Translations under genes and position numbers: made by a program
Notes under the pieces: generated by a model
Databases searched by the model: none
Seen by the model: only the letters and a program-made list of their open reading frames with translations
Told to the model about the DNA's origin: nothing
Shown here: piece after piece, positions 1 to 64,000 of the stretch
Numbering within the stretch: position 1 is the first letter of the stretch
Layout: each line of letters begins with the position of its first letter
Assembly: GCF_029887935.1 (NCBI RefSeq)
Contig: NZ_JARXRO010000014.1
Location: forward strand, 53,685 to 117,684
Length of the DNA: 64,000 nucleotides
Source of the DNA: Luteimonas kalidii
GTDB taxonomy: Bacteria; Pseudomonadota; Gammaproteobacteria; Xanthomonadales; Xanthomonadaceae
Reading direction: 5' to 3'

Positions 1-28
1 CGGATGCGCTGCGCTTATCCGGGCTACG
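1..28. repeat. REP-like palindromic repeat, copy 1
   Basis: The first 28 bases read GGATGCG..CGCTTATCC followed by GGGCTACG. The same layout (a CCGGAT or CCGGGT arm, a short GC centre, then TTATCCGG or TTACCCGG and GGCTACG) recurs at 6572-6601 and twice near 40.1 kb. This looks like a dispersed REP/BIME-type element of the kind mobilised in trans by RAYT transposases. No RAYT gene is in the window. The left edge may lie outside the window. The rest of 29-214 shows no gene I can support. Confidence 0.6.
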
Positions 29-214
29 GAACGGGGCGCCGCGCCGCCGGCATCACGTCGCTCGCGGATCCGCGGACACGTGGGACAGGCGTCGGCCGTC
101 GCCTCGTGATGCCGGGTCCATGCGCTGGCGCGCCTCGCGTGCCGGACCCGCGCGTCTCGCTACTCGCCAGCGCGGGCGTCACAGGCGTAGCGCGGGGGGA
201 GCCTGCCGGAAGGT

Positions 215-910
215 CTACGGGTGCGTCGGCGGCGCCGCGTCGGACTCGGGTCCGGATTCGCCAAGCGCATTGATCGCGTCGTTCTCCACCACGTCGGGCG
301 GGTCCGGCGTGGCCGCCAGTGCCAGCATCGCGCGCCCGAGCAGCGCGGTACTCGTCATCATCCCCGGCAGCAGCCGCACGCCCAGCACCATGGCCGGCCC
401 CGCGACCGTGTAGAGCGGCCGCATCCATCCGTGCGGACTGCGTTCACCATGCGCCGGCGCGATGCCGCCAGGGCGCAGCATCACGGCGGGGATCGGCAGA
501 CCGCGCAGCGCGCCTTCGGCCTCGCCCTTCACCCGCAGCGGCATCAAGCGGCTGGCGGGGTCGGCATGGGCGCCGGAAATGTAGAGCAGCCGCGCGCCGG
601 GATTGCGCTGGCCGAAGGCGCGGGCCACGTGCAGCGTGAGATCGACCGTGACGTGCCGGTACTCGGGTTCCGGTGTGCCCAGCGGCGGTGCGCCCGCGCA
701 ATAGAAGCAGGCGTCGAAGGGAGTCAGGCGCTCGAGCACCCCGGTCAGCTCGTCGAACCGCTCCACCACCAGATCCTCCACCCGCGGGTCGGGGTGCGAC
801 AGGGCGCGGCGTCCCAGGACCGTTACATGGGACACGCCCGGGTGCGCCAGGGTTTCCACCAGCACCCCCTGGCCGACCAGACCGGTGGCGCCTGTCATCA
901 GGATGCGCAT
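215..910 (-). CDS. NAD(P)-binding short-chain/epimerase-type protein
   Basis: A 231-residue protein that opens with a Rossmann dinucleotide-binding motif, GATGLVGQG at residues 7-15, followed by an acidic/basic segment ending GRR near residue 34, as in atypical SDR or NAD-dependent epimerase families. The core continues with CFYCAGAPP near 90 and LLYISGAHA near 125, where the SDR beta4 and beta5 strands fall. A classical YxxxK is not evident; the segment after the Ser reads LMPLRVKGEAE, so a Lys is present but the Tyr is not. This resembles the YbjT/HTATIP2-like atypical SDRs. The product is probably cytosolic; its substrate is unknown. It stands alone on the minus strand. Confidence 0.8.
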   Translation of the reverse strand: MRILMTGATGLVGQGVLVETLAHPGVSHVTVLGRRALSHPDPRVEDLVVERFDELTGVLERLTPFDACFYCAGAPPLGTPEPEYRHVTVDLTLHVARAFGQRNPGARLLYISGAHADPASRLMPLRVKGEAEGALRGLPIPAVMLRPGGIAPAHGERSPHGWMRPLYTVAGPAMVLGVRLLPGMMTSTALLGRAMLALAATPDPPDVVENDAINALGESGPESDAAPPTHP

Positions 911-1196
911 GGGAAATCCGGCAGGGAGGGAGGGGGCGAGTCTAGGCCCGGAGGCATGTGGGCCATGTCATGGCGCGCTGCAGGAGACGGGAGGACCCGG
1001 CGCTTGAGGGGGGCGCCGACACGGCACCGTCCGCCCGTCCGTCGCTCCCGTCCGCGCCGGCCGTTCGCCGCGTCGGCTGTCGACAGGTGTCTGCCGGCCG
1101 ATAAGGGGGCGTGGCCGACCGTACCCGGTCCGTCCCGCGTGCTTGAATAGTCCACGCGGACGGAGACTTGCCGCGGCGAACCTGGATGAGGGCCCC

Positions 1197-2300
1197 GTGC
1201 CGACCTTGTGGATTGCAGTGATTGCCGTGCTGGTGGTGTCCGCTGCTGCGGGCCTGCTGCTGCGACGGCGGCAACTTGGCGGGCCGGGAGGGCCATCCGC
1301 GCCCGTGCGGCGCGCGGCGCCTCGGCGTCCCGTCGATGGCGACGGCGCTCCGGACGCGACCGTGACGGCCGCGCCGGGCGATGCAGCCGTCTCGCCGCCG
1401 GCTGTGCGGGCGCCCGAACCCGAGCGGGTGATGCTCGAGCGGCTGTGCGCACCGGCGTTCGCGCATGCCGCGACGGCGGGCAGCGTGTCGGCGGTGGACT
1501 CCGCCGACGCCGGGGCAGCCGCGGTCGACGTCCTGGCGCGCATCGACGCGCACCCGCGCTACGTGCCGCGGCGTCCCCAGCTGTTGCCGCAGTTGACGCG
1601 TGCGATCAACGATCCGGCCGCCAGTGCGCCGTCCATCGCCGCGATCATCGCGCAGGACCCGGCGCTGGCCGGCAACCTCCTGCGCATCGCCAACAGCGCG
1701 ATGTACCGTCGGCAGGACGCGCCGATCGAGCACCTCGAGCGTGCCGTGGCGCTGCTCGGCACCGAGGGACTGCGCCGGATCGTGATGGCCGCCCTGCTGC
1801 AGCCGGTGATCGCCGACGACGGCAGCGTCTTCGGCCGCTGCGCGGCATTGCTGTGGGACCACACCCTGCGTTCGGCCGACTTCGCCCTGCGCGCGGACCA
1901 GGGCGCGACGCGCGACGACCAGCATGCGGCGCAGCTGCTGGCGCTGCTGTACGGGTTGGGCGGTGTGGTGGTCGTGCAGGTGCTGCGCGACACGTGGGGC
2001 AGGCGCGGTGACGGCGTGCCCGAGGTGGGGACGCTGGCGATGCTGCTGGATGCCTGGTCGGCGCGTTGCGCGCGTTCGATTTCGGTCGACTGGGGCCTGT
2101 CCTCCCGGGTCGGGCGCGTCCTCGAAGAGCTCGCGGGTGAGGATGGGCAGCCGGCCCCGAGCGGCCTTGCACGCTCGCTGCGCATCCACCGGGCGCAGGC
2201 GGCCGCTGCCATGCCCGGCGCGGCAGGCCGGGAATCCGTCGAACGCGTCGAACCCGTCGAATTGCCCCGGCTTGCGGCCGAGCCATCCCGCCTGGACTGA
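1197..2300 (+). CDS. Membrane-anchored HDOD domain protein
   Basis: A 367-residue protein with an N-terminal membrane segment (roughly residues 4-21) followed by a basic RRR stop-transfer signal, an Ala/Pro-rich linker to about residue 110, and an HDOD domain from about 115 to 340. HDOD hallmarks are LLPQLTRAI, DPALAGNLLRIANSAMY, IEHLERAVALLG and WDHTLRSADFA. HDOD proteins are non-enzymatic scaffolds in signalling, often linked to c-di-GMP or motility control. I prefer the GTG at 1197, with GATGAGG just upstream, over the TTG at 1143, because the membrane segment then sits at the N terminus. It lies just upstream of the DUF421 gene on the same strand. Confidence 0.85.
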   Translation: MPTLWIAVIAVLVVSAAAGLLLRRRQLGGPGGPSAPVRRAAPRRPVDGDGAPDATVTAAPGDAAVSPPAVRAPEPERVMLERLCAPAFAHAATAGSVSAVDSADAGAAAVDVLARIDAHPRYVPRRPQLLPQLTRAINDPAASAPSIAAIIAQDPALAGNLLRIANSAMYRRQDAPIEHLERAVALLGTEGLRRIVMAALLQPVIADDGSVFGRCAALLWDHTLRSADFALRADQGATRDDQHAAQLLALLYGLGGVVVVQVLRDTWGRRGDGVPEVGTLAMLLDAWSARCARSISVDWGLSSRVGRVLEELAGEDGQPAPSGLARSLRIHRAQAAAAMPGAAGRESVERVEPVELPRLAAEPSRLD

Positions 2301-2355
2301 CGTGGTCCGCGGCGCCGGTGGCGTGGCGCGCATGCAGCAGCCCTGTGCGGGTCGG

Positions 2356-2964
2356 ATGTCCACGGATCACGAGACTTCGACCCGCATCGTGCGTGAATGG
2401 TGCGCTCCGCACCGGGACTGGCACATGTTCTTCGACAGCTGGCACGGGCTGCTGCGCGTGATCGTGGTCGGCACGCTCGCATACCTCGGACTGGTCGCGT
2501 GGCTGCGGGCGACCGGCAAGCGGACCGTCTCGAAGTGGAACGCGTTCGACCTGATCGTCACGATCGCGCTGGGTTCGACCCTGGCAACGATCCTGCTGAC
2601 GGAGGAGGTCGCGCTGGTGGAAGGCGTGCTCGGCATGGGGCTGCTGATCATGCTGCAGTACGCGATCAGCTGGACCTCCGTGCGTTCCGGCTGGGTCCGT
2701 CGCGCAGTGAAGAACGCGCCGACCCTGTTGCTGCGTGAAGGCCGGCCCTGTGTCGATGCGCTGCGCAAGCAGCGGGTCACGGAGGGCGAGTTGCGGGCCG
2801 CGGTCCGCGCGGCGGGGCATGCCACGTTCGAGGAGATCGACGCGGTGGTGCTGGAGACGGACGGGAACTTCAGCGTGATCACCCGCGGCTGGGAGGGAGC
2901 GCGCTGTGCGATGTCCGATGTGGAGGGCGTCGAGGACCGGGCAGGCGTGCCCGGGGTGCGCTGA
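2356..2964 (+). CDS. DUF421 (YetF-type) membrane protein
   Basis: A 202-residue protein with three membrane segments (about residues 32-50, 60-80 and 85-105) and a soluble C-terminal DUF421 domain. Signature stretches are GKRTVSKWNAFDLIVTIALGS, where the Lys-Arg before the second helix is typical, then RPTLL-like APTLLLREG, and TFEEIDAVVLETDGNFSVI near the end. YetF/YcaP-type proteins are widespread inner-membrane proteins of unclear role. ATG 2425 is an alternative start that would remove a 23-residue polar leader. It lies 56 bases downstream of the HDOD gene and may be cotranscribed with it. Confidence 0.88.
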   Translation: MSTDHETSTRIVREWCAPHRDWHMFFDSWHGLLRVIVVGTLAYLGLVAWLRATGKRTVSKWNAFDLIVTIALGSTLATILLTEEVALVEGVLGMGLLIMLQYAISWTSVRSGWVRRAVKNAPTLLLREGRPCVDALRKQRVTEGELRAAVRAAGHATFEEIDAVVLETDGNFSVITRGWEGARCAMSDVEGVEDRAGVPGVR

Positions 2965-2982
2965 TCCGCATCAGGCCGACGG

Positions 2983-4353
2983 TCAGTCGCGCGCGGGCGC
3001 GGGCTGGTCGGGATCGACGTCTCCGGCCAGCGTCCACACGATCTCGCGGCCCTGCGGGTCGCGGCTGAGATGGAAGTACGCCCGGGCGCGTGGCGCGATC
3101 GCATGCACTCCGGCGCTCCCATCGCTGCCCGCGATGGCGACGGGCACGATGTACAGGCCGGTCGCGTCGATCGTCCTGCGTGCGGGGCGCCCGGCCAGGT
3201 CGCCGATGTCGAGCACCGTTGCGCCGCGTTCCAGCAGCGCATCGTCGAATTCCAGCACCAGATCGGCCCTGGCCGGCGCGCGTCCGGGGAGCACGAGCGT
3301 GCCGCCACTGATACGCAGGTCTGCCCAGCTGCTTCCGTTCTCTGGCAGTTCGCGATACGCCGCATGCGGCAAGCCGGCATGGGCGCCGGTGGCGATGGCG
3401 TCCAGCGCGGCGGCCAGGGCGAGGAAGTTGAGCTTGCGCAACTGCTGCTTCTGCAGATCGCCCTCGATGCCGCCGGACTCCACCAGGATGGTCGACACGC
3501 CGGCCTGCGCCGTCAGGTCGCCGAACGCGCGCGGGTTGAACGTGTCGTCCCATCTGGCGATGCGGCCGGCGACGTAGGGCTCCAGCGCGGCGCGGATGGC
3601 CACCGAAACTTCGATCGCGCGCGCACGCGCGGCATCGACCTCGCGCGCCTGGTTGTAGGGCGGAGCGAGCAGGGCGATGGCGGTGCCGCGGCCGGTGTCG
3701 CCCACGCGCGTGCCCACGTCCTGGTCGTGCAGGTTGAACCCGAACCTGGGCTGCAGGCGTTCGCGCAGGTCGTGCAGGGCGCGACCCTCCGGCGTGGCCA
3801 GGGCGCGCGCGTCGCGGTTGATGTCGATGCCCTGCGCATTGCGCCGCTGGAAGCGCGCCGCGCCGTCCGGATTCACGATCGGGAAGAAGTGCAGGCTGGT
3901 GTGCCTGCGCCATCGCTGGACCAGCGGATGCCGAGGGTGCTCGCCCAGGAACCGGAACAGGTCTGCCAGGGCCATCGACGCCGTGCTCTCGTCGCCGTGC
4001 ATCTGCGACCAGAGCAGCACGCGCGTGTCGCCCTCGCCCCAGGACACGTACCGCAGGGGGCGTCCTTCCGCGCTGCGGCCGATGCGTTCGCTCCGGAATC
4101 CGCGCGAGTCGCTGGCGAGCGGCCCGGCCAGGGACCACCACTGTTCCGGCGCGAACCGCCGGTCTTCCAGGCCGGCCACGCGGATGCGCTGGTCGTACAG
4201 CGCGTCGAGCGCTTCGAGCCAGGCCGGTGCGGGCGGCACCATGGTGTCGGGCGGTGTCGTCGGGGTGGTCGCCGGCTCCCGGTCCTGCGCCGGGGACATG
4301 GGCGGCCACAGCAGCACGCACAACAGCAAGGACAGCGCGGGCAGATTCGGCAT
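2983..4353 (-). CDS. Secreted M14 zinc carboxypeptidase
   Basis: A 456-residue protein with a signal peptide (hydrophobic LALLLCVLL-type core, processing near PAQ at about residue 22). The M14 zinc site is visible: HGDE at 119-122 (HxxE), then HFFPIVNPDG as the substrate-binding stretch, and NLHDQDVGTR supplying the third zinc His. ILVESGGIEGD supplies the catalytic Glu region. The protein probably trims C-terminal residues of peptides or cell-wall peptides outside the cytoplasm. ATG 4353 is preceded by GGAG at about ten bases; earlier in-frame ATGs at 4368 and 4371 lie before the hydrophobic leader. The reading frame runs open to 4659 but that extension is not signal-peptide-like. Confidence 0.9.
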   Translation of the reverse strand: MPNLPALSLLLCVLLWPPMSPAQDREPATTPTTPPDTMVPPAPAWLEALDALYDQRIRVAGLEDRRFAPEQWWSLAGPLASDSRGFRSERIGRSAEGRPLRYVSWGEGDTRVLLWSQMHGDESTASMALADLFRFLGEHPRHPLVQRWRRHTSLHFFPIVNPDGAARFQRRNAQGIDINRDARALATPEGRALHDLRERLQPRFGFNLHDQDVGTRVGDTGRGTAIALLAPPYNQAREVDAARARAIEVSVAIRAALEPYVAGRIARWDDTFNPRAFGDLTAQAGVSTILVESGGIEGDLQKQQLRKLNFLALAAALDAIATGAHAGLPHAAYRELPENGSSWADLRISGGTLVLPGRAPARADLVLEFDDALLERGATVLDIGDLAGRPARRTIDATGLYIVPVAIAGSDGSAGVHAIAPRARAYFHLSRDPQGREIVWTLAGDVDPDQPAPARD

Positions 4354-4505
4354 GGCGTTGCGCTCCATCATGAGCGTCGCATGCTCCGAACCACGTCCGC
4401 CGTTGTCAAACGGTATGCGCGCACCGTTCTCCACGCGGCCCCACATCTCCTGCACCGCATTCGCACAGCCGCCACGGCGGCGCACCGGCGGGCATGCTGC
4501 AGCGC

Positions 4506-4967
4506 CTAGTGCTTCGGCGTCCCAAGCTCCGCCTTCACCAGCTGCTTCCTGCGGATGAATTCCGCATGCGGCACCGCCAGGAGGTCCGCGACCCGACGCA
4601 CCATCAGTTCCTCGTGCTTGTCCAGGCGCGCATCGGCGAAGGCGACCCGCCACAGCCATTCGACCAGCTCCGCACGCTGGGCGGCATCGAGCCCGGGCCT
4701 CAGCTCGCGGGTGAACTCGTGCAGCGAGACCGACTGCCGCCGCGCTTCGTGCGCCTGTTCGATCAGCGACGCCAGCTCGGCAGGCGCCATGCGGAAGGCC
4801 GTTGCCATCGCCTGGTGCACCACGTCCAGCTCCACCTCGTCCCCGCCGTCGGCGGTCACCGCCATCTCCAGCAGCAGCGCGGCGGCCGCCCGCGGCAGCG
4901 CATGCGGATCGTCGCTGCGTTCGTGCCGGTTGACGATGCGGGTCAGGGCGCTGAACCAGTCGGTCAC
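4506..4967 (-). CDS. TerB-like tellurite resistance family protein
   Basis: A small acidic helical protein of about 153 residues with TerB features: AAAALLLEMAVTADGGDEVELDVVHQA near the N terminus and LVEWLWRVAFADARLDKHEELMVRRVADLL near the C terminus. The acidic clusters in these paired helical halves are where TerB binds metal. The GTG at 4967 gives a protein that begins at the first helix; the frame is open to 5117 with an ATG at 5087, so a longer form with a disordered leader cannot be excluded. No other ter genes are nearby, so a role in tellurite resistance is not implied. Confidence 0.8.
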   Translation of the reverse strand: MTDWFSALTRIVNRHERSDDPHALPRAAAALLLEMAVTADGGDEVELDVVHQAMATAFRMAPAELASLIEQAHEARRQSVSLHEFTRELRPGLDAAQRAELVEWLWRVAFADARLDKHEELMVRRVADLLAVPHAEFIRRKQLVKAELGTPKH

Positions 4968-5145
4968 GGGAGAGCCTGCCTGTGTCTCGGTGGAATTGGA
5001 GAAACTGGGGGCTACGGCAGGGTTCTCAACCGGGCCGCCGGCGGCCTGGCGCGAACCGCCAGCGTCGACCGGGGATGGCCGTGGCATATGTGCCGCGTGT
5101 CGTGGTCGGGATCCCATCGCGCGTGGCGCCGGCTCGCGATGCCCC

Positions 5146-5808
5146 TCAGTCCGGAGGCGCAGCCCGGCGGTAGTGCAGCAACCGTCCGCTTACGGCGCGG
5201 TCGTCGTCCTCCATCGCGAAGCGTGATTCGCTGACATCGAACCCCTGCGTGGCCAGCAGCCGGGTGAACCCACCGCTGTGGCCGCGACCTGGATCGGTGA
5301 TCACGACTTCGCACCCTTGGCGTGCGTGGCGCCTCACCACTTCGGACAGCAGCCCGGCAGTGCCGCGTTCGTACAGCACGTCGCTGGCGATGAGCATGTC
5401 GAACTCGCCCAGCGTGGGCAGCGGATGATCCCAGCGCAGTTGCCGGTAGTGCAGCGCAGGCAGCGCGTTGAGCGCGGCGTTGTAGGCCAGGAACGATTCG
5501 GCCAGCGGATGCATGTCCGTCGCCACGACGTCCGCGCCACGACGCTGCAGGACCAGGCTGGCCAGGCCGATGCCGCAGCCGATCTCCAGCACCCGCTTGC
5601 CGTCGACGTCGGCCCGGTCCATTGCCTCGGCCAGCAGCCGGCCCGAGGGCCACAGCTGACCGAACAGCGACCACTGTGCGGACGAAATGCCGAGGCGCTC
5701 GCCATGGCCATCGGGATCGGCGAACTGCTGGCGGTCGCTGAGCACGCGCAGCCGGTACGCGTGGTCGCCCACGACGACGGTGAGGATACGGGTACTGAAA
5801 CCAGGCAC
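5146..5808 (-). CDS. SAM-dependent methyltransferase (METTL/lysine-methyltransferase-like)
   Basis: A 220-residue class I methyltransferase. Motif I is VLEIGCGIGLASL, followed by the acidic post-I motif ATDMHP, and FDMLIASDVLYE provides the motif IV region typical of the Methyltransf_16 (FAM86/METTL21-like) group, whose members methylate protein lysines. I place the start at GTG 5808, which has GGGAG five bases upstream; the frame stays open to 5919 but the extra residues look like non-coding GC-rich sequence. Substrate unknown. It is followed 178 bases later by the TerB-like gene on the same strand. Confidence 0.8.
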   Translation of the reverse strand: MPGFSTRILTVVVGDHAYRLRVLSDRQQFADPDGHGERLGISSAQWSLFGQLWPSGRLLAEAMDRADVDGKRVLEIGCGIGLASLVLQRRGADVVATDMHPLAESFLAYNAALNALPALHYRQLRWDHPLPTLGEFDMLIASDVLYERGTAGLLSEVVRRHARQGCEVVITDPGRGHSGGFTRLLATQGFDVSESRFAMEDDDRAVSGRLLHYRRAAPPD

Positions 5809-6062
5809 GAGGCTCCCGGGAAGCGTCGCCGGGCACGGCCGGGCGATGACGCATGGAAGGGAGCGAGGCGGGCGACGGTCGCCGCGGAACGCGCACTGCG
5901 GGAATGGCCCGCGGGCCATGCTAGTCGAAACAGGAGTAGGGGACCATCAGGAAGGCGGGCGCGAAGCGGGCGGGGCCGGGTCCGATGCGGCCACAGGTGC
6001 TGACGTGCTGTTCGCGCCGCCGGCGCTACGGTCCGGGCGTCACGTTCCCTCCGGAGGCTCCG

Positions 6063-6554
6063 ATGCGACTCGAAGGTTCCTGCCACTGCGGCAATGTCCG
6101 CTTCAGCTGCGAGGCGTACGCACCCGCACCTTTCCTGCATTGCTACTGTTCGATCTGCCGCAAGACCGCGGGCGGGAGCGGCAGCGCGGTCAACCTCGGC
6201 GCGCGCGCGGACACGCTGGAGGTGGAGGGTCGCGGGCATCTGGGCGTCTACAACGCGAAGATCCGCAGGGACGACGGCAGTTGCCGCATCAGTTCGGGGC
6301 GCCGCCACTTCTGTACCGGATGCGGCAGCGCGCTGTGGCTGTTCGATCCCGACTGGCCGGACCTGGTGCATCCGCATGCGTCGGCCATCGACACCGAGCT
6401 TCCGCGGCCACCGGAGCGGGTGCACATGCTGCTGGACTCGAAGGCCAACTGGGTGCAGGTGCCGGACGGGCCGCACGACGTGCAGCTGGACGGTCTGCCG
6501 GAGGAATCGCTCGAGGACTGGCACCGGCGCCACGGCATGTTCGAGGGCGAGTGA
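6063..6554 (+). CDS. GFA/CENP-V family zinc protein (first of three)
   Basis: A 163-residue protein with the GFA fold's zinc ligands: CHCGNVRF near the N terminus, CYCSICRK about 20 residues later, and FCTGCGSALW in the centre. These paired Cys motifs define the family named after glutathione-dependent formaldehyde-activating enzyme; most members have no proven activity. ATG 6063 follows a good GGAGG. The C terminus (LEDWHRRHGMFEGE) is typical of the longer GFA subgroup. It lies divergent from the methyltransferase gene and ends just before a REP-like repeat. Confidence 0.85.
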   Translation: MRLEGSCHCGNVRFSCEAYAPAPFLHCYCSICRKTAGGSGSAVNLGARADTLEVEGRGHLGVYNAKIRRDDGSCRISSGRRHFCTGCGSALWLFDPDWPDLVHPHASAIDTELPRPPERVHMLLDSKANWVQVPDGPHDVQLDGLPEESLEDWHRRHGMFEGE

Positions 6555-6571
6555 GCGCGCGTCCGTCGGGT

Positions 6572-6601
6572 CCCGGGTGCGCTGCGCTTACCCGGGCTAC
6601 G
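6572..6601. repeat. REP-like palindromic repeat, copy 2
   Basis: CCCGGGTGCGCTGCGCTTACCCGGG followed by CTACG. The arms CCCGGGT and ACCCGGG are perfect inverses around a GCGC centre. It sits in the 116-base gap between convergent genes (GFA protein and FMN reductase), where it could also serve as a bidirectional transcription stop. Same element as at 1-28 and 40.1 kb. Confidence 0.65.
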
Positions 6602-6670
6602 CGATCGCGGATCGGCATGGGGATGGAACGGGGTATCGTCGCCGGGTGAGCGCAGCTCGCCCGAGACCCG

Positions 6671-7759
6671 CTACTTCTGCCGGGGCATGTCGAGAGTGGC
6701 GCCGGCCTCGCGCTGCCCTGCACGCAGCTGGCGGACGCGTTCGAGCAGTGCCCGCGCGGCGTTGCGGCTCTCCTCGATGACGGCCCGGTCCTCGTCGAGC
6801 GCGTCGTGGCTGGTGGCGTAGGGCGCGTAGTAGCCGATGTAGCGGTCCAGTTGCGACAGCGCGCCGGCGTCCACCAGGCCCATGCCGCGCAGCCAGTCGG
6901 ACAGCGCATGACGCACCAGCTGGGTTCCCTCGCTGTCGCCATGCACGACCACCGAGAAGGCGCGACCGGCCAGGTGCTGGGGGTAGTCCCAACCCTCGAG
7001 TTCCAGGCGCTTGGCGCGCGCCGGATCCTTGCCCTGCGTCGAAGTGGGATCGGGGTTGCCGCCGTCGGCGCAGACCAGGCGGTCCATCATCAGCTTCAGC
7101 GGCGAGGTGGCCTGGTTCCAGTGGACCGGCGTCACGATCATCACGCCGTGCGCCTCCGCCCAGCGCGGGTAGATCGCGTTCATCCAGTCCTGGTGCTGGC
7201 CCAGGCCGTGGTTGGGATAGCACGAGCACGGCCAATGGCACAGCGGCATCGCGGTGGACACGCAGCCCTTGCACGGATGGATGGTGCGGCCGAATTCGGA
7301 CGCGGTGCGGTTGAGTTCGAGCACGTCGCATTCCGCGCCCTGCGCCGTCGCCGCATCGCGCGCGGCCTCGAGCAGGCGCCAGGTCTTCGACATCTCGCCG
7401 GGACAGGTGTGCTCGCTGCGCGGCGAGGCGCAGACGAGAAGGAGTCGGTCCGGCGTGCCTGGTGCCTGCTGGCGTCGCGTGGCCTCCACGATGGCATCGC
7501 GCGCGGCGCGCCATTCGTCGGACAGCGCATAGGCAGGATCTTCGAAGCCGGGCCCGGCGGGATGCGTGTGCGGCGCCTTGCGGCCCTCGTCGTACGCGTT
7601 CCAGGCGATCGCGGCGAGCTGGTCGATGGCGCCACGGTGGGCATCGAATGCGGGGTCGGTGAAAGCGATGCGATAGCGACGCTCGAACTCGTCCCGGCCG
7701 AGCTTCGGATCGGGCTGGCCCTTTCGCGCGGGGGGAGGGGAAGCGGGCGTGTCGGTCAT
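6671..7759 (-). CDS. NADPH-dependent FMN reductase/flavodoxin-fold protein with Cys cluster
   Basis: A 362-residue protein. The central part has a flavodoxin-like fold of the FMN_red type: LLLVCASPRSEHTCPG as the phosphate-binding strand-loop, then MIVTPVHWNQATSPLKLMMDR, where the flavin-binding loop and dimer helix occur in this family. A cluster of five cysteines lies near residues 163-182 (CKGC, then CHWPCSCYP), reminiscent of the iron-sulfur flavoprotein group. The N-terminal 110 residues are an extra helical domain I do not recognise. The start at ATG 7759 lacks a strong ribosome site. Probably a cytosolic quinone or flavin reductase. Confidence 0.75.
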   Translation of the reverse strand: MTDTPASPPPARKGQPDPKLGRDEFERRYRIAFTDPAFDAHRGAIDQLAAIAWNAYDEGRKAPHTHPAGPGFEDPAYALSDEWRAARDAIVEATRRQQAPGTPDRLLLVCASPRSEHTCPGEMSKTWRLLEAARDAATAQGAECDVLELNRTASEFGRTIHPCKGCVSTAMPLCHWPCSCYPNHGLGQHQDWMNAIYPRWAEAHGVMIVTPVHWNQATSPLKLMMDRLVCADGGNPDPTSTQGKDPARAKRLELEGWDYPQHLAGRAFSVVVHGDSEGTQLVRHALSDWLRGMGLVDAGALSQLDRYIGYYAPYATSHDALDEDRAVIEESRNAARALLERVRQLRAGQREAGATLDMPRQK

Positions 7760-8176
7760 GGGTGTCGATTCGGTACGGGGTCGAGGGGCCCGTGGGGCGG
7801 GCGGGTCCGGAAGCGCGAATCCGCGGCGTCGGAAAATCGTGTCGCATCGCGCGTGTTCGGGAACGGTCGCGCGGTGAGGCGGGACATGGTGCGGACTTCG
7901 CCTGTCATCGGCACTGATGCTTGCGGCCGCGCGCCTGGACGGCGCACCGGATCGATGTGCGGCGATCCGACGCAATGGACGATGCCGGCGTCCGGGTGAA
8001 GCCGGTGTCGTGGGCAGACAGCCACGCTCACGCTGCGGGGAGCCACGGAATGTCCCGCGCGTCGCGTCGCGGGCGCGGGATCAGGCACCCCTGGACGGGT
8101 GGACAAATGCGATGGGCGCAGGGAAAGTGCACGCTGTTTCCGGCCCGCCGCGGCCGACTCTGGGGATCGATCGGAC
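7760..8176. other. Intergenic region between divergent genes
   Basis: 417 bases between the FMN reductase and the GH20 gene, which diverge. It must hold both promoters, but I see no clear -35/-10 pair, hairpin or repeat. The open frames crossing it in several phases have no family features and look like GC-rich chance frames. Confidence 0.5.
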
Positions 8177-9718
8177 ATGGGGTTCAAGGCTGTGTTGTGC
8201 GGAATGCTGGCCGTCGCCGGGGTCGTGTCCGGGTCGTCCGCTGCGGCTGTGGCGCCGGAGGCATCCGCCACTGCGGTGCACCTGGTGCCGTTGCCGCAAT
8301 CGCTGACGATGCGTGGCGGAGAACTGCGATTCGCCGATACGGTGGCGGTGCAGGTCGACACGCAGTCGCCTGGAGCTGAGGCGGCACTCGAGGCGACGCT
8401 GGAGTCGCTGGGAATCGCCGTCGCCGATGCCGGTGCCGTTTCCGATGTCGATGACGCGCCGACGCGCATCCGCCTGCAGCGCGTGGACGATCCTGCGCTG
8501 GGCGACGAGGGCTACCGGCTGGTCATCGCCGGTGACGTGCAACTCGGCGCCCGCACAGAGGCCGGCCTGCTGCATGCCGTGCAGACGCTGCGCCAGCTGC
8601 TGCCGGCGCAGCCGCAGGCGGACATACGCCTGCCGCGTCTGGAGATCGTCGACGCGCCAGCGTACCGATGGCGCGGGCTGTCGCTCGACGTGGCGCGGAG
8701 CTTCCTGCCGGTGGAATACGTCGAGCGGACGATCGACCGCATGGCCCTGTTCAAGTTGAACCGCCTGCACCTGCACCTGACCGACGACCAGGGCTGGCGA
8801 ATCGAGATCAAACGCTGGCCGAAGCTGGTGGAGATCGGCGGCGCCAGCGCGGTGAAGGGCGGCCGCAGCGGCTGGTACACCCAGGACGAACTGCGTCATC
8901 TGGTCGCCTACGCGCAGGCGCGCGGCATCACCATCGTGCCGGAGATCGACGTGCCCGGACACGTGCAGGCGGCGCTGGCCTCCTACAACGAACTGGCCTG
9001 CGACGACGAGGACAACCTGGCGCCGTACTCGGGACTGGAGGTGGGCTTCAGCGTGCTGTGCCTGGACAAGCCCGAGGTGGTGTATCCGTTCGTACAGCAG
9101 GTGCTGGAGGAAGTGCTGGCGATCTTTCCCTCGCAGGAAATCCACATGGGTGGGGACGAGATCAAGCACCCGCTGTACGGCGAGTTCGTGGCGCACACGG
9201 CCCGCATGGTCGAGGACATGGGACGCACGGCCATCTTCTGGGAGGAGGGGTCGGTGGCGGACACCCGTCCGGACGTGCTCTTCCAGTTCTGGAACGATGG
9301 CTACGACATCGCCGCGGCGGTCGAGGAAGGCCATCGGCTGATCCTCTCGCCGTGCTCGTACTTCTACATCGACCATGGCAACTACGCCGGCCAGCCGCAG
9401 ACCTACGACTGGTGCCGCAAGGAGGGCGTGCCGCTGGCGCGGCTGTACGCGTTCGATCCCACGCCGTTCCCGACCGCGGTGGGCATCGAGGCCGCGCTGT
9501 GGACCGAACTGGTGCACACCGATGCCGCTGCGGACAACCGCCTGTGGCCGCGCCTCGCGGCGGCGGCGGAGGTGGCGTGGACGCCGAAGGCGCAACGTCG
9601 CTACGAGGACTTCGTGCAGCGCACGGGCGCGTTGCGTCCGCACCTGGACGCGATGGGGATCGGCTACCACCCGGAGCCGGACCTGGGTTGGCAACCGGAC
9701 GCCGCGACGCCCGACTAG
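8177..9718 (+). CDS. Beta-N-acetylhexosaminidase (GH20)
   Basis: A 513-residue exported enzyme with a signal peptide (VLCGMLAVAGVVSG core). A GH20b-type N-terminal domain covers about residues 30-150 and the TIM barrel follows, opening with YRWRGLSLDVARSF. Barrel motifs are LHLHLTDDQGWRIEI, IVPEIDVPGHVQA, and the catalytic pair D327-E328 in HMGGDE, the Asp-Glu used in substrate-assisted catalysis. The C-terminal FVQRTGALRPHLDAMG is typical of chitin-oligosaccharide hexosaminidases. It removes terminal GlcNAc or GalNAc from chitin or peptidoglycan fragments in the periplasm or outside. The frame is open from 8099, but ATG 8177 opens the signal peptide. Confidence 0.93.
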   Translation: MGFKAVLCGMLAVAGVVSGSSAAAVAPEASATAVHLVPLPQSLTMRGGELRFADTVAVQVDTQSPGAEAALEATLESLGIAVADAGAVSDVDDAPTRIRLQRVDDPALGDEGYRLVIAGDVQLGARTEAGLLHAVQTLRQLLPAQPQADIRLPRLEIVDAPAYRWRGLSLDVARSFLPVEYVERTIDRMALFKLNRLHLHLTDDQGWRIEIKRWPKLVEIGGASAVKGGRSGWYTQDELRHLVAYAQARGITIVPEIDVPGHVQAALASYNELACDDEDNLAPYSGLEVGFSVLCLDKPEVVYPFVQQVLEEVLAIFPSQEIHMGGDEIKHPLYGEFVAHTARMVEDMGRTAIFWEEGSVADTRPDVLFQFWNDGYDIAAAVEEGHRLILSPCSYFYIDHGNYAGQPQTYDWCRKEGVPLARLYAFDPTPFPTAVGIEAALWTELVHTDAAADNRLWPRLAAAAEVAWTPKAQRRYEDFVQRTGALRPHLDAMGIGYHPEPDLGWQPDAATPD

Positions 9719-9769
9719 GGAGGACTAACGTCCCGCAGCTGCAAGGCATGGCGTTCGGTCGGGTACCGT

Positions 9770-9793
9770 GCGCTTTCGCGATCGCGAAAGCGC
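9770..9793. terminator. Perfect 24-bp palindrome between convergent genes
   Basis: GCGCTTTCGCGA followed directly by TCGCGAAAGCGC, a perfect inverted repeat with no spacer. It lies 51 bases after the GH20 stop and 59 bases before the stop of the opposing pseudouridine synthase, so it most likely ends transcription from both sides. There is no T-run. Its symmetry and central GCGATCGC could also make it a protein-binding site. Confidence 0.5.
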
Positions 9794-9852
9794 TCTACCG
9801 TCGCATTGAAGGCCCGGGCTGAGGATCACGGGGCCGAGCCGCAAACGACGCC

Positions 9853-10575
9853 TCAGAAGCGTTCGCCCGCCGGCAGGTAGCGCCATGCACCCACCGGCAT
9901 CTTCGCCAGCGACACGCGTCCGATGCGCAGGCGCCGGATCGCCACCACCTCCAGGCCCACCTGCCTGCACACGTCGCGCAGCTGGCCCGGCTGCACGCCC
10001 TTGAGCGCGAAGCGCAACCGCACCTCGTTCTGCCAGCTGACCTTGCACGCGGGCAGCGCGCGGCCGCGGTAGTGCAGGCCATGCTTGAGCCTGGCCAGGC
10101 CGTACGGGGCGATCTCGCCGACCACTTCCACCACGAACTCCTGTTCGATCGCCTCGACATCTTCGGTCAGGCGCCGCCACACGCGGCCGTCCTGTGTGAG
10201 CACCACCAGGCCAGTGGCCTCGGCGTCCAGCGGCACCAGCGGCGTGAGGCGGTGGAAGTGGCGCTGCAGCAGGCGCACCCCGGACGGATCGTCGGGCCAG
10301 CGCGTTTCGGGCCGGACCAGTGCGGCGACAGCGCCGGGATCGCGGCCGGCGTCGAGGTCGGCGGGCCGGTGCAGCAGCACCGTGGCCGGCTCGATCGCAT
10401 CCAGTCGCGCGGCCGGGTCGAGCTCGACGGTCTCGTCGCGCACCGCCAGCGCAGGATCCTCGACCACCACGCCATCCACCCGCACCCATCCGCCCTTGAT
10501 GTACTGCTCAGCCTCGCTGCGCGGGCAGCGGGCGAGGGCGGAGACGCGTTTGGCCAGTCGCACCGGTTCTGACAT
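9853..10575 (-). CDS. RsuA/RluF-family 23S/16S rRNA pseudouridine synthase
   Basis: A 240-residue enzyme. An S4 RNA-binding domain fills residues 1-60 (RLAKRVSALARCPRSEAEQYI, then WVRVDGVVVEDP). The catalytic domain carries the conserved Asp at 117 in PLDAEATGLVVLTQDG, a variant of the GRLDxxTxGL motif. LPACKVSWQNEVRLRFALKGVQPGQLRDVCRQVG is the RsuA/RluF C-terminal signature. It isomerises one uridine in rRNA, and by similarity RluF (23S) is more likely than RsuA. The Arg that usually precedes LD is a Pro-Leu here, a mild deviation. It diverges from the RIO kinase gene. Confidence 0.85.
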   Translation of the reverse strand: MSEPVRLAKRVSALARCPRSEAEQYIKGGWVRVDGVVVEDPALAVRDETVELDPAARLDAIEPATVLLHRPADLDAGRDPGAVAALVRPETRWPDDPSGVRLLQRHFHRLTPLVPLDAEATGLVVLTQDGRVWRRLTEDVEAIEQEFVVEVVGEIAPYGLARLKHGLHYRGRALPACKVSWQNEVRLRFALKGVQPGQLRDVCRQVGLEVVAIRRLRIGRVSLAKMPVGAWRYLPAGERF

Positions 10576-10687
10576 TGCTCCACGCCACGCGATTCAGGAC
10601 AGGCAGTGTAGCGATCGGGCACTCTAGGCGCCCTGCGATCCGCGCGTCGCCTGTTGCGCCGCGCGGCGCGCCCATGATCGAGGTGCC

Positions 10688-11545
10688 ATGAAAACCCCGT
10701 CCGGCCTGCAGCCGCTGATCGACGATGGCGTGATCGACGCCGTGATGCGGCCGCTCAAGAGCGGCAAGGAGGCGGCCGTGTACGTCGTCAGCGCAGGCGG
10801 GGAGATCCGCTGCGCCAAGGTCTACAAGGACATGGCCCAGCGCAGCTTCCAGCAGCGCGTGCAGTACCAGGAGGGCCGCAAGGTGCGCGGCAGCCGCGAG
10901 GCGCGCGCGATCGCCAAGGCCAGCAAGTACGGCCGGCGCCAGCAGGAAGCCGAGTGGAAGAACACCGAGGTCGAGGCGCTGTACCAGCTGCGCGATGCCG
11001 GTGTCCGGGTGCCCGAACCCTTCGGCTACTTCCACGGCGTGCTGGTGATGGAACTGGTGGTCGATGCGGACGGCCATTCCGCGCCGCGGCTCGGCGAAGT
11101 GGAGCTGGCGCCGGAACAGGCGCGCGGTTTCCACCGCTTCCTGGTGCGGCAGGTGGTGAAGATGCTGTGCGCCGGGCTGATCCACGGCGACCTGTCCGAG
11201 TACAACGTGCTGGTCGCCCCGGACGGCCCGGTGATCATCGACCTGCCGCAGGTGGTCAGCGCGGCGGGCAACAATGCCGCGCGCACGATGCTGCTGCGCG
11301 ACGTGAACAACCTCACCGCCAGCCTCGGCGCGTGGGCGCCGGAGCTGCTGGACACCTGGTACGGCGAAGAGATGTGGGCGCTGTACGAGGCCGGCGAGCT
11401 GCATCCGGATACCGAGCTCACGGGGCGGTTCGAGCACGACGAGTCCGCGCCCGACCTCGACGGCGTCCGCCATGCGATCAACGACGCGCGCGAGGAAGCC
11501 CTGATCCGCCAGCAGGGCCGCGAGGCGGCCGCCGAGGGGGATTGA
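10688..11545 (+). CDS. RIO1-type atypical protein kinase
   Basis: A 285-residue RIO kinase. The ATP-loop region reads SGKEAAVYVV with the Lys of CAKVYKD. RSFQQRVQYQEGRKVRGSREARA is the RIO flexible loop. The catalytic loop HGDLSEYNVL places Asp168, and the metal-binding IDLPQ places Asp185. In eukaryotes and archaea RIO kinases mature the small ribosomal subunit; bacterial members phosphorylate unknown targets or act as ATPases. GAGGTG precedes ATG 10688. It is divergent from an rRNA pseudouridine synthase, which fits but does not prove a ribosome-related role. Confidence 0.9.
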   Translation: MKTPSGLQPLIDDGVIDAVMRPLKSGKEAAVYVVSAGGEIRCAKVYKDMAQRSFQQRVQYQEGRKVRGSREARAIAKASKYGRRQQEAEWKNTEVEALYQLRDAGVRVPEPFGYFHGVLVMELVVDADGHSAPRLGEVELAPEQARGFHRFLVRQVVKMLCAGLIHGDLSEYNVLVAPDGPVIIDLPQVVSAAGNNAARTMLLRDVNNLTASLGAWAPELLDTWYGEEMWALYEAGELHPDTELTGRFEHDESAPDLDGVRHAINDAREEALIRQQGREAAAEGD

Positions 11546-11806
11546 CGCGTATCGGGGCGATGGTGGAGCGGCAGCCTGCGCGTCGACCGCACGGCTGGCG
11601 CCACGCGTGAACGCGACGGGACACGCATCCGGAGCGGCGCGATGGTGTTGCGGCAGGCGGGGTGTCCTGCTTGCCGGCAACGGTGCATTGACACGGCGGC
11701 TGGCACCATCGTCATTCGTCCGGGAATGCATTCGCCACGCGATCCCGATCCGTTTCGGAGCCGATCTGATGCCGTATGGCCCGTCCAGCGCGTGCCGAGG
11801 GGCCCG

Positions 11807-12319
11807 ATGAGCCGGGATCCTGGTGGTGATCCGCGCGTCTCCGGTCCGCCCGCCCCAGTGGATGCATCCGCCGCCGGCATCGTCGGAACCTGGCGGCTGC
11901 TGGCGTACGAGGTGGAGGTACGCGCGACCGGACGCCGCTTCCCCGCGATGGGGGAGCGACCGTCCGGCTACACCATCTTCAGCCCGGAAGGCCGGGTCTG
12001 GTTCATGCTGACCGGCGACGGACGCGAGCCCGGCGACAGCGACGCGGAGATGGCCCGGCTGCTCGAAAGCCTGATCGCCTATACCGGGCGCTACCGCATC
12101 GAGGGCGACGACTGGATCACCGAGGTCGATGTGGCCTGGAACCCGGCGTGGGTCGGCACCGGGCAGCGGCGCCAGTTCGCACTGGACGGCGACCGCCTGG
12201 AGGTACTCACGCCCTGGCGCGTGATGCCGAACTGGGCCGACGAGGGCGAGTCGCGCAGCATCATCACTTTCGAGCGCGTCACCGTCGAACGCGTGGCCGG
12301 GGCGGTCGCTCCCGAGTGA
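11807..12319 (+). CDS. Lipocalin-like domain protein
   Basis: A 170-residue protein with a single lipocalin_5-type domain. GTWRLLAYEVE opens the first strand, and RPSGYTIFSPEGRVWFMLTGDGR, YTGRYRIEGDDWITEVDVAWNPAW and GESRSIITFERV complete the eight-stranded barrel pattern. No signal peptide is evident, so it is probably cytosolic. GAGG lies six bases before ATG 11807; the frame is open upstream to 11642 but without coding character. It sits 72 bases before another lipocalin of a different subfamily, on the same strand. Confidence 0.75.
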   Translation: MSRDPGGDPRVSGPPAPVDASAAGIVGTWRLLAYEVEVRATGRRFPAMGERPSGYTIFSPEGRVWFMLTGDGREPGDSDAEMARLLESLIAYTGRYRIEGDDWITEVDVAWNPAWVGTGQRRQFALDGDRLEVLTPWRVMPNWADEGESRSIITFERVTVERVAGAVAPE

Positions 12320-12390
12320 CGTTCGCGACGTCACGTGGCGCCGACCGGGTCGCGGCCACGCTTGGCGCATCGTGGTCGGGAGTCCTCGAC

Positions 12391-12993
12391 ATGCGTCATC
12401 CGATAATCCTTGCGGCCCTCTTGGCCGGCCCGCTCGCGGCCGCCGGCATCGCCGCCGCAGCGCCGCCTGATCCACGGCCCAACGTGCCGGTGGACGACGT
12501 CGACCTGTCGTGCTACGCGGGCACCTGGTACGAACAGGCGCACCTGCCGATGGTGTTCCAGCGCCAGTGCGTGTCCGACACGACCGCCCGCTACCGGCTG
12601 CAGGCCGACGGCACGGTGGAGGTCCTGAACCGGTGCCGGACGCGCGAGGGCGGCTTCGAGCAGGCGCGCGGCGTGGCGCGCACGGTCCACGGACGCACGT
12701 CCACGCTGGAAGTGCGGTTCGCGCCGGCCTGGCTGTCGTGGCTTCCCGTGGTCTGGGGCGACTACTGGGTGATCGCGCTCGACGAGGCCGACTACCGGTG
12801 GGCCATGGTCGGCGCGCCCGACGCGGACTACCTGTGGATCCTCTCGCGCACGCCGCAGCTGGCCCCCGCGGTGCGTGCACGGCTGGTGGAGCAGGCCCGC
12901 GCGATGGGCTATCCGGTGGACGAGCTGATCGAGACTCCGCAGCGCTCGCAGGCGCCGGCCGGTCAGGCCGCCGAACCCGCGCCAGCGCAGTGA
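12391..12993 (+). CDS. Blc-type bacterial lipocalin
   Basis: A 200-residue exported lipocalin. The signal peptide (ILAALLAGPLAAAGIAAAA) is followed by DVDLSCYAGTWYEQAHLP, the lipocalin GxW motif and family start. CVSDTTARYRL and VEVLNRCR follow, and YWVIALDEADYRWAMVG and YLWILSRTP match the closing strands of E. coli Blc. No lipobox is seen at the cleavage region, so it is probably soluble periplasmic rather than a lipoprotein. Blc proteins bind lysophospholipids and help in membrane repair. The C-terminal 20 residues are Ala/Pro/Gln-rich. Confidence 0.87.
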   Translation: MRHPIILAALLAGPLAAAGIAAAAPPDPRPNVPVDDVDLSCYAGTWYEQAHLPMVFQRQCVSDTTARYRLQADGTVEVLNRCRTREGGFEQARGVARTVHGRTSTLEVRFAPAWLSWLPVVWGDYWVIALDEADYRWAMVGAPDADYLWILSRTPQLAPAVRARLVEQARAMGYPVDELIETPQRSQAPAGQAAEPAPAQ

Positions 12994-13033
12994 CCGTGCC
13001 GCGCGTCGCGACCGGGCCCGATATCCTGTCTGC

Positions 13034-13999
13034 GTGACCCGACCTCCGCGCATCGTGCTCGACGGCGTTCCCGCCAGCCGGCTCCAGCTCCCGCCCGGCC
13101 CCTGGGCGACGGTGCTGGATGGCCTGTGCGCGAGGTTTCCCGCGATCGATGCGGCCACCTGGCACGCGCGATTCGCGCGCGGGCGCGTGCTGGACGTGGA
13201 CGGCCACCCGCTCGATGCCGACGCGGCATACCGGGTCGGCGCCGAGATCCGGTACTTCCGCGAAGTCCCGGACGAGCCGCTGCTGCTGTCCGTCGAAACC
13301 GTCGTGCATGCCGATGCGCACTTGGTAGTCGCCTGCAAGCCGCATTTCCTGCCCGTCGCGCCCACCGGAGCCTGGGTGCGCGAGACGCTGCTGTCGCGTC
13401 TGGTGCGCAAGCTGGGCAATCCCGCGCTGGTGCCGCTGCATCGGATCGACCGCGACACGGCGGGCCTGGTGATGTTCTCGGCCGATCCCGCCAGCCGCGG
13501 CGCCTACCAGGCGCTGTTCCGCGAGCGGCGCATCCGCAAGCACTACCTGGCCCTCGCGCCGCCGCTCCCGGCCTTGGCCTTCCCGCACGTGCAGCGCAGC
13601 CGCCTGGAGCGGGGCGAGCCGTTCTTCCGCATGCGCGAGGTGCCCGGCGCCCACAACAGCGAGACCGTGGTCGACGTGGCGGCCCGTGGTCACGAAGCGT
13701 GGACCTATCGCCTGGCGCCGGTCACCGGCCGCAAGCACCAGCTGCGCGTGCACATGGCGGCGCTGGGCGCGCCGATCGTGCACGACCGCTGCTATCCAAC
13801 GCTGCAGGTCCGGAACGCCGACGACTCCGATCGCGCGCTGCAGCTGTTCGCCCACGCACTGGCCTTCGACGATCCCCTGAGCGGCGAACCGCGCACATTC
13901 CTCGCGCCGGGTGGGGCAGGGTGGGAGGGGGTGTCCGGCGCGATGCAGGAGGCGTCGGCTGCGCCGATGCTGGAACGACCGCACGCTGTCGGACGCTGA
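13034..13999 (+). CDS. RluA-family pseudouridine synthase
   Basis: A 321-residue enzyme, GTG start. An N-terminal S4-like part precedes the catalytic RluA domain. The active site reads PLHRIDRDTAGLVMF, with catalytic Asp139 in the HRLDxxTSG position. YRLAPVTGRKHQLRVHMAALG is the second RluA signature (TGRxHQLRVH). It modifies uridine in rRNA or tRNA; sequence alone does not tell RluA, RluC and TruC relatives apart. The C-terminal 25 residues after the FAHALAF strand are low-complexity. It is convergent with the 568-residue unknown gene. Confidence 0.87.
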   Translation: MTRPPRIVLDGVPASRLQLPPGPWATVLDGLCARFPAIDAATWHARFARGRVLDVDGHPLDADAAYRVGAEIRYFREVPDEPLLLSVETVVHADAHLVVACKPHFLPVAPTGAWVRETLLSRLVRKLGNPALVPLHRIDRDTAGLVMFSADPASRGAYQALFRERRIRKHYLALAPPLPALAFPHVQRSRLERGEPFFRMREVPGAHNSETVVDVAARGHEAWTYRLAPVTGRKHQLRVHMAALGAPIVHDRCYPTLQVRNADDSDRALQLFAHALAFDDPLSGEPRTFLAPGGAGWEGVSGAMQEASAAPMLERPHAVGR

Positions 14000-14045
14000 T
14001 TCCCGGGCCGCCCCGTCATGCCGAACGCGTGTTTTTTCGGAGATT

Positions 14046-14075
14046 GCCGCAGGCCGTCTTTACGACGGCCGCGGC
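14046..14075. terminator. Strong hairpin between convergent genes
   Basis: GCCGC-A-GGCCGTC, loop TTTAC, then GACGGCC-GCGGC. The 12 paired bases are interrupted only by one bulged A. It lies 47 bases after the RluA-type gene and 41 bases before the stop of the opposing gene. There is a T-run at 14032-14037 but it precedes rather than follows the stem on the plus strand, so it is a hairpin terminator of non-classical form. Confidence 0.5.
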
Positions 14076-14115
14076 GTATCAGGCTTGCCTGGGCGTTTCA
14101 GGCTTACCTGTCAGC

Positions 14116-15822
14116 TCACTTGCGCCAGAGGTTGATGCCCTGGCTCACGTCCTCGGCGTAGTTCTCGATCGCCGCAAGATCGCGTTCGTTGGAGATGCCC
14201 GTCAGCAGGGCCTCACGCAGCGCGTTGGACGCGCCCTGCTGGTCCAGCAGTTCGGTCTCGTCCTCGCCCAGCGCACCGGTCAGGGCCTGCTTGGCCTCGT
14301 CGGTGAGATAGCCGGTGGTGGAGTCGATGATGCTGCCGCTCACACCCTTCAGCGCCTCGGTCACCTGCGGACTGCTGAAGAGTTCGCCGATCATGCCCGA
14401 CACGGCGTCCTTGGCCTTGTCGCCCACCGGGATCCCGGCGAGCGCCAGGTCGGCGATGAACGACACCATCTCGGTCTGCGCGTCCTCGCGCGCCTTGAGT
14501 TCGTTGAAGCCCTGGGTGATCGCATCGTCGGCGCCGCCCATCAGCATCGACAGCCGGCCCATGGCGTCCGCGTCGCCCTCGGCGGTGTTGATCTGCGACT
14601 TCAGGCCTTCCGCGTATTCGAGCACGGCCGCGCGGGCACTGCCCTGGTAGGTCTGGTCGCCGTCGAACAGCACGACGTTGAACAGGGCGCCCAGGTCGGA
14701 CGCATCCTGCATGTACTGCTTCACGTCGGCATCGTCCTTGCTGCCGATACGGGTGGTGTCGAAGTCGGTCAGGCTCTCGAGCATCGGCTCGGAATGCGAG
14801 ACGAACAGCAGGCCCATGGCGTCCACCCGCTCCTGCACGTTGCCGGTGTGGCGATCGCTGAAGATGTCGCCGCTCGACGCCGGCACGCGCGCCAGCATCG
14901 CCGCCGCCTCGCGCGATTCCGCCGTGTCGACGCGCGAGACCTGCGCCACGAGCGAGGAGAACAGGTCGGGGATGGAGATGTCCGCGGCGGTGAGGCCGTC
15001 CCGGTAGGCGACGGTGCTGTGTTCGACCAGGCCTTCGAGATGGTTCGGCGAGATCGAATCGCCGGCGCGCGCGACGCGCTCCATCAGCGACTGCAGCTGG
15101 CCCTGGTCGAGGCCCGCCAGCACGTCGGCGGCGATGTCGCCGCGGGTGGGATCGCCGGTCAGCACGATCGCCGCAAGGCCGGCGGCGTTGTCGCGCAGGG
15201 CGCCGTCCTCGAGCTGGTCGTTGAGGGCGTAGTCGGTGATCAGGTGCTGGCTGTAGGTCTCGCGGAAACTGGAAATGTCGGAGCTGTAGTGCGGTCCGCC
15301 GAAGAACTCGGCGAACTCGCGCATGTTGCGGGCGTGCTCCACCTGCTGGTCGACGCCGTCGGTGCTGGTGGAATCGGGATTGTGCAGATAGGTATCCAGC
15401 GCGCTGGACGTGCCGATGACCTCGCCGTCGGGGCCGACGATGTCCTGCGACGGGATCTGGCCGGCGTTGTAGGCGGCCGCGATCGCCTCCGCCATGTCGC
15501 CGCGGGCCGACTGCGACACCTGTCCGGCGTCCACCTGCGCATTGATGCGGGTGGGCGACATCCAGGAGTTGAACGCGTTGGGATCCTGGCGCAGGATCTC
15601 GGCGACCAGGGCCTGCCGATAGTCCGCATCGCCCTCCTGGATCGCCTCGCCGAAGGCGCGCACGCGGGCGTCGTAGTCGTCCGTGCCCCACTGCGAGCCG
15701 ACTTCGAGCAGGTCCTGGGCCGCCTGCTCCGGATCGGGCGTCTGCGGGACTTCGGTCGGCAACTGGACCGGCGACTGGGGACTCTGGACGGGATCGATCA
15801 CGACACGCTCCTGCAGCGACAA
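14116..15822 (-). CDS. Uncharacterised acidic helical protein, 568 residues
   Basis: I do not recognise a family. The protein is rich in Asp, Glu, Ala, Gln and Ser, has almost no Cys, and has no signal peptide or clear membrane segment apart from a moderately hydrophobic stretch, MVSFIADLALAGIPVGDKA, near residue 455. Two similar-looking helical segments (GQWGTDDYDARVRAFGEAI and RQALVAEILRQDPNAFNSWM) in the first 90 residues resemble pieces seen at the start of large Lysobacter secreted or toxin-like proteins, but I cannot confirm that. The Pro/Gln-rich first 35 residues look disordered. A role in secretion or contact with other cells is a guess only. Confidence 0.75.
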   Translation of the reverse strand: MSLQERVVIDPVQSPQSPVQLPTEVPQTPDPEQAAQDLLEVGSQWGTDDYDARVRAFGEAIQEGDADYRQALVAEILRQDPNAFNSWMSPTRINAQVDAGQVSQSARGDMAEAIAAAYNAGQIPSQDIVGPDGEVIGTSSALDTYLHNPDSTSTDGVDQQVEHARNMREFAEFFGGPHYSSDISSFRETYSQHLITDYALNDQLEDGALRDNAAGLAAIVLTGDPTRGDIAADVLAGLDQGQLQSLMERVARAGDSISPNHLEGLVEHSTVAYRDGLTAADISIPDLFSSLVAQVSRVDTAESREAAAMLARVPASSGDIFSDRHTGNVQERVDAMGLLFVSHSEPMLESLTDFDTTRIGSKDDADVKQYMQDASDLGALFNVVLFDGDQTYQGSARAAVLEYAEGLKSQINTAEGDADAMGRLSMLMGGADDAITQGFNELKAREDAQTEMVSFIADLALAGIPVGDKAKDAVSGMIGELFSSPQVTEALKGVSGSIIDSTTGYLTDEAKQALTGALGEDETELLDQQGASNALREALLTGISNERDLAAIENYAEDVSQGINLWRK

Positions 15823-16012
15823 GCTCGGGGCCGATTATCCGGGGGCGGCAAGTGCATCGATGCCTCGGGCCGACCCTAGGCGGTTCAGCAGTACGTCAGA
15901 CCCGCATCCGGGCGCCTGCGGTGCGCGGAAGCACTGGAAGGTGACAGCGGATCCCACACGCGGATCACAAGCGGGCGGGCATGCTGGCCGCATCAGTCCG
16001 GGGAAAGCGCCG

Positions 16013-16405
16013 ATGGAACGTTTCGAAGGCGGATGCCTGTGCGGCGACGTCCGCATCATCGCCAAGGGTGAGCCATACCGCGTGGGCGTGTGTCATTGCC
16101 TGGACTGTCGCAAGCACCACGGTGCCCTGTTCCTGGTCACGGCGATGTTCCCGGTGGATGCCGTCGAGATCACGGGCGAAACCCAGCACTACGCCAACCG
16201 TCACTTCTGCCCGCGCTGCGGCTCGTCCGTGTTCTCGCGCACCGGCGACGAGGTGGAACTGCATCTGGGCGCTCTGGACGACATCGACCGGCTGGCGCCG
16301 ACCTACGAGCTGTGGACGCAGCACCGGGAGTCCTGGCTGCCGGAATTCCCGCTGTCGCGGCGCTATCCGCGCAACCGCACGTCCGGCGGCCGCCACGAAC
16401 CCTGA
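16013..16405 (+). CDS. GFA/CENP-V family zinc protein (second of three)
   Basis: A 130-residue short GFA protein. Zinc Cys pairs are CLCGDVRI, CHCLDCRKHHG and FCPRCGSSVFSR. ATG 16013 follows GGGGAAAG. The length and C-terminal ELWTQHRESWLPEFP match the short bacterial GFA form. It begins a likely operon: an AraC regulator starts 43 bases after its stop and a VOC protein 94 bases after that. Confidence 0.87.
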   Translation: MERFEGGCLCGDVRIIAKGEPYRVGVCHCLDCRKHHGALFLVTAMFPVDAVEITGETQHYANRHFCPRCGSSVFSRTGDEVELHLGALDDIDRLAPTYELWTQHRESWLPEFPLSRRYPRNRTSGGRHEP

Positions 16406-16448
16406 CCGGGCACCTGCACGTGCCAGCATTCGGCGGTAAGGTCCGCGC

Positions 16449-17231
16449 ATGAGCCTGGTCCTGCCGCCGTGCCCGCGCCTGCGTCCCTACGTGTCCATCT
16501 TGTGGGCCGGCGCGCGGCCGGCTGCTTCGGGCCGCGAATGCGCGCTGCCGTCCGGGGAGATGCACATCGCGATCAGGCTCCAGGGTGGACCGGTGCGGGT
16601 CTACGACGGCCCGGTGTCGGCGTCCACGCAGTGCACCGGTGTCGCGCTGGTCGCCGGCCTGCGGATGGAGCCGTACTGGAAGGATGCGGACGCCGCCACG
16701 CAGAGCGTCGGGGTGCAGCTGCGTCCGGGCGCGGCCGGCGCCCTGTTCGGCGTGTCCGCGACCGAGTTCGCGGACTCTCATGTGGAACTGGAGGCCGCGT
16801 GGGGCGCCGACGGCCCGCGGCTGCACGATGCGCTCCACGACACGCGGGATCCGCGGGCCCGGCTCGCCGCGCTGGAATCCGCGCTGCTGGCCCGCCTTCG
16901 CCCACGGGACATGCATCCCGCGGTCGCCGGGGCGCTGGCGTCGATGCATGCCGCGCCAGCTGCCGGCCGCCTGCCCGATGTGGCCGGCATCAGTGAGCGC
17001 CACTTCATCGCGCGCTTCCGTGAGGCCACCGGCCTGTCGCCGAAACGCTATGCGCGCCTGCGCCGCTTCCGCGCCCTGCTGCAGGCGTTGCGGGCCGGAT
17101 CCGGCAGGCCGCTTGCCGAAATGGCGCTGGCCGCGGGATACAGCGACCAGGCCCATTGCAGCCGCGAGTTCCGGGCGTTCGCGGGCACCAGCCCGCAGGC
17201 ATGGCGGCGACAGTACGAGTCCGCGCGATGA
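16449..17231 (+). CDS. AraC-family transcriptional regulator
   Basis: A 260-residue regulator. The N-terminal 170 residues look like the DUF6597-type ligand domain (PCPRLRPYVSILW and LPSGEMHIAIRL). The C-terminal AraC DNA-binding domain shows both helix-turn-helix units: GISERHFIARFREATGLSPKRYARLRRF and ALAAGYSDQAHCSREFRAFAGTSPQAW, with the usual PQAWRRQY ending. It probably regulates its own operon with the flanking GFA and VOC genes. Confidence 0.9.
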   Translation: MSLVLPPCPRLRPYVSILWAGARPAASGRECALPSGEMHIAIRLQGGPVRVYDGPVSASTQCTGVALVAGLRMEPYWKDADAATQSVGVQLRPGAAGALFGVSATEFADSHVELEAAWGADGPRLHDALHDTRDPRARLAALESALLARLRPRDMHPAVAGALASMHAAPAAGRLPDVAGISERHFIARFREATGLSPKRYARLRRFRALLQALRAGSGRPLAEMALAAGYSDQAHCSREFRAFAGTSPQAWRRQYESAR

Positions 17232-17325
17232 CCGCGGGCCGCAGCCTGGACGGTCAGTTCCGTTCAAGACCGGCTGCCCGCCGTCGAGTCAGGCTGTGCA
17301 CCACCACCATTCGATGGAGACCGGC

Positions 17326-17778
17326 ATGAGCGAGCAGGCGCTGTACCCCTACCTTTGCGTGGCCGATACGGCACGCGCCATCGAGTTCTACCGCCAGGTC
17401 TTCGGGGCGACCGAGCTGTTCCGCCTGGTCGAACCCGGTGGCCGGATCGGCCATGCGGAAGTGGACATCGACGGCACCACGCTGATGCTGTGCGACGAGT
17501 TTCCGGAACTCGACATCCGCCGGCCCGATGCCGGCGCCGGCTACAGCACCACCATGCACCTGCACGTGGACGATGCCGATGCCGTCATTGCCCGGGCGGT
17601 CGAGGCCGGTGCGACCGTGCTCATGGCGCCGGCCGACGCGTTCTACGGCGAGCGCTCCGGCGTGATCCGCGATCCGTTCGGACATCGCTGGAACATCGGC
17701 CACAGCATCGAGGACATCACGCCGGCGGAGATGCAGCGCCGCTACACGGCGATGATGGCGTCGCCGGACACCGACTGA
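17326..17778 (+). CDS. VOC-family (PhnB-like) protein
   Basis: A 150-residue glyoxalase/bleomycin-resistance fold protein. YPYLCVADTARAIEFYRQVFGATELFRL is the VOC opening unit, HAEVDIDGTTLMLCDEFPE the metal-side strand, and GVIRDPFGHRWNIGHSIED the usual C-terminal strand. PhnB-like members have no settled function. ATG 17326 is preceded by GGAGA. It ends the GFA-AraC-VOC gene string, which suggests detoxification or stress response under the AraC regulator. Confidence 0.88.
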   Translation: MSEQALYPYLCVADTARAIEFYRQVFGATELFRLVEPGGRIGHAEVDIDGTTLMLCDEFPELDIRRPDAGAGYSTTMHLHVDDADAVIARAVEAGATVLMAPADAFYGERSGVIRDPFGHRWNIGHSIEDITPAEMQRRYTAMMASPDTD

Positions 17779-17946
17779 GGGGATGGTGTCCAGCGTCAGG
17801 TCGGGGAACGCGTCTTGCATGCGCCATTGACCGGCGTCGGGTGAGGCGCCGTCCACATTCCATCGACAGGCTGCAGTGGCCTGATGCACTGCCGGCGTCC
17901 GGACGCGGCGCTAAGATGATGGCAAGGCCTGCCACGAGGAGTTCGC

Positions 17947-18738
17947 ATGTTCCTGCACCGCTTCTTCGGGCAGACCCCCACGCCGCGCGCCTGCGCGGGA
18001 TGCGAGGGCGATCAGCGGCTGGATTTCGAAGTGCGGATGGCGTTCCAGCCGATCGTGGATGCGCGTGACCATTCCATCTACGGCTACGAGGCGCTGGTGC
18101 GCACCGCCGACGGCGGTGGCGCGTCCGAGGTGCTGGCCCGGGTGGAGCCGGAACTCCTGTACCGGTTCGACCAGACCTGCCGGGTGAAGGCGATCGTCAC
18201 CGCGGCGGAGCTGGGGCTTCGGCAGCGGCTGTTCATCAACTTCTTCCCGAACGCGGTGTACCAGCCCGAGACGTGCATCCGGCTGACGCTGCAGGCGGCG
18301 CAGATGACCGGATTCCCGACCTCGAACCTGGTGTTCGAAGCCGCCGAGTCGGAGCAGGTGAGCAACCAGGCGCACGTGTCGCGCATCTTCCGCGACTACC
18401 GCAACCGCGGTTTCCAGACCGCGATGGACGATTTCGGAGCGGGCTATGCGGGGCTGTCGAGCCTGGCGGCGTTCCAGCCGGACCTGATCAAGCTGGACAT
18501 GGGCCTGCTGCGCGGGATCGATGCCGATCCCGTGCGCCGGAGCATCGTCGCCGGCGTGGTCCAGATCGGCCGCGGCGTGGGATCGACCCTGCTGGCCGAG
18601 GGCGTGGAAACGGCGGCGGAGTACCACACCCTGCGCGAGCTGGGGATCGACCTGTTCCAGGGCTACCTGTTCGGACGGCCCGCACTCGAGCGCCTCGAAC
18701 CGGTTCCCGACGCGACGTGGAGATCGCTGGCGGCGTAG
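17947..18738 (+). CDS. EAL-domain c-di-GMP phosphodiesterase, stand-alone
   Basis: A 263-residue protein that is essentially one EAL domain after a short Cys-containing leader (CAGCEG near residue 17, too short for a clear zinc site). YEALVR places the EAL Glu at 48; FINFFPN gives the metal-binding Asn, AMDDFGAGYAGLS the DDFG motif, DLIKLDM the catalytic Lys, LLAEGVETAAEY the next Glu, and FQGYLFGRP the closing QGY. All the usual catalytic residues appear present, so hydrolysis of c-di-GMP to pGpG is likely. GAGGAG precedes the ATG. No sensor domain is attached. Confidence 0.9.
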   Translation: MFLHRFFGQTPTPRACAGCEGDQRLDFEVRMAFQPIVDARDHSIYGYEALVRTADGGGASEVLARVEPELLYRFDQTCRVKAIVTAAELGLRQRLFINFFPNAVYQPETCIRLTLQAAQMTGFPTSNLVFEAAESEQVSNQAHVSRIFRDYRNRGFQTAMDDFGAGYAGLSSLAAFQPDLIKLDMGLLRGIDADPVRRSIVAGVVQIGRGVGSTLLAEGVETAAEYHTLRELGIDLFQGYLFGRPALERLEPVPDATWRSLAA

Positions 18739-18886
18739 CGGGCGCTACCGGCGTGGGGGCGCCTGGCTTCGGCCCGGGCGTCGTCCAACGGGGCCTGCGC
18801 GGCACCGCATCCGTTACGCGCGCTCTGCGGACGGCACGCCCTCGGACGCTCGCCGACCCTTCACGGCGTCCCTCTATGCTGTGGCG

Positions 18887-19648
18887 ATGGCGAAGCTCTC
18901 CGACCGTGTCTGGAACTTCCGCGGCAAGCATCGCATTGCCGGCGTGCTCGATGTCGGCACCCAGATGTCCCTGGTCCGGCGCGGCGATGGCCGCTTCGTG
19001 GTCGTCGACGGGTGCGCACTCGATGCCGTGCAGCACGCGGAACTGATGTCACTCACCGGCAATGGCGCGCAGGTCGCGGCGGTGGTGCATGTACATCCTT
19101 TCCATACCCTGCATGTCGAAGCCACCCAGCGACTGTTCCCGCAGGCGACGCTGTACGGCACCGCGCGCCACCGGGAGCGTGCTCCCGCGCTGCCGTGGTC
19201 GGGCCCGGCGGTGGAAACCTGGAGCGAAGGGCATCCGCTCGCGGACGTGTTCGACCTCTCGGTACCCGATGGCGTGGACTTCGTCTGCCCGGACGAACGC
19301 GTGCACGTGGCTTCGGTGCTGGTGCGCGAACGGGCCAGCCGCATCGTCCACGTCGACGACACGCTCAACGTGCTGGCGGGGCCGGGCGCCCTGCGGCACC
19401 TGCTGCCGGTGTCGGGCCTGCGCATGCACCCGATGCTGTCGCGCGCGCTCAGGCCGCAGGCCGGTGCTGCCGCGGCATACGCGGCGTGGGCGCGCGCACT
19501 CGCGGTGCGCTGGGCGGATACGCGAATCGTCTGCGCAGCGCATTCGGCGGTGCGTGTGCTGCCCGAAGGTGGCTTCGCGAGGGAAGTGGAGGCGGCGCTG
19601 GGGAAGGTATCGCGCACGCTGGAGCGGCATCGGCAGCGCTACGGCTAG
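18887..19648 (+). CDS. Metallo-beta-lactamase-like protein with atypical metal motif
   Basis: A 253-residue protein. The fold pattern fits an MBL superfamily member (DVGTQMSLVRR, then VVDGCAL, AAVVHVHPFHTLHVEA, TRIVCAAHSAVRVL). The canonical HxHxDH motif appears as H68-V-H70-P-F-H73, so the Asp is a Phe, with an extra His at 76. HVDDTLN near 150 and CAAHSA near 222 could supply later ligands. It resembles DUF4336-type proteins. The altered motif makes normal two-metal hydrolase activity doubtful. No convincing ribosome site precedes ATG 18887. Confidence 0.7.
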   Translation: MAKLSDRVWNFRGKHRIAGVLDVGTQMSLVRRGDGRFVVVDGCALDAVQHAELMSLTGNGAQVAAVVHVHPFHTLHVEATQRLFPQATLYGTARHRERAPALPWSGPAVETWSEGHPLADVFDLSVPDGVDFVCPDERVHVASVLVRERASRIVHVDDTLNVLAGPGALRHLLPVSGLRMHPMLSRALRPQAGAAAAYAAWARALAVRWADTRIVCAAHSAVRVLPEGGFAREVEAALGKVSRTLERHRQRYG

Positions 19649-19722
19649 GGGCTTGCGGGGTGTGACGCGGCGTTACGCGGCGACCGCATACAGTGGCCCG
19701 CCATCACGCCGACCGGACCCGA

Positions 19723-20676
19723 ATGCGCAAGCCTCCGCAGAATCCGCACGACCTCAACCGCCATGACCTCGACGACATCCTCGGCACCATCAACGAGGAA
19801 GTCCGCCAGCGCTTCGGAGAGGGCAAGCTGCCCGACTACATCCCGTCGCTGGCCGACGTGCCGGAGGACCGCTTCGGGATGGCGCTGGCGCTGCCGGACG
19901 GCAGGATCCACGCGGTCGGCAACGCACGGGATCCGTTCTCGATCCAGAGCGTATCGAAGGTGTTCACGCTCACCCTGGCGATGTCGGCCGTGGGCGACGA
20001 ACTGTGGAAGCGGGTCGACCGCGAGCCCTCCGGCGACCCGTTCAACTCGCTGGTCCAGCTGGAGTACGAGAAGGGCATCCCGCGCAACCCGTTCATGAAT
20101 GCCGGCGCGTTGGTGACGGCGGACGTGGTGCTCTCCAGCTACGCGGATGCCGAAGCGACGCTGCTCGAGTTCATGCGCGCGCGGTCGGGCAACCCCGAGG
20201 TGGGCACCGACGAGGTGGTGGCGAAATCCGAGCGCGAGAGCGGCCATCGCAATGTGGCCATGGCCAATTTCATCCGCAGCTACGGCAACCTCGACAACGA
20301 CGTGGATGCGGTGCTGGGCTTCTACTACCTGCAGTGCTCGCTGCGCATGGACTGCGTGGACCTGGCGCGCAGCGTGCAGTACCTGGCCGATGCCGGCCAT
20401 TGCGCCACGTCCGACGTCCAGGTGACCAGCGCCGAAGGCGCAACGCGCATCAACTCGGTGATGATGACCGCGGGGACCTACGACGCCGCGGGCGACTTCG
20501 CGTACTACGTGGGGCTGCCCGCCAAGAGCGGAGTGGGTGGCGGCATCGTCGCGGTGGTCCCGCATGTCATGGGCGTGTGCGTGTGGTCGCCGGGCCTGGA
20601 CGACAAGGGCAATTCGCTGCTGGGACGCTACGCGCTGCACCGGTTCACGCGGATGACCGGACTGTCGGTGTTCTGA
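19723..20676 (+). CDS. glsA: Glutaminase
   Basis: A 317-residue enzyme of the beta-lactamase-fold glutaminase family, close to the E. coli GlsA2/YneH length. It hydrolyses L-glutamine to glutamate and ammonia in the cytosol. The catalytic S-x-x-K is S76-V-S-K79 in FSIQSVSKVF. NPFMNAGAL, RNVAMANFIRSYGNLDNDVDAVLGFYY, and the terminal GLPAKSGVGGGI are all family signatures. ATG 19723 is chosen because the family starts with a short polar segment before LDDILGTINEEV; GTG 19693 is an in-frame alternative. It is a single gene. Confidence 0.95.
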   Translation: MRKPPQNPHDLNRHDLDDILGTINEEVRQRFGEGKLPDYIPSLADVPEDRFGMALALPDGRIHAVGNARDPFSIQSVSKVFTLTLAMSAVGDELWKRVDREPSGDPFNSLVQLEYEKGIPRNPFMNAGALVTADVVLSSYADAEATLLEFMRARSGNPEVGTDEVVAKSERESGHRNVAMANFIRSYGNLDNDVDAVLGFYYLQCSLRMDCVDLARSVQYLADAGHCATSDVQVTSAEGATRINSVMMTAGTYDAAGDFAYYVGLPAKSGVGGGIVAVVPHVMGVCVWSPGLDDKGNSLLGRYALHRFTRMTGLSVF

Positions 20677-20773
20677 GCGACATCCCCGCGGCGGTCCAGT
20701 GATCGGCGCCCCGTCGGCCCGACGCGGTTTCGCCGTGGACAGCGGGCATGAATCTCTCTGCGTCGGAGAACAT

Positions 20774-20810
20774 CCTCGCAGCGTCTGCAGACCTCGCAAC
20801 GTCTGCAGAC
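20774..20810. promoter_or_regulatory. Tandem operator-like repeat upstream of the YqcI/DUF1989 pair
   Basis: CCTCGCAGCGTCTGCAGA and CCTCGCAACGTCTGCAGA lie head to tail with an 18-base period, differing at one base. Each holds the perfect 10-bp palindrome GTCTGCAGAC. The repeat is about 107 bases before the ATG of the YqcI/YcgG gene, a normal place for an operator. Two phased palindromes suggest a dimeric regulator binding twice; which one is unknown. Confidence 0.5.
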
Positions 20811-20916
20811 GCCGGGTTCACGCCGGTGAATCGTCCCTGACCTGTCGCTCCGGCGTGCGTCGCCGCGCGGCCCGCACTCACGTGGCCATGCGCACCATCC
20901 GGCTAGGGTGCGCTGC

Positions 20917-21621
20917 ATGAAAACCCTACGACAGCAGGTGTCCGCCGACGGCCGCGGCACGCTATCCGCCCGTTTCCTCGAGATGATCGACGACCCGACA
21001 TTCCCATGCGTGGGCTCGAAGGCTGCCCTTGCGCGCGACGCCATCGAGCCGTGCGAGTTCGACCGGTTGGGCAGTCGCCACAACGATGCGTCGCTCCTGG
21101 ATGCGCTCACCGCGTTCGCGAGGAGCATCGACGCGGCGCCCGCGGACGACACCACGGTGCGGTCCTTCGTGGCCCTGTTCGATGGGCCGTTCGATGCCGA
21201 CGAGCAGCGGTTCGAGGCCATACTGTGGTCGCAGCTGCAGCGCCTGCACGATCTCGACACACGTCGCGGGACCCCCTGGGCCAGGGACGTGAGCCGCGAC
21301 CCCGACGACCCGCGCTTCAGCCTGAGCCTGGCCGGGCATCCGTTCTTCGTCATCGGCCTGCACCCGGGGGCCTCCCGGATCGCGCGGCGGTTCGAGGCGC
21401 CGGCGATGGTCTTCAACTCGCACCGCCAGTTCGACCGCCTGCGTGCGGACGGGCGCTACGCGAAGATGCAGGCGGCCACGCGCCAGCGCGACATCGCGTT
21501 GCAGGGATCGATCAACCCGAACCTGGCCGATTTCGGCACCGCGCCGGAAACGCGCCAGTACAGCGGGCGACGCGTCGAGGCCGACTGGCGCTGCCCGTTC
21601 CACGTGCGCAGGCCGCGATGA
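20917..21621 (+). CDS. YqcI/YcgG family (GntA-like heme N-hydroxylase family)
   Basis: A 234-residue protein with clear YqcI/YcgG family marks: FPCVGSKAAL at the N terminus, FFVIGLHPGASRIARRF, PAMVFNSHRQFDRLRADGRY, RDIALQGSINPNLADFG, and QYSGRRVEADWRCPF at the end. This family includes GntA of guanitoxin biosynthesis and DcsA-like enzymes, heme proteins that N-hydroxylate guanidino groups of arginine-type substrates. The conserved Cys and His above are the candidate heme and structural ligands. ATG 20917 is used; GTG 20908 lies just upstream. Its stop overlaps the next gene's start (ATGA), so the two are translated together. Confidence 0.88.
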   Translation: MKTLRQQVSADGRGTLSARFLEMIDDPTFPCVGSKAALARDAIEPCEFDRLGSRHNDASLLDALTAFARSIDAAPADDTTVRSFVALFDGPFDADEQRFEAILWSQLQRLHDLDTRRGTPWARDVSRDPDDPRFSLSLAGHPFFVIGLHPGASRIARRFEAPAMVFNSHRQFDRLRADGRYAKMQAATRQRDIALQGSINPNLADFGTAPETRQYSGRRVEADWRCPFHVRRPR

Positions 21622-22226
21622 GCCCCGCACCGCTGGAACGCATCCCGCCCTGCTCGGGTCGCGCGATCGAACTCGAGACCGGCGACGAGCTGGTGGTGAT
21701 CGATCCGCAGGGCCAGCAGGTGAGCGATCTGACCGCATTCTCTCGCGACGATCTGGCCGAATACCTGTCCTCGGGCCGCTCGATCGACTACGCCGCCAGG
21801 CTCTGGCTGAGCACCGGCGACACGCTGTACTCCAACCGCAGCCGCCCGATGTTCACCATCCTCGAGGACACCTGCGGCCGGCATGACTTCACGCTCACGC
21901 CTTGCTCGAAGGAGATGTTCGAGAAGCTCTACGACGAGGCGGAAGGGCGCCCAGGCTGCGAGGGCAACCTGGCATCGGCGCTGGCGCCTTGGGGCATCGG
22001 ACGCGACCGCATCCCGGTGGCGTTCAACATCTTCATGAACGTCACCTTCGATGCCGCATCCGGTGCGGTGGCCGTCCTGCCGCCGCTGAGCAAGGCCGGC
22101 GACCACATCCGCCTGCGCGCGGAGATGCCGCTGGTGGTCGCGATGACTGCCTGCTCGGCAGGCCAGTCGAACAACTTCAGCTACAAGCCGATCGATTACC
22201 GCATCGATCGCGCCCGGGCGGAATAG
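21618..22226 (+). CDS. DUF1989 (urea carboxylase-associated) protein
   Basis: A 202-residue protein of the family annotated urea carboxylase-associated. Family marks are GDELVVIDPQGQQVSDLTAF, TGDTLYSNRSRPMFTILEDTCGRHDFTLTPCS, NIFMNVTF and DHIRLRAEMPLVVAMTACSAG, with CSKEMF and the paired CxxH/Cys as possible metal or active-site residues. The biochemical role is not established. It overlaps the YqcI/YcgG gene by four bases, which argues that it works on the same substrate or product, possibly a hydroxylated guanidine or urea compound. Confidence 0.87.
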   Translation: MSPAPLERIPPCSGRAIELETGDELVVIDPQGQQVSDLTAFSRDDLAEYLSSGRSIDYAARLWLSTGDTLYSNRSRPMFTILEDTCGRHDFTLTPCSKEMFEKLYDEAEGRPGCEGNLASALAPWGIGRDRIPVAFNIFMNVTFDAASGAVAVLPPLSKAGDHIRLRAEMPLVVAMTACSAGQSNNFSYKPIDYRIDRARAE

Positions 22227-22262
22227 CCGCACGCCGGCGGTCCGGGGCGACGCTCCCGGGAG

Positions 22263-22676
22263 TCAGAACCAGAGGTCGCGGACGCAGCGCCCGTCGGAGG
22301 GCAGGTCGTCGAAGCTGTCGAGGCCGTCGAAATGGTCGATCGGCAGGTGGGCCACGGCCGCGGGTTCGGCGAGTCGTACGTTCACCGCCATCCGCCGCCG
22401 CCCGTCCGCCTCCCGCCGCAGCCCGCGCCAGCAGATGACGCATCCGCAGGTCGGGCAGAACCGGATCTCCAGTGCCGGATCGCGCTTGCCGATCCGGGTA
22501 TAGGCCTGTGTCGTCCCCTGGATCGCAATGCGCTCGTGCTCGAAATCGTAGGCCCACAGGGCGCCATAGCGTCGGCAGAGCGTGCAGTTGCACGCCGTAA
22601 CCGGCCCGGGATCGCCTGTCAGGGTCCAGCCGGCGTCGCCACAGTGGCAGCGCCCTTGCACGGTGTCTGCGCGCAT
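22263..22676 (-). CDS. GFA/CENP-V family zinc protein (third of three)
   Basis: A 137-residue GFA protein with Cys motifs CHCGDAGW, CNCTLCRRYGALW and FCPTCGCVICW. The last carries two extra cysteines compared with the other two paralogues in this window. HFDGLDSFDDLP near the C terminus is common in GFA proteins of this length. It starts only seven bases after the stop of the HEMFH protein gene, so the two are probably cotranscribed. The sequence differs strongly from the copies at 6.1 and 16.0 kb, so these are not recent duplicates. Confidence 0.87.
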   Translation of the reverse strand: MRADTVQGRCHCGDAGWTLTGDPGPVTACNCTLCRRYGALWAYDFEHERIAIQGTTQAYTRIGKRDPALEIRFCPTCGCVICWRGLRREADGRRRMAVNVRLAEPAAVAHLPIDHFDGLDSFDDLPSDGRCVRDLWF

Positions 22677-22683
22677 GGCGGGT

Positions 22684-24018
22684 TCAGGGTTGCCGTGAGG
22701 GAGCGGGGGCATCGTCGCGGGCCACGGTCGAGTCGCCCGCGCGCCCGCCGGGAACCACCGTCCACCCCGGGGCGAGCGTGAGCGTCCAGCCTTCGCCGGC
22801 GCGTCCGTCGCTGCCCGGCGGCAGTGCCACCGTCGCCTGCTTGCGGTCCGCGTGCACCAGGGCCGCTCCGCCGTCTGCCACGACCAGCTCGCCCCATGCA
22901 TCGGACAGGCGCAGGGTGGGGTAGACGGTCCCCACACCGTCGAGGGCGGCGAGCGTCTGCGGATTGAACTGGAAACTCGATTTCCCAAGCGGCAGCACCA
23001 GCACCGGACCGTCCACCAGCGTGGCGCGCCATGCCGCCAGGCGTTCCCGGCGCGTGCGCTCGCGTGCCTCCTCCGCCGTGCGCAATGCGCCGTCGGCGTC
23101 GTAGCGCCGCGTCCGTGGCCCGATCTCGCGCAGGCGCGCCGGATCGATCCGGTGCGCGGCCGCCAGCAGGGCGCCCAGGTCCGCATCGGCTCCGAGCCTG
23201 CCGCGCCAGTCCGGATCGACGGCGTCGAGCAGCAGGCCGTAGGCAGGACCGCTGGCGTAGGCGAACGAGCGCACGAAACTGGGTGCGTCGAGGAACCGCG
23301 CAAGATCGTAGACGGCGAAGGCGCGGCGCTGCTCGTCCCGGGCAAGGCCCAGCCGCACGCCGGTGTACTCGGCGAGCCCCTCGTTGATTTCGAGCGCCGC
23401 CTCGTCGGCGCCGGCGCCATCGAACAGGCTGCGACGGGCGTGGCGGAACGCGAGCGCATCGGTGACGTGCCCGAGGCGCGCGTCAGCCTCGTCGACCATC
23501 AATGCGCGGGCCAGCGCTCGCCATTCCAGCTGCAGCAGGTAGCGGCCGTCGAGGGTGTCGAGATGGCGGTTGCCGGCCTCGCCGCGCGCCAGTCCGAGCC
23601 CGGGCTGGATGCGGTGGAACATCTCGTGCACCAGGAACACGCGGAGCAGGGCGGGTTCGAACGGCACCGGCCACAGCAGCTGGGTCCACGCCGCGCCCGA
23701 CCACTCCACGCGCGTGTTCGCCATGATCGCCGAGGCCGGCAGGGTGCCGACGAAGGCGCCGTCCTTCGCCACCAGGACCCCGCCGGGGTCGGCCTGGTTC
23801 GCGATCACGGCGCGGTCGGCAGGATCGACGATCATGATCGGCCCGCACAGCGATTCCCCCCACAGCGCGCCGTCGTCGGCGTCGCACAGCTTGCGGGCCT
23901 CGTCGAAGACGACCATGGCGCTGGCGTGGTCCGGCGCGGCGGCGACCGGCAGCGCCGCGAGGCCTGCCAGACACGCCAGCACGGCTCCCAGGGATCGAAC
24001 GACGACTCTTCTGGACAT
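22684..24018 (-). CDS. Exported protein with HExxH zinc-peptidase motif
   Basis: A 444-residue protein with a signal peptide (LGAVLACLAGLAALPVAAA, cut near residue 27). H131-E-M-F-H135 in LVHEMFHRIQPGLGL is a gluzincin-type zinc motif, and EINEGLAEYTG at about 210-220 supplies the Glu that such enzymes use as third ligand. The last 100 residues are beta-rich. I do not recognise the family by name; it looks like a periplasmic metallopeptidase-fold protein. The start follows AAGGGG. ATG 24018 is preferred to 24069. Confidence 0.75.
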   Translation of the reverse strand: MSRRVVVRSLGAVLACLAGLAALPVAAAPDHASAMVVFDEARKLCDADDGALWGESLCGPIMIVDPADRAVIANQADPGGVLVAKDGAFVGTLPASAIMANTRVEWSGAAWTQLLWPVPFEPALLRVFLVHEMFHRIQPGLGLARGEAGNRHLDTLDGRYLLQLEWRALARALMVDEADARLGHVTDALAFRHARRSLFDGAGADEAALEINEGLAEYTGVRLGLARDEQRRAFAVYDLARFLDAPSFVRSFAYASGPAYGLLLDAVDPDWRGRLGADADLGALLAAAHRIDPARLREIGPRTRRYDADGALRTAEEARERTRRERLAAWRATLVDGPVLVLPLGKSSFQFNPQTLAALDGVGTVYPTLRLSDAWGELVVADGGAALVHADRKQATVALPPGSDGRAGEGWTLTLAPGWTVVPGGRAGDSTVARDDAPAPSRQP

Positions 24019-24090
24019 CACGGACCCCTTGGCACGTATGGCGAGCGGCACCGGCAGATCCGGGACCATCCCGGCAGCCGGGTGGAAGGA

Positions 24091-24888
24091 TCAGCGGGCG
24101 TTGGGAGCGGTATTCCGGTCCTGCACCGAATCGGCGATCAGCGCGGCCACGCCGCGCGGATCCTCTTCCTGGGCGACGTGGCCACCGGGGAAGGTGCGGA
24201 TGGTCCAGCCGCGCGCGACCGCGTTGCGCCAGCTGCGGTCGGTCTTCGCGCGATCTTCGGCGGACTGGTCCGCCGGCACGAACGCGACGTAGGTGACCGG
24301 CAGCGCGAGCGCCGCCGGGTTGCGGTAGGAGACCGGCTGGCTGAAGCACTTCACCGAATGCTTGACGTTGTACGGCGGCGTGGCGCCCGGCTTCACCCAT
24401 GGCACCTGCATGAAGCCGTCCTTGAAGCGTTCGGGGTCGGGCGGTGCGTCGTTGCCGAAGATGTCCCACAGCGACTGGCCGTCGTTGGGAACCGCGGCAT
24501 CCAGGAACACCACGTGGCGCAGGCGTTCTGGAATGCGGTCCATCACCCCGGTCACCACCATCCCGCCGTAACTGTGGCCGGTGAGCACCACGTCGTTCAG
24601 GTCCTCGAACAGGATCAGGTTGACCACGTCGTCGATGTGCGTCTGGAGATCGACCTCGGTGCTGTTGAGGTGCTCGCGCTCGCCCAGACCCGTCAGGGTA
24701 GGGCGGTACACGGTGTGTCCCTGTTCGCTGAGGAACTGTCCGGTGCGCTTCCACTCCCAGCCGCCGGCGGTGGCGCCATGGACCAGGACGAAAGTCTGCC
24801 TTTCGGCGGCGGCTGCCGCCATGGATGTCGGCGCCAGCAGCAGGGTGAACAGGACCAGTGCGAGGGCACGCAGCGGGGAAGCTCTCAT
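24091..24888 (-). CDS. Exported alpha/beta hydrolase
   Basis: A 265-residue protein with a signal peptide (ALALVLFTLLLAPTSMAAAAA). The hydrolase domain begins with FVLVHGATAGGWEW, the oxyanion-hole strand. The nucleophile elbow is GHSYGGMV, and PGGHVAQEEDP gives the catalytic His. The pattern fits AB_hydrolase_1/MES-like esterases related to plant methylesterases and pyrethroid hydrolases. It lies 72 bases upstream of the HEMFH protein on the same strand and may share its transcript. Confidence 0.87.
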   Translation of the reverse strand: MRASPLRALALVLFTLLLAPTSMAAAAAERQTFVLVHGATAGGWEWKRTGQFLSEQGHTVYRPTLTGLGEREHLNSTEVDLQTHIDDVVNLILFEDLNDVVLTGHSYGGMVVTGVMDRIPERLRHVVFLDAAVPNDGQSLWDIFGNDAPPDPERFKDGFMQVPWVKPGATPPYNVKHSVKCFSQPVSYRNPAALALPVTYVAFVPADQSAEDRAKTDRSWRNAVARGWTIRTFPGGHVAQEEDPRGVAALIADSVQDRNTAPNAR

Positions 24889-25346
24889 GGGTATCCGGAT
24901 GCTCGTGGTCAGGGGCCGGGAAAGTGTGCCACGCGGATCCGCGGATCGTGCGGCGCCGATCGCGTACGCCGGCGCACGGAACGCGACCGGGGCGACCTGG
25001 CGGACGAGCGGAGGGCGAATATCCGCTCTGGCAATGGGGAGCGTCTGTCGGGACGGGCCTAGTCCCGCCATCTTTGGCCCGGCGCGCAGGTCGTGGTACT
25101 CGGCGACGCATGCATCTGACGCATCGGCGGCGCCTCGGCTTGTCCTTACGGCACTTGTCCCACTGACGCGGCGTGCGGCTGCGCGCCGTCGACCCACCCG
25201 GCTATCGGAGTTTTCCGACAGACACCGGACCCGACGCGCCGGGATACTCGATGCAGCACCAGGATCGGTGCGCGCATCCGGCGAGTTGAGCCGCCCCTGC
25301 CGCGATGCGTCGTCCCCGACGGGCGGATGACATGGAGGTAGCACGC
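24889..25346. other. Intergenic region between divergent genes
   Basis: 458 bases between the hydrolase and the small lipoprotein. I found no hairpin, repeat or convincing promoter pair, and no open frame with coding character. The GGAGG at its right end belongs to the lipoprotein. Confidence 0.45.
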
Positions 25347-25670
25347 ATGAAGACACGTATTCTTACGGCCGCGCTGGCACTGGCGGCGACACTGCTGTGT
25401 GGCTGCGCATCGATCGCCGAGAGCACCAACACGCTCTCGGACGAACGGCTGCAGTCGATCGCGGCCGGCGCCCTGGGCTACGAGCCTGCCGAACTGGAGG
25501 TGGTCAGCCGCCGGACGGAGGGCACCAATACCTACGACAACCTGCGCGCCAGCGACGGTGGCGAGTTCGCCTGTGTCGTGAACGGTGGCAACTTCCTGTC
25601 GGCCGGCATGACCAACCCGCCATCGTGCAACCGGAAGGGAGAACCGGCCCGCAGGACAAGCCCGCTGTGA
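25347..25670 (+). CDS. Small lipoprotein
   Basis: A 107-residue protein with a lipoprotein signal: LALAATLLCGC-AS gives the lipobox, with the acylated Cys near residue 19. The mature part begins SIAESTNTLSDERLQSIAAGALGY and holds two more Cys (FACVV and PSCNR) that could pair in the periplasm. GGAGG precedes ATG 25347. I know of similar short lipoproteins in Lysobacteraceae but no function. A strong hairpin follows it. Confidence 0.85.
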   Translation: MKTRILTAALALAATLLCGCASIAESTNTLSDERLQSIAAGALGYEPAELEVVSRRTEGTNTYDNLRASDGGEFACVVNGGNFLSAGMTNPPSCNRKGEPARRTSPL

Positions 25671-25702
25671 CGGGTTAATCCGCTCGATGGGTGGATCGGA
25701 TC

Positions 25703-25729
25703 GCCCGACATCGGTTCCCGATGTCGGGC
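25703..25729 (+). terminator. Strong intrinsic-type hairpin after the lipoprotein gene
   Basis: GCCCGACATCGG, loop TTC, then CCGATGTCGGGC: a perfect 12-bp stem with a 3-base loop, 33 bases after the lipoprotein stop. No T-run follows. Confidence 0.7.
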
Positions 25730-25831
25730 CGTCCGTCACGGACGGGAATCCAGGAAGGTGTCATTGCGAAGGCCACCGCTCGAGTCGCCGGAGTGGCGGC
25801 GCCCACGCCGCCTGTGCTGCAATCGCGCCCG

Positions 25832-26953
25832 ATGCGCACACCCACCCTCGATGTCCTGCGGCGCTACGCCATCGCGCGGACGCTGCCACCGCCCGCGACC
25901 CTGTCGAGGGCGATCCGGCGACTCGGCTTCGTCCAGGCCGATCCGATCCGCGCGCCGGCACGCGCGCAGGACCTCACCCTGCGCCACCGCGTGCGCGACT
26001 ACGTCGCCGGCGACCTGGAGCGGCGTTATCCGCGCATGGCGCTGGAAGAGGACTGCCTGGTCAACTACGGGTTCCTGCCGCGCGCGCAGGCGGCGCTGCT
26101 GCATCCCCGCCAGCCGCGCCGCGCATGGGATGCGGCGACGCGCCGCCGTGCGGAGGCGGTGCTGGCGTTCGTGCGCGCGCGTGGCGCGGTGCATCCGCGC
26201 GAGGTCGACCGCCATTTCGCGCACGGACGTGTGCGCAACTACTGGGGCGGCTCGAGCAACGCCACCACCCACCTGCTCGAAGCGATGCACTACGCCGGCC
26301 TGCTGCGGGTGCGGCGGCGCGATGCCGGGACCCGCGTGTATGCCGTGGCGCAGCGCGAACCCTCCGACGACAGCCCGTCCGGACGCGAACGCCGGGCCGA
26401 GGCACTGGTGGAACTGATCGTCCGCAAGTACGCACCGCTGCCGGCATCCAGCCTGGTCTACCTGGTACGGCTGCTCGACTACGGTGCGCCACAGCTGGCG
26501 ACGCAGACCCGCGCTGCGCTGGCCATGGCGCGCGAACGCCTGCCCTCCGCACGGGTCGACGGCGTGACGTGGCTCTGGCCGGACGGAGAGGATCCCGCCG
26601 CGCGCCGCCACCGGTTGGACCACACCCTGCGCCTGCTGGCACCGTTCGATCCGATCGCCTGGGATCGCCGGCGATTCGAACTGCTGTGGGGCTGGCGCTA
26701 CCGGTTCGAAGCCTATACCCCGGCAGCGAAGCGACAGTTCGGCTACTACGCGCTACCGATGCTGTGGCGGGGCCACATGGTCGGCTGGGCCAATATCGGC
26801 ATGCGCGACGGGCAGCTCGCGCCGGCCTTCGGATACGCCGCAGGCGTCCCGAAGGACGCCGGCTTCCGCAACGCACTGGACGAAGAACTCGATCGGATGC
26901 AGCGGTTCCTGATGGGCGCTGCGGCCATCCGTGACGCGGCGGGCCGGGGCTGA
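25832..26953 (+). CDS. AlkZ/YcaQ-type DNA glycosylase
   Basis: A 373-residue winged-helix protein of the HTH_42/AlkZ family. YcaQ-type enzymes remove alkylated bases and unhook interstrand DNA crosslinks; AlkZ protects Streptomyces from azinomycin. The catalytic Q-x-D of the YcaQ branch is Q35-A-D37 in LGFVQADPIRAPARAQD. Tandem winged helices follow, with NYWGGSSNATTHLLEAMHYAGLLRV as a wing unit and LLAPFDPIAWDRRRFELLWGWRYRFEAYTP as the conserved C-terminal block. ATG 25832 puts the family start (LRRYAIARTLPPP) at the N terminus; the frame is open from 25691. Confidence 0.88.
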   Translation: MRTPTLDVLRRYAIARTLPPPATLSRAIRRLGFVQADPIRAPARAQDLTLRHRVRDYVAGDLERRYPRMALEEDCLVNYGFLPRAQAALLHPRQPRRAWDAATRRRAEAVLAFVRARGAVHPREVDRHFAHGRVRNYWGGSSNATTHLLEAMHYAGLLRVRRRDAGTRVYAVAQREPSDDSPSGRERRAEALVELIVRKYAPLPASSLVYLVRLLDYGAPQLATQTRAALAMARERLPSARVDGVTWLWPDGEDPAARRHRLDHTLRLLAPFDPIAWDRRRFELLWGWRYRFEAYTPAAKRQFGYYALPMLWRGHMVGWANIGMRDGQLAPAFGYAAGVPKDAGFRNALDEELDRMQRFLMGAAAIRDAAGRG

Positions 26954-27049
26954 GGGAGGCCTGCTGCAGGCCGGACCGTCCTGTGAGGGTGTCCGTGTAG
27001 GGCAGCGGCGCTGCGACGGTTGACCGAAACCGCGTGCAGCCGCGGCAGG

Positions 27050-27736
27050 TCAGGCGGACAATGGGCCGGCCGTGGCAGCCGGATTCCCGAGGTGGTTCCG
27101 CAGCTCGTCGTCCATGAAGCGCACCGGTGCATTCGTCGCAAGCCACCGCATCGCCACCAGGTCGTGTCCTGCATGGTTGCGTGGAGTGTCTGCATCTTCA
27201 ATGTAGAAATGGCCAGGCGATAACGAGAATCCTGTCGCATCAATTCGTGTAGCTCCTGCGGCAGCGGCAAGCAGCAGCGCCAGTACGCCGTTCGAATGGG
27301 CGTCCGGCCCGACGAGTCCTCCACTCGAGTAGCCTGTCAATGCGAGCACGAACTGTGCCCTCGCCTCGGCCGTCATGACCTCCTGCGAACGCCACGCGAA
27401 ACCGAAATCACGGAAGCGCTCGGCATAGTCGGTCCATTTGCCGGGATTCACGAAAAGGACCCGCTCACTGAAGCGACCATTCATGTTGCGCAGGGTATGG
27501 CGGCTCGTCTTGTCGCCAGCCCGGCTGACGCCAGCGCCGAGAACAGTCAGATCTGCAGAACGAGCGAGTCCGTATCCCGCTCCATTCGCGCAGACGATGA
27601 CGGAATCTTCGTATCCGGCGGGCAGTTTGCGACCTGGTGCGGACCCGAACACCGTGCAGTGCTGCCCCGATACGAAGCGACAAAGTTCCGGCACGAGCGG
27701 TGATGTCGCTTCCACGATCAAGTGTTGAGACGCCAA
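27050..27736 (-). CDS. Putative GT29-like glycosyltransferase in a low-GC insert
   Basis: About 228 residues. TVFGSAPG near the start looks like the first nucleotide-sugar strand of sialyltransferase-fold enzymes. Near the C terminus, HSNGVLALLLAAAAGATRID-ATGFSL, then GHFYIEDADTPRNHAGHDLVAMRWL has the layout of GT29 sialyl motifs S and VS (a TG..AL helix, a GF turn, then His). Assignment to GT29 is tentative. The start is unclear: TTG 27736 has GGAGG ten bases upstream, while TTG 27757 and GTG 27715 are alternatives; the first two overlap the pyruvyl transferase gene. Base composition is clearly lower in GC than the neighbours. Confidence 0.6.
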   Translation of the reverse strand: MASQHLIVEATSPLVPELCRFVSGQHCTVFGSAPGRKLPAGYEDSVIVCANGAGYGLARSADLTVLGAGVSRAGDKTSRHTLRNMNGRFSERVLFVNPGKWTDYAERFRDFGFAWRSQEVMTAEARAQFVLALTGYSSGGLVGPDAHSNGVLALLLAAAAGATRIDATGFSLSPGHFYIEDADTPRNHAGHDLVAMRWLATNAPVRFMDDELRNHLGNPAATAGPLSA

Positions 27737-28545
27737 GGTTGCTGAGCCTCCATCCAATCGAAGAGGGCGGCAAAATCGTACTGCTTCCAGGCGTTCGATC
27801 TCAGCGCCTGCCGGAGCTCGGGGTACGTCTGGAACACCGGAATTTCGACTCCCGAGCTCGCCAAAAGCCCCTCGATCTTATGGGTATTGCCTTTGAGAAC
27901 CAGGAACGGGACGCGAGCCCTGCAGGCGGCGTACATGGCGTGGTGACGGCCCGTCACCAGTACTTTCGCGGAAGGAAGCGAACGAACCAGGGAAGACCAC
28001 GTCCACTCATGCATCTGGATGTACGGGACCGACCAGGTCCATTGCGTAGTCACCTTGGCGAAGGTCCCCAGGTCGCGACTGAAGAAATCGGTCAGTACGA
28101 TGTCACCGCCAAAATCGACGACAGGGGATGCGACGTCAATCGGCAGGAAGAACGACTGGTCTATCATCACTTCACTGCAGACGCCGCTCCTCTCGAGTTC
28201 CTGTTGCGAAAGCACCTCGCGAACCACGACGCGTTCGCAGGATCTGAGGACCTCTGCAGCGGCGGCCGAGTTCTCCTGCCACACCGTGTTTACAAGCTGG
28301 ACCCGCTTGCCCCGAGCCGTTGCAGCCCCGATCTCGGCCAGCTTCCGGCGGCAGGAGGGGGAGTCGTGATGCATCGAGCCTTCGCCGTTGACGACGAGAA
28401 CATCGTAGTCACTCTCTTCCCCCACCACACAGCCGGATAGCCTGCAGGCTGCCAGGATAGACTGGTAAGCCGCCGCGGAGCCGCAGTGATAGTCCGAATG
28501 ATCCCCGATGATCCGGATTCTCGTCGTCCGATCGTCCCTACTCAA
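27718..28545 (-). CDS. Polysaccharide pyruvyl transferase family protein
   Basis: A 275-residue protein of the PS_pyruv_trans family, GT-B-like enzymes that add ketal pyruvate to exopolysaccharide or cell-wall sugars. Marks are [20 protein letters not shown] at the start, [13 protein letters not shown] (the conserved NGEGS), [12 protein letters not shown], and [34 protein letters not shown] (the GRxHxxxxA and N.HK signatures). The TTG start at 28545 is backed by AAGGAG seven bases upstream. The gene is lower in GC than its surroundings; it forms a two-gene unit with the GT29-like gene. Confidence 0.85.
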
Positions 28546-28847
28546 TGATCAACTCCTTGGGTATTGCGGTGACGGTCCATGGTGCGCCGGGCAGCGCCGA
28601 CAGCACGGCGATTCCGACCTGCCGGGCGCGCTCCAGTATCGCAGATTCCCGGTCCCCGCTCGGGCCCTCCGGCTTCGACGGAACCGCTGATCGTCGGTTG
28701 CACGGCGATCCGCACGGCGGAGTGAAGTCCCAAGCCGTGCCGATCGAAGTCGCAGGCGGGGACGGTCATTCCCGCCTACGGGACAACGTTGACGCCGACG
28801 CTCCGGTACGATCCGCGCTGGATTCGCAAGCCCGGGGGTCGTCCCGC
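28546..28847. other. Intergenic region between the glycan insert and the ABC exporter
   Basis: 302 bases between divergent genes. GC content rises across it toward the ABC gene, so the right border of the low-GC insert probably lies here. I see no repeat, integrase site or tRNA. Confidence 0.4.
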
Positions 28848-29785
<938 letters not shown>

Positions 29786-29789
<4 letters not shown>

Positions 29790-30547
29790 ACTGGCACGCG
29801 ATCCGCGCCATCTACCGCTTCGAGATGGCGCGCACGTTCCGCACCATCACCCAGTCCATCGCCTCGCCGGTGCTGTCGACCTCGCTGTACTTCGTGGTGT
29901 TCGGCGCCGCGATCGGCTCGCGCATGGGCGAGATCGACGGGGTGTCGTACGGTGCCTTCATCATCCCGGGCCTGATCATGCTCTCGCTGCTCAACGAGAG
30001 CATCTCCAACGCCTCGTTCGGCATCTACATGCCCAAGTGGGCGGGGACGATCTACGAGCTGCTGTCCGCGCCGGTGTCGTACGTGGAGGTGGTGCTGGGC
30101 TACGTGGGCGCGGCGGCCACCAAGTCGATGATGCTCGGTGTGCTGATCCTGGTCACCGCCCGCCTGTTCGTGCCCTACGAGATCGCGCATCCGCTGCTGA
30201 TGGTCGTCTTCCTCGTGCTGACCGCGGTCACCTTCAGCCTGTTCGGCTTCATCATCGGGCTGTGGGCGGACGACTTCCAGAAGCTGCAGGTGATCCCGCT
30301 GATGATAGTCACGCCGCTGACCTTCCTCGGCGGCGCGTTCTACTCGATCAGCATGCTGCCGCCGGTGTGGCAGAAGATCGCCCTGTTCAATCCGGTGGTC
30401 TACCTGGTGAGCGGCTTCCGCTGGAGCTTCTACGGCACCTCGGACGTGAACGTCGGCATCAGCCTGGCGGCGATCGTCGGCTTCCTGGCGGTATGCCTGG
30501 CGGCGGTCTGGTGGATCTTTAGGACCGGCTGGAAACTGCGCGCCTGA
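29786..30547 (+). CDS. ABC-2 type permease (YadH-like)
   Basis: A 253-residue inner-membrane protein with six membrane segments, of the ABC2_membrane family. [25 protein letters not shown] opens the first span, [16 protein letters not shown] the second, and [37 protein letters not shown] is the characteristic late motif of YadH-type permeases. With the preceding ATPase it forms a complete one-ATPase, one-permease half exporter that probably dimerises. Substrate unknown; the nearby glycan genes are on the other strand and a link is not shown. Confidence 0.93.
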
Positions 30548-30600
30548 TGAGCGATTGCGGGTTGGTGTGGCCGTCGGCGGCGTGCCGTCCGGCTCCGTGC

Positions 30601-30634
30601 GCACAGGTCCAACACAGCCGTAATGGACCTGTGC
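30601..30634. terminator. Inverted repeat after the ABC operon
   Basis: GCACAGGTCC and GGACCTGTGC, perfect 10-bp arms 14 bases apart, 53 bases after the permease stop and before a convergent gene. Most likely a transcription stop; the long loop leaves an operator possible. Confidence 0.45.
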
Positions 30635-30717
30635 GTCTCCGCCAGTGATGACGACCGCCCGCGCGCTCAACGGCTGGTCCGTTCAGGGCGGGCCAGCCGC
30701 GCGTACGCATCCACGGA

Positions 30718-31197
30718 TCAGCCCCGGCGGGCGGCCTCGATCGCGGCGACGTCGATCTTGCGCATCTCCATCATCGCCTCGAACACCCGCCTGGCGGCCG
30801 CCCTGTCGGTTCCGGCCATCGCATCGGTGAGCACGCGGGGGGTGATCTGCCACGACAGCCCCCAGCGGTCCTTGCACCAGCCGCAGGCGCTTTCCTGGCC
30901 GCCGTTGCCGACGATCGCGTTCCAGAGCCGGTCGGTCTCGGCCTGGTCGTCGGTGGCCACCTGGAACGAGAACGCCTCGCTGTGGCGGAACGTGTCGCCC
31001 CCGTTCAGGCCGATGCACGGGATGCCCATGACCGTGAACTGCACGGTCAGCACATCGCCGGCCTTGCCCGACGGATAGTCGGCCGGGGCGTGGTGTACCG
31101 CGTCGACGCGGCTGTCGGGAAAGATTTCGGCGTAGAAGGTGGCGGCCTCGAGCGCGTCATGGTCGAACCAGAGGCAGACGGAGTTCTTCGGAGTCAT
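30718..31197 (-). CDS. PhnB-like VOC protein (3-demethylubiquinone methyltransferase-type fold)
   Basis: A 159-residue protein of the 3-dmu-9_3-mt/PhnB branch of VOC proteins. VCLWFDHDALEAATFYAEIFPDSRVDAVHHAP is the standard opening, VLTVQFTVMGIPCIGLNGG the second strand pair, FSFQVATDDQAETDRLWNAIVGNGGQESACGWCKDRWGLSWQITPRVL the C-terminal half. Despite the domain name these are not methyltransferases, and no function is assigned. GAGGAA precedes ATG 31197. Confidence 0.9.
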   Translation of the reverse strand: MTPKNSVCLWFDHDALEAATFYAEIFPDSRVDAVHHAPADYPSGKAGDVLTVQFTVMGIPCIGLNGGDTFRHSEAFSFQVATDDQAETDRLWNAIVGNGGQESACGWCKDRWGLSWQITPRVLTDAMAGTDRAAARRVFEAMMEMRKIDVAAIEAARRG

Positions 31198-31384
31198 GGA
31201 TCGGTTCCTCAATGCGGGCCGGGTGGGGCAGGCCGGACCACATGCGTGGGGTCTGCCGGTCCTGCACCCGGACGACGGGCCACGGTGGCGCAAATCGACA
31301 TAGCACCGTCCGCGGCTTTGGTGAGGTGAAACGCCTGGGGTCCGGGCTGCCCGGCGGGGTGGATGCACCTGCCCCGCGGCCGCA

Positions 31385-32074
31385 TCAGCGGTACTCGTCC
31401 GATCCCTGCACCCAGAGGAAGGACTGCACGTCGATCATGTCGCGCGGACGCAGGTCGCGCAGGTCCTCGCGCACGATCGCGGAGAACTCGAGCAGGCTCC
31501 GGTAGACCTCCCAGTCTGGCCGCGACCGGTAGGGCAGTGGGTAGCCGTAGGCACGTGCGGCGGCGCGGATCGTGTTGGGCTTCATGAACATGTGCCGGTC
31601 CGGCTGGGCGATGAATCCGAACACGGTGACCAGCGGCCAGGTGAGCACGCGCGTCTGCCGCCGCGGCAACCGGTCGATGGCGGCGACCCAGCGTTCGAAC
31701 CGCAACTCGAGCCCCCCGCGGCCGTGCAGGTAGTCGTACAGCCCCTGCGCGAACTCGCGCACGCCGGCCTCGCTGCGCAGGGCATCGCGCAGCGCCATCT
31801 TCTCGAACGAGAACAGCATGCTGTGGCGGGCACGCTGCTCGACGCGCACCGCACGCGCGGCTGCTTCGGCATGCTGATCGTCGCGCAGCAGCCGGCGGAA
31901 GGTGGTGCGCGGCAAGGCCTCCTGCCAGCGCTGGTGCGTGTCCCACTTGTAATCGCGCTCCCAGTCCAGGTAGACCGGATCGCGGAAACCGCCTGGGAAC
32001 TGGCGCAGGAAGCGCCTGCGGCTGCGCGCTGCGCCGGCCAGGGCGGGGGGTGTCTCGGTGCGGGAGCGCGCCAT
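31385..32074 (-). CDS. Conserved protein of unknown function
   Basis: A 229-residue soluble protein rich in Arg and aromatic residues, with no signal peptide. Distinct stretches are YLDWERDYKWDTHQRWQEAL, ARHSMLFSFEKMALRDALRS, FMKPNTIRAAARAYGYPLPY and, at the end, DVQSFLWVQGSDEY. The composition and steady codon use support a real gene, and I believe related proteins occur in other bacteria, but I cannot name the family. No catalytic motif is obvious. It lies 187 bases upstream of the VOC gene on the same strand. Confidence 0.75.
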   Translation of the reverse strand: MARSRTETPPALAGAARSRRRFLRQFPGGFRDPVYLDWERDYKWDTHQRWQEALPRTTFRRLLRDDQHAEAAARAVRVEQRARHSMLFSFEKMALRDALRSEAGVREFAQGLYDYLHGRGGLELRFERWVAAIDRLPRRQTRVLTWPLVTVFGFIAQPDRHMFMKPNTIRAAARAYGYPLPYRSRPDWEVYRSLLEFSAIVREDLRDLRPRDMIDVQSFLWVQGSDEYR

Positions 32075-32180
32075 GCCCGGCTTGTAGCACCGGCGGGTTG
32101 ACGGCGGCGTGCATGCCTTGCACGGATGCGGCGCGATCCATTCGACGGCGCGCGCGGGGAACCCGCGCCGAGCGCCCGCA

Positions 32181-33239
32181 TCAACCCATCGTGTAGCTGG
32201 CGTTGCCCAGGCCGGTGCCGATCGTCAGCACCGCCCAGCGCCTGGCCTTGCGCATGCGCCGCAGTTCGCTCAGGCCCTGTACGACGGCGTCGTTGTGCAT
32301 CACCACGCGCGGAATCCTGCCGTCGACCGGATGCAGCAGGGTGGACAGGGCGTCGGGCAGGTGGAAGGGCCGTTCCCAGTCGCCGGGCAGGTTCTGGGCG
32401 CCGGCGGACAGCGAGCCGTCCGCTTCGACCTGGCCCGGGCAGGCGATGCCGACGAAGGGTGCCAGGCGCAGCCCCAGGGTCGCCGCGAACGCGGCCAGCG
32501 CATTGAGCATCGCCGCCAGGCGCACGACCGCGTCCTCGCGGCTGGGGCCGTCGTCGGCGTGGCGCCATTTCAGGCTTTCGACCACGCGCGCCTTGCCCCC
32601 GGTGTCGTCCTTGTGCAGGCCGTGTTCAACGATGCCGCAGCGCAGGTTGGTGCCACCCACGTCGACCGCCAGGAATGCCTGGTGGCCGCGCGCCTCGTCC
32701 GGAAGCAGCGGCGCCCACCCGAGCAGTCCGCCCTCGTCCGCATCGTGCCGCAGCGGATGCAGAGTAGCGCTGGTGTCGGCCAGTTCCAGCAGCCGCATCG
32801 CGCGCCGCAGCGCGAGGCCGCCGGTCTCGTGCTCCGGGAAGCCGCCGCCGAGCACGATCCGTTCCACGCCCGTCCACTGCGGCTGCGCCAGGAACACCTG
32901 CACCACGTAGCGCAGCCGTCGCGCGTATTCCTCCACGGCCAGGTGGACGGCGTGCGCGGCGTCGGGATCACCGCCGACCAGCACCAGGTCCACCTTCTGC
33001 TTGCCGAGCTCGGACGAGGGAGTCTTGCCGAACGGGTCCTCGCCGCTGAGGTGATCCCGGCGCGCGGTGTCCAGCAGGGTGCGGAAGGCGGTCTGGCTGG
33101 CGCGGTCGCCCACGAAACCCTCGCCGTCGGGGTCGCGCAGGCGCAGGTTGTAGTGGTCGATCCGCAGTCCCGGCAGCTGTACCGCGTTGTGCTGGCCGCG
33201 ATCGTCGCGGGCGGAGGGAGCGCGGTCGTCACGTGCCAT
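32181..33239 (-). CDS. ROK-type sugar-kinase-fold protein with circularly permuted motif order
   Basis: A 352-residue protein with all ROK/ASKHA nucleotide-binding elements but in a rotated order. The adenosine-type IVLGGGFPEHETGG (Gly131-133) comes first; the phosphate-1 motif DVGGTNLRCGIV starts at Asp193; the catalytic-type HNDA has Asp317; and phosphate-2 TIGTGLG ends at about 345, with the protein stopping at 352. Ordinary ROK kinases have phosphate-1 at the N terminus and the GGG motif near the C terminus. The N-terminal half (GDRASQTAFRTLLDTAR, YARRLRYVVQVFL) fits the normal C-terminal lobe. Substrate unknown. It starts 97 bases after the ATP-grasp gene and may be the last gene of that operon. 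Confidence 0.82.
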   Translation of the reverse strand: MARDDRAPSARDDRGQHNAVQLPGLRIDHYNLRLRDPDGEGFVGDRASQTAFRTLLDTARRDHLSGEDPFGKTPSSELGKQKVDLVLVGGDPDAAHAVHLAVEEYARRLRYVVQVFLAQPQWTGVERIVLGGGFPEHETGGLALRRAMRLLELADTSATLHPLRHDADEGGLLGWAPLLPDEARGHQAFLAVDVGGTNLRCGIVEHGLHKDDTGGKARVVESLKWRHADDGPSREDAVVRLAAMLNALAAFAATLGLRLAPFVGIACPGQVEADGSLSAGAQNLPGDWERPFHLPDALSTLLHPVDGRIPRVVMHNDAVVQGLSELRRMRKARRWAVLTIGTGLGNASYTMG

Positions 33240-33336
33240 GGGCTGGATCCGGGAAACGTTCGGCGACGCTACCCGGATGGCGGTGAGGGGCGGGTGCAGG
33301 ACCCGATGGGTCAGAGGTTGGGGTCAGAGCATCGGG

Positions 33337-34398
33337 TCAGAGCATCGAGAGCTCGACGTTGGTCAGGTTGCCGCGGTACTGGTTGCGCAACCGCACCTTG
33401 CGCGCGAGGTCTTCGATGATGTGGCGGCTGAAGTCCACGCCGGTCAGCTCCTCCGCCATGTTGATTCCGCCGGGGGTGTCGACGTTCACCTCCATCAGTT
33501 TGTCCCCGACGATGTCCAGACCGGCCAGGTACATGCCGTCGTGGATCAGCTTCGGCGCCACCAGCTCGGCCAGTCGCAGGGCGTCCTCGTCCGGCTCGGC
33601 CAGTTCGATCTTGCCGCCGGCGCTGATGTTGCTGCGCGCATCGCCGCTGTCGTTGTAGCGGCGGAAGCACGCGTAGCGGCCGTCGACCTGCAGCGGACGG
33701 CCGTTGAGCGTCAGCAGCCGCAGGTCGCCTTCGGCGGCCTTGGGCAGGTATTCCTGCGCGATCGCGTAGCCGTCGCGGATCACCGCGTCGATCATCTGGT
33801 TGACGTTGGCGCCGCCGTCGCCGTTGACGACGAACACGCCCTGGCCACCGGAGCCCTGCAGCGGCTTGATCACGCCGCGTCCGCCCTGGGCCGAGATGAA
33901 GGCCTTGATCTCGTCCGCGTCGCGGCTGATGCAGGTGACCGGGCGCACGTCCTCGGGAAAATGCTGGAAGTAGGTCTTGTTCGAGGCGTCGGTGAGGTGG
34001 GTGGGGTCGTTGAGCACGATCACGCCGCGCTTGACCACCAGCTGCGCGAACAGCAGCGCGCTGTTCGGCGCCCAGGGACGGTCGACCACTTCCTCGGCGG
34101 GGTCGCTGCGCAGCATCAGCACGTCGAGTTCCTCGACGCTGATCCGCTCGACCCGGGCGTCCTCGCCGTGCAGGTCGGCCAGCAGTGCGGCGTCGTCCTC
34201 GTACGACTCGCCGCGAGGCAGGTGCGCCTTCGCGCAGACGCTTCCGGCCGGGTCGTAGATGAAGTCTTCCAGGCCGATCAACGCGACCGAATGCCCCAGC
34301 CGCAGGGCGGTGCGTGCCAGGCGGATGGTGGTGTAGTTGTCCTGTTCGGTGGCGATGTCGTTGACGACGAAGCCCAGACGCAAGGGTCGATCGGTCAT
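33337..34398 (-). CDS. Glutathione-synthase-like ATP-grasp ligase
   Basis: A 353-residue ATP-grasp enzyme resembling GshB. The N-terminal lobe starts LRLGFVVND, and LNDPTHLTDASNKTYFQHF marks entry to the ATP-grasp fold. GVIKPLQGSGGQGVFVV is the phosphate loop, VDGRYACFRRYN the central lobe, and LMEVNVDTPGGINMAE the metal-binding and substrate loop, which matches GshB's EINVTSP-GI. It should ligate an amino acid or amine to an acyl phosphate; glutathione itself is possible but a peptide or protein substrate is equally open. Its ATG overlaps the stop of the DUF1704 gene by four bases. Confidence 0.87.
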   Translation of the reverse strand: MTDRPLRLGFVVNDIATEQDNYTTIRLARTALRLGHSVALIGLEDFIYDPAGSVCAKAHLPRGESYEDDAALLADLHGEDARVERISVEELDVLMLRSDPAEEVVDRPWAPNSALLFAQLVVKRGVIVLNDPTHLTDASNKTYFQHFPEDVRPVTCISRDADEIKAFISAQGGRGVIKPLQGSGGQGVFVVNGDGGANVNQMIDAVIRDGYAIAQEYLPKAAEGDLRLLTLNGRPLQVDGRYACFRRYNDSGDARSNISAGGKIELAEPDEDALRLAELVAPKLIHDGMYLAGLDIVGDKLMEVNVDTPGGINMAEELTGVDFSRHIIEDLARKVRLRNQYRGNLTNVELSML

Positions 34399-35630
34399 GC
34401 AGAGGGTTCCAGCGGGAGGGGAGTGGGGTGGGCGTGATACAGGTGCGCGACGTCGAGCGTTCGACAGCGTGCCAGCGCGGCGGTGAATCCCTCGGCGGTC
34501 GTGTAACGGGGCAACAGCCGGGGTGGGGTGGCCCAGCCCTCTTCGACGAGTTGCGCCATGACCGCGCGATGGCGCAGCGCGAACTTGCCCGCGAACAGCG
34601 GCTCGAACGCGTGACCGGCGCGCAGGTCGGCAAGCAGGTCGCACAGGCCGCGCAGGTAGACCGCGTCCTTGGTCAGCCCGCCGCCACGCAGGGCACGTAC
34701 CGCCACGTCGAACGCCTCGTCGGTGGCGAAGCCGTGCTGGTCGTGCAGGCAGGCGAAGATCTCGGGAATCCCCTGGCGGTGGATCGCCATGTCCGCCGCG
34801 ACCACGCGGGCGGCGAGGATCCGCAGCCGCTCGCCGGGCAGGTAACCCGACAGGAACTCGGCGAGCACGCCGAGCCCCTCCTGCAGCGGGTCGTACTGGG
34901 CCAGCCCCACGGACAGCTGGCGCAGCGGCTGGCGCGCGCCGTTGTAATGGGTGACCACGTGCGTCCCGACCTCGTGCTGCACCAGCGGCTGCAGCCGCGC
35001 CTGGGGCAGGCGCAGCTCCGCATCCAGGTACAGGCGGCCGTGCGACACCATCATCAGCGAGCCGATGTCGGCATTGACGACGACATCGAGTTCGAAGTCC
35101 GGGGCCTGTGTCCGATACCAGTCGACCTCGTCCTCGACCGCGGCCACCACGGCGTCGACGCCGGTATCCGCCTCCAGCGGTTCACCGGCCTCGACCTCGT
35201 CCAGCAGGCGGTTCGCGAGCGCCAGCAACTCGGGCTCGACGCCACCGAAGAGTCCGATGCTGGCATCGATGAACCCCCCCGTGCCCCGCAGGCGCACCAG
35301 GTCGATGGTGTGGCCGAGGTCGCGCTGCTTCTCGGCCAGTACCCCGGCCAGCAGCGGCGATTCGATCCGGTCGACCGGAAGCGTGAGCAGGCGCCGGCGC
35401 ATGGCATCCAGGTCGAGCACCGGCTCGGCGTAGCGCAACGGCGCCACGCGTGTCCGGTCGCTGGCCTCGAACTCCTCCCACAACCGGTCCGTCCCCAGTG
35501 GATTGAGTGCGATCAGCCAGTCGAGTTCGGCATCGATCGCGAGCAGGGCCGCGTCGATCTCCGCCGCGACCGGCGGAAGCTCCCGCGCCGGTGCGAAGGA
35601 CGCGTCCCCCGGCTGCACCTGCGCGTTCAT
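34395..35630 (-). CDS. DUF1704/QEGLA-motif metallopeptidase (MATCAP-like)
   Basis: A 411-residue protein known as flavohemoglobin expression-modulating QEGLA motif protein or DUF1704. Its zinc motif is H219-E-V-G-T-H224 (HExxxH) in VQHEVGTHVVTHYNG, and LQEGLGVLAEFLSG at 249-262 holds the QEGL signature and third ligand (Glu251). Eukaryotic DUF1704 proteins are the MATCAP tubulin tyrosine carboxypeptidases, so this is likely a carboxypeptidase-type protease. No signal peptide is present. Its start overlaps the amidohydrolase stop and its stop overlaps the ATP-grasp start (ATGA both times), so the three are translated as one unit. Confidence 0.9.
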   Translation of the reverse strand: MNAQVQPGDASFAPARELPPVAAEIDAALLAIDAELDWLIALNPLGTDRLWEEFEASDRTRVAPLRYAEPVLDLDAMRRRLLTLPVDRIESPLLAGVLAEKQRDLGHTIDLVRLRGTGGFIDASIGLFGGVEPELLALANRLLDEVEAGEPLEADTGVDAVVAAVEDEVDWYRTQAPDFELDVVVNADIGSLMMVSHGRLYLDAELRLPQARLQPLVQHEVGTHVVTHYNGARQPLRQLSVGLAQYDPLQEGLGVLAEFLSGYLPGERLRILAARVVAADMAIHRQGIPEIFACLHDQHGFATDEAFDVAVRALRGGGLTKDAVYLRGLCDLLADLRAGHAFEPLFAGKFALRHRAVMAQLVEEGWATPPRLLPRYTTAEGFTAALARCRTLDVAHLYHAHPTPLPLEPSA

Positions 35631-36484
35631 GTCCGCCTCCGGAACTCGGGTCGGACTGCGTCCACCGCCGACCTGAGTCCACGCTGGAGGTCGCGCACGG
35701 CGGTGATGTCCGCGGTGCCGGTCCACTCGTCCATGAAGATCTTCTTGTACTCGGGCGAAATCGTGCACACCCGGGATCCCCAGCGGGCGAAGATCCATTC
35801 AGGGAAGTGCCCGCCCGTGGGAAAGCGCACGTTGGCGCGGACATCCGGCGCGCGGCCCCGGATCGGCATGGCGCGCAGCGCCTGGGCGAATCGCTCGGTG
35901 ACGGCGCGCCAGCGCGACGGGTCGGCCGTGGTGAGGCCCAGTTCGATGTCGGGATTGCCGGCCTGGGGTGCGACGTCGCCGCCGGCGCCATCGCGTCGAT
36001 GGTTGTAGCTGTGCAGGTCGATCAGCAGGATCGCGTCCCAGCGCTCGAGCAGGGTGTCCAGCAGCTCGGTGACCATGGCGTAGAACCTGTCCCAGCGCTG
36101 CAGCGAACGTGCGATCTCGCGCTCGGGCAGGGGCGAGGACCACACCTGGAGTCCCCAGCAATCTTCCGGGCGCGCGTACACCGCGCCGTCCCGCGGGCGA
36201 TTCAGGTCGACTTCGAAGCGCGAGACCGGTACACGGAGACGCACGTCGCCCACGTCGGTGAGCAGGCCGGTCAGTGGATCCTCCTCGCGCAGGCGATCTG
36301 CGTCGCCGAGCGCGAGCAGGGGACGCAGGGACGGGCGGATCGCATGGCCGTCGTGGATCGCGGTCGCCACCACCGGGCCGTCCGCGAGGGTCATGTCCCA
36401 CTCGTCCTCGCGACGGATCGGCGTCAGTTGCGGACGGGTCTCGAACCAGCCCCGCGCCGGAGCGTTGCCTTCGGGTGCCATCAT
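35627..36484 (-). CDS. N-formylglutamate amidohydrolase family protein
   Basis: About 285 residues of the HutG-like N-formylglutamate amidohydrolase family, zinc-dependent amidases that free glutamate from its N-formyl form. Marks are VVATAIHDGHAIRP (His metal ligand), VSRFEVDLNRPRDGAVY (the R..DLNR signature), AILLIDLHSYNH (metal-binding DLHS), and CTISPEYKKIFMDEWTG near the end. ATG 36484 and 36481 are equally possible starts; the frame stays open to 36562. It leads the three-gene overlapping operon. No histidine-degradation genes are near, so a role in hut catabolism is unlikely. Confidence 0.9.
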   Translation of the reverse strand: MMAPEGNAPARGWFETRPQLTPIRREDEWDMTLADGPVVATAIHDGHAIRPSLRPLLALGDADRLREEDPLTGLLTDVGDVRLRVPVSRFEVDLNRPRDGAVYARPEDCWGLQVWSSPLPEREIARSLQRWDRFYAMVTELLDTLLERWDAILLIDLHSYNHRRDGAGGDVAPQAGNPDIELGLTTADPSRWRAVTERFAQALRAMPIRGRAPDVRANVRFPTGGHFPEWIFARWGSRVCTISPEYKKIFMDEWTGTADITAVRDLQRGLRSAVDAVRPEFRRRT

Positions 36485-36951
36485 GGCGGCGAATGCTCGC
36501 AGGCGCGCAATGATCGCGCCGTGATGGGTGCGGCGCGCGTGGCGTGCGCGTGCAATCGGCATTCATCCGGCGCGACACGCGAACGCCGTCGCTCGATCCT
36601 CGTCCAGCGCGTCCGTCACGACGGCCCCTTCACCGATTGCAACGGAACTGTTCTCGCAGCGCCGCTCGCTTGGGCCTGGACGATCCCGTGCGTCGGATCG
36701 TCCGCCGGCCTGAACATGTGCAGGTCCGGCGTGCGTTCAGGGTTCAGTACGCCTTCGCGCATCGCAGACAGCGCGAGAGGATCGCCGTCACCCGGCATCA
36801 GCGCATCACTCCACTGGCGGGCCGTGTTCGCCCTGCGAAACGCCAAGCGACTGCGGCGGCCACGTTCGCGACCCTGTCGCGCAAAGCCGGCGACACGTAC
36901 GGCGTGGGTCGCACGACGCATACAATGGAGTTCCCGGATCCTGGCATCTCC
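36485..36951. other. Intergenic region between the peptidase operon and yaeQ
   Basis: 467 bases between divergent genes. TACAAT at 36921-36926 is a good -10 candidate for yaeQ; no matching -35 is clear. If used, it puts the transcript start close to 36933, favouring ATG 36952. Nothing else stands out. Confidence 0.45.
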
Positions 36952-37506
36952 ATGGCGCCCAACGCGACGATCTACCGGCTCGAACTGCAGGTCAGCGACA
37001 TGGACCGGCACTACTACGCCAGCCACAACCTCACGCTGGCGCAGCATCCGTCCGAAACGCCGGAGCGGCTGATGGTGCGGTTGATCGCCTTCGCGCTGTT
37101 CGCGGACGAGCGGCTCGAGTTCGGCCGCGGACTGAGTACCGTCGAGGATGCCGACCTGTGGCAACGGGACTACGGCGGCGAGATCGAACGCTGGATCGAC
37201 CTCGGTCAACCCGACGACACCTGCATCCGCAAGGCGTGCGCGCGTGCGCGCCACGTCGTGGTCGTGAACTACGGCGGCAATGCCGCGGACATCTGGTGGA
37301 ACAAGGTCGCATCGTCGCTGTCGCGGCTGGACAACCTCACCGTGATCGACCTGGCCCCGGACCGCATCGAGGCAGCCACCGCCCTGCTCGAGCGCGGGAT
37401 GCGACTGACGGCGATGATCCAGGACGGCGAGCTGCAGCTGATGAGCGAGCACCTCAACGTGGCGATGACGCCGCAGGTGCGGCGGGCGGCCTCGCGCGGC
37501 ATGTAG
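36952..37506 (+). CDS. yaeQ: YaeQ family protein
   Basis: A 184-residue protein close in length to E. coli YaeQ (181). NATIYRLELQVSDMDRHYYASHNLTLAQHPSETPERLMVRLIAFALFADERLEFGRGLS-type sequence covers the conserved first half, and IWWNKVASSLSRLDNLTVIDL and LTAMIQDGELQLMSE the second. YaeQ has a PD-(D/E)xK nuclease-like fold and, in Salmonella and E. coli, affects expression of hemolysin through the RfaH pathway; its catalytic role is uncertain. ATG 36952 (MAPNATIY) matches the family start better than ATG 36925. Confidence 0.93.
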   Translation: MAPNATIYRLELQVSDMDRHYYASHNLTLAQHPSETPERLMVRLIAFALFADERLEFGRGLSTVEDADLWQRDYGGEIERWIDLGQPDDTCIRKACARARHVVVVNYGGNAADIWWNKVASSLSRLDNLTVIDLAPDRIEAATALLERGMRLTAMIQDGELQLMSEHLNVAMTPQVRRAASRGM

Positions 37507-37722
37507 ACGGGTGCGCGCGCCCTCGAAGCGCGCCTGTATTGCGCAGGAGCCGGTCTCGTGGGTGTGCACCCGGCATCGGGGTGCGTTCACACGCACGGGT
37601 CGCCGCTGTGCGTAGGCTGGGGCGCGAGGACCTGTCCGGGCATCGGTCAGGGCGAGGATGCCTGACCGGTGACGGCTGGCGGCCCCGGGCGCGGTCGCCC
37701 CGGCGCGGCCAAGGGAGGCGCG

Positions 37723-38718
37723 ATGTGGAAGCACAGGCTGAGGGTGGATTTCCACCTGGGCATCGTGGTGATGTTCGGCGCGATCACCGTGCTCGGCATC
37801 GCCCCGTTCGGCATCTACCGCCATCTCACCGGTGAGTGGTTGATCGCCCTGATCGATCTCGTCATCGTCGCCAGCATCGTCGGTGCCGTGCTGTACGCGT
37901 GGCGCACCGGGCGCACCGCGGGGGTGGCCTCCTTCCTCGCCGCGACCTACTCGCTGGGATGCGTCGCGGTGGCGCACCTGGCTGGATTGCCCGGCCTGCT
38001 CTGGGTGTATCCGGTGCTGGTCGCGAACTTCCTGCTCGTGCGGCGCTGGCCGGCACTGCTGATCTCGGCCGCGGCCGCGGCGGCGGTCATGGCCAGCGAT
38101 GCCGCCCTCGCCACGCCGGTGGAGAAAATCCTGTTCATGGTCACCGCGATCGTGGTCAGCCTGTTCTCCTTCGTGTTCGCCTCGCGTGCGGAACTGCAGC
38201 GCTCGCAGCTGGAGGCGATCGCACTGCGCGATCCCCTCACCGGAGCCGGCAACCGGCGCGGGCTCGAGCTCGAGCTGCATGCCGCGATCGTCACCAGCCA
38301 GCGGCAGGCGACGCCGCTGGGGATGCTGATCTTCGACATCGACCACTTCAAGGCGATCAACGACGACTTCGGCCACGAGGCGGGCGACGACGTGCTGGTG
38401 CAGCTGGCAACCGTCGTGCGCGGCAGCACCCGTGCCAACGACCGCTTCTTCCGCCTCGGCGGCGAGGAGTTCACCCTGCTGCTCCCCGGGGCCAGTGGTG
38501 CCGCACTGTGGGCGATCGCGGAAAAGCTGCGATCGGCCGTCGAGACGGACGTGCAGTGCAGGGGGCGCACGGTCACCATCTCGATCGGCGCGGCCAGCCA
38601 CCAGGGTGGCGAATCGGCGGCGGAGTGGCTGGCGCGTGCGGACGCGGCGATGTATCGCGCCAAGCGGGGTGGGCGCAACCGCACGATGACCGCGGACGAC
38701 GGCGACGGGCCCTCCTGA
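37723..38718 (+). CDS. Membrane diguanylate cyclase (GGDEF) with inhibitory site
   Basis: A 331-residue protein. Five to six membrane segments fill residues 10-165 and end in a short helix, ASRAELQRSQLEAIALRDPLTGAGNRRG, the usual link to GGDEF. The catalytic GGEEF motif is at 246-250, and RAND at 237-240, five residues before it, is an intact I-site (RxxD), so product inhibition by c-di-GMP is expected. FDIDHFKAINDDFGHEAGDD and MYRAKRGGRNR complete the domain. GGGAGG precedes ATG 37723. It makes c-di-GMP from GTP; the signal sensed by the membrane part is unknown. Confidence 0.92.
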   Translation: MWKHRLRVDFHLGIVVMFGAITVLGIAPFGIYRHLTGEWLIALIDLVIVASIVGAVLYAWRTGRTAGVASFLAATYSLGCVAVAHLAGLPGLLWVYPVLVANFLLVRRWPALLISAAAAAAVMASDAALATPVEKILFMVTAIVVSLFSFVFASRAELQRSQLEAIALRDPLTGAGNRRGLELELHAAIVTSQRQATPLGMLIFDIDHFKAINDDFGHEAGDDVLVQLATVVRGSTRANDRFFRLGGEEFTLLLPGASGAALWAIAEKLRSAVETDVQCRGRTVTISIGAASHQGGESAAEWLARADAAMYRAKRGGRNRTMTADDGDGPS

Positions 38719-38937
38719 ACCGGCGGATCATGCGCGTCTGGCCGAAGCACTGGCACGGACGTCGCCGCGCGAGCGGCAGGTGCGGCGAGGAGTTGGGCGA
38801 CGCAGGCGCGTGGCCGCCGTTCCGGCTGCGCCGGGCAGCCACGCGCGCAGCGGCACGACCCGCGCCGCGTGCAGTCCGCGTTGTTGCCTACGCCGCCCGT
38901 TGCTACCCTCGCGCCTGGTCTGGAATGGGGGCAGGGC

Positions 38938-39987
38938 ATGCGCAGGCGACACTTCCTCGGTACCGCCGCGATGGCCGCCAGCGCGGCGCTCGCTCCCGGC
39001 GTCGGATCGGCTGCGCGCTCCGGTGCCGGGATGGCGCAACGCCTGCCCAGGCCGCTGTCGCCCGGCGGCACGGTCGCCCTGGTCAGCCCGTCCTCGGCGG
39101 TCTCCGACCCGTTCGACCTCCAGCTTGCGCGCGAGGTGATGGAAGCGCTGGGGCTGCGCGTGACCACGGGCGCCCACTACGCGGCGCGGCGCGGCCACCT
39201 CGCGGGCACCGATGCCGAACGCGCGGGCGACCTCAATGCCGCATTCGCCGACCCGCAGGTCGACGCGATCGTCTGCACCCGCGGCGGGTCTGGCGCGGCG
39301 CGCCTGCTGCCGCTGCTGGACTACGACGCGATCCGTGCGAATCCCAAGGTGCTGCTCGGCTACTCCGACGTCACTGCGCTGCACTGCGCGATCCAGGCAC
39401 GCACCGGGCTGGTGACCTTCCACGGTCCGATCGGCACCGGCAGCTGGAACCGGTTCAACGCAGACCAGTTCCGGCGCGTGTTCTTCGAGCGCGAACTGCT
39501 GCGCTACGAAAACCGCATCGAGGCCGGCGACGAACTCGTGCCGCGACGCAACCGCACCCGCACGCTCACGCCAGGCAAGGCGCGGGGCCGCCTGCTGGGC
39601 GGCAACCTCACGGTGCTCACCGCGCTTGCCGGCTCGCCCTACCTGCCGGATTTCGACGGCGCCATCCTGTTCCTCGAGGACGTGTCGGAGGCGCCGTACC
39701 GGGTCGACCGTATGCTCACCACGCTCAGCCTGATGGGCGTGCTCGACCGCATCGCGGGCTTCGTGTTCGGCGAGTGCACCGAGTGCGACCCGGGCGATGG
39801 CTACGGGTCGCTGACGCTGTCGCAGATCCTCGACGACTTCATCTTGCCGCTCGGCATCCCGGCCTATACCGGAGCGATGATCGGCCACATCCGCGAGCAG
39901 TTCATCCTGCCGGTCGGCGGCGAGGTGGAACTCGACGCCGACGCCGGCACGCTGCGCCTGCTGGCGCCGGCGTTCGCGGGCGGGTGA
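38938..39987 (+). CDS. LD-carboxypeptidase (peptidase S66), Tat-exported
   Basis: A 349-residue serine peptidase. The leader MRRRHFLGTAAMAASAALAPG carries a twin-arginine motif (RRxFL), so export in folded form is likely. The S66 nucleophile is Ser143 in LLGYSDVTALH; GTRGGSGAARLLPLLDYDAI before it, LEDVSEAPYRVDRML (catalytic Glu) and GAMIGHIREQFILPVGG (catalytic His) complete the Ser-Glu-His triad. It trims L,D-peptide bonds of recycled murein tetrapeptides. Being exported distinguishes it from cytosolic LdcA. Confidence 0.93.
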   Translation: MRRRHFLGTAAMAASAALAPGVGSAARSGAGMAQRLPRPLSPGGTVALVSPSSAVSDPFDLQLAREVMEALGLRVTTGAHYAARRGHLAGTDAERAGDLNAAFADPQVDAIVCTRGGSGAARLLPLLDYDAIRANPKVLLGYSDVTALHCAIQARTGLVTFHGPIGTGSWNRFNADQFRRVFFERELLRYENRIEAGDELVPRRNRTRTLTPGKARGRLLGGNLTVLTALAGSPYLPDFDGAILFLEDVSEAPYRVDRMLTTLSLMGVLDRIAGFVFGECTECDPGDGYGSLTLSQILDDFILPLGIPAYTGAMIGHIREQFILPVGGEVELDADAGTLRLLAPAFAGG

Positions 39988-40022
39988 GGGGCGAGGTCGC
40001 CCGGAACCCCGGGGCGGCCGTT

Positions 40023-40194
40023 CGCCTGATGCGGCCGGTGGACGGGAGTGTCGGCTCTGGGGTGCGTCGCGCGGCCCCGGATGCGGCCTTCGGCCTTATC
40101 CGGGCTACGCCTGATGCGGCTGGCGGACGGTAGCGTTGGCTGTGGGAGGGGTCGCGTGGACCCGGATGCGGCCTTTGGCCTTATCCGGGCTACG
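40023..40194. repeat. Two tandem 85-bp units, each ending in a REP-like palindrome (copies 3 and 4)
   Basis: Unit A (40023-40107) and unit B (from 40108) both begin CGCCTGATGCGGC and, after a diverged middle, end CCGGATGCGGCCTT(C/T)GG followed by CCTTATCCGGGCTACG. The palindromic ends are at 40077-40109 and 40162-40194, exactly 85 bases apart. It fills most of the 291-base gap between convergent genes. Differences in the middle show that the duplication is not recent. Confidence 0.75.
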
Positions 40195-40278
40195 GGGCGC
40201 CGGTGTTGCAGGTGACTGACCATGGCACCGGGCGACCCGGAACGCGTGCTCCAGCCCGGGTCGGGCAAGCGCTGGCGC

Positions 40279-41817
40279 TCATTCGAGCGTCAGCACCACC
40301 AGCGACTTCGCGGGCAGGCTTGCCGACAGGGTGCCGCCCGCAAGGCGTGCGCCGTCGAACGCCACCGGGCGGACGGTGTCCGGAGCGTCGAAGGTGTTGT
40401 GCGCGTCGAGCGCGTCGGCGGTCAGCAGTTCGCCGGACACGCGTGTGGCCTGCGCGCCGTCGAGCGCGAGCGACACGTCCATCGCGTTGCCCGGATCGAG
40501 GTTGACCAGCGCCACGTACAGCTTGCCGTCGCTGCCGCGCGCGGCGGTGCCGTCCACCGCCTTCAGGCTGCCGTAGTCCGGCGAGCGCAGCGTCAGCGGC
40601 AGCGACGTCGCGCCCTGGAACGGCCGGTACATGCGGAAGGCGTGGTAGGTGGGCGTGCGCACCATCTTCGCGCCGTCGGTGAGCAGCATCGCCTGCAGCA
40701 CGTTGACCATCTGCGCGATGCCCGCCGCGCGCAGGCGCTTCGCGTTGCGGTGGAAGATGTTGAGGTTGACCGCCGCCACCAGCCCGTCGCGGATGCTGTT
40801 CTGCTGCTGCAGCCAGCCGCCGGGCGAGCCGGGCGTCGGGTCGTACCAGGTGCCCCACTCGCCGATCACCAGCGCCTTCTCGGCCTCGGGATCGAACTCG
40901 TCCATGATCGCGGTCTGCTCCTGGATCATCGGCTCGATCATGTAGGTGCGTTCGAACGTCGCCCGCCACTGCGGCTCGTCGAAGCCGGTCGCCGGACCCT
41001 TGGTGGTCCAGTCGCCGGTGGGCAGGGTGTAGTAGTGCATCGAGAACGCGTCGAGGTACTCGCCCGCGATCTCCATCGTGGTGCGGGTCCACGCCGGATC
41101 GGTCGCGTCGGGGCCGGAGGCGATCATCGTGGTGCCGCCGTGCGGGGCGAGGAAGCCGGAGTACTGGCGGAACAGGTCGGCGAAGGTCTCCGCGCGCATC
41201 CGCCCGCCGCAGCCGTTGGGCTCGTTGCCGATGCCGAGGAAGTCGATCTTCCACGGCTCCTCCCGGCCATTGCGCCGCCGCTCCTGCGCCAGGGTCGAAT
41301 CGGTGGGCGAGGTGATGTACTCGACCCACTGCGCGGCCTCGCGCGGGGTGCCGGTGCCGACGTTGACGTTGAGGAAGGTCCTGGCGCCGACCAGTTCGGC
41401 GAACTCGAAGAACTCGTGGGTGCCGAAGGCGTTGTGCTCCTCCTTGTTGCCCCACCAGCGGTTGAGCGTCACCGGGCGGTCCGCGCGCGGGCCGATGCCG
41501 GTGCGCCAGTCGTAGATGTCGGCGTAGCAGCCGCCGGGCCAGCGCAGCACCGGCACCTTGAGCTCCTTCAGCGCCGCGAGCACGTCGTTGCGGTAGCCGC
41601 GGGTGTTGGGGATGTCCGAGTCGGGGCCCACCCAGATCCCGCCGTCGATACCGGTGCCCAGCTGCTCCATGAACTGGCCGTAGAGTTCCGGCGCGATGAC
41701 CGGGCCCGGCTGGCCGGCATCGACCCGGCCGGTGACGGTGCCGGCGAAGGCGAGCGGCGCAGTGGTCGAGAGCAACAGCACGCAGGCGGCGTTGCGCAGG
41801 GAGGTCAGGGCGATCAT
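40279..41817 (-). CDS. Alpha-L-arabinofuranosidase (GH51), exported
   Basis: A 512-residue enzyme with a signal peptide (CVLLLSTTAPLAFA). GH51 retaining catalysis uses Glu199 as acid/base in LGIGNEPNGCGG and Glu320 as nucleophile in LVIGEWGTWYDP. VLRWPGGCYADIYDWRTGIGPR and FLNVNVGTGTPREAAQWVEY are further family blocks; the C-terminal 130 residues form the usual beta-sandwich. It removes arabinose from arabinoxylan or arabinan. GAGGAT precedes ATG 41817. No other pentose genes are in the window. Confidence 0.93.
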   Translation of the reverse strand: MIALTSLRNAACVLLLSTTAPLAFAGTVTGRVDAGQPGPVIAPELYGQFMEQLGTGIDGGIWVGPDSDIPNTRGYRNDVLAALKELKVPVLRWPGGCYADIYDWRTGIGPRADRPVTLNRWWGNKEEHNAFGTHEFFEFAELVGARTFLNVNVGTGTPREAAQWVEYITSPTDSTLAQERRRNGREEPWKIDFLGIGNEPNGCGGRMRAETFADLFRQYSGFLAPHGGTTMIASGPDATDPAWTRTTMEIAGEYLDAFSMHYYTLPTGDWTTKGPATGFDEPQWRATFERTYMIEPMIQEQTAIMDEFDPEAEKALVIGEWGTWYDPTPGSPGGWLQQQNSIRDGLVAAVNLNIFHRNAKRLRAAGIAQMVNVLQAMLLTDGAKMVRTPTYHAFRMYRPFQGATSLPLTLRSPDYGSLKAVDGTAARGSDGKLYVALVNLDPGNAMDVSLALDGAQATRVSGELLTADALDAHNTFDAPDTVRPVAFDGARLAGGTLSASLPAKSLVVLTLE

Positions 41818-42458
41818 GGCGGTGGTCGATCCTCGTTCGGGGCGCGCCGCGCGTGGTGCGGCGGCGCGCGGGCGGGTGGCTTCGGGTCGGCCGCAGTCTG
41901 GCCAAAAGCCGCAACCGCGTCGACTCGCCCGATCGCGCGGAGCCGCGTACAGGTCGTGTCCTCGACGCACGTGGCCCGTGGGGGGTCGATGCGCCTCCGT
42001 GTTCGAACGGTCGGGAAAACAGCTTCCCTCGCTCGATCGCACGGTGGGGGAGGCCGTGTGGTTTCGGTGTGCGCCGGATATCCGATTTCGAATCACGTGC
42101 GGCCGGATTGGAATGCCGCGGACTTCGCCTCGATGCAGCGCACCAGTGCCGCGGCGCGGTGCCGCCGAATGCGGTGGCGGACGCGATCGAGCATGGAGGC
42201 GACCGGCCGCCGGGCTTCGCACGGCCAGTGCCGCGACACGGCAAAAGCGGACGTGGCCGGCCAACGGCAGGCCGGCGGCACGGGGATATCCGGCATCCCC
42301 CGGAGTCGTCACCGCGGTCGGATTCCTATGCTAATGTCGCGCTGTTACAGGCCCCGGGGAAAGACGCATGCGTCGGGGCAGCTGCATTCGGGTCCCGGCG
42401 GAGCGTCGCGAGGCGCGCGTACGGTGGCGATGCCTGGTCGATTCAGGGGGAGACACCC
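41818..42458. other. Intergenic region upstream of the borosin-like locus
   Basis: 641 bases between the divergent arabinofuranosidase and the 72-residue precursor. No open frame here has coding character. TATGCTAAT at 42327-42335 is the most promoter-like sequence, 124 bases before the precursor ATG, but it lacks a clear -35. GC content drops locally near 42060-42120. Confidence 0.4.
42327..42335 (+). promoter_or_regulatory. Candidate -10 element for the borosin-like operon
   Basis: TATGCTAAT, an AT-rich island in GC-rich sequence upstream of the precursor gene, with no good TTGACA-type -35 at the usual distance. It would leave a 5' leader of about 115 bases. Confidence 0.3.
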
Positions 42459-42677
42459 ATGTCGAAACTGCTTGAACTGATGCGCAAGCTTGGCAGCGAC
42501 GCGGCACTTGCCGCGGAGTACGACAAGGATCCGGACGGAGTGATGCAGCGCGCCGGCCTGTCGGAGTCCGAGCACAAGGCGATGTCCGAGAAGGACTACA
42601 CCGCGATCAAGCGCCTGACCGGCCTGACCGACGGCAAGTTCGCCACCAACCACATCGTCAAGGCGTACGAAGACTAG
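42459..42677 (+). CDS. Putative split-borosin RiPP precursor peptide
   Basis: A 72-residue peptide. Residues 1-55 (KLLELMRKLGSDAALAAEY, DPDGVMQRAGLSESEHKAM) form a helical block very like the borosin-binding domain of the Shewanella SonA precursor, itself related to LigA-type domains. The last 17 residues (TDGKFATNHIVKAYED) would be the tail that is N-methylated on the backbone; ATNHIV is the likeliest core. GGGGGAGA precedes ATG 42459. The methyltransferase-fusion gene starts ten bases after the stop, so the two are cotranscribed. That it is a precursor is inferred from size, sequence and its partner. Confidence 0.8.
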   Translation: MSKLLELMRKLGSDAALAAEYDKDPDGVMQRAGLSESEHKAMSEKDYTAIKRLTGLTDGKFATNHIVKAYED

Positions 42678-42687
42678 ACCCCGCGAC

Positions 42688-45234
42688 ATGGGCGCGCGCC
42701 AGGGAGTGGTCCGGCCATGCGTGGCGCTGTTCGTCTGCTGGATGGCGGCGGCCGGGCCCGCGCACGCCAATCCCTCTCTCGAGCCGCAGGTCGTCGAGAT
42801 CGAGCGGCTGTCCATCAATCAGCACTGGCGTGAATCGGCCGCCAGGATCGAGGCGCTCGCAGCACAGCCGGTCGAGATGTCCGCGGAACAGCGACAGCGC
42901 GTGGAGTTCGTGCGCCTGCGCAATCTCGGCATAGCGGGCGCGCCGCGCGACGCGATCGAGGGATTCGAGACGCTGCTGCGCGAGCCGATGCCCGCGCCGC
43001 TGCGCGTCCGCGCCTACACCACGGCCATCAGCATCGCGGCGAACGTCGAGGACTGGTCGCTGGCGTTCCGCTGGCTCAGCGAGGCGCTGGCCTTCCTGCC
43101 CGAGGCGCCGGGCGAATCGGCCCGCCTGCTCGGCGTGGCCAGTTACCTGCACACGCTGGTCGGCGAGACCGGCAAGGCGCGCGAACTCGCGCTGCGCGGC
43201 CTGAGCCTGGTCGAGGGTGGCGACGACCCCCGCGCGATCTGCCATGCGATGGGCGACGTGGCCCTGGCCGAGGACCACGCCCGCCACTTCACCGAAGCCG
43301 AGCGCTGGCGTCACCGCCAGATCGAGGCCTGCAGCAAGGCCGGCGACCGCATCTTCACTGCGAACGGCAAGTATGGCGTGGGCAAGATGCTGGCCGGTCA
43401 GGGGCGGCCGGCCGAAGCGCTGACCTGGGCGCGCGAGGCCCTGGCCGACTTCGAGGCCGCCGGCTTCGACGCCGGGGCCTGGAGCGCGCGACTGGTCGTC
43501 GCCGACAGCCTGATCGCCACCAACCGCGAACTCGACCACGCGCACGACCTGCTGACCGACACCCTGCGCTACTACCGCGAGCAGGGGTCGGACCTGGCCA
43601 TCGCGGAGACCGAGCACCTGTTCGCGCGGCTGGCCGAGCGCCGCGGCGACCTGCCGCTGGCGCTGCAGCACCTCAAGTCCGCGGGCTCGGCGTCGGAGGC
43701 GGCTGAGCGCATGGCGCGCGAACGCCAGCTGGCCTACCTGCAGGTCGAATTCGACACCCGGATGAAGGAGCAGCAGATCGCGCTGCTCGAGGCGGAGAAG
43801 GAACTGGCCGCGCTGCAGGTCACCGCGACCCGGCGCTGGCAGTGGCTGCTGGCCGCGGGCCTGGTGGCGTTGCTCGCGACCGCGCTGCTGCTGACGATCC
43901 TCCTGCGCCGCTCGTTCCGCGAGCGGCGCCGCTACCGCTGGCAGTCCGAGCACGACAGCCTGACCCGTCTGCTCAACTACCAGCAGGTGCGCAAGGACGG
44001 CGAGGAGGCGTTCGATCGGGCGCGGCGCGAAGGCCGGCCGTTCACCGCGATCGTCGCCGACATCGACCGTTTCAAGGAGGTCAACGACCGCCACGGACAC
44101 GCCGCTGGCGACGAGGCCCTGCGCTCGCTGGGCACCTGGATCACCGAGGAAGTCGGCGCGCAGGGTATCGCCGGGCGCAGCGGCGGCGACGAGTTCACCA
44201 TCCTGCTCGATGGCGACCGCGACCAGGCCCAGGACCTGCTGCGGCGCCTGCGTGGACGGATCGAACCGGTGACCGTGTTCGGTCATACCGTGCACTTCAG
44301 CATCAGCGCCGGCATCTGCCAGGCCAACGGCCACGCGACCACGCTCGAGCAGCTGGTGCACGACGCCGACCAGGCGCTGTACCGCGCCAAGTACGAGGGC
44401 CGCGACCGCACGGTCTGCACCAGCGACGCGCCGCCCGATGCGCGCGAGGGCGGCGGACTGGTGGTGGTGGGCAGCGGCATCGAGTTCGGCCGCCACGTCA
44501 GCGAACGCTGCCTGTCGGAGATCCGCGAGGCGCAGGTGGTGTTCTGCCTGACGGACCCGTTCGCCCTGGCGATGATCCAGGGCTTCCGCCCCGATACGAT
44601 CAACCTCGGCGTGTATTACGCCGACGGCAAGGACCGGCGCCAGACCTACCGCGAGATCGATGCCGCGATCATGGCCGAGGTGCTGGCCGGCAAGCGCGTG
44701 TGCACGGTGTTCTACGGCCATCCGGGGGTGTTCGCCGACGTGCCGCACGCCGTGGTCCGGAAGGCGCGGGAGGCGGGCATTCCGGCGCGCATGGAGCCGG
44801 GCATCTCCGCCGAGGCCTGCCTGTACGCCGATCTGGGCATCGATCCAGGGCGCCGCGGCGTGCATTCGATGGAAGCGACCCATTTCCTGCACTACGACCG
44901 CGTGCCCGACACCGCCGGCCTGCTCCTGCTGTGGCAGGTGGCGCTGTCGGGCGACCTGAGCTGCACCCGGTTCCATGCCGAGCGCGAGGGACTGCAGGCG
45001 CTGGTGGACCGGCTGCAGCGCTGGTATCCGCCGGACCACGAGGTGATCCTGTACGAGGCGGCACGGCTGCCGATCGAATCCGCGCGCGTCGACCGTGTCG
45101 CGCTGCGCGACCTGCCGGACGCGCATTACGAGGAATACACCACGCTGGTGATCCCGCCCTTGGGCGAGCTGCGCGTCGGTGGCGGAGCCGATCCGGTCGG
45201 AGACCCCGAACCGGGCACTGGGCCCACGCGCTGA
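42688..45234 (+). CDS. Transmembrane GGDEF protein fused to a borosin-type alpha-N-methyltransferase
   Basis: An 848-residue fusion. Signal peptide about 1-27; a periplasmic helical TPR-like region 28-350; a coiled segment; one membrane span at 386-406; a GGDEF domain with GGDEF at 499-503; and a tetrapyrrole-methylase (SAM) domain at 590-825. The cyclase lacks the RxxD I-site (GAQG there) but keeps DIDRFKEVNDRHGH and ALYRAKYEGRDR. In the methylase, VVVGSGI opens the SAM site and FYGHPGVF is at 675-682. Y644, R650, Y654 and Y676 have the same spacing as OphMA's Y66, R72, Y76 and Y98, residues needed for backbone N-methylation. The catalytic domains face the cytosol, where the precursor is made. 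Confidence 0.9.
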   Translation: MGARQGVVRPCVALFVCWMAAAGPAHANPSLEPQVVEIERLSINQHWRESAARIEALAAQPVEMSAEQRQRVEFVRLRNLGIAGAPRDAIEGFETLLREPMPAPLRVRAYTTAISIAANVEDWSLAFRWLSEALAFLPEAPGESARLLGVASYLHTLVGETGKARELALRGLSLVEGGDDPRAICHAMGDVALAEDHARHFTEAERWRHRQIEACSKAGDRIFTANGKYGVGKMLAGQGRPAEALTWAREALADFEAAGFDAGAWSARLVVADSLIATNRELDHAHDLLTDTLRYYREQGSDLAIAETEHLFARLAERRGDLPLALQHLKSAGSASEAAERMARERQLAYLQVEFDTRMKEQQIALLEAEKELAALQVTATRRWQWLLAAGLVALLATALLLTILLRRSFRERRRYRWQSEHDSLTRLLNYQQVRKDGEEAFDRARREGRPFTAIVADIDRFKEVNDRHGHAAGDEALRSLGTWITEEVGAQGIAGRSGGDEFTILLDGDRDQAQDLLRRLRGRIEPVTVFGHTVHFSISAGICQANGHATTLEQLVHDADQALYRAKYEGRDRTVCTSDAPPDAREGGGLVVVGSGIEFGRHVSERCLSEIREAQVVFCLTDPFALAMIQGFRPDTINLGVYYADGKDRRQTYREIDAAIMAEVLAGKRVCTVFYGHPGVFADVPHAVVRKAREAGIPARMEPGISAEACLYADLGIDPGRRGVHSMEATHFLHYDRVPDTAGLLLLWQVALSGDLSCTRFHAEREGLQALVDRLQRWYPPDHEVILYEAARLPIESARVDRVALRDLPDAHYEEYTTLVIPPLGELRVGGGADPVGDPEPGTGPTR

Positions 45235-45336
45235 GCGTGGCGCACGTCGGCATGCGTGCGCACGCCGGGCATCACCGCGGCGCCACGCGCCTGTGCCACA
45301 GTGGCGGCCCCCGCGATCCTGCCGATGAGGGACCAC

Positions 45337-45699
45337 ATGTTCCAAGCCAACCTGCGCGTGCTGTCCGCCTTTTGCCTGCTGCTGGGCGCCACCGCCTGCA
45401 CCACCATGTCCGAACCGCAGGCCAACGCCGATGGCGAGCGCTCGATCGAAGGCACGATCGTCTCGATCGACACCCAGCCCTGGACCTACGACGGCAATGC
45501 GGTGGTGGTCGTGGACGCCGGTACGCAGGGACAGGTGCAGGTCCAGCTGCCGGCGCGCTGGAACCTGTGCGCCGCCGCGCCAGTGGACGTGGAGGCGCTG
45601 TCGGTGGGCATGCGCGTGGCGGCGACCGGTACGGCCGGAGAGGCCGACACCCTCGTGGTCTGCCAGCAGCCGTCGCACCGGCTCGCGCCGGCGCCGTAG
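45337..45699 (+). CDS. Small lipoprotein with OB-like beta domain
   Basis: A 120-residue protein. The leader LSAFCLLLGATAC-TT ends in a lipobox-like Cys near residue 18. The mature part (GTIVSIDTQPWTYDGNAVVVVDAGTQGQVQVQLPARWNLC) alternates short beta strands and holds two Cys. GAGGGA precedes ATG 45337; ATG 45325 is in frame upstream. It lies 102 bases after the GGDEF-methyltransferase fusion on the same strand and could belong to that transcript. Function unknown. Its stop is four bases from that of the convergent regulator. Confidence 0.8.
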   Translation: MFQANLRVLSAFCLLLGATACTTMSEPQANADGERSIEGTIVSIDTQPWTYDGNAVVVVDAGTQGQVQVQLPARWNLCAAAPVDVEALSVGMRVAATGTAGEADTLVVCQQPSHRLAPAP

Positions 45700-45703
45700 C
45701 GGC

Positions 45704-47989
<2,286 letters not shown>

Positions 47990-48154
47990 CCGTGCCTGTA
48001 CCCGGATCCGGGCCCCTCGACGGCGCTCGTCCGCGCCCTGCACGAAATCTATAGCAAAACCGCAGCCTGCCTCCATCCGGACTTGCGGCCAGCCGGGCTT
48101 TGCTTGCGACGTTGCGATCGCCACCGCGCCGCACCCGCCGACCGGAGTGTCTCC

Positions 48155-49660
48155 ATGCCCGACGTCCACCCGCCCACCTCCCTTCCAGCGGCGATCCTGC
48201 TGGCCGTGCTGCCGGTCTTCGCCGCCCCGGCCACGGCCCAGACCGATAACGCCGCGCTCTACCAGCGCAATTGCGCCGGCTGCCATGGCCCCGAGCGCCA
48301 GGGCACGGGGCTGGGACCTCCGCTGTCGCTGGCCAGCTATCGCTATGGCGGCACCCGGGCCGACATCGTCCGCGTGATCGGCAACGGCATCGCCTCGCAG
48401 GGCATGCCGGCCTTCGGGGCGACCCTGTCGGCAGGGGAGATCACCGCGCTGGCCGGCCTGCTACCCGCACGCGACGGCGACCGCGCGCCGGAGGCGGATG
48501 AGGACACGGACGAAGAAGCGGCCGAAGAAGACGCTCCCCCGCGCGAATTCGACGCCGTCCCCGGCGTGCACGACACCCTGGACTACGCGCTGCGGGTGGA
48601 ACTGTTCGCCGATGGCCTGGAAACGGTCTGGTCGATGGCGTTTCTCGATGCCGACACCGTGCTCGTCAGCGAACGCACCGGCCGGCTGCGGGTGGTGCGC
48701 CGCGGCGTGCTGCAGCCGCAGCCCGTGACGGGGGTGCCGCCGGTCTACGTGCACGACCACCGCTGGAACCAGGCGGGCCTGTTCGACATCGCGCTCGATC
48801 CCGACTACGCGCGCAACGGCTGGATCTACCTCAGCTACGCGCATCCGCTCGAGGCCACCGGCCCCGAGGGCGGCCGGCTGGCGATGACCCGGGTGGTGCG
48901 CGGGCGCCTGCGCGGCAACGCGTGGGTCGACCAGGAGACGGTGTACGAGGCCGATCACGCGCACTACGGCGAACCGTTCTGGCATTTCGGCGGCCGCATG
49001 GCGTTCGATCCGCAGGGGCATCTGTACGTCTCGGTCGGCGATCGCGGCGTGCAGGAGTTCTCGCGCGAACCCGGGCGTCCGAGCGGCAAGATCCACCGGC
49101 TCCGGCCCGGTGCCGGCGCAGCCCCCGACAACCCGTTCGCGGGACAGGCGGACGCGCTGGCCACCGTCTACAGCCTGGGTCACCGCAACCCGCAGGGCAT
49201 GGCGTTCGAACCGGGCACCGGGCGCCTGTGGGCGACCGAGCACGGCCCGCGCGGGGGCGACGAGTTCAACATCGTGCGCCGCGGCGGCGACTACGGCTGG
49301 CCGGTGGTCTCGCACGGCATCAACTACGACGGCACGGTGCTCACGCCCGACCGGCGCGCGGACGGCGTGGAACAGCCGGCGTGGTTCTGGCGGCCGTCGA
49401 TCGGCGTCTCGGGCCTCGCGTTCTACCACGGCGCGCAGTTCCCGCTCTGGCGCGGCAAGGCCCTGGTCACCGCGCTCGCGCCGCGCCAGCTGCGGCTGCT
49501 GACGCTCGACGGCGAGCGGGTGCAGCACGAGGAGGTCGTGCTGACCACGCAGGGGCGTCCGTACGAGCCGGTGGTCGGCCCCGACGGCGCGATCTACATC
49601 GTCACCGACGATCCCGGCCAGATCCTGCGGTTGACCGCACAGCAGGAACGTCCGCAGTAG
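48155..49660 (+). CDS. Cytochrome c-PQQ-type sugar dehydrogenase fusion
   Basis: A 501-residue exported protein. After a signal peptide comes a cytochrome c domain with C40-A-G-C43-H44 and a Met ligand in GMPAFGA. An extremely acidic linker (EADEDTDEEAAEED) follows at about 112-128, then a six-bladed soluble glucose/aldose dehydrogenase-type propeller (GSDH/YliI family), with VWSMAFLDADTVLVSERTG, FWHFGGRMAFDPQGHLYVSVGDRG, GHRNPQGMAF, and HGPRGGDEFN. It should oxidise a sugar with PQQ and pass electrons to the built-in heme. GGAG precedes ATG 48155. Confidence 0.9.
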   Translation: MPDVHPPTSLPAAILLAVLPVFAAPATAQTDNAALYQRNCAGCHGPERQGTGLGPPLSLASYRYGGTRADIVRVIGNGIASQGMPAFGATLSAGEITALAGLLPARDGDRAPEADEDTDEEAAEEDAPPREFDAVPGVHDTLDYALRVELFADGLETVWSMAFLDADTVLVSERTGRLRVVRRGVLQPQPVTGVPPVYVHDHRWNQAGLFDIALDPDYARNGWIYLSYAHPLEATGPEGGRLAMTRVVRGRLRGNAWVDQETVYEADHAHYGEPFWHFGGRMAFDPQGHLYVSVGDRGVQEFSREPGRPSGKIHRLRPGAGAAPDNPFAGQADALATVYSLGHRNPQGMAFEPGTGRLWATEHGPRGGDEFNIVRRGGDYGWPVVSHGINYDGTVLTPDRRADGVEQPAWFWRPSIGVSGLAFYHGAQFPLWRGKALVTALAPRQLRLLTLDGERVQHEEVVLTTQGRPYEPVVGPDGAIYIVTDDPGQILRLTAQQERPQ

Positions 49661-49725
49661 CGGACGCGCTGCATACACCAACGTCCACCCCACAACTCTG
49701 CGGATGCGTCCGCACAGGAGACTCC

Positions 49726-50193
49726 ATGCAACCGATCTTCGCCGGCCTGGCCATCGCCATGGCCGCACTCGCCACGCCCGCCGTGCATGCGCAGACGATG
49801 ACGCCCACGCTCGATTTCGCTACCGCCGACGCCATCCGCGACCGCTGCCTCGCGCATGCGCAGGAAGCGGGCCACACCGTTGCCGTGGCGGTCTTCGACC
49901 AGGGCGGCAACCTGGTGAGCTTCGCCCGCGACCGCACCTCGCCGGCGGCGGCCGAAGTGGCGCTCTGGAAGGGGCGCTCGGCCTCGATCTATCTCCACTC
50001 CACGCGCGAGACCGCCACCTGGAACGTCCCCACCGCGCCCCTGATCTCCACCGCCGAGGGGGGCGTGCCGCTGTTCACCCGCGAGGGCGTGGGCATCGGC
50101 GGCGTCGGCGTCTCGGGCGCGCCGTCGGCGTTCGACGCCGAATGCGGCAGCATCGGCGCCGAAGCGGCGGGGCTGCGCGTCACGCCACGCTGA
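49726..50193 (+). CDS. HbpS/GlcG-family heme-binding-type protein, exported
   Basis: A 155-residue DUF336 protein with a signal peptide (LAIAMAALATPAVHAQ). ADAIRDRCLAHAQEAGHTVAVAVFDQGGNLVSFARDRTSPAAAEVALWKGRSA-type sequence matches the HbpS/GlcG core, and GIGGVGVSGAPSAFDAECG is the glycine-rich ending. HbpS binds and degrades heme outside the cell in Streptomyces. ACAGGAGA precedes ATG 49726. It lies 65 bases after the cytochrome c fusion gene and is probably cotranscribed, consistent with a heme- or redox-related role. Confidence 0.9.
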   Translation: MQPIFAGLAIAMAALATPAVHAQTMTPTLDFATADAIRDRCLAHAQEAGHTVAVAVFDQGGNLVSFARDRTSPAAAEVALWKGRSASIYLHSTRETATWNVPTAPLISTAEGGVPLFTREGVGIGGVGVSGAPSAFDAECGSIGAEAAGLRVTPR

Positions 50194-50244
50194 ACCGCGT
50201 CGGGCCACCCTGTGCACCGACGTGGCGACGGAGACGGGCAGGGC

Positions 50245-51135
50245 ATGGGTCGACGCAAGCATCTGGCGCTGGCGACGTTCAACGTCAACGGCATCGGGAC
50301 GCGACTGGGTCAGCTGCTCGCATGGCTGGAGCGCGAGCAGCCGGACGTGGTCGCGCTGCAGGAACTCAAGGCGACGGACGAGGCCTTCCCGGCCGACGCG
50401 CTGGAGGCCGCGGGTTACGGCGCGCTGTGGCACGGACAGCGCAGCTGGAACGGCGTCGCGCTGCTCGGTCGGGGCGTGGTGCCCCAGGAAAGCCGGCGCG
50501 GGCTGCCGGGTGAGCCCGCGGACACGCAGAGCCGGTACCTGGAGGCCGCCGTGCACGGCATCGTGGTCGGCGCCCTGTACCTGCCCAACGGCAATCCGCA
50601 GCCGGGTCCGAAGTTCGATTACAAGCTGCGCTGGATGCAGCGACTCGCGCGCCATGCCGCAGGCCTGGTCGACCTCCCGCATCCGGTGGTGCTGATGGGG
50701 GATTTCAATGTCATTCCCACCGATGCCGACGTCTACGATCCCAAGGCATGGCGCAGGGACGCGCTGATCCAGCCCGAAGTGCGCGACGCCTACGAGCGCC
50801 TGCTGGCGCAGGGCTGGACCGACGCGCTGCACGCGCATTTCGGCGAGGCGGCGCCGTACACGTTCTGGGACTATTTCCGCCAGCATGCCGAGCGCGACCG
50901 CGGCCTGCGCATCGACCATCTGCTGCTGAACCCCACGCTGGCGCCGCGGCTGGTGGAGGCGGGCGTCGACCGCTGGGTCCGGCTGCAGGAGAAGGCGAGC
51001 GACCACGCCCCGACGTGGATCCGCATCGCGGCCGCGACCCCGGCGAAGCGCACGCGCAAGCAGGCCAAGGCTGCGGCCGCGCCGCGCAAGCCGGGCGCGC
51101 AGGCGCGGACACCGCGACGCAAGGCGAGCGCCTGA
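50245..51135 (+). CDS. xthA: Exodeoxyribonuclease III with basic C-terminal tail
   Basis: A 296-residue member of the ExoIII/AP endonuclease family that acts in base excision repair. FNVNGIGTRLGQLLAWLEREQPDVVALQELKA holds the metal-binding Asn and Glu; SWNGVALLGR, YLPNGNPQPGPKFDYKLRWM and LMGDFNVIPTDADVYDPK the central block; LRIDHLLLNP and KASDHAPTW the final Asp-His pair. After residue 265 comes a 30-residue Lys/Arg/Ala/Pro tail (KRTRKQAKAAAAPRK) not present in ordinary XthA, likely a DNA-binding or disordered addition. The start at ATG 50245 is chosen over 50212. Confidence 0.92.
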   Translation: MGRRKHLALATFNVNGIGTRLGQLLAWLEREQPDVVALQELKATDEAFPADALEAAGYGALWHGQRSWNGVALLGRGVVPQESRRGLPGEPADTQSRYLEAAVHGIVVGALYLPNGNPQPGPKFDYKLRWMQRLARHAAGLVDLPHPVVLMGDFNVIPTDADVYDPKAWRRDALIQPEVRDAYERLLAQGWTDALHAHFGEAAPYTFWDYFRQHAERDRGLRIDHLLLNPTLAPRLVEAGVDRWVRLQEKASDHAPTWIRIAAATPAKRTRKQAKAAAAPRKPGAQARTPRRKASA

Positions 51136-51245
51136 GCGTTCACGCGCTCGCCCAAGGACGCATGGCTAGCCTTGTCGACCCACTGCACGGTCGACCCGTC
51201 GCGTTCCAGCGCTCCCGGGTCGGAGCCGGATGAAGGAGATGCGCG

Positions 51246-52076
51246 ATGCGATCATTGGCGACGACGTCGCTGGCCCTGCTGCTCGCCGCCTGTGGCGGCG
51301 GCGACACCGAACCCGGCATCGAGACCCCGGGGCGCGACGAGCGCCCGGAGACCCGCGCACTCGATGCCGGCGCCGCGCTGCTGCAGGACAAACCCCCGAT
51401 CGACGCGATCAACGCCTACCTCGACGGCTTCCACTTCTACAGCGGCCGCATAGAATCGCAGATGGAAGCGCACCACTACTGCTCGGTGCTCAACGAGGAC
51501 GTCATCCAGTGCGTGATCTACGACGGCAACGTACGCGAGGCGCGGATCATGGGCGTGGAGTACATCATCGGTGAATCGCTGTTCGCCGGCCTGCCGGAAG
51601 CGGAAAAGGCGCTCTGGCACAGCCACGTGCATGAAGTGAAATCGGGCCAGCTGGTGGCCCCGGGCCTGCCGCAGGCGGCCGAACGCGAGCTGATGGAAAA
51701 GCTGGTGCGCACCTACGGCAAGACCTGGCACACCTGGCATACCGACCTCGACAAGGACCTGCCGTACGGCGTGCCGCAGCTGATGATGGGGTTCACCGCC
51801 GATGGCCAGGCGGATCCAGCCATGGTCGCGGCGCGCGATGCGCGGCTGGGCGTGGACAGCCAGCAGCGTCGGCGCGACCGGGCCGGCATCGAAGCGCCAC
51901 CGGTGCAGCCCGGCGCCGACGCCTGGCAGCAGGGCAACGCGATCCAGCTCGAGGATCCGACCGGACACGTGCATGCACCGCCCGACAGGGGGCAGACCGG
52001 GGAGCGCGACGCAGACGCACCACAGGACGCAGACGCATCGCAGGACAATGCGCGTTCGGGAGCACCACGGCGCTGA
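51246..52076 (+). CDS. OBAP (DUF1264) lipoprotein, oil-body-associated protein homologue
   Basis: A 276-residue lipoprotein (LALLLAAC-GGG, Cys near residue 16). The mature domain is a striking match to plant oil-body-associated proteins: INAYLDGFHFYSGRIESQMEAHHYCSVLNEDVIQCVIYDGN, GVEYIIGESLF, LWHSHVHEVKSGQLVAPGLP, LMEKLVRTYGKTWHTWHTD and GVPQLMMGFTADGQ. Multiple His (HH, HSHVH, WHTWHT) could bind metal. The C-terminal 50 residues are a Gln/Asp-rich disordered tail. The role in bacteria is unknown. GGAGAT precedes the ATG. Confidence 0.9.
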   Translation: MRSLATTSLALLLAACGGGDTEPGIETPGRDERPETRALDAGAALLQDKPPIDAINAYLDGFHFYSGRIESQMEAHHYCSVLNEDVIQCVIYDGNVREARIMGVEYIIGESLFAGLPEAEKALWHSHVHEVKSGQLVAPGLPQAAERELMEKLVRTYGKTWHTWHTDLDKDLPYGVPQLMMGFTADGQADPAMVAARDARLGVDSQQRRRDRAGIEAPPVQPGADAWQQGNAIQLEDPTGHVHAPPDRGQTGERDADAPQDADASQDNARSGAPRR

Positions 52077-52249
52077 CACGCACGCGGGGGTGCGCGCGGT
52101 TCCGATTGCTGCGCAGCAGCATGTTGCGACGCCATGCATCCGCCCTTCGTCGGGTCGCCAGAACCGTGTCGCGGTGCTACCTTCTGGTAGCGCTAACACC
52201 TTGCCGATGCCCGCTTGGCATCGCGCTGCCGCCACCCGGGAGGAACTTC

Positions 52250-54118
52250 ATGCTGTCCATCCACTGCGCGCTCCGCGCGCATCGTCGTCGCCTGTCCAGA
52301 CTGCTGTGCACGTGCGTCTTCGCCGCTGCGGCCGTGAGCGCCGTTCCGGCCATCGCGCAACCCTCGGGCGGCCCCTACGGGCCGGTGCCCCAGACGTACG
52401 AAGTGCCGCAGCAGGGGGTGGTGTACTACGTCGCGCCCGACGGCAAGGCCGACGTGACCGGCACCGAACTGGCGAGTCCGACGACGATCGAATCGGCGAT
52501 CGCGCGCGTGGTGACCGGCGACACGATCGTCCTGCGCGGCGGCACCTACCGCACCGGCGGCCTGCAGCTCAACCAGGGCATCACCCTGCAGCCGTACCGC
52601 GACGAACACCCGGTGCTCAAGGGCACGCGTGTGGCGGACGACTGGGAGGAACTGCGCGACGGCACCTGGCGCACGAAGTGGAGCAGCCTGTTCCCGGCGC
52701 AGCCGCTGGCGTGGTGGCGGCGCGAGCGCGAGGGCATGCGCACCCCGATGCACCGCTTCAACAACGACATGGTCTTCGTCGACGGCACGCCGCTGCTGTC
52801 GCAGGGCTGGGCGGGCGAACTGGGCGATGACGGCTACTACATCGACTACGAGCAGGGCTACGTCTACATCGGCACCGATCCGGCCGACCGGCTGGTGGAG
52901 ATCACCGCCCACGACATCGCGCTGCACCGTCCCTCGCGCGAGGTGCACGGCAAGCCGTCCGACCGCAAGGGCCCGACCATCCGCGGCCTGACCTTCACCC
53001 AGTACGCGTTCCGCGCCATCGACATCGAGGGCAAGAAGCCGTCCACCGGCCCGAACGAGGAACCCACCGACGATCCGGTCGACGTCTCCGATCCGGCCGA
53101 CCACGGCAAGGAAGTGGTCGGTACCACGCTCGAGAACGTCACCATCAGCTTCACCTCGCGCGTGGCCGGCTATTTCCGTGGCGACGGGCTGGTGATCCGC
53201 AACTCGCTCATCAGCGACACCGGCACCGAGGGCATCTACGTCATCGGTTCGTCCGACGTGCTGCTGGAGCGCAACATCATCCGCCGCAACAACATCGAGC
53301 AGCTGACCGGCTACTACCCGGCCGCGGTGAAGATCTTCAACCAGTCGTACCGGGTGACGGTGCGCGACAACCTGGTGATCGAGCACCCGCATTCGAATGG
53401 CGTCTGGTACGACGTGGGCAACGTCGAAGGCGTGTTCGCCAACAATTACGTCGAAGACACGTTGATCGGGTTCTTCTTCGAGATCTCCAAGGGAGTGGTC
53501 GTCGCCGGCAACGTGTTCGTCGACAACGAGCAGGGCATCCGCATCCTCAACAGCTCCGGTGCGCGCATCCATCACAACACCTTCCTCGACTCGCCGGTGC
53601 TGATCGACCGCAACGAGCGCAGCGCACAGGGCGACCACTTCGGCTGGCACCCGCGTACCGGTCCCGATGTCGACGAGCGCCACGGCCATGTGGTCGAGGG
53701 CAACCTGCTGGCCGCGCGCGCGGGCTTCGACGGTGCCCTGCTGCGCTTCGAGCAGCCCGCCGCCATGTGCGGCACGCTGAAGCAGCCCATGACCACGCAG
53801 GTGGACGGCAACGTCTACGCGCGCGCGGCCGGCGACACCGGACCGCTGGTGGTCTGGAGCCCGGCGCGGGGCAAGGACTGCAAGGCCGAGTTCACGAGCG
53901 TGCAGGCGTTTGCGCGCGCGACCGGACTGGAGTCGGAAGGCGTCTCGCTCGCGATCGACGGCCAGGGCCTGTTCCGCAGCCCGGAACTGCGCCGCTTCGA
54001 TCTGGCCAGCGCGCCGGCGGCCCTGCCGGCGCGCGAGGTGGCGGACGAAGCGCGCGCGGCCACCGGCTGGAACGAGGGCACCGCGCTGCCCGGGGCGTAC
54101 GGGGACGCGGTCCGCTGA
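52250..54118 (+). CDS. Exported right-handed parallel beta-helix protein
   Basis: A 622-residue protein with a signal peptide ending near VPAIAQ (residue 33). DTIVLRGGTYRTGGLQLNQGITLQPYRDE opens a pectate-lyase-like beta-helix of the DUF1565/NosD kind, and coil repeats continue through NVTISF, GLVIRNSLISDTGTEGIYVIGSSDVLLERNII, VTVRDNLVIEHPHSNGVWYDVGNVEGVFANNYVE, and VVVAGNVFVDNEQGIRILNSSGARIHHNTF. No clear catalytic Asp/Arg cluster is visible, so it may be a polysaccharide lyase, an epimerase-type protein or a binding protein. GGGAGGAA precedes ATG 52250. Confidence 0.85.
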   Translation: MLSIHCALRAHRRRLSRLLCTCVFAAAAVSAVPAIAQPSGGPYGPVPQTYEVPQQGVVYYVAPDGKADVTGTELASPTTIESAIARVVTGDTIVLRGGTYRTGGLQLNQGITLQPYRDEHPVLKGTRVADDWEELRDGTWRTKWSSLFPAQPLAWWRREREGMRTPMHRFNNDMVFVDGTPLLSQGWAGELGDDGYYIDYEQGYVYIGTDPADRLVEITAHDIALHRPSREVHGKPSDRKGPTIRGLTFTQYAFRAIDIEGKKPSTGPNEEPTDDPVDVSDPADHGKEVVGTTLENVTISFTSRVAGYFRGDGLVIRNSLISDTGTEGIYVIGSSDVLLERNIIRRNNIEQLTGYYPAAVKIFNQSYRVTVRDNLVIEHPHSNGVWYDVGNVEGVFANNYVEDTLIGFFFEISKGVVVAGNVFVDNEQGIRILNSSGARIHHNTFLDSPVLIDRNERSAQGDHFGWHPRTGPDVDERHGHVVEGNLLAARAGFDGALLRFEQPAAMCGTLKQPMTTQVDGNVYARAAGDTGPLVVWSPARGKDCKAEFTSVQAFARATGLESEGVSLAIDGQGLFRSPELRRFDLASAPAALPAREVADEARAATGWNEGTALPGAYGDAVR

Positions 54119-54227
54119 CGGCGCGTGCATCGGAGCCGTCCGCCTGCCGGCGGCTCCGGTGCGCGCATTGACGCGGGCGCCACGACGCGGCTGCGATCCT
54201 CGTGGCCCCGCACGTGGAGACGCCGCC

Positions 54228-54758
54228 ATGTCCGATCTTCCGGTGACCGGCGAAGTGTCCAACAGCAAGCTCGCGGCCGTGTTCGGCAGCCGCGATGCCG
54301 CGCGCGATGCGGCCACGGCGCTGGTCGCGGAGCTCGGCCTGCAGCCGGCGCAGGTGAAACTCGTCACCCCCGACAGCGCCGACGTCGACATCCAGCTCGA
54401 ACCCGAAGGCGGGGGCATCTGGCACACGATCGTCGTCGCCCATGTGCGTCTCGGGATCGCCGGCGCGGTCGTTGGCCTGCTGGCGTTCCTCGCGCTGTAC
54501 TGGGCAGGCATCCCCTTCGTCGTGCAGTCGCCCTGGGTCGCCGGGCTCGCCGGGACCGGGTTCGGCGCGATCGCGGGACTGCTGCTCGGAGGCCTGGTCT
54601 CGCTGCGGCCCGACCACGACCGCTACATCCAGGCGACCCGCAGCGCGATCGACGAGGGCCGCACGACGCTGGTGCTGCACGCGCTGTCGGCCGAGCAGAA
54701 CACCCGCGCCGCCGCGTTCCTGTCCCGGCGCGGGGCCGCCGTGACCCGCACGCTTTGA
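54228..54758 (+). CDS. Small inner-membrane protein of unknown function
   Basis: A 176-residue protein. An N-terminal alpha/beta half (AAVFGSRDAARDAATALVAELGLQPAQVKLVTP) resembles the ferredoxin-like start of general-stress-protein (DUF1269-type) families. Two membrane segments follow (about 77-95 and 100-125, Gly-rich). The C-terminal part (FLSRRGAAVTRTL) is cytosolic. I cannot name the family with confidence. It lies 109 bases after the beta-helix gene. Confidence 0.75.
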   Translation: MSDLPVTGEVSNSKLAAVFGSRDAARDAATALVAELGLQPAQVKLVTPDSADVDIQLEPEGGGIWHTIVVAHVRLGIAGAVVGLLAFLALYWAGIPFVVQSPWVAGLAGTGFGAIAGLLLGGLVSLRPDHDRYIQATRSAIDEGRTTLVLHALSAEQNTRAAAFLSRRGAAVTRTL

Positions 54759-54852
54759 ACGCACCGCCGGCCGACGCGGCCGCGCGCCGTCTGGATCCGG
54801 ACCCGCAGCAGGATCCCCAGCCGCCGGCGGCTACCATGCGGCGTGTCCCCCG

Positions 54853-56184
54853 GTGAGTGCGTTGATGTCGAGTCCGCAGCGCGATCCCTATCCAGACGCG
54901 CTGCGTGCCTGCGCGCTGCTGGTGGTCGTGTTCGGCCACTGGATCGCGACCCTGCCGCGCCTGCGCGACGGCCGCCTGGTCGACACCGACCACCTGCTCG
55001 CCGCCTGGGAGGGCGCGGCATTGCTCACCTGGCTGGTGCAGGTGGTCCCGCTGTTCGTGTTCGTCTCCGCTGCGGTCAGCGCCGCTGGCGTGGCGCGCCG
55101 CGTGGAGGCGGGCGGAATCGCGCCCTGGTGGGCCACGCGTGCGCTGGCGCTGGCGCGCCCCACGGTCACCTATGTCGCGGTACTGGTGGCGCTGGCGCTG
55201 CTGGGGCTCGCCTCCGGGGGGCGTCTGCTGGGCGTGTTCGACCAGTCGCTGACCGTGCACCTGTGGTTCCTGCTGATGCTGCTCACGGTGCAGGCGCTGC
55301 TGCCCTGGTGCCTGCGCCTGGATGAACGTTTCGGCCTGGCGGCGGTCGCAGCGCTGGTCGTGCTGGCGGCGGTGTTCGACCTCGTGCGGGCGGGCGCAGG
55401 TTCGCTGTCCGATCTGATCCGCCTGGGCAGCCTGGTCGCGGAGCGACCGGCCGGGATCGCCTGGCTCAACATGCTGGTGGTGTGGCTGCTGCCCCAGCAG
55501 CTCGGCATCGCCTGGGCGCGCGGGCGCATCCGTGGCGCCGGCACGGGACTGGCGCTGCTTGCGCTAGGCGCGGCGTGGCTGGTGCTGGCACTGGCCAGCG
55601 GCTATCCGGTGGCCATGGTCGGCGTCGCGCTGGCGGGCAACAACATGCTGCCGCCGACGCTTGCGCTGGTCGGCGTGATGTGGCTGCAGGTGGGCGCGGT
55701 GCTCGCGTTCGAACCGCTGGCGCGGCGGATGCTGTCCGGTTCGACCTCGGGGCGCGGGCCCGGGCGTGCGATCGCCGTGCTCGGCGCACTCGGCATGCCG
55801 CTGTACCTCTGGCACAAGCTGGCCGAACTGCCCGCGGCCTGGCTGGGCGAACGGCTCGGGCTGCCGATCGACGCCGGCGTCCCGGGCGAGCCGGGGTTCT
55901 GGCTGGGCCGCGCGTGTTGGATCGGGCTGTGCCTGCTGATGGTGGCACCGGTGATCGCGGCGGTCGTGCGTTTCGAACTGCGCCGCGACCGCGAGGTGCC
56001 GGCGGTCTCGCGCACCTGGCGGATCGTGCTCGGCGGGGTCGCGCTCTATGCGGGCCTGGCCGCGGCGCTGGCCTGGGGCGTGTGGCCCGGCGCGGTGATC
56101 GCGCTGCCGGCGGTCCTGCTGGCGTCCGGGCAATTGCGGCAGCGGGCGGCGGTCGCGGCTGTCGCCACTCAAAGGGAGAACTGA
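54853..56184 (+). CDS. Acyltransferase-3-type membrane protein
   Basis: A 443-residue polytopic membrane protein with about ten segments. PDALRACALLVVVFGHW near the start contains the Arg and the conserved His of Acyl_transf_3 (OafB-type) enzymes, which move acyl groups onto sugars or lipids across the membrane. WFLLMLLTVQALLPW, NNMLPPTLALVG and GMPLYLWHKLAELPAAWLG are usual later blocks. GTG 54853 is used; ATG 54865 is possible. It ends three bases before the phosphatase-fold lipoprotein gene, so the two form an operon. Confidence 0.85.
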   Translation: MSALMSSPQRDPYPDALRACALLVVVFGHWIATLPRLRDGRLVDTDHLLAAWEGAALLTWLVQVVPLFVFVSAAVSAAGVARRVEAGGIAPWWATRALALARPTVTYVAVLVALALLGLASGGRLLGVFDQSLTVHLWFLLMLLTVQALLPWCLRLDERFGLAAVAALVVLAAVFDLVRAGAGSLSDLIRLGSLVAERPAGIAWLNMLVVWLLPQQLGIAWARGRIRGAGTGLALLALGAAWLVLALASGYPVAMVGVALAGNNMLPPTLALVGVMWLQVGAVLAFEPLARRMLSGSTSGRGPGRAIAVLGALGMPLYLWHKLAELPAAWLGERLGLPIDAGVPGEPGFWLGRACWIGLCLLMVAPVIAAVVRFELRRDREVPAVSRTWRIVLGGVALYAGLAAALAWGVWPGAVIALPAVLLASGQLRQRAAVAAVATQREN

Positions 56185-56187
56185 GCC

Positions 56188-57087
56188 ATGCCCATCGTTC
56201 CAAAGAACACCCCTCACCGCGGCCGCGCGCGTGCAGCGCGCGTCGTGCTCGCATGCCTGCTGCTCGCACTCGCCGCGTGCAGCAGCGTGCCCGCACCGGA
56301 GCCGGCACCGCTGCGGGTAATGACCTTCAACGTGCGGGTGCCGATCGATACCGACGACAACCGCTGGGAACTGCGGCGCGATGCGCTGGTGCAGACCATT
56401 GCCGATGCCGATCCCGACCTGCTCGGGACCCAGGAACTGGTGCCGGACCAGGCCGGACTCATCACCGCGCGCCTGCCGCAGCTGGCCTGGTTCGGGATCG
56501 CGCGCAGTGCAGAGGCCGACGACGAGCACATGGGCGTGTTCTACCGCCGCGACCGCATGCGGCTGCTCGAGTCGGGCCACTTCTGGCTGTCCGACACGCC
56601 CGAGGTTCCGGCCAGCATCAGCTGGGGCAACCTGTATCCGCGCATGGTGACCTGGGGCCTGTTCGAACGCCGCGCCGACGGCCAGCGCGTGGCGCTGCTC
56701 AACACCCACCTGCCGTACCGCGAGCAGGACGACGCGGCCCGCGAACGCGGCGCGGCGCTCATCGTGGCGCGACTGGCGGCGCTGCCGCCCGATGTGCCCG
56801 TCGTCGTGCTGGGCGATTTCAATTCCGCGCCCGGCAGTGCCGCGCACCGCACGCTCACCGCGGCGCTGGACGATGCCTGGGACCACGCGACGCGCCGCTC
56901 GGGCCCGGCCGGCACCTATACCGGGTTCGGCGACACGCCGGGAGAACGCATCGACTGGGTGCTCTCGCGCGGGCTGCAGGTGCGCGAGGTCCGCACGATC
57001 GACACCCGCATCGACGGGCGCCTGCCGTCGGACCACTTCCCGGTGCTGGTGGAGTTCGTGCCGAAGACGGCGGCACATGCGGAGTAG
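56188..57087 (+). CDS. Endonuclease/exonuclease/phosphatase-fold lipoprotein
   Basis: A 299-residue protein with a lipobox (LLLALAAC-SS). MTFNVRV is followed by DPDLLGTQELV (metal-binding Asn and Glu), NTHLPYREQDDAARERGAALI, VVVLGDFNSAPGSAAHR (catalytic Asp and Asn) and the final SDHFPVL (Asp-His). All catalytic residues of the EEP fold seem present. Such surface lipoproteins may hydrolyse phosphoesters of nucleic acid, lipids or sphingomyelin. AAAGGGAGAA precedes the ATG. It is cotranscribed with the acyltransferase just upstream. Confidence 0.9.
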   Translation: MPIVPKNTPHRGRARAARVVLACLLLALAACSSVPAPEPAPLRVMTFNVRVPIDTDDNRWELRRDALVQTIADADPDLLGTQELVPDQAGLITARLPQLAWFGIARSAEADDEHMGVFYRRDRMRLLESGHFWLSDTPEVPASISWGNLYPRMVTWGLFERRADGQRVALLNTHLPYREQDDAARERGAALIVARLAALPPDVPVVVLGDFNSAPGSAAHRTLTAALDDAWDHATRRSGPAGTYTGFGDTPGERIDWVLSRGLQVREVRTIDTRIDGRLPSDHFPVLVEFVPKTAAHAE

Positions 57088-57165
57088 GGCGCCTGGCGCG
57101 GCGCTGCGGGTGGTGTCCGGCGGCGCGGCGCCGGGCGCGCAGGCGAAGGACAGGTCACGCGGGCC

Positions 57166-58218
57166 TCAGGCTGCCGCCACCCGGTTGCGGCCCGCCGCCT
57201 TGGCCCGGTACAGCGCCGCATCGGCCGAGCGCACCCAGGCTTCGAGCGTTCCGTCGCCGGCGGTGGCCGCCGCCACCCCGATGCTCAGGGTGCAGGTGAG
57301 CCCGGGCTCGGCCTCGAACACTTCGCGCTCGGCCTCGCGCCGGATCCGCTCGGCCACCACCAGCGCCCTGGGCAGATCGGTGTCGACCAGCAGCAGGCCG
57401 AACTCGTCGCCGCCGTAGCGCGCCGGCAGGTCCACGTCGCGTACCGAGGCGCAGAGCAGGGCGGCGATGCGCTTGAGCACCACGTCGCCCATGCCGTGGC
57501 CGTAGCGGTCGTTGATGGCCTTGAAGTTGTCGACATCGATCAGCATCAGCGACGCCGGACGACCCGAGCGCTGGAAGCGCGAGAGTTCCAGCGTCGCCAC
57601 CGCTTCGAAATGCGGACGGTTGGGTACCTGCATCGTCGGGTCGGTGCGGCTGCGTCGCTCCAGTTCGCGGTTCTGCACCCGGATGCGGTTGCCCAGCCGG
57701 TTGGTGACCAGGCTCAGGGCCACCGAGTACACGAACAGGAACGGCCCGCACAGCAGCAGGGTGCGGTGCGAGGTCTCCGGCTGCCAGGGAAAGCCCGACA
57801 GGCTCCACACGGCGAGAAACGCGAGCACCAGCGCCACGGTCGAGCGCCGCAGCAGCAGCCAGCCACCCGCGGCGATCTTGTCGGCGGTGGCCATGGTGAC
57901 GAACAGTGCCGTGGGCGCGGCACTCACCGCCATCGCGGCGATCCAGGCGCCTGCGGCCGCGGAATCGAGGACCAGGCAGCGGAACTGCGCGGTGACCGGA
58001 TCGCGCGAGCGACGGCAGGCGAGGTTCGCGATCTGCGGCCAGACCACGGCATTGGCCAGCAGCAGCGCGTACGCCGGCCATCCTGCGCCGCGTTCGTCGA
58101 GTACGGACGCGATCGGCAACGCGCACAGCGCGGCGCCGAGCATCCGCATATGGTGGATGCGCCGCACGAACTGCAGGTCGCGCGCGCGCAGTTCATCGGC
58201 TGTCGCGTAGTGCGGCAT
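57166..58218 (-). CDS. MASE2-type diguanylate cyclase
   Basis: A 350-residue protein. The N-terminal half is a MASE2-like membrane sensor (LQFVRRIHHMRMLGAALCALPIAS) with about six spans. GGDEF is at 269-273 in PARYGGDEFGLLL, and RDVD five residues before it is a normal I-site. LIDVDNFKAINDRYGHGMGD and ALYRAKAAGRNR complete an intact cyclase. It makes c-di-GMP and is probably product-inhibited. ATG 58218 is favoured; GTG 58290 in the same frame would add 24 residues. Confidence 0.9.
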   Translation of the reverse strand: MPHYATADELRARDLQFVRRIHHMRMLGAALCALPIASVLDERGAGWPAYALLLANAVVWPQIANLACRRSRDPVTAQFRCLVLDSAAAGAWIAAMAVSAAPTALFVTMATADKIAAGGWLLLRRSTVALVLAFLAVWSLSGFPWQPETSHRTLLLCGPFLFVYSVALSLVTNRLGNRIRVQNRELERRSRTDPTMQVPNRPHFEAVATLELSRFQRSGRPASLMLIDVDNFKAINDRYGHGMGDVVLKRIAALLCASVRDVDLPARYGGDEFGLLLVDTDLPRALVVAERIRREAEREVFEAEPGLTCTLSIGVAAATAGDGTLEAWVRSADAALYRAKAAGRNRVAAA

Positions 58219-58472
58219 CGCTTCGTCGGGTCCGGCGGTGTCCGGGGCATCGTACGCCTGCGGGCGTTGGCGGATACTGAAGAAGGGCACGTGCCGCCGT
58301 CCGGCATGCACGGGGCGGGCGGGAACGCGGGCCGGCGGCGATGAACGGACGATTTGCGTCGATGCGGCGCGGACGTTATGGTGGGACTTGATCCACGCGC
58401 TGCACCGTGACTGCACCGGTGCCATGGCCTTCGGATCCGATCCCTTCCTCTACTGTCCCAAGGAGCATCTCC

Positions 58473-58940
58473 ATGGAGATCACGGCTGCGAGCATCGCCA
58501 GCATCCAGTACACCCTCACCGACGACGATGGCCGCATCATCGACCAGTCCTCCGACGAGCGTCCGCTGCGCTACTTCCACGGCGCCGGCAACATCATCCC
58601 TGGCCTGGAGAAGGCCCTCGCCGGGCGCCAGCCGGGCGACGCGCTGAAGGTCGACGTCAAGCCGGAGGAAGGCTACGGCGTGCGCAACGAAGGGCTGGTG
58701 CAGGACCTGCCGCGCGATGCGTTCAAGGGCGTGGACAAGGTCGAGCCCGGCATGCAGTTCGAGGCCCGGACCGAACGCGGCCCGCTGCTGGTGACGGTGG
58801 TCGACGTCGCCGACGACAAGGTCCGCATCGACGGCAACCATCCGCTCGCCGGCCAGACCCTGCACTTCGACGTGCGCGTGCTCGACGTGCGCGAGGCGAC
58901 CGAAGACGAGAAGCAGAGCGGTCGCGCCGAACAGGCCTGA
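58473..58940 (+). CDS. SlyD-like FKBP peptidyl-prolyl isomerase without His tail
   Basis: A 155-residue FKBP with an inserted IF domain. YTLTDDDGRIIDQSSDERPLRYFHGAGNIIPGLEKALAGRQPGDALKVDVKPEEGYG-type sequence gives the isomerase half, FKGVDKVEPGMQFEARTERGPLLVTVVDVADDKVRIDGNHPLAGQTLHFDVRVLDVREA the flap and closing strands. The metal-binding His/Cys-rich tail of E. coli SlyD is missing, so it is closer to the shorter SlpA/SlyD variants. AAGGAG precedes ATG 58473. It assists protein folding in the cytosol. Confidence 0.92.
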   Translation: MEITAASIASIQYTLTDDDGRIIDQSSDERPLRYFHGAGNIIPGLEKALAGRQPGDALKVDVKPEEGYGVRNEGLVQDLPRDAFKGVDKVEPGMQFEARTERGPLLVTVVDVADDKVRIDGNHPLAGQTLHFDVRVLDVREATEDEKQSGRAEQA

Positions 58941-58955
58941 CCGCCCGGCGCCGCA

Positions 58956-59915
58956 TCAGTCCGGCGCGAACGACAGGATCGGGCCCTGCGGCACGATCCC
59001 GGTCGGATTGATGTGGCGGTGGCTCTGGTAGTAGTGGCGCTTGATGTGGTCGAAATCGACCGTCGGCCCCACGGCCGGATGCGCGTACAGGCGACGCGTG
59101 TACGCCCACAGCGCCGGGTAGTCGACCAGCCGGCGCAGGTTGCACTTGAAATGGCCGTGGTAGACGGCATCGAAGCGCAGCAGGGTGGTGAACAGCCGCC
59201 AGTCCGCTTCCGTGAGGCGATCGCCGCACAGCCACTGTGCCCCGGCGAGCCGCGCTTCCAGCCAGTCGAGGGTCTCGAAGACCACGGCCACCGCTTCGTC
59301 GTAGGCGTCCTGCGACTTCGCGAATCCGGCCTTGTACACACCGTTGTTGAGCCCGTCGTAGACGCGGTCGTTGACCGCATCGATCTCGTCCCGCAGCGCG
59401 GCGGGCGAGTAGTCGCCCTCGCGCGCGCCGACGCCGTCGAAGGCGCCGTTGAACATGCGCAGGATGTCCGCCGACTCGTTGCTGACGATGCGTTCACGGG
59501 CCTTGTCCCACAGCACCGGCACCGTGACCCGGCCGGTGTACGAAGGATCCGAGCGCACGTAGAGCTGCCACAGCGTGTCCACGCCGAACAGCGGGTCGGG
59601 GACCACGCCAGGGCCGGGCTGGAAGGTCCATCCGTCGTCGGCCATCAGCCAGTGCGTGACCGACAGGCCGATCATGTCCTGCAGGCCCTTGAGCTCGCGG
59701 AAGATCGCCGCCCGGTGCGCCCAGGGGCAGGCGCGCGCGATGTACAGGTGGTAGCGCCCGGGCTCGGCCTGGAAGCCGCCCTCGCCGGTCGGTCCCGGGC
59801 TGCCGTCGGCCGTCACCCAGTGGCGGAAGGCCGAATCCGGCCGCTGCAGGCGCCCCCTGGCGTCGGTCAGCGCCTTGTCGTCGTTGGTCCAGCGGCCTTC
59901 GACCAGCATGCCCAT
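58956..59915 (-). CDS. yqjG: Glutathionyl-hydroquinone reductase (YqjG/ECM4 type)
   Basis: A 319-residue xi-class glutathione transferase. The active-site Cys lies in YIARACPWAHRA. IGLSVTHWLMADDGWTF, VPVLWDKARERIVSNESADILRMFN and the C-terminal FDHIKRHYYQSHRHINPTGIVPQGP are family signatures (the last is especially diagnostic). It reduces glutathionyl-hydroquinones using glutathione. GAGGG lies upstream of ATG 59915. The 17 residues that a start at 59966 would add do not fit the family. Confidence 0.95.
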   Translation of the reverse strand: MGMLVEGRWTNDDKALTDARGRLQRPDSAFRHWVTADGSPGPTGEGGFQAEPGRYHLYIARACPWAHRAAIFRELKGLQDMIGLSVTHWLMADDGWTFQPGPGVVPDPLFGVDTLWQLYVRSDPSYTGRVTVPVLWDKARERIVSNESADILRMFNGAFDGVGAREGDYSPAALRDEIDAVNDRVYDGLNNGVYKAGFAKSQDAYDEAVAVVFETLDWLEARLAGAQWLCGDRLTEADWRLFTTLLRFDAVYHGHFKCNLRRLVDYPALWAYTRRLYAHPAVGPTVDFDHIKRHYYQSHRHINPTGIVPQGPILSFAPD

Positions 59916-60099
59916 GGCGGTGCCCTCGCGTGGAACGGTCGCCGAGTATGGGCAGGCCTGCGTCAACTGCGTGTGCCCGGTGCCGCTGCATGCGGGAACA
60001 TCGTGGCCGCGTGTCCGCGCGGAACGATCGTTTCACCCGCGGCCGGCTATCGTTCGCCGATGCCGGCAAGGTCGCCGGCGGTTTCGAGGAGGGACGCCC

Positions 60100-60543
60100 G
60101 TGATCCGCACCACCGCCCTGCTGCTGTGCCTCGCATTGAGCGGCGCCATGGCCCCCGGCCACGCCCAGGACGCGCCGCCGAAGGCCTATGCCTACGCCTT
60201 CTCCAACGAGGGTGGTGACGACGAGGCCGGCATCGCCCGGCTCGACAGTTTCATCCAGCAGCGGATGCGCGATGCCGGCCTGTTCGCAGACGGCGCGGGC
60301 GAGGGCAGGGTGGAGGTCACGGTGACCCATTACTACGCTCGCTCGGATGGCGCGCGTGCGTGGGCCGGCATCATGGCCGGGCGCGACAAGGTCGCCAGCA
60401 CCGTCCGCGTGCTGGATGCCGATGGCGCGGTGCGTGAGACCTTCGAGGTCGAGAGTTCGAACGCGACCGCCTTCGGATCGACGGCGGGCCTGCACGAGAA
60501 GCATGCGGACGAGATCGTGGCCCGGCTGCTCGAACTGCCCTGA
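60100..60543 (+). CDS. Exported small protein, DUF4410-like
   Basis: A 147-residue protein, GTG start behind GAGGAGGG, with a signal peptide (LLLCLALSGAMAPGHAQ). VEVTVTHYYARSDGARAWAGIMAGRDKVASTVRVLDADGAVRETFEVES-type sequence resembles the central strands of DUF4410 and related periplasmic domains. No catalytic motif is seen. It is probably a soluble periplasmic protein. Similarity to DUF4410 is tentative. Confidence 0.8.
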   Translation: MIRTTALLLCLALSGAMAPGHAQDAPPKAYAYAFSNEGGDDEAGIARLDSFIQQRMRDAGLFADGAGEGRVEVTVTHYYARSDGARAWAGIMAGRDKVASTVRVLDADGAVRETFEVESSNATAFGSTAGLHEKHADEIVARLLELP

Positions 60544-60752
60544 CGGCCGACCAGGCGCCGCGGCGACGGGCCCGTCGCCACGGGCGTCAGGCACCCGCGT
60601 CCCCTCCGGCCATGCGCGCAGGCCGTGCATGCGGCGTGGGAGCGCCATGCCTTCCGGCCCGGGCGACGCAGACCCCCAGCGCCTATCATCCCAACTGAAA
60701 CTGTCGTCGGCTCCGTCGGATCCGATTAAATTCAATCAGTTGGAGAACACAT

Positions 60753-62873
60753 TTGAAGAAGAATCATGTCATCGCGATGACCGCACTGGCCAGCGCGCTG
60801 GCGCTGCCGGTGTCCGCGCACGAACCGCGACGCTGCCTGGACGACCTCTGCCACCTGCAGTCCCTGGTGGCCGCGGACGACCACGCCGGCGGCGCGCAGG
60901 CCGCGCCGATCGAGGCCCGGCGCTACGGCGAATGGGGAATCGATACCGCGGGCATGGACACCAGCGTCCGCCCGGGCCAGGATTTCTTCGCCTACGCCAG
61001 CGGCAACTGGGCGAAGACCACGCAGATTCCCGCCGACCAGTCCAGCTACGGCAACTTCCGGGTGCTGCGCGACCTGTCCGAAGCGCGCGTGCGGTCGCTG
61101 GTGGAAAGCTACCCGAAGGACGACCCGGCCACCGGCGGCGACGCGGCGAAGATCGCCACCCTGTACGGCGATTTCCTGGACGAAGCCGCGGTCGAGGCGC
61201 GGGGCGCCACGCCGCTGCAGCCGTTCCTGGCGGAACTGGAGGCCGCGCCGGACAAGACCGCGCTCGCGCGCCTGATCGCCGACCGCGGCGGCTTCGGCGG
61301 CGGCATGTTCGGCCTGTTCGTCTCCGACGACCAGCGCGACCCCGACCGCTACACGCTCTACCTCAGCCAGTCCGGCCTGGGCCTGGGCGACCGCGAGATG
61401 TACCTGCGCGAGAACTTCGCGCCACAGCGCGAGCGCTACCTGGGCTATATCGCGCAACTGCTCGAGCTGGCGGGCTGGGACGATCCGCAGGCCAACGCCG
61501 AAGCGGTGATGGCGCTGGAGACCCGCATCGCCGAAGCCCACTGGACCCGCGCCGAGAGCCGCGACCGCGACAAGACCTACAACCCCACGCCGCTGGCCGA
61601 ATTCGACCGCGTCGCCCCGGGCTTCCCGTGGCAGGCGTTCTTCGAAGCCTCCGGCGTGGACCAGGCACCGGTCGCCGTGGTCCGCCAGGACAGCGCGGTG
61701 CCGAAGATGGCGGCGATCTTCGCCGACACCGACCTGGCGACGCTCAAGGCCTGGCAGGCCTTCCACGCCACCGACGAGGCCGCGCCGCTGCTCTCCAAGG
61801 CGTTCGCCAATGCCCACTACGAGTTCCGCGAGAAGTTCCTCTCCGGCCAGCCGGAACCGCGCGAACGCTGGAAGCGCGGCGTGTCCTTCGTCGAGGACGC
61901 GATGGGCGAGGCCATCGGCCGCGACTACGTGGCGCTGTACTTCCCGCCCGACGCCAAGGCCAAGATGGACGACTTGGTCGCCAACGTGAAGCTGGCCATG
62001 GGCGCGCGCCTGGACGCGCTGGACTGGATGAGCGATGCCACCAAGGCCGAGGCCCGCGCCAAGCTCGCCGGCTTCGGCCTGAAGATCGGCCACCCGGACG
62101 AGTGGCGCGACTACAGCGGCCTCGAGGTGCGGGCGGGCGACCTGTTCGGCAACGCCATGCGCGCGCGCGAGTTCGAGTGGGACTACCGCCGCTCGCGGCT
62201 GGGCAAGCAGGTGGACAAGGCCGAGTGGGGCATGACCCCGCAGACCGTCAACGCCTACTACAACTCGGTCAAGAACGAGATCGTGTTCCCGGCCGCGATC
62301 CTGCAGCCGCCGTTCTTCGATCCCGACGCCGATCCGGCGGTCAATTACGGCGCCATCGGCGGCGTGATCGGCCACGAGATCATCCACGGCTTCGACGACC
62401 AGGGCCGCAAGTCCGACGGCGAAGGCGTGCTGCGCGACTGGTGGACGGCGGAAGACGCGGCCAAGTTCGAGGCCCAGGCGGCGAAGCTCGGCGCCCAGTA
62501 CGAGGCCTACGAGTTCCCGCAGCTGCCCGGCATGCACATTAACGGCCGCACCGCGATGGGCGAGAACATCGGCGACCTCGGCGGCCTGACGATCGCGCTG
62601 GAAGCCTACCGTCGCTCGCTCGACGGCAAGCCGGCGCCGGTGATCGACGGCTTCAGCGGCGAGCAGCGCCTGTTCCTGGGCTGGGCGCAGGTGTGGCGCA
62701 CGCTGTGGCGCGACGATGCGCTGCGCCAGCAGTTGGTCAACGGCACTCATTCGCCGGGCCACATCCGCGCGTTCGCGCCGCTGCGCAACATCGACGCCTG
62801 GTACGAGGCCTTCGACGTGGCCGAAGGCGATCCGCTGTGGATCGCGCCGGAGCAGCGCGTCCGCATCTGGTGA
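60753..62873 (+). CDS. pepO: M13 family zinc endopeptidase (PepO/neprilysin-like), exported
   Basis: A 706-residue peptidase, TTG start (KKNHVIAMTALAS leader, signal peptide to about residue 22) with GGAG upstream. The zinc motif H541-E-I-I-H545 lies in VIGHEIIHGFDDQGRKSDG, and the third ligand is in MGENIGDLGG (ExxxD). VNAYYNSVKNEIVFPAAILQPPFF is the substrate-binding NAYY block, and the end (ERVRIW) is the usual M13 close. It cuts short peptides in the periplasm or outside. TATCAT at about 60683 and the AT-rich GATTAAATTC at 60724 are unusual here and could be part of its promoter. Confidence 0.95.
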   Translation: MKKNHVIAMTALASALALPVSAHEPRRCLDDLCHLQSLVAADDHAGGAQAAPIEARRYGEWGIDTAGMDTSVRPGQDFFAYASGNWAKTTQIPADQSSYGNFRVLRDLSEARVRSLVESYPKDDPATGGDAAKIATLYGDFLDEAAVEARGATPLQPFLAELEAAPDKTALARLIADRGGFGGGMFGLFVSDDQRDPDRYTLYLSQSGLGLGDREMYLRENFAPQRERYLGYIAQLLELAGWDDPQANAEAVMALETRIAEAHWTRAESRDRDKTYNPTPLAEFDRVAPGFPWQAFFEASGVDQAPVAVVRQDSAVPKMAAIFADTDLATLKAWQAFHATDEAAPLLSKAFANAHYEFREKFLSGQPEPRERWKRGVSFVEDAMGEAIGRDYVALYFPPDAKAKMDDLVANVKLAMGARLDALDWMSDATKAEARAKLAGFGLKIGHPDEWRDYSGLEVRAGDLFGNAMRAREFEWDYRRSRLGKQVDKAEWGMTPQTVNAYYNSVKNEIVFPAAILQPPFFDPDADPAVNYGAIGGVIGHEIIHGFDDQGRKSDGEGVLRDWWTAEDAAKFEAQAAKLGAQYEAYEFPQLPGMHINGRTAMGENIGDLGGLTIALEAYRRSLDGKPAPVIDGFSGEQRLFLGWAQVWRTLWRDDALRQQLVNGTHSPGHIRAFAPLRNIDAWYEAFDVAEGDPLWIAPEQRVRIW

Positions 62874-62979
62874 GGCCGAAAGGTCGGGCACGGGAGCGTT
62901 CGATCGCCACCGTGCCCGCGCCGTATCCGCATGTTCGCGCCGCGCCGGGCACCCGCCCCGCGGCGCTGCCGCCGACGAC

Positions 62980-64000
62980 CTACTGCGCGTACGGCGCCGG
63001 CGTCGCCAGGCCGCGGGCATGGGCGTCGTCGAGGATCCGGCGGATCTCCGCGTCGGCCACCAGCGCCTCGCGTTCGATGCGCCTGCCGACCGCTTCCATC
63101 TCGCGGCCGATCGATTCCATCGGCCGCCCGGCCGCCTCCATCTCGCGGCCCACCGCTTCCATCGGGGCGGAGTGGGCCTCCATGCGCCGGCCCAACGCCT
63201 CCATCGCGTCGCTCTCGTGCTCCATCGCGCGCTCGACGCGCTCGCGCTCCGTGCGCAGCGACGCCAGGCGCGCGTCGCGATCGGACGGGCGACCGGCATC
63301 GTCGCGGCCGCCGGCGGCGTGCAACGAGAGCGCGACTTCCTCCTCGACCAGCGACTCCAGCTCGCGCCCGAGCGCCTGCATGCGCGTCGACGTGGCCTCC
63401 ATCTGCGCCGTGCCGCCGTCGTCCATCTGCTGCTGCAGGGCCTCCATCCGCGCGCCCAGCGCCTCCATCCGCTCGCTGTGCGGACGCATCCGGCGCTCCA
63501 GTGCGTCCATCTCGGCCGTCGCCGCGTCGGTGCGGCGCGAGGCCGCCTCGACCCGCGCCAGGGTGTCGGCATCGCGCACCACCCAGGCGCGGCCGTCGCG
63601 CCGGAACCACACGAAATCGCCATCGATCGCCCGGCGGGTGGCGCGGATGGTGTCGACGTCGTCGAGATCGCCCGACATCCGGAAACCTTCGCGATCGGCG
63701 CGGATCAGCGCATAGCCGGTCCCACGCTCGCGGAGGGTCGTGCGCACGGCGGCGGCGGCATTCGCGTCACCGGGCCGTGCCTGGGGTGCCGGATCGGCGA
63801 TGGTCGACGCCGCGGGCAGTGCGGCTGCCGCCACGCCAGGCGTGGCGAGCGCGGAAGACGCGCGCATCGGCGCGCCCGTGGCCGCGTGGACGACGGTGTT
63901 GTCGCTGTCGATCAGCTGCGCCTGCGCGTAGAAGGTCATGCCGGCAGCGACGAGACCGAGCAGCGGAAACAGCGTGGCGGCGCCGAGCGGGCGACGTTCG
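62980..64000 (-). CDS. Membrane protein with Met-Glu-Ala heptad-like repeats (partial at window end)
   Basis: The frame runs open to the window edge; the first in-window ATG is at 63939 but upstream codons encode a membrane segment (LGAATLFPLLGLVAAG), so the true start lies outside. After the span comes a globular part (GYALIRADREGFRMSGDLDDVDTI, FVWFRRDGRAWVVRD) seen in the C-terminal region of BlaR1/M56-associated proteins of this family of bacteria. The last 200 residues are a coiled coil of seven-residue units (RRMEAHSAPMEAVGREMEA, GRPMESIGREMEAVGRRIE). It may be a sensor accessory protein; a full M56 peptidase could lie just outside. Confidence 0.7.
   Translation of the reverse strand, partial: ERRPLGAATLFPLLGLVAAGMTFYAQAQLIDSDNTVVHAATGAPMRASSALATPGVAAAALPAASTIADPAPQARPGDANAAAAVRTTLRERGTGYALIRADREGFRMSGDLDDVDTIRATRRAIDGDFVWFRRDGRAWVVRDADTLARVEAASRRTDAATAEMDALERRMRPHSERMEALGARMEALQQQMDDGGTAQMEATSTRMQALGRELESLVEEEVALSLHAAGGRDDAGRPSDRDARLASLRTERERVERAMEHESDAMEALGRRMEAHSAPMEAVGREMEAAGRPMESIGREMEAVGRRIEREALVADAEIRRILDDAHARGLATPAPYAQ

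Follow-up and report, generated by a model that had tools for sequence, protein, structure and literature searches.

ComQXP and agr are polymorphic pheromone-receptor loci, in which the peptide and the sensor half of the receptor diversify and are swapped jointly and the output half stays. TPR-containing membrane diguanylate cyclases share a signal peptide, a TPR region, a membrane span and a GGDEF domain. Among borosins, the peptide is fused to the methyltransferase in OphMA, which produces omphalotin (key residues Y66, R72, Y76 and Y98, as given in a passage of PMC6108569), and the precursor is separate in SonM/SonA, the type IV split borosin of Shewanella oneidensis (PMC8429565), a paper whose main text contains neither "GGDEF" nor "diguanylate". 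In PMC11395268, a paper of 2024 that credits types V-X to Imani 2022 and Cho 2022, the legend of Figure 1 has the entry "GGDEF, GGDEF-sequence-containing domain" in its key to the architectures of borosins; the likeness to our locus is the GGDEF entry in this key, known from the wording of the legend and not from the drawing. That entry weakens the remark, made in a sequence-only reading of this DNA, that no described borosin was known to have the architecture of our locus; neither a TPR sensor nor a signalling role is named in the passages seen of that paper. In the open-licence literature nothing was found on a borosin linked to c-di-GMP, on a peptide pheromone acting with a TPR diguanylate cyclase in Gram-negatives, on a periplasmic TPR-GGDEF protein with a peptide ligand in Shewanella, or on SO1480 of Shewanella.

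The analysed window, a 64,000-nucleotide stretch of Luteimonas kalidii DNA, holds a small precursor gene followed by one large fusion gene (Table 1). The separate precursor and its leader type are as in SonM/SonA, as are the methyltransferase (47% identity) and its four catalytic residues, but here the methyltransferase and a TPR-GGDEF protein form a single chain, the precursor comes first and the core is different. The enzyme belongs to the same family as OphMA, from which the locus differs in that the peptide is not fused to it, and compared with the TPR-containing membrane cyclases the window's protein adds the borosin methyltransferase at its C-terminus. What is new is the context: unfused relatives carry the methyltransferase and a mostly TPR-type GGDEF gene side by side.

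Table 1. Features of the borosin-type locus, in window positions; residue numbers refer to the peptide or to the fusion protein
Feature	Position	Strand	Basis
Borosin-type precursor peptide gene, 72 residues	42459..42677	+	ORF; SonA match; 265 related proteins
Leader / borosin-binding-like part, residues 1-55	42459..42623	+	aligned with SonA 1-56; conserved across an alignment of 121 peptides
Predicted core, residues 56-72 (LTDGKFATNHIVKAYED)	42624..42674	+	position after SonA-like leader
TPR / membrane / GGDEF / borosin methyltransferase fusion, 848 residues	42688..45234	+	ORF, Pfam, family of 323 clusters
Probable signal peptide, residues 1-27	42688..42768	+	inferred from sequence: hydrophobic stretch ending AHA
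Probable periplasmic TPR sensor region, residues 28-340	42769..43707	+	TPR_12 E 8e-7; homologous region in split-locus GGDEF ORFs
Membrane span, about residues 386-407	43843..43908	+	hydropathy; Arg-rich stretch after
GGDEF domain, residues 421-574; GGDEF motif 499-503; without RxxD inhibition site	43948..44409	+	PF00990 E 2e-35
SonM-like methyltransferase domain, residues 589-829	44452..45174	+	SonM E 3.5e-69; 47% identity
Segment holding the catalytic set Y644, R650, Y654, Y676	44617..44715	+	alignment to SonM Y58, R67, Y71, Y93

When the C-terminal domain was compared with solved structures, it matched SonM (7ltc, E 3.5e-69, 114 of 241 aligned residues identical) and OphMA (E about 1e-38), and Pfam TP_methylase covered residues 591-792 of the fusion (E 3.7e-18). 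A cobalamin or siroheme enzyme was set aside, as precorrin/siroheme enzymes reached E 6e-4 or weaker. The catalytic residues had been assigned earlier through OphMA, and the alignment to SonM, in which the residue offset to the fusion changes from 586 to 583, arrives at the same four; they are invariant in 29 aligned fusions. By these sequence characters the domain falls in the OphMA/SonM branch of the tetrapyrrole methylases, carries the Tyr/Arg/Tyr/Tyr set and adjoins a precursor with a leader of the borosin-binding type, three of the marks of a borosin RiPP system, and the borosin-type identity proposed for enzyme and peptide is supported by the SonM, OphMA and SonA matches together with the catalytic residues. 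A strict type IV split borosin has a discrete methyltransferase of about 263 residues, and the window's is the C-terminal domain of an 848-residue protein.

The SonA-like leader described before on the 72-residue peptide was recovered over residues 1-56 (E 9e-5 against 7ltc_B, solved-structure sequences), and the spacing of 10 bases between the peptide gene and the fusion ORF was as reported. A chance ORF was set aside because 265 proteins match the peptide at E ≤ 0.01; L56 and H65 are invariant in the 121 aligned sequences, and the core as a whole hardly varies within the fused lineage. Pfam returned LigA for the peptide (E 5.5e-4, below the family cut-off), and this family was rejected as a peptide finder, given weak matches in four of five genomes and none above the cut-off.

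Each part of the architecture proposed for the large protein (signal peptide, TPR-like region, one span, GGDEF and tetrapyrrole-methylase domains) is present, the signal peptide being probable by sequence reading and the TPR_12 match slightly below the Pfam cut-off. Hydropathy gave a single hydrophobic span with peak windows at 387-406. Loss of the GGDEF motif was set aside, since GG(D/E)EF is kept in all 120 fused proteins listed, of which one has RxxD; the metal/nucleotide residues D458, N466 and D467 are invariant in the 29 aligned fusions. With motif and metal/nucleotide residues both in place, the GGDEF domain of the fusion has the sequence characters of a diguanylate cyclase.

The methyltransferase domain was found (E ≤ 1e-5) in 323 protein clusters of fusion-like length, and PF00990 and PF00590 are both present in all 120 of these that were listed, the window's own among them. 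All 18 fused loci read have a precursor adjoining the fusion's beginning, which answers with yes the check suggested earlier, namely whether a conserved peptide stands beside homologous fusions. As peptide methylation is itself predicted from sequence, the domain might have lost its peptide role and modify another substrate; we consider this very improbable, given the invariant catalytic residues, the precursor kept in every fused locus read and one locus (L069) in which methyltransferase and precursor are eroded together and TPR-GGDEF is retained.

Unfused relatives in the window's order show the same association. A same-strand GGDEF neighbour of the methyltransferase was found in 65 of 67 chosen split loci, the two exceptions being L105, cut by a contig end, and L199, without a GGDEF neighbour, and a precursor was recognised in 59. 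By chance such a neighbour would be expected in about 1% (30 GGDEF matches in a 3.96 Mb genome), and neither a GGDEF neighbour nor a precursor occurred in eight 13 kb stretches around other tetrapyrrole-methylase-like genes, of which only four had the methylase-like ORF re-found at E ≤ 1. The TPR region is homologous to that of the fusion in 66 of 73 GGDEF ORFs adjacent in split loci. Thirteen related loci have the unfused order precursor, TPR-GGDEF, methyltransferase, several with overlapping ORFs, and 6 of the 51 loci with the order methyltransferase, precursor, GGDEF have no recognisable precursor. Methyltransferase loci without a GGDEF neighbour are L191-L196 and L199, and in L188, L189 and L190 the TPR sensor is joined to a hybrid histidine kinase output, not to GGDEF.

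In Shewanella, a downstream GGDEF ORF, mostly of the TPR type, was present in 71 of 72 loci and a precursor in 69 of 72; SonM relatives with identities reaching 99% have a precursor and a TPR-type GGDEF gene after them in the Shewanella genomes that were read, and the GGDEF neighbour is named by NCBI as a TPR-containing membrane diguanylate cyclase. In the tree, SonM groups with Shewanella, and the fusions come out as a single group (SH-aLRT 86) inside a clade (99) that mostly has the order precursor, TPR-GGDEF, methyltransferase. This placement suggests that the fusion was derived from a widespread module, to which the operons with 99%-identical SonM also belong, a link that the earlier reading did not make. 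The earlier proposal of a tie to c-di-GMP signalling and to a likely periplasmic sensor gains support from the neighbourhoods of both fused and split loci.

A point that the earlier reading missed is a likely ligand-receptor relation between the peptide core and the TPR region, suggested by sequence variation in Shewanella. In the SonM clade, where cores are diverse (mean identity 30%), core and TPR co-varied once methyltransferase and GGDEF had been controlled for (partial r 0.59, 0 of 1000 permutations as high, n = 50 of 52), and so they did in a thinned, single-precursor set of 28 Shewanella loci (r 0.55, 0 of 1000) and in 30 fresh loci not used in raising the idea (r 0.52, 0 of 2000); the permutations take no account of descent. 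The core was not correlated with the methyltransferase (-0.04) or GGDEF (0.02) in this clade. Such variation could come from linkage, adjacent segments recombining together without any binding: the precursor and cyclase genes are adjacent, with 6 bases between them in L243 (longest ORF), and TPR co-varies with the leader as well (0.67), an effect that physical linkage might produce. The core-TPR signal nevertheless persisted with the leader fixed too (0.38, 0 of 1000 permutations) and was stronger halfway along the TPR region (0.63) than at its end next to the gene of the peptide (0.32-0.43). Two Shewanella operons (L243 and L244) add that the leader is 96-100% identical in DNA although the core was replaced; methyltransferase windows (95-98%) and the cyclase from residue 321 onward (91-97%) are likewise conserved, but identity drops to 47% where the core ends and to 41-54% across residues 1-290 of the cyclase. 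Linkage as the whole explanation seems quite improbable to us. Judged from these alignments, core and TPR are exchanged together between otherwise near-identical Shewanella operons, and such joint diversification and swapping in the SonM clade is what one would expect of a peptide signal and its receptor.

This pattern was seen in the Shewanella SonM clade and not in three other groups, in all of which the cores are conserved: the window's own lineage (r 0.08, n = 30, 58 of 300 permutations as high), the order's other lineage (r 0.06, n = 48, 32 of 300) and a second Shewanella clade (r 0.07, n = 16, 341 of 1000). Diverse cores, such as those of the SonM clade, could also belong to an ordinary secreted natural product whose production the neighbouring cyclase merely regulates, as RiPP clusters may include regulators; the sensor half of such a cyclase need not diversify with the core, and the nearly invariant core of the fused lineage is unlike a weapon, so that we hold this to be improbable.

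We lean towards a model in which the methylated core is the ligand of the TPR sensor and sets its c-di-GMP output. The methyltransferase domain would likely N-methylate the backbone of the peptide core, the leader would be removed and the core exported to the periplasm, where the matured core would bind the TPR sensor and change the cyclase's c-di-GMP output, upwards or downwards. What sequence shows is which parts are present and how they are arranged, the catalytic set, a conserved neighbourhood, the branching of the fusion among unfused three-gene operons and, in Shewanella's SonM clade, core and TPR region diversifying and being swapped jointly. Against the model count the three groups without this pattern, the methyltransferase loci that lack a GGDEF neighbour, the six loci without a recognisable precursor and the finding of no exporter among seven scanned neighbours of the window. 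The core is nearly fixed in the fused lineage, so the channel there would be a single conserved signal; in Shewanella it would have diverged into several specificities, much as pheromone types are known to do. Joint diversification and swapping of peptide and sensor in the Shewanella loci is the likeness to ComQXP and agr, from which the proposed system differs in being Gram-negative, in its backbone N-methylating enzyme and c-di-GMP output, and in having a putative receptor, named from sequence.

An unlikely but coherent alternative keeps the peptide inside the cell, where its binding to, or methylation on, the methyltransferase domain would open or close GGDEF and the TPR region would sense something else. 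The fusion does join the methyltransferase to GGDEF, on what is predicted to be the cytoplasmic side, no signal peptide is evident in the precursor by sequence reading, and no exporter was found among the seven window neighbours scanned with Pfam. However, it is the TPR sensor, not GGDEF, that the cyclase and kinase forms have in common, and variation of the core in Shewanella's SonM clade follows that of TPR but not that of GGDEF or the methyltransferase.

More broadly, we see evenly balanced chances that split borosins are a Gram-negative pheromone family, with a methylated core, a periplasmic TPR receptor and an output that is c-di-GMP or, after domain exchange, a phosphorelay, with several mutually distinct core-receptor types arising in Shewanella by cassette swapping and maker and receiver fused in Luteimonas and relatives. 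If the peptide, predicted to be methylated, is indeed the signal for its own sensor, bacterial peptides of this kind would gain a likely function. If true, c-di-GMP control in Gram-negative bacteria would be reached by a modified-peptide signalling route, with the fused form as its natural single-chain version. Because the conserved TPR receptor-like neighbour co-diversifies with the core in Shewanella, an effect of the core on c-di-GMP through this neighbour is directly testable.

Regarding processing, shewasin A, a pepsin-like peptidase, was reportedly assigned a role in borosin processing by Lee in 2024. The pepsin-like family PF00026 had no match in the genome, and the control was equally silent. 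Among the seven scanned neighbours of the locus, an S66 LD-carboxypeptidase encoded at 38869-39987 was seen, an unproven candidate for processing.

The 72-residue peptide and the 848-residue protein described by the sequence-only reading were recovered by ORF reading at the positions claimed, both on the forward strand and with 10 bases between them, and the observed locus of peptide plus fusion is real. The make-up proposed for the long protein was matched in Pfam for all three parts, namely GGDEF (E 2e-35), TP_methylase (E 3.7e-18) and TPR (E 8e-7, slightly below the curated cut-off), and hydropathy gave the single membrane span that had been claimed, while the N-terminus is probably a signal peptide by the look of its sequence. 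When compared with solved structures, the C-terminal domain matched SonM, the split borosin methyltransferase of Shewanella, at E 3.5e-69 (114/241 aligned residues identical), the omphalotin methyltransferase OphMA at E near 1e-38, and the MroMA proteins at E 2.4e-35. A precorrin or siroheme enzyme identity was rejected, as such matches reached E 6e-4 or weaker vs. 3.5e-69 for SonM. The peptide matched the SonM precursor SonA (E 9e-5) over its first 56 residues, and the proposed catalytic Y644, R650, Y654 and Y676 aligned to SonM Y58, R67, Y71 and Y93, respectively, for which reported kcat drops are ~15-fold (Y58F), ~43-fold (R67K), ~84-fold (Y71F) and ~2-fold (Y93F) (PMC8429565). Taken together, the SonM/SonA matches and the aligned catalytic residues support the borosin reading well at the sequence level, and the accompanying claim of an undescribed borosin architecture is weakened by a published borosin figure legend that names a GGDEF domain (PMC11395268).

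Coordinates of the features in the window and in loci of other genomes
Feature	Location	Coordinates	Strand	Remarks
Borosin-type precursor	window	42459-42677	+	72 residues
Fusion protein	window	42688-45234	+	848 residues
C-terminal domain, structure query	window	44413-45231	+	
S66 LD-carboxypeptidase	window	38869-39987	same as locus	PF02016, PF17676
Separate GGDEF protein	window	37669-38718		349 residues, ~4 kb upstream of the fused locus
Three GGDEF proteins, same sensor type	L111 (genome G120)	7206-13305		precursor-first unfused locus
GGDEF, methyltransferase, precursor, second GGDEF, in this order	L117 (genome G073)	4869-9545		
Decayed copy of the fused locus	L069 (genome G013)	6257-8240		TPR-GGDEF retained

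The fused locus is a family and not an oddity. The peptide search returned 265 proteins at E <= 0.01, and in the query plus 120 listed matches the C-terminal part was strongly conserved, with T54, G55, L56 and H65 invariant and F61, A62, N64 and Y70 substituted in just one or two. A search with the methyltransferase domain gave 323 protein clusters whose length fits a fusion (E <= 1e-5), PF00990 and PF00590 both being present in 120/120 of the listed matches, and the fused form was found in 13 of 37 Luteimonas genomes, the window's own counted. A conserved peptide beside homologous fusions, which had been proposed as a check, was found in each of the 18 fused loci read (the window, L024, L055-L066 and L101-L104), with a precursor at the fusion start, itself uncertain in L024, L060, L062 and L103 because the longest ORF covers the precursor. 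The four catalytic residues were invariant across 29 aligned fusions, as were D458, D460, N466 and D467 and the larger part of the GGDEF motif. The inhibitory RxxD site was present in 1/120 listed fused proteins, in 0/13 GGDEF proteins of unfused precursor-first operons and in 38/57 GGDEF ORFs of the other, methyltransferase-first lineage. In the decayed copy L069, the methyltransferase has shrunk to ~39 C-terminal residues and the precursor to a short N-terminal stub, the two being lost together.

In 13 related loci (L067, L068, L106-L116; over-long ORFs in L108 and L113) the same parts are spread over three genes, with the precursor first, the TPR-GGDEF protein second and the methyltransferase last; here the TPR-GGDEF protein mostly has 578-621 residues and its gene abuts or overlaps that of the methyltransferase in several cases. 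When 101 methyltransferase domains were placed on a tree (quick method, SH-aLRT support only), the 18 fused domains formed one group (86) nested in a 35-row clade (99) that is mostly of the precursor / TPR-GGDEF / methyltransferase order. On this placement, a single fusion event in a three-gene operon is the most likely origin.

Among the seven Pfam-scanned neighbours of the window locus no exporter was found. The S66 gene lies ~2.5 kb upstream, separated from the locus by an arabinofuranosidase gene on the opposite strand; relatives stand upstream in 9/17 other fused loci (one of them partial), close before the precursor in L057, L061, L062 and L064. It is a possible candidate processing enzyme, and its presence could reflect either this role or synteny within the genus. 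A GGDEF ORF at an upstream distance comparable to that of the separate one in the window was also seen in the fused loci L055 and L056.

The second lineage of the order has the gene order methyltransferase, precursor, GGDEF protein. From the search matches in the order, 67 split loci were chosen, and 65 of them had a same-strand GGDEF ORF overlapping or within 1.3 kb; L199 had no such same-strand neighbour, the L105 locus stops at a contig end, and L174 is among a few loci whose ORF start was called too early. The chance expectation is ~1% by our own arithmetic (30 GGDEF matches in a 3.96 Mb genome), and a control of eight 13 kb stretches around weak tetrapyrrole-methylase matches held no GGDEF ORF (0/8). 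Of these 65 loci, 59 have a recognisable precursor, found with the first profile in 13/13 precursor-first loci and L117, and with an iterated profile that included its own matches in 45/51 methyltransferase-first loci. A profile of the sensor half (fusion residues 25-382), run over the long loci collected up to that point, matched 66/73 adjacent and 11/28 non-adjacent GGDEF ORFs, 10 of these 11 in loci that also have an adjacent one; judged by this profile, the GGDEF neighbours of split loci share the sensor half as well. L117 has two candidate receptors flanking one peptide.

Close relatives of the founding borosin SonM also carry the TPR-GGDEF module. SonM grouped with L185 and L186 (support 99), whose genus is identified as Shewanella by a 99% SonM in genome G1084 and by NCBI entries for the protein next door, titled 'tetratricopeptide repeat-containing diguanylate cyclase [Shewanella ...]'; the words GGDEF and diguanylate are absent from the main text of the founding SonM paper (PMC8429565). 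SonM relatives at E <= 1e-30 were found in 52/60 Shewanella genomes, and a downstream same-strand GGDEF ORF within 1.5 kb in 71/72 loci (just a short one in L275 and L311; L261 runs to a contig end), with a recognisable precursor in 69/72. In the Shewanella locus L243, the precursor lies 6 bases from the TPR-GGDEF gene by the longest ORF, or ~63 if NCBI's 575-residue form is correct, and the Pfam TPR matches are below cut-off while the sensor half matches the fusion's profile. In L188 and L190 the precursor is followed by a hybrid histidine kinase with TPR, and L189 encodes one between its precursor and methyltransferase genes, itself followed by a TPR-GGDEF gene; the TPR sensor is the retained part and the output domain varies. 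A neighbour of the TPR-sensor type was missing in L191-L196 and L199, which either fall outside the set made up of the order and Shewanella or are distant members of it. The remote methyltransferases of L191 and L192 (39-40% identity) each have a small ORF directly before them (77 residues in L191, 70 in L192) and no GGDEF neighbour. That split borosins of these gammaproteobacteria belong to a module with a TPR receptor, together with the apparent matching of peptide and receptor in Shewanella, is the stronger point of this analysis.

The matching of the Shewanella peptide and its TPR receptor is suggested by sequence co-variation. In an exploratory set of 18 loci, core distance tracked TPR distance with methyltransferase and GGDEF held fixed (partial r 0.71, 0/300 permutations). 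After the remaining loci of the 52 listed in the SonM clade were fetched, r was 0.64 for 44 loci (0/1000 permutations as high), 0.55 for 28 single-precursor loci with near-copies thinned (0/1000), 0.59 for 50/52 loci under an improved cutting rule excluding L261 and L275 (0/1000), and 0.52 for the 30 usable loci fetched once the idea existed (0/2000); the permutations ignore descent, for which fixing methyltransferase and GGDEF is a partial remedy. In the 50 loci, core vs. methyltransferase gave r -0.04 and core vs. GGDEF 0.02. Mean identities were 30% for the core, 35% for TPR, 54% for the leader, 55% for GGDEF and 73% for the methyltransferase. The test gave no signal for the window's own lineage (n 30, r 0.08, 58/300 permutations as high), for the order's other lineage (n 48, r 0.06, 32/300) or for a second Shewanella clade (n 16, r 0.07, 341/1000), all three of low power because cores are conserved there; the window's own lineage gives no direct support for core-TPR matching.

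Part of the signal could come from linkage between neighbouring segments, and in the SonM clade the leader co-varies with TPR too; with the leader additionally held fixed, r was 0.38 (50/52 loci, 0/1000). As the entire cause, linkage is opposed by the lower values beside the peptide gene: the core signal was 0.32-0.43 in the three most N-terminal cyclase windows, 0.62-0.63 in mid TPR and 0.56-0.61 just ahead of the membrane, dropping from the span onward to near zero in GGDEF windows, partly as GGDEF was held fixed (raw core-GGDEF r 0.10). The unchanged leader in L243 vs. L244 also speaks against it, as these loci share 95-98% of DNA in methyltransferase windows and 96-100% in the leader, while identity drops to 47% at the end of the core and to 41-54% over cyclase residues 1-290, the cyclase being 91-97% identical from residue 321 on. 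Core and TPR likewise go together in L247 vs. L264 (GGDEF 99% shared, core 27%, TPR 51%) and L243 vs. L247 (core 80%, TPR 91%, GGDEF 82%), and these comparisons read as swaps of a core-TPR cassette between loci. Two precursors precede one TPR-GGDEF gene in the Shewanella loci L244, L249 and L268, for which the precursor adjoining the cyclase was used; the two of L244 have different core types.
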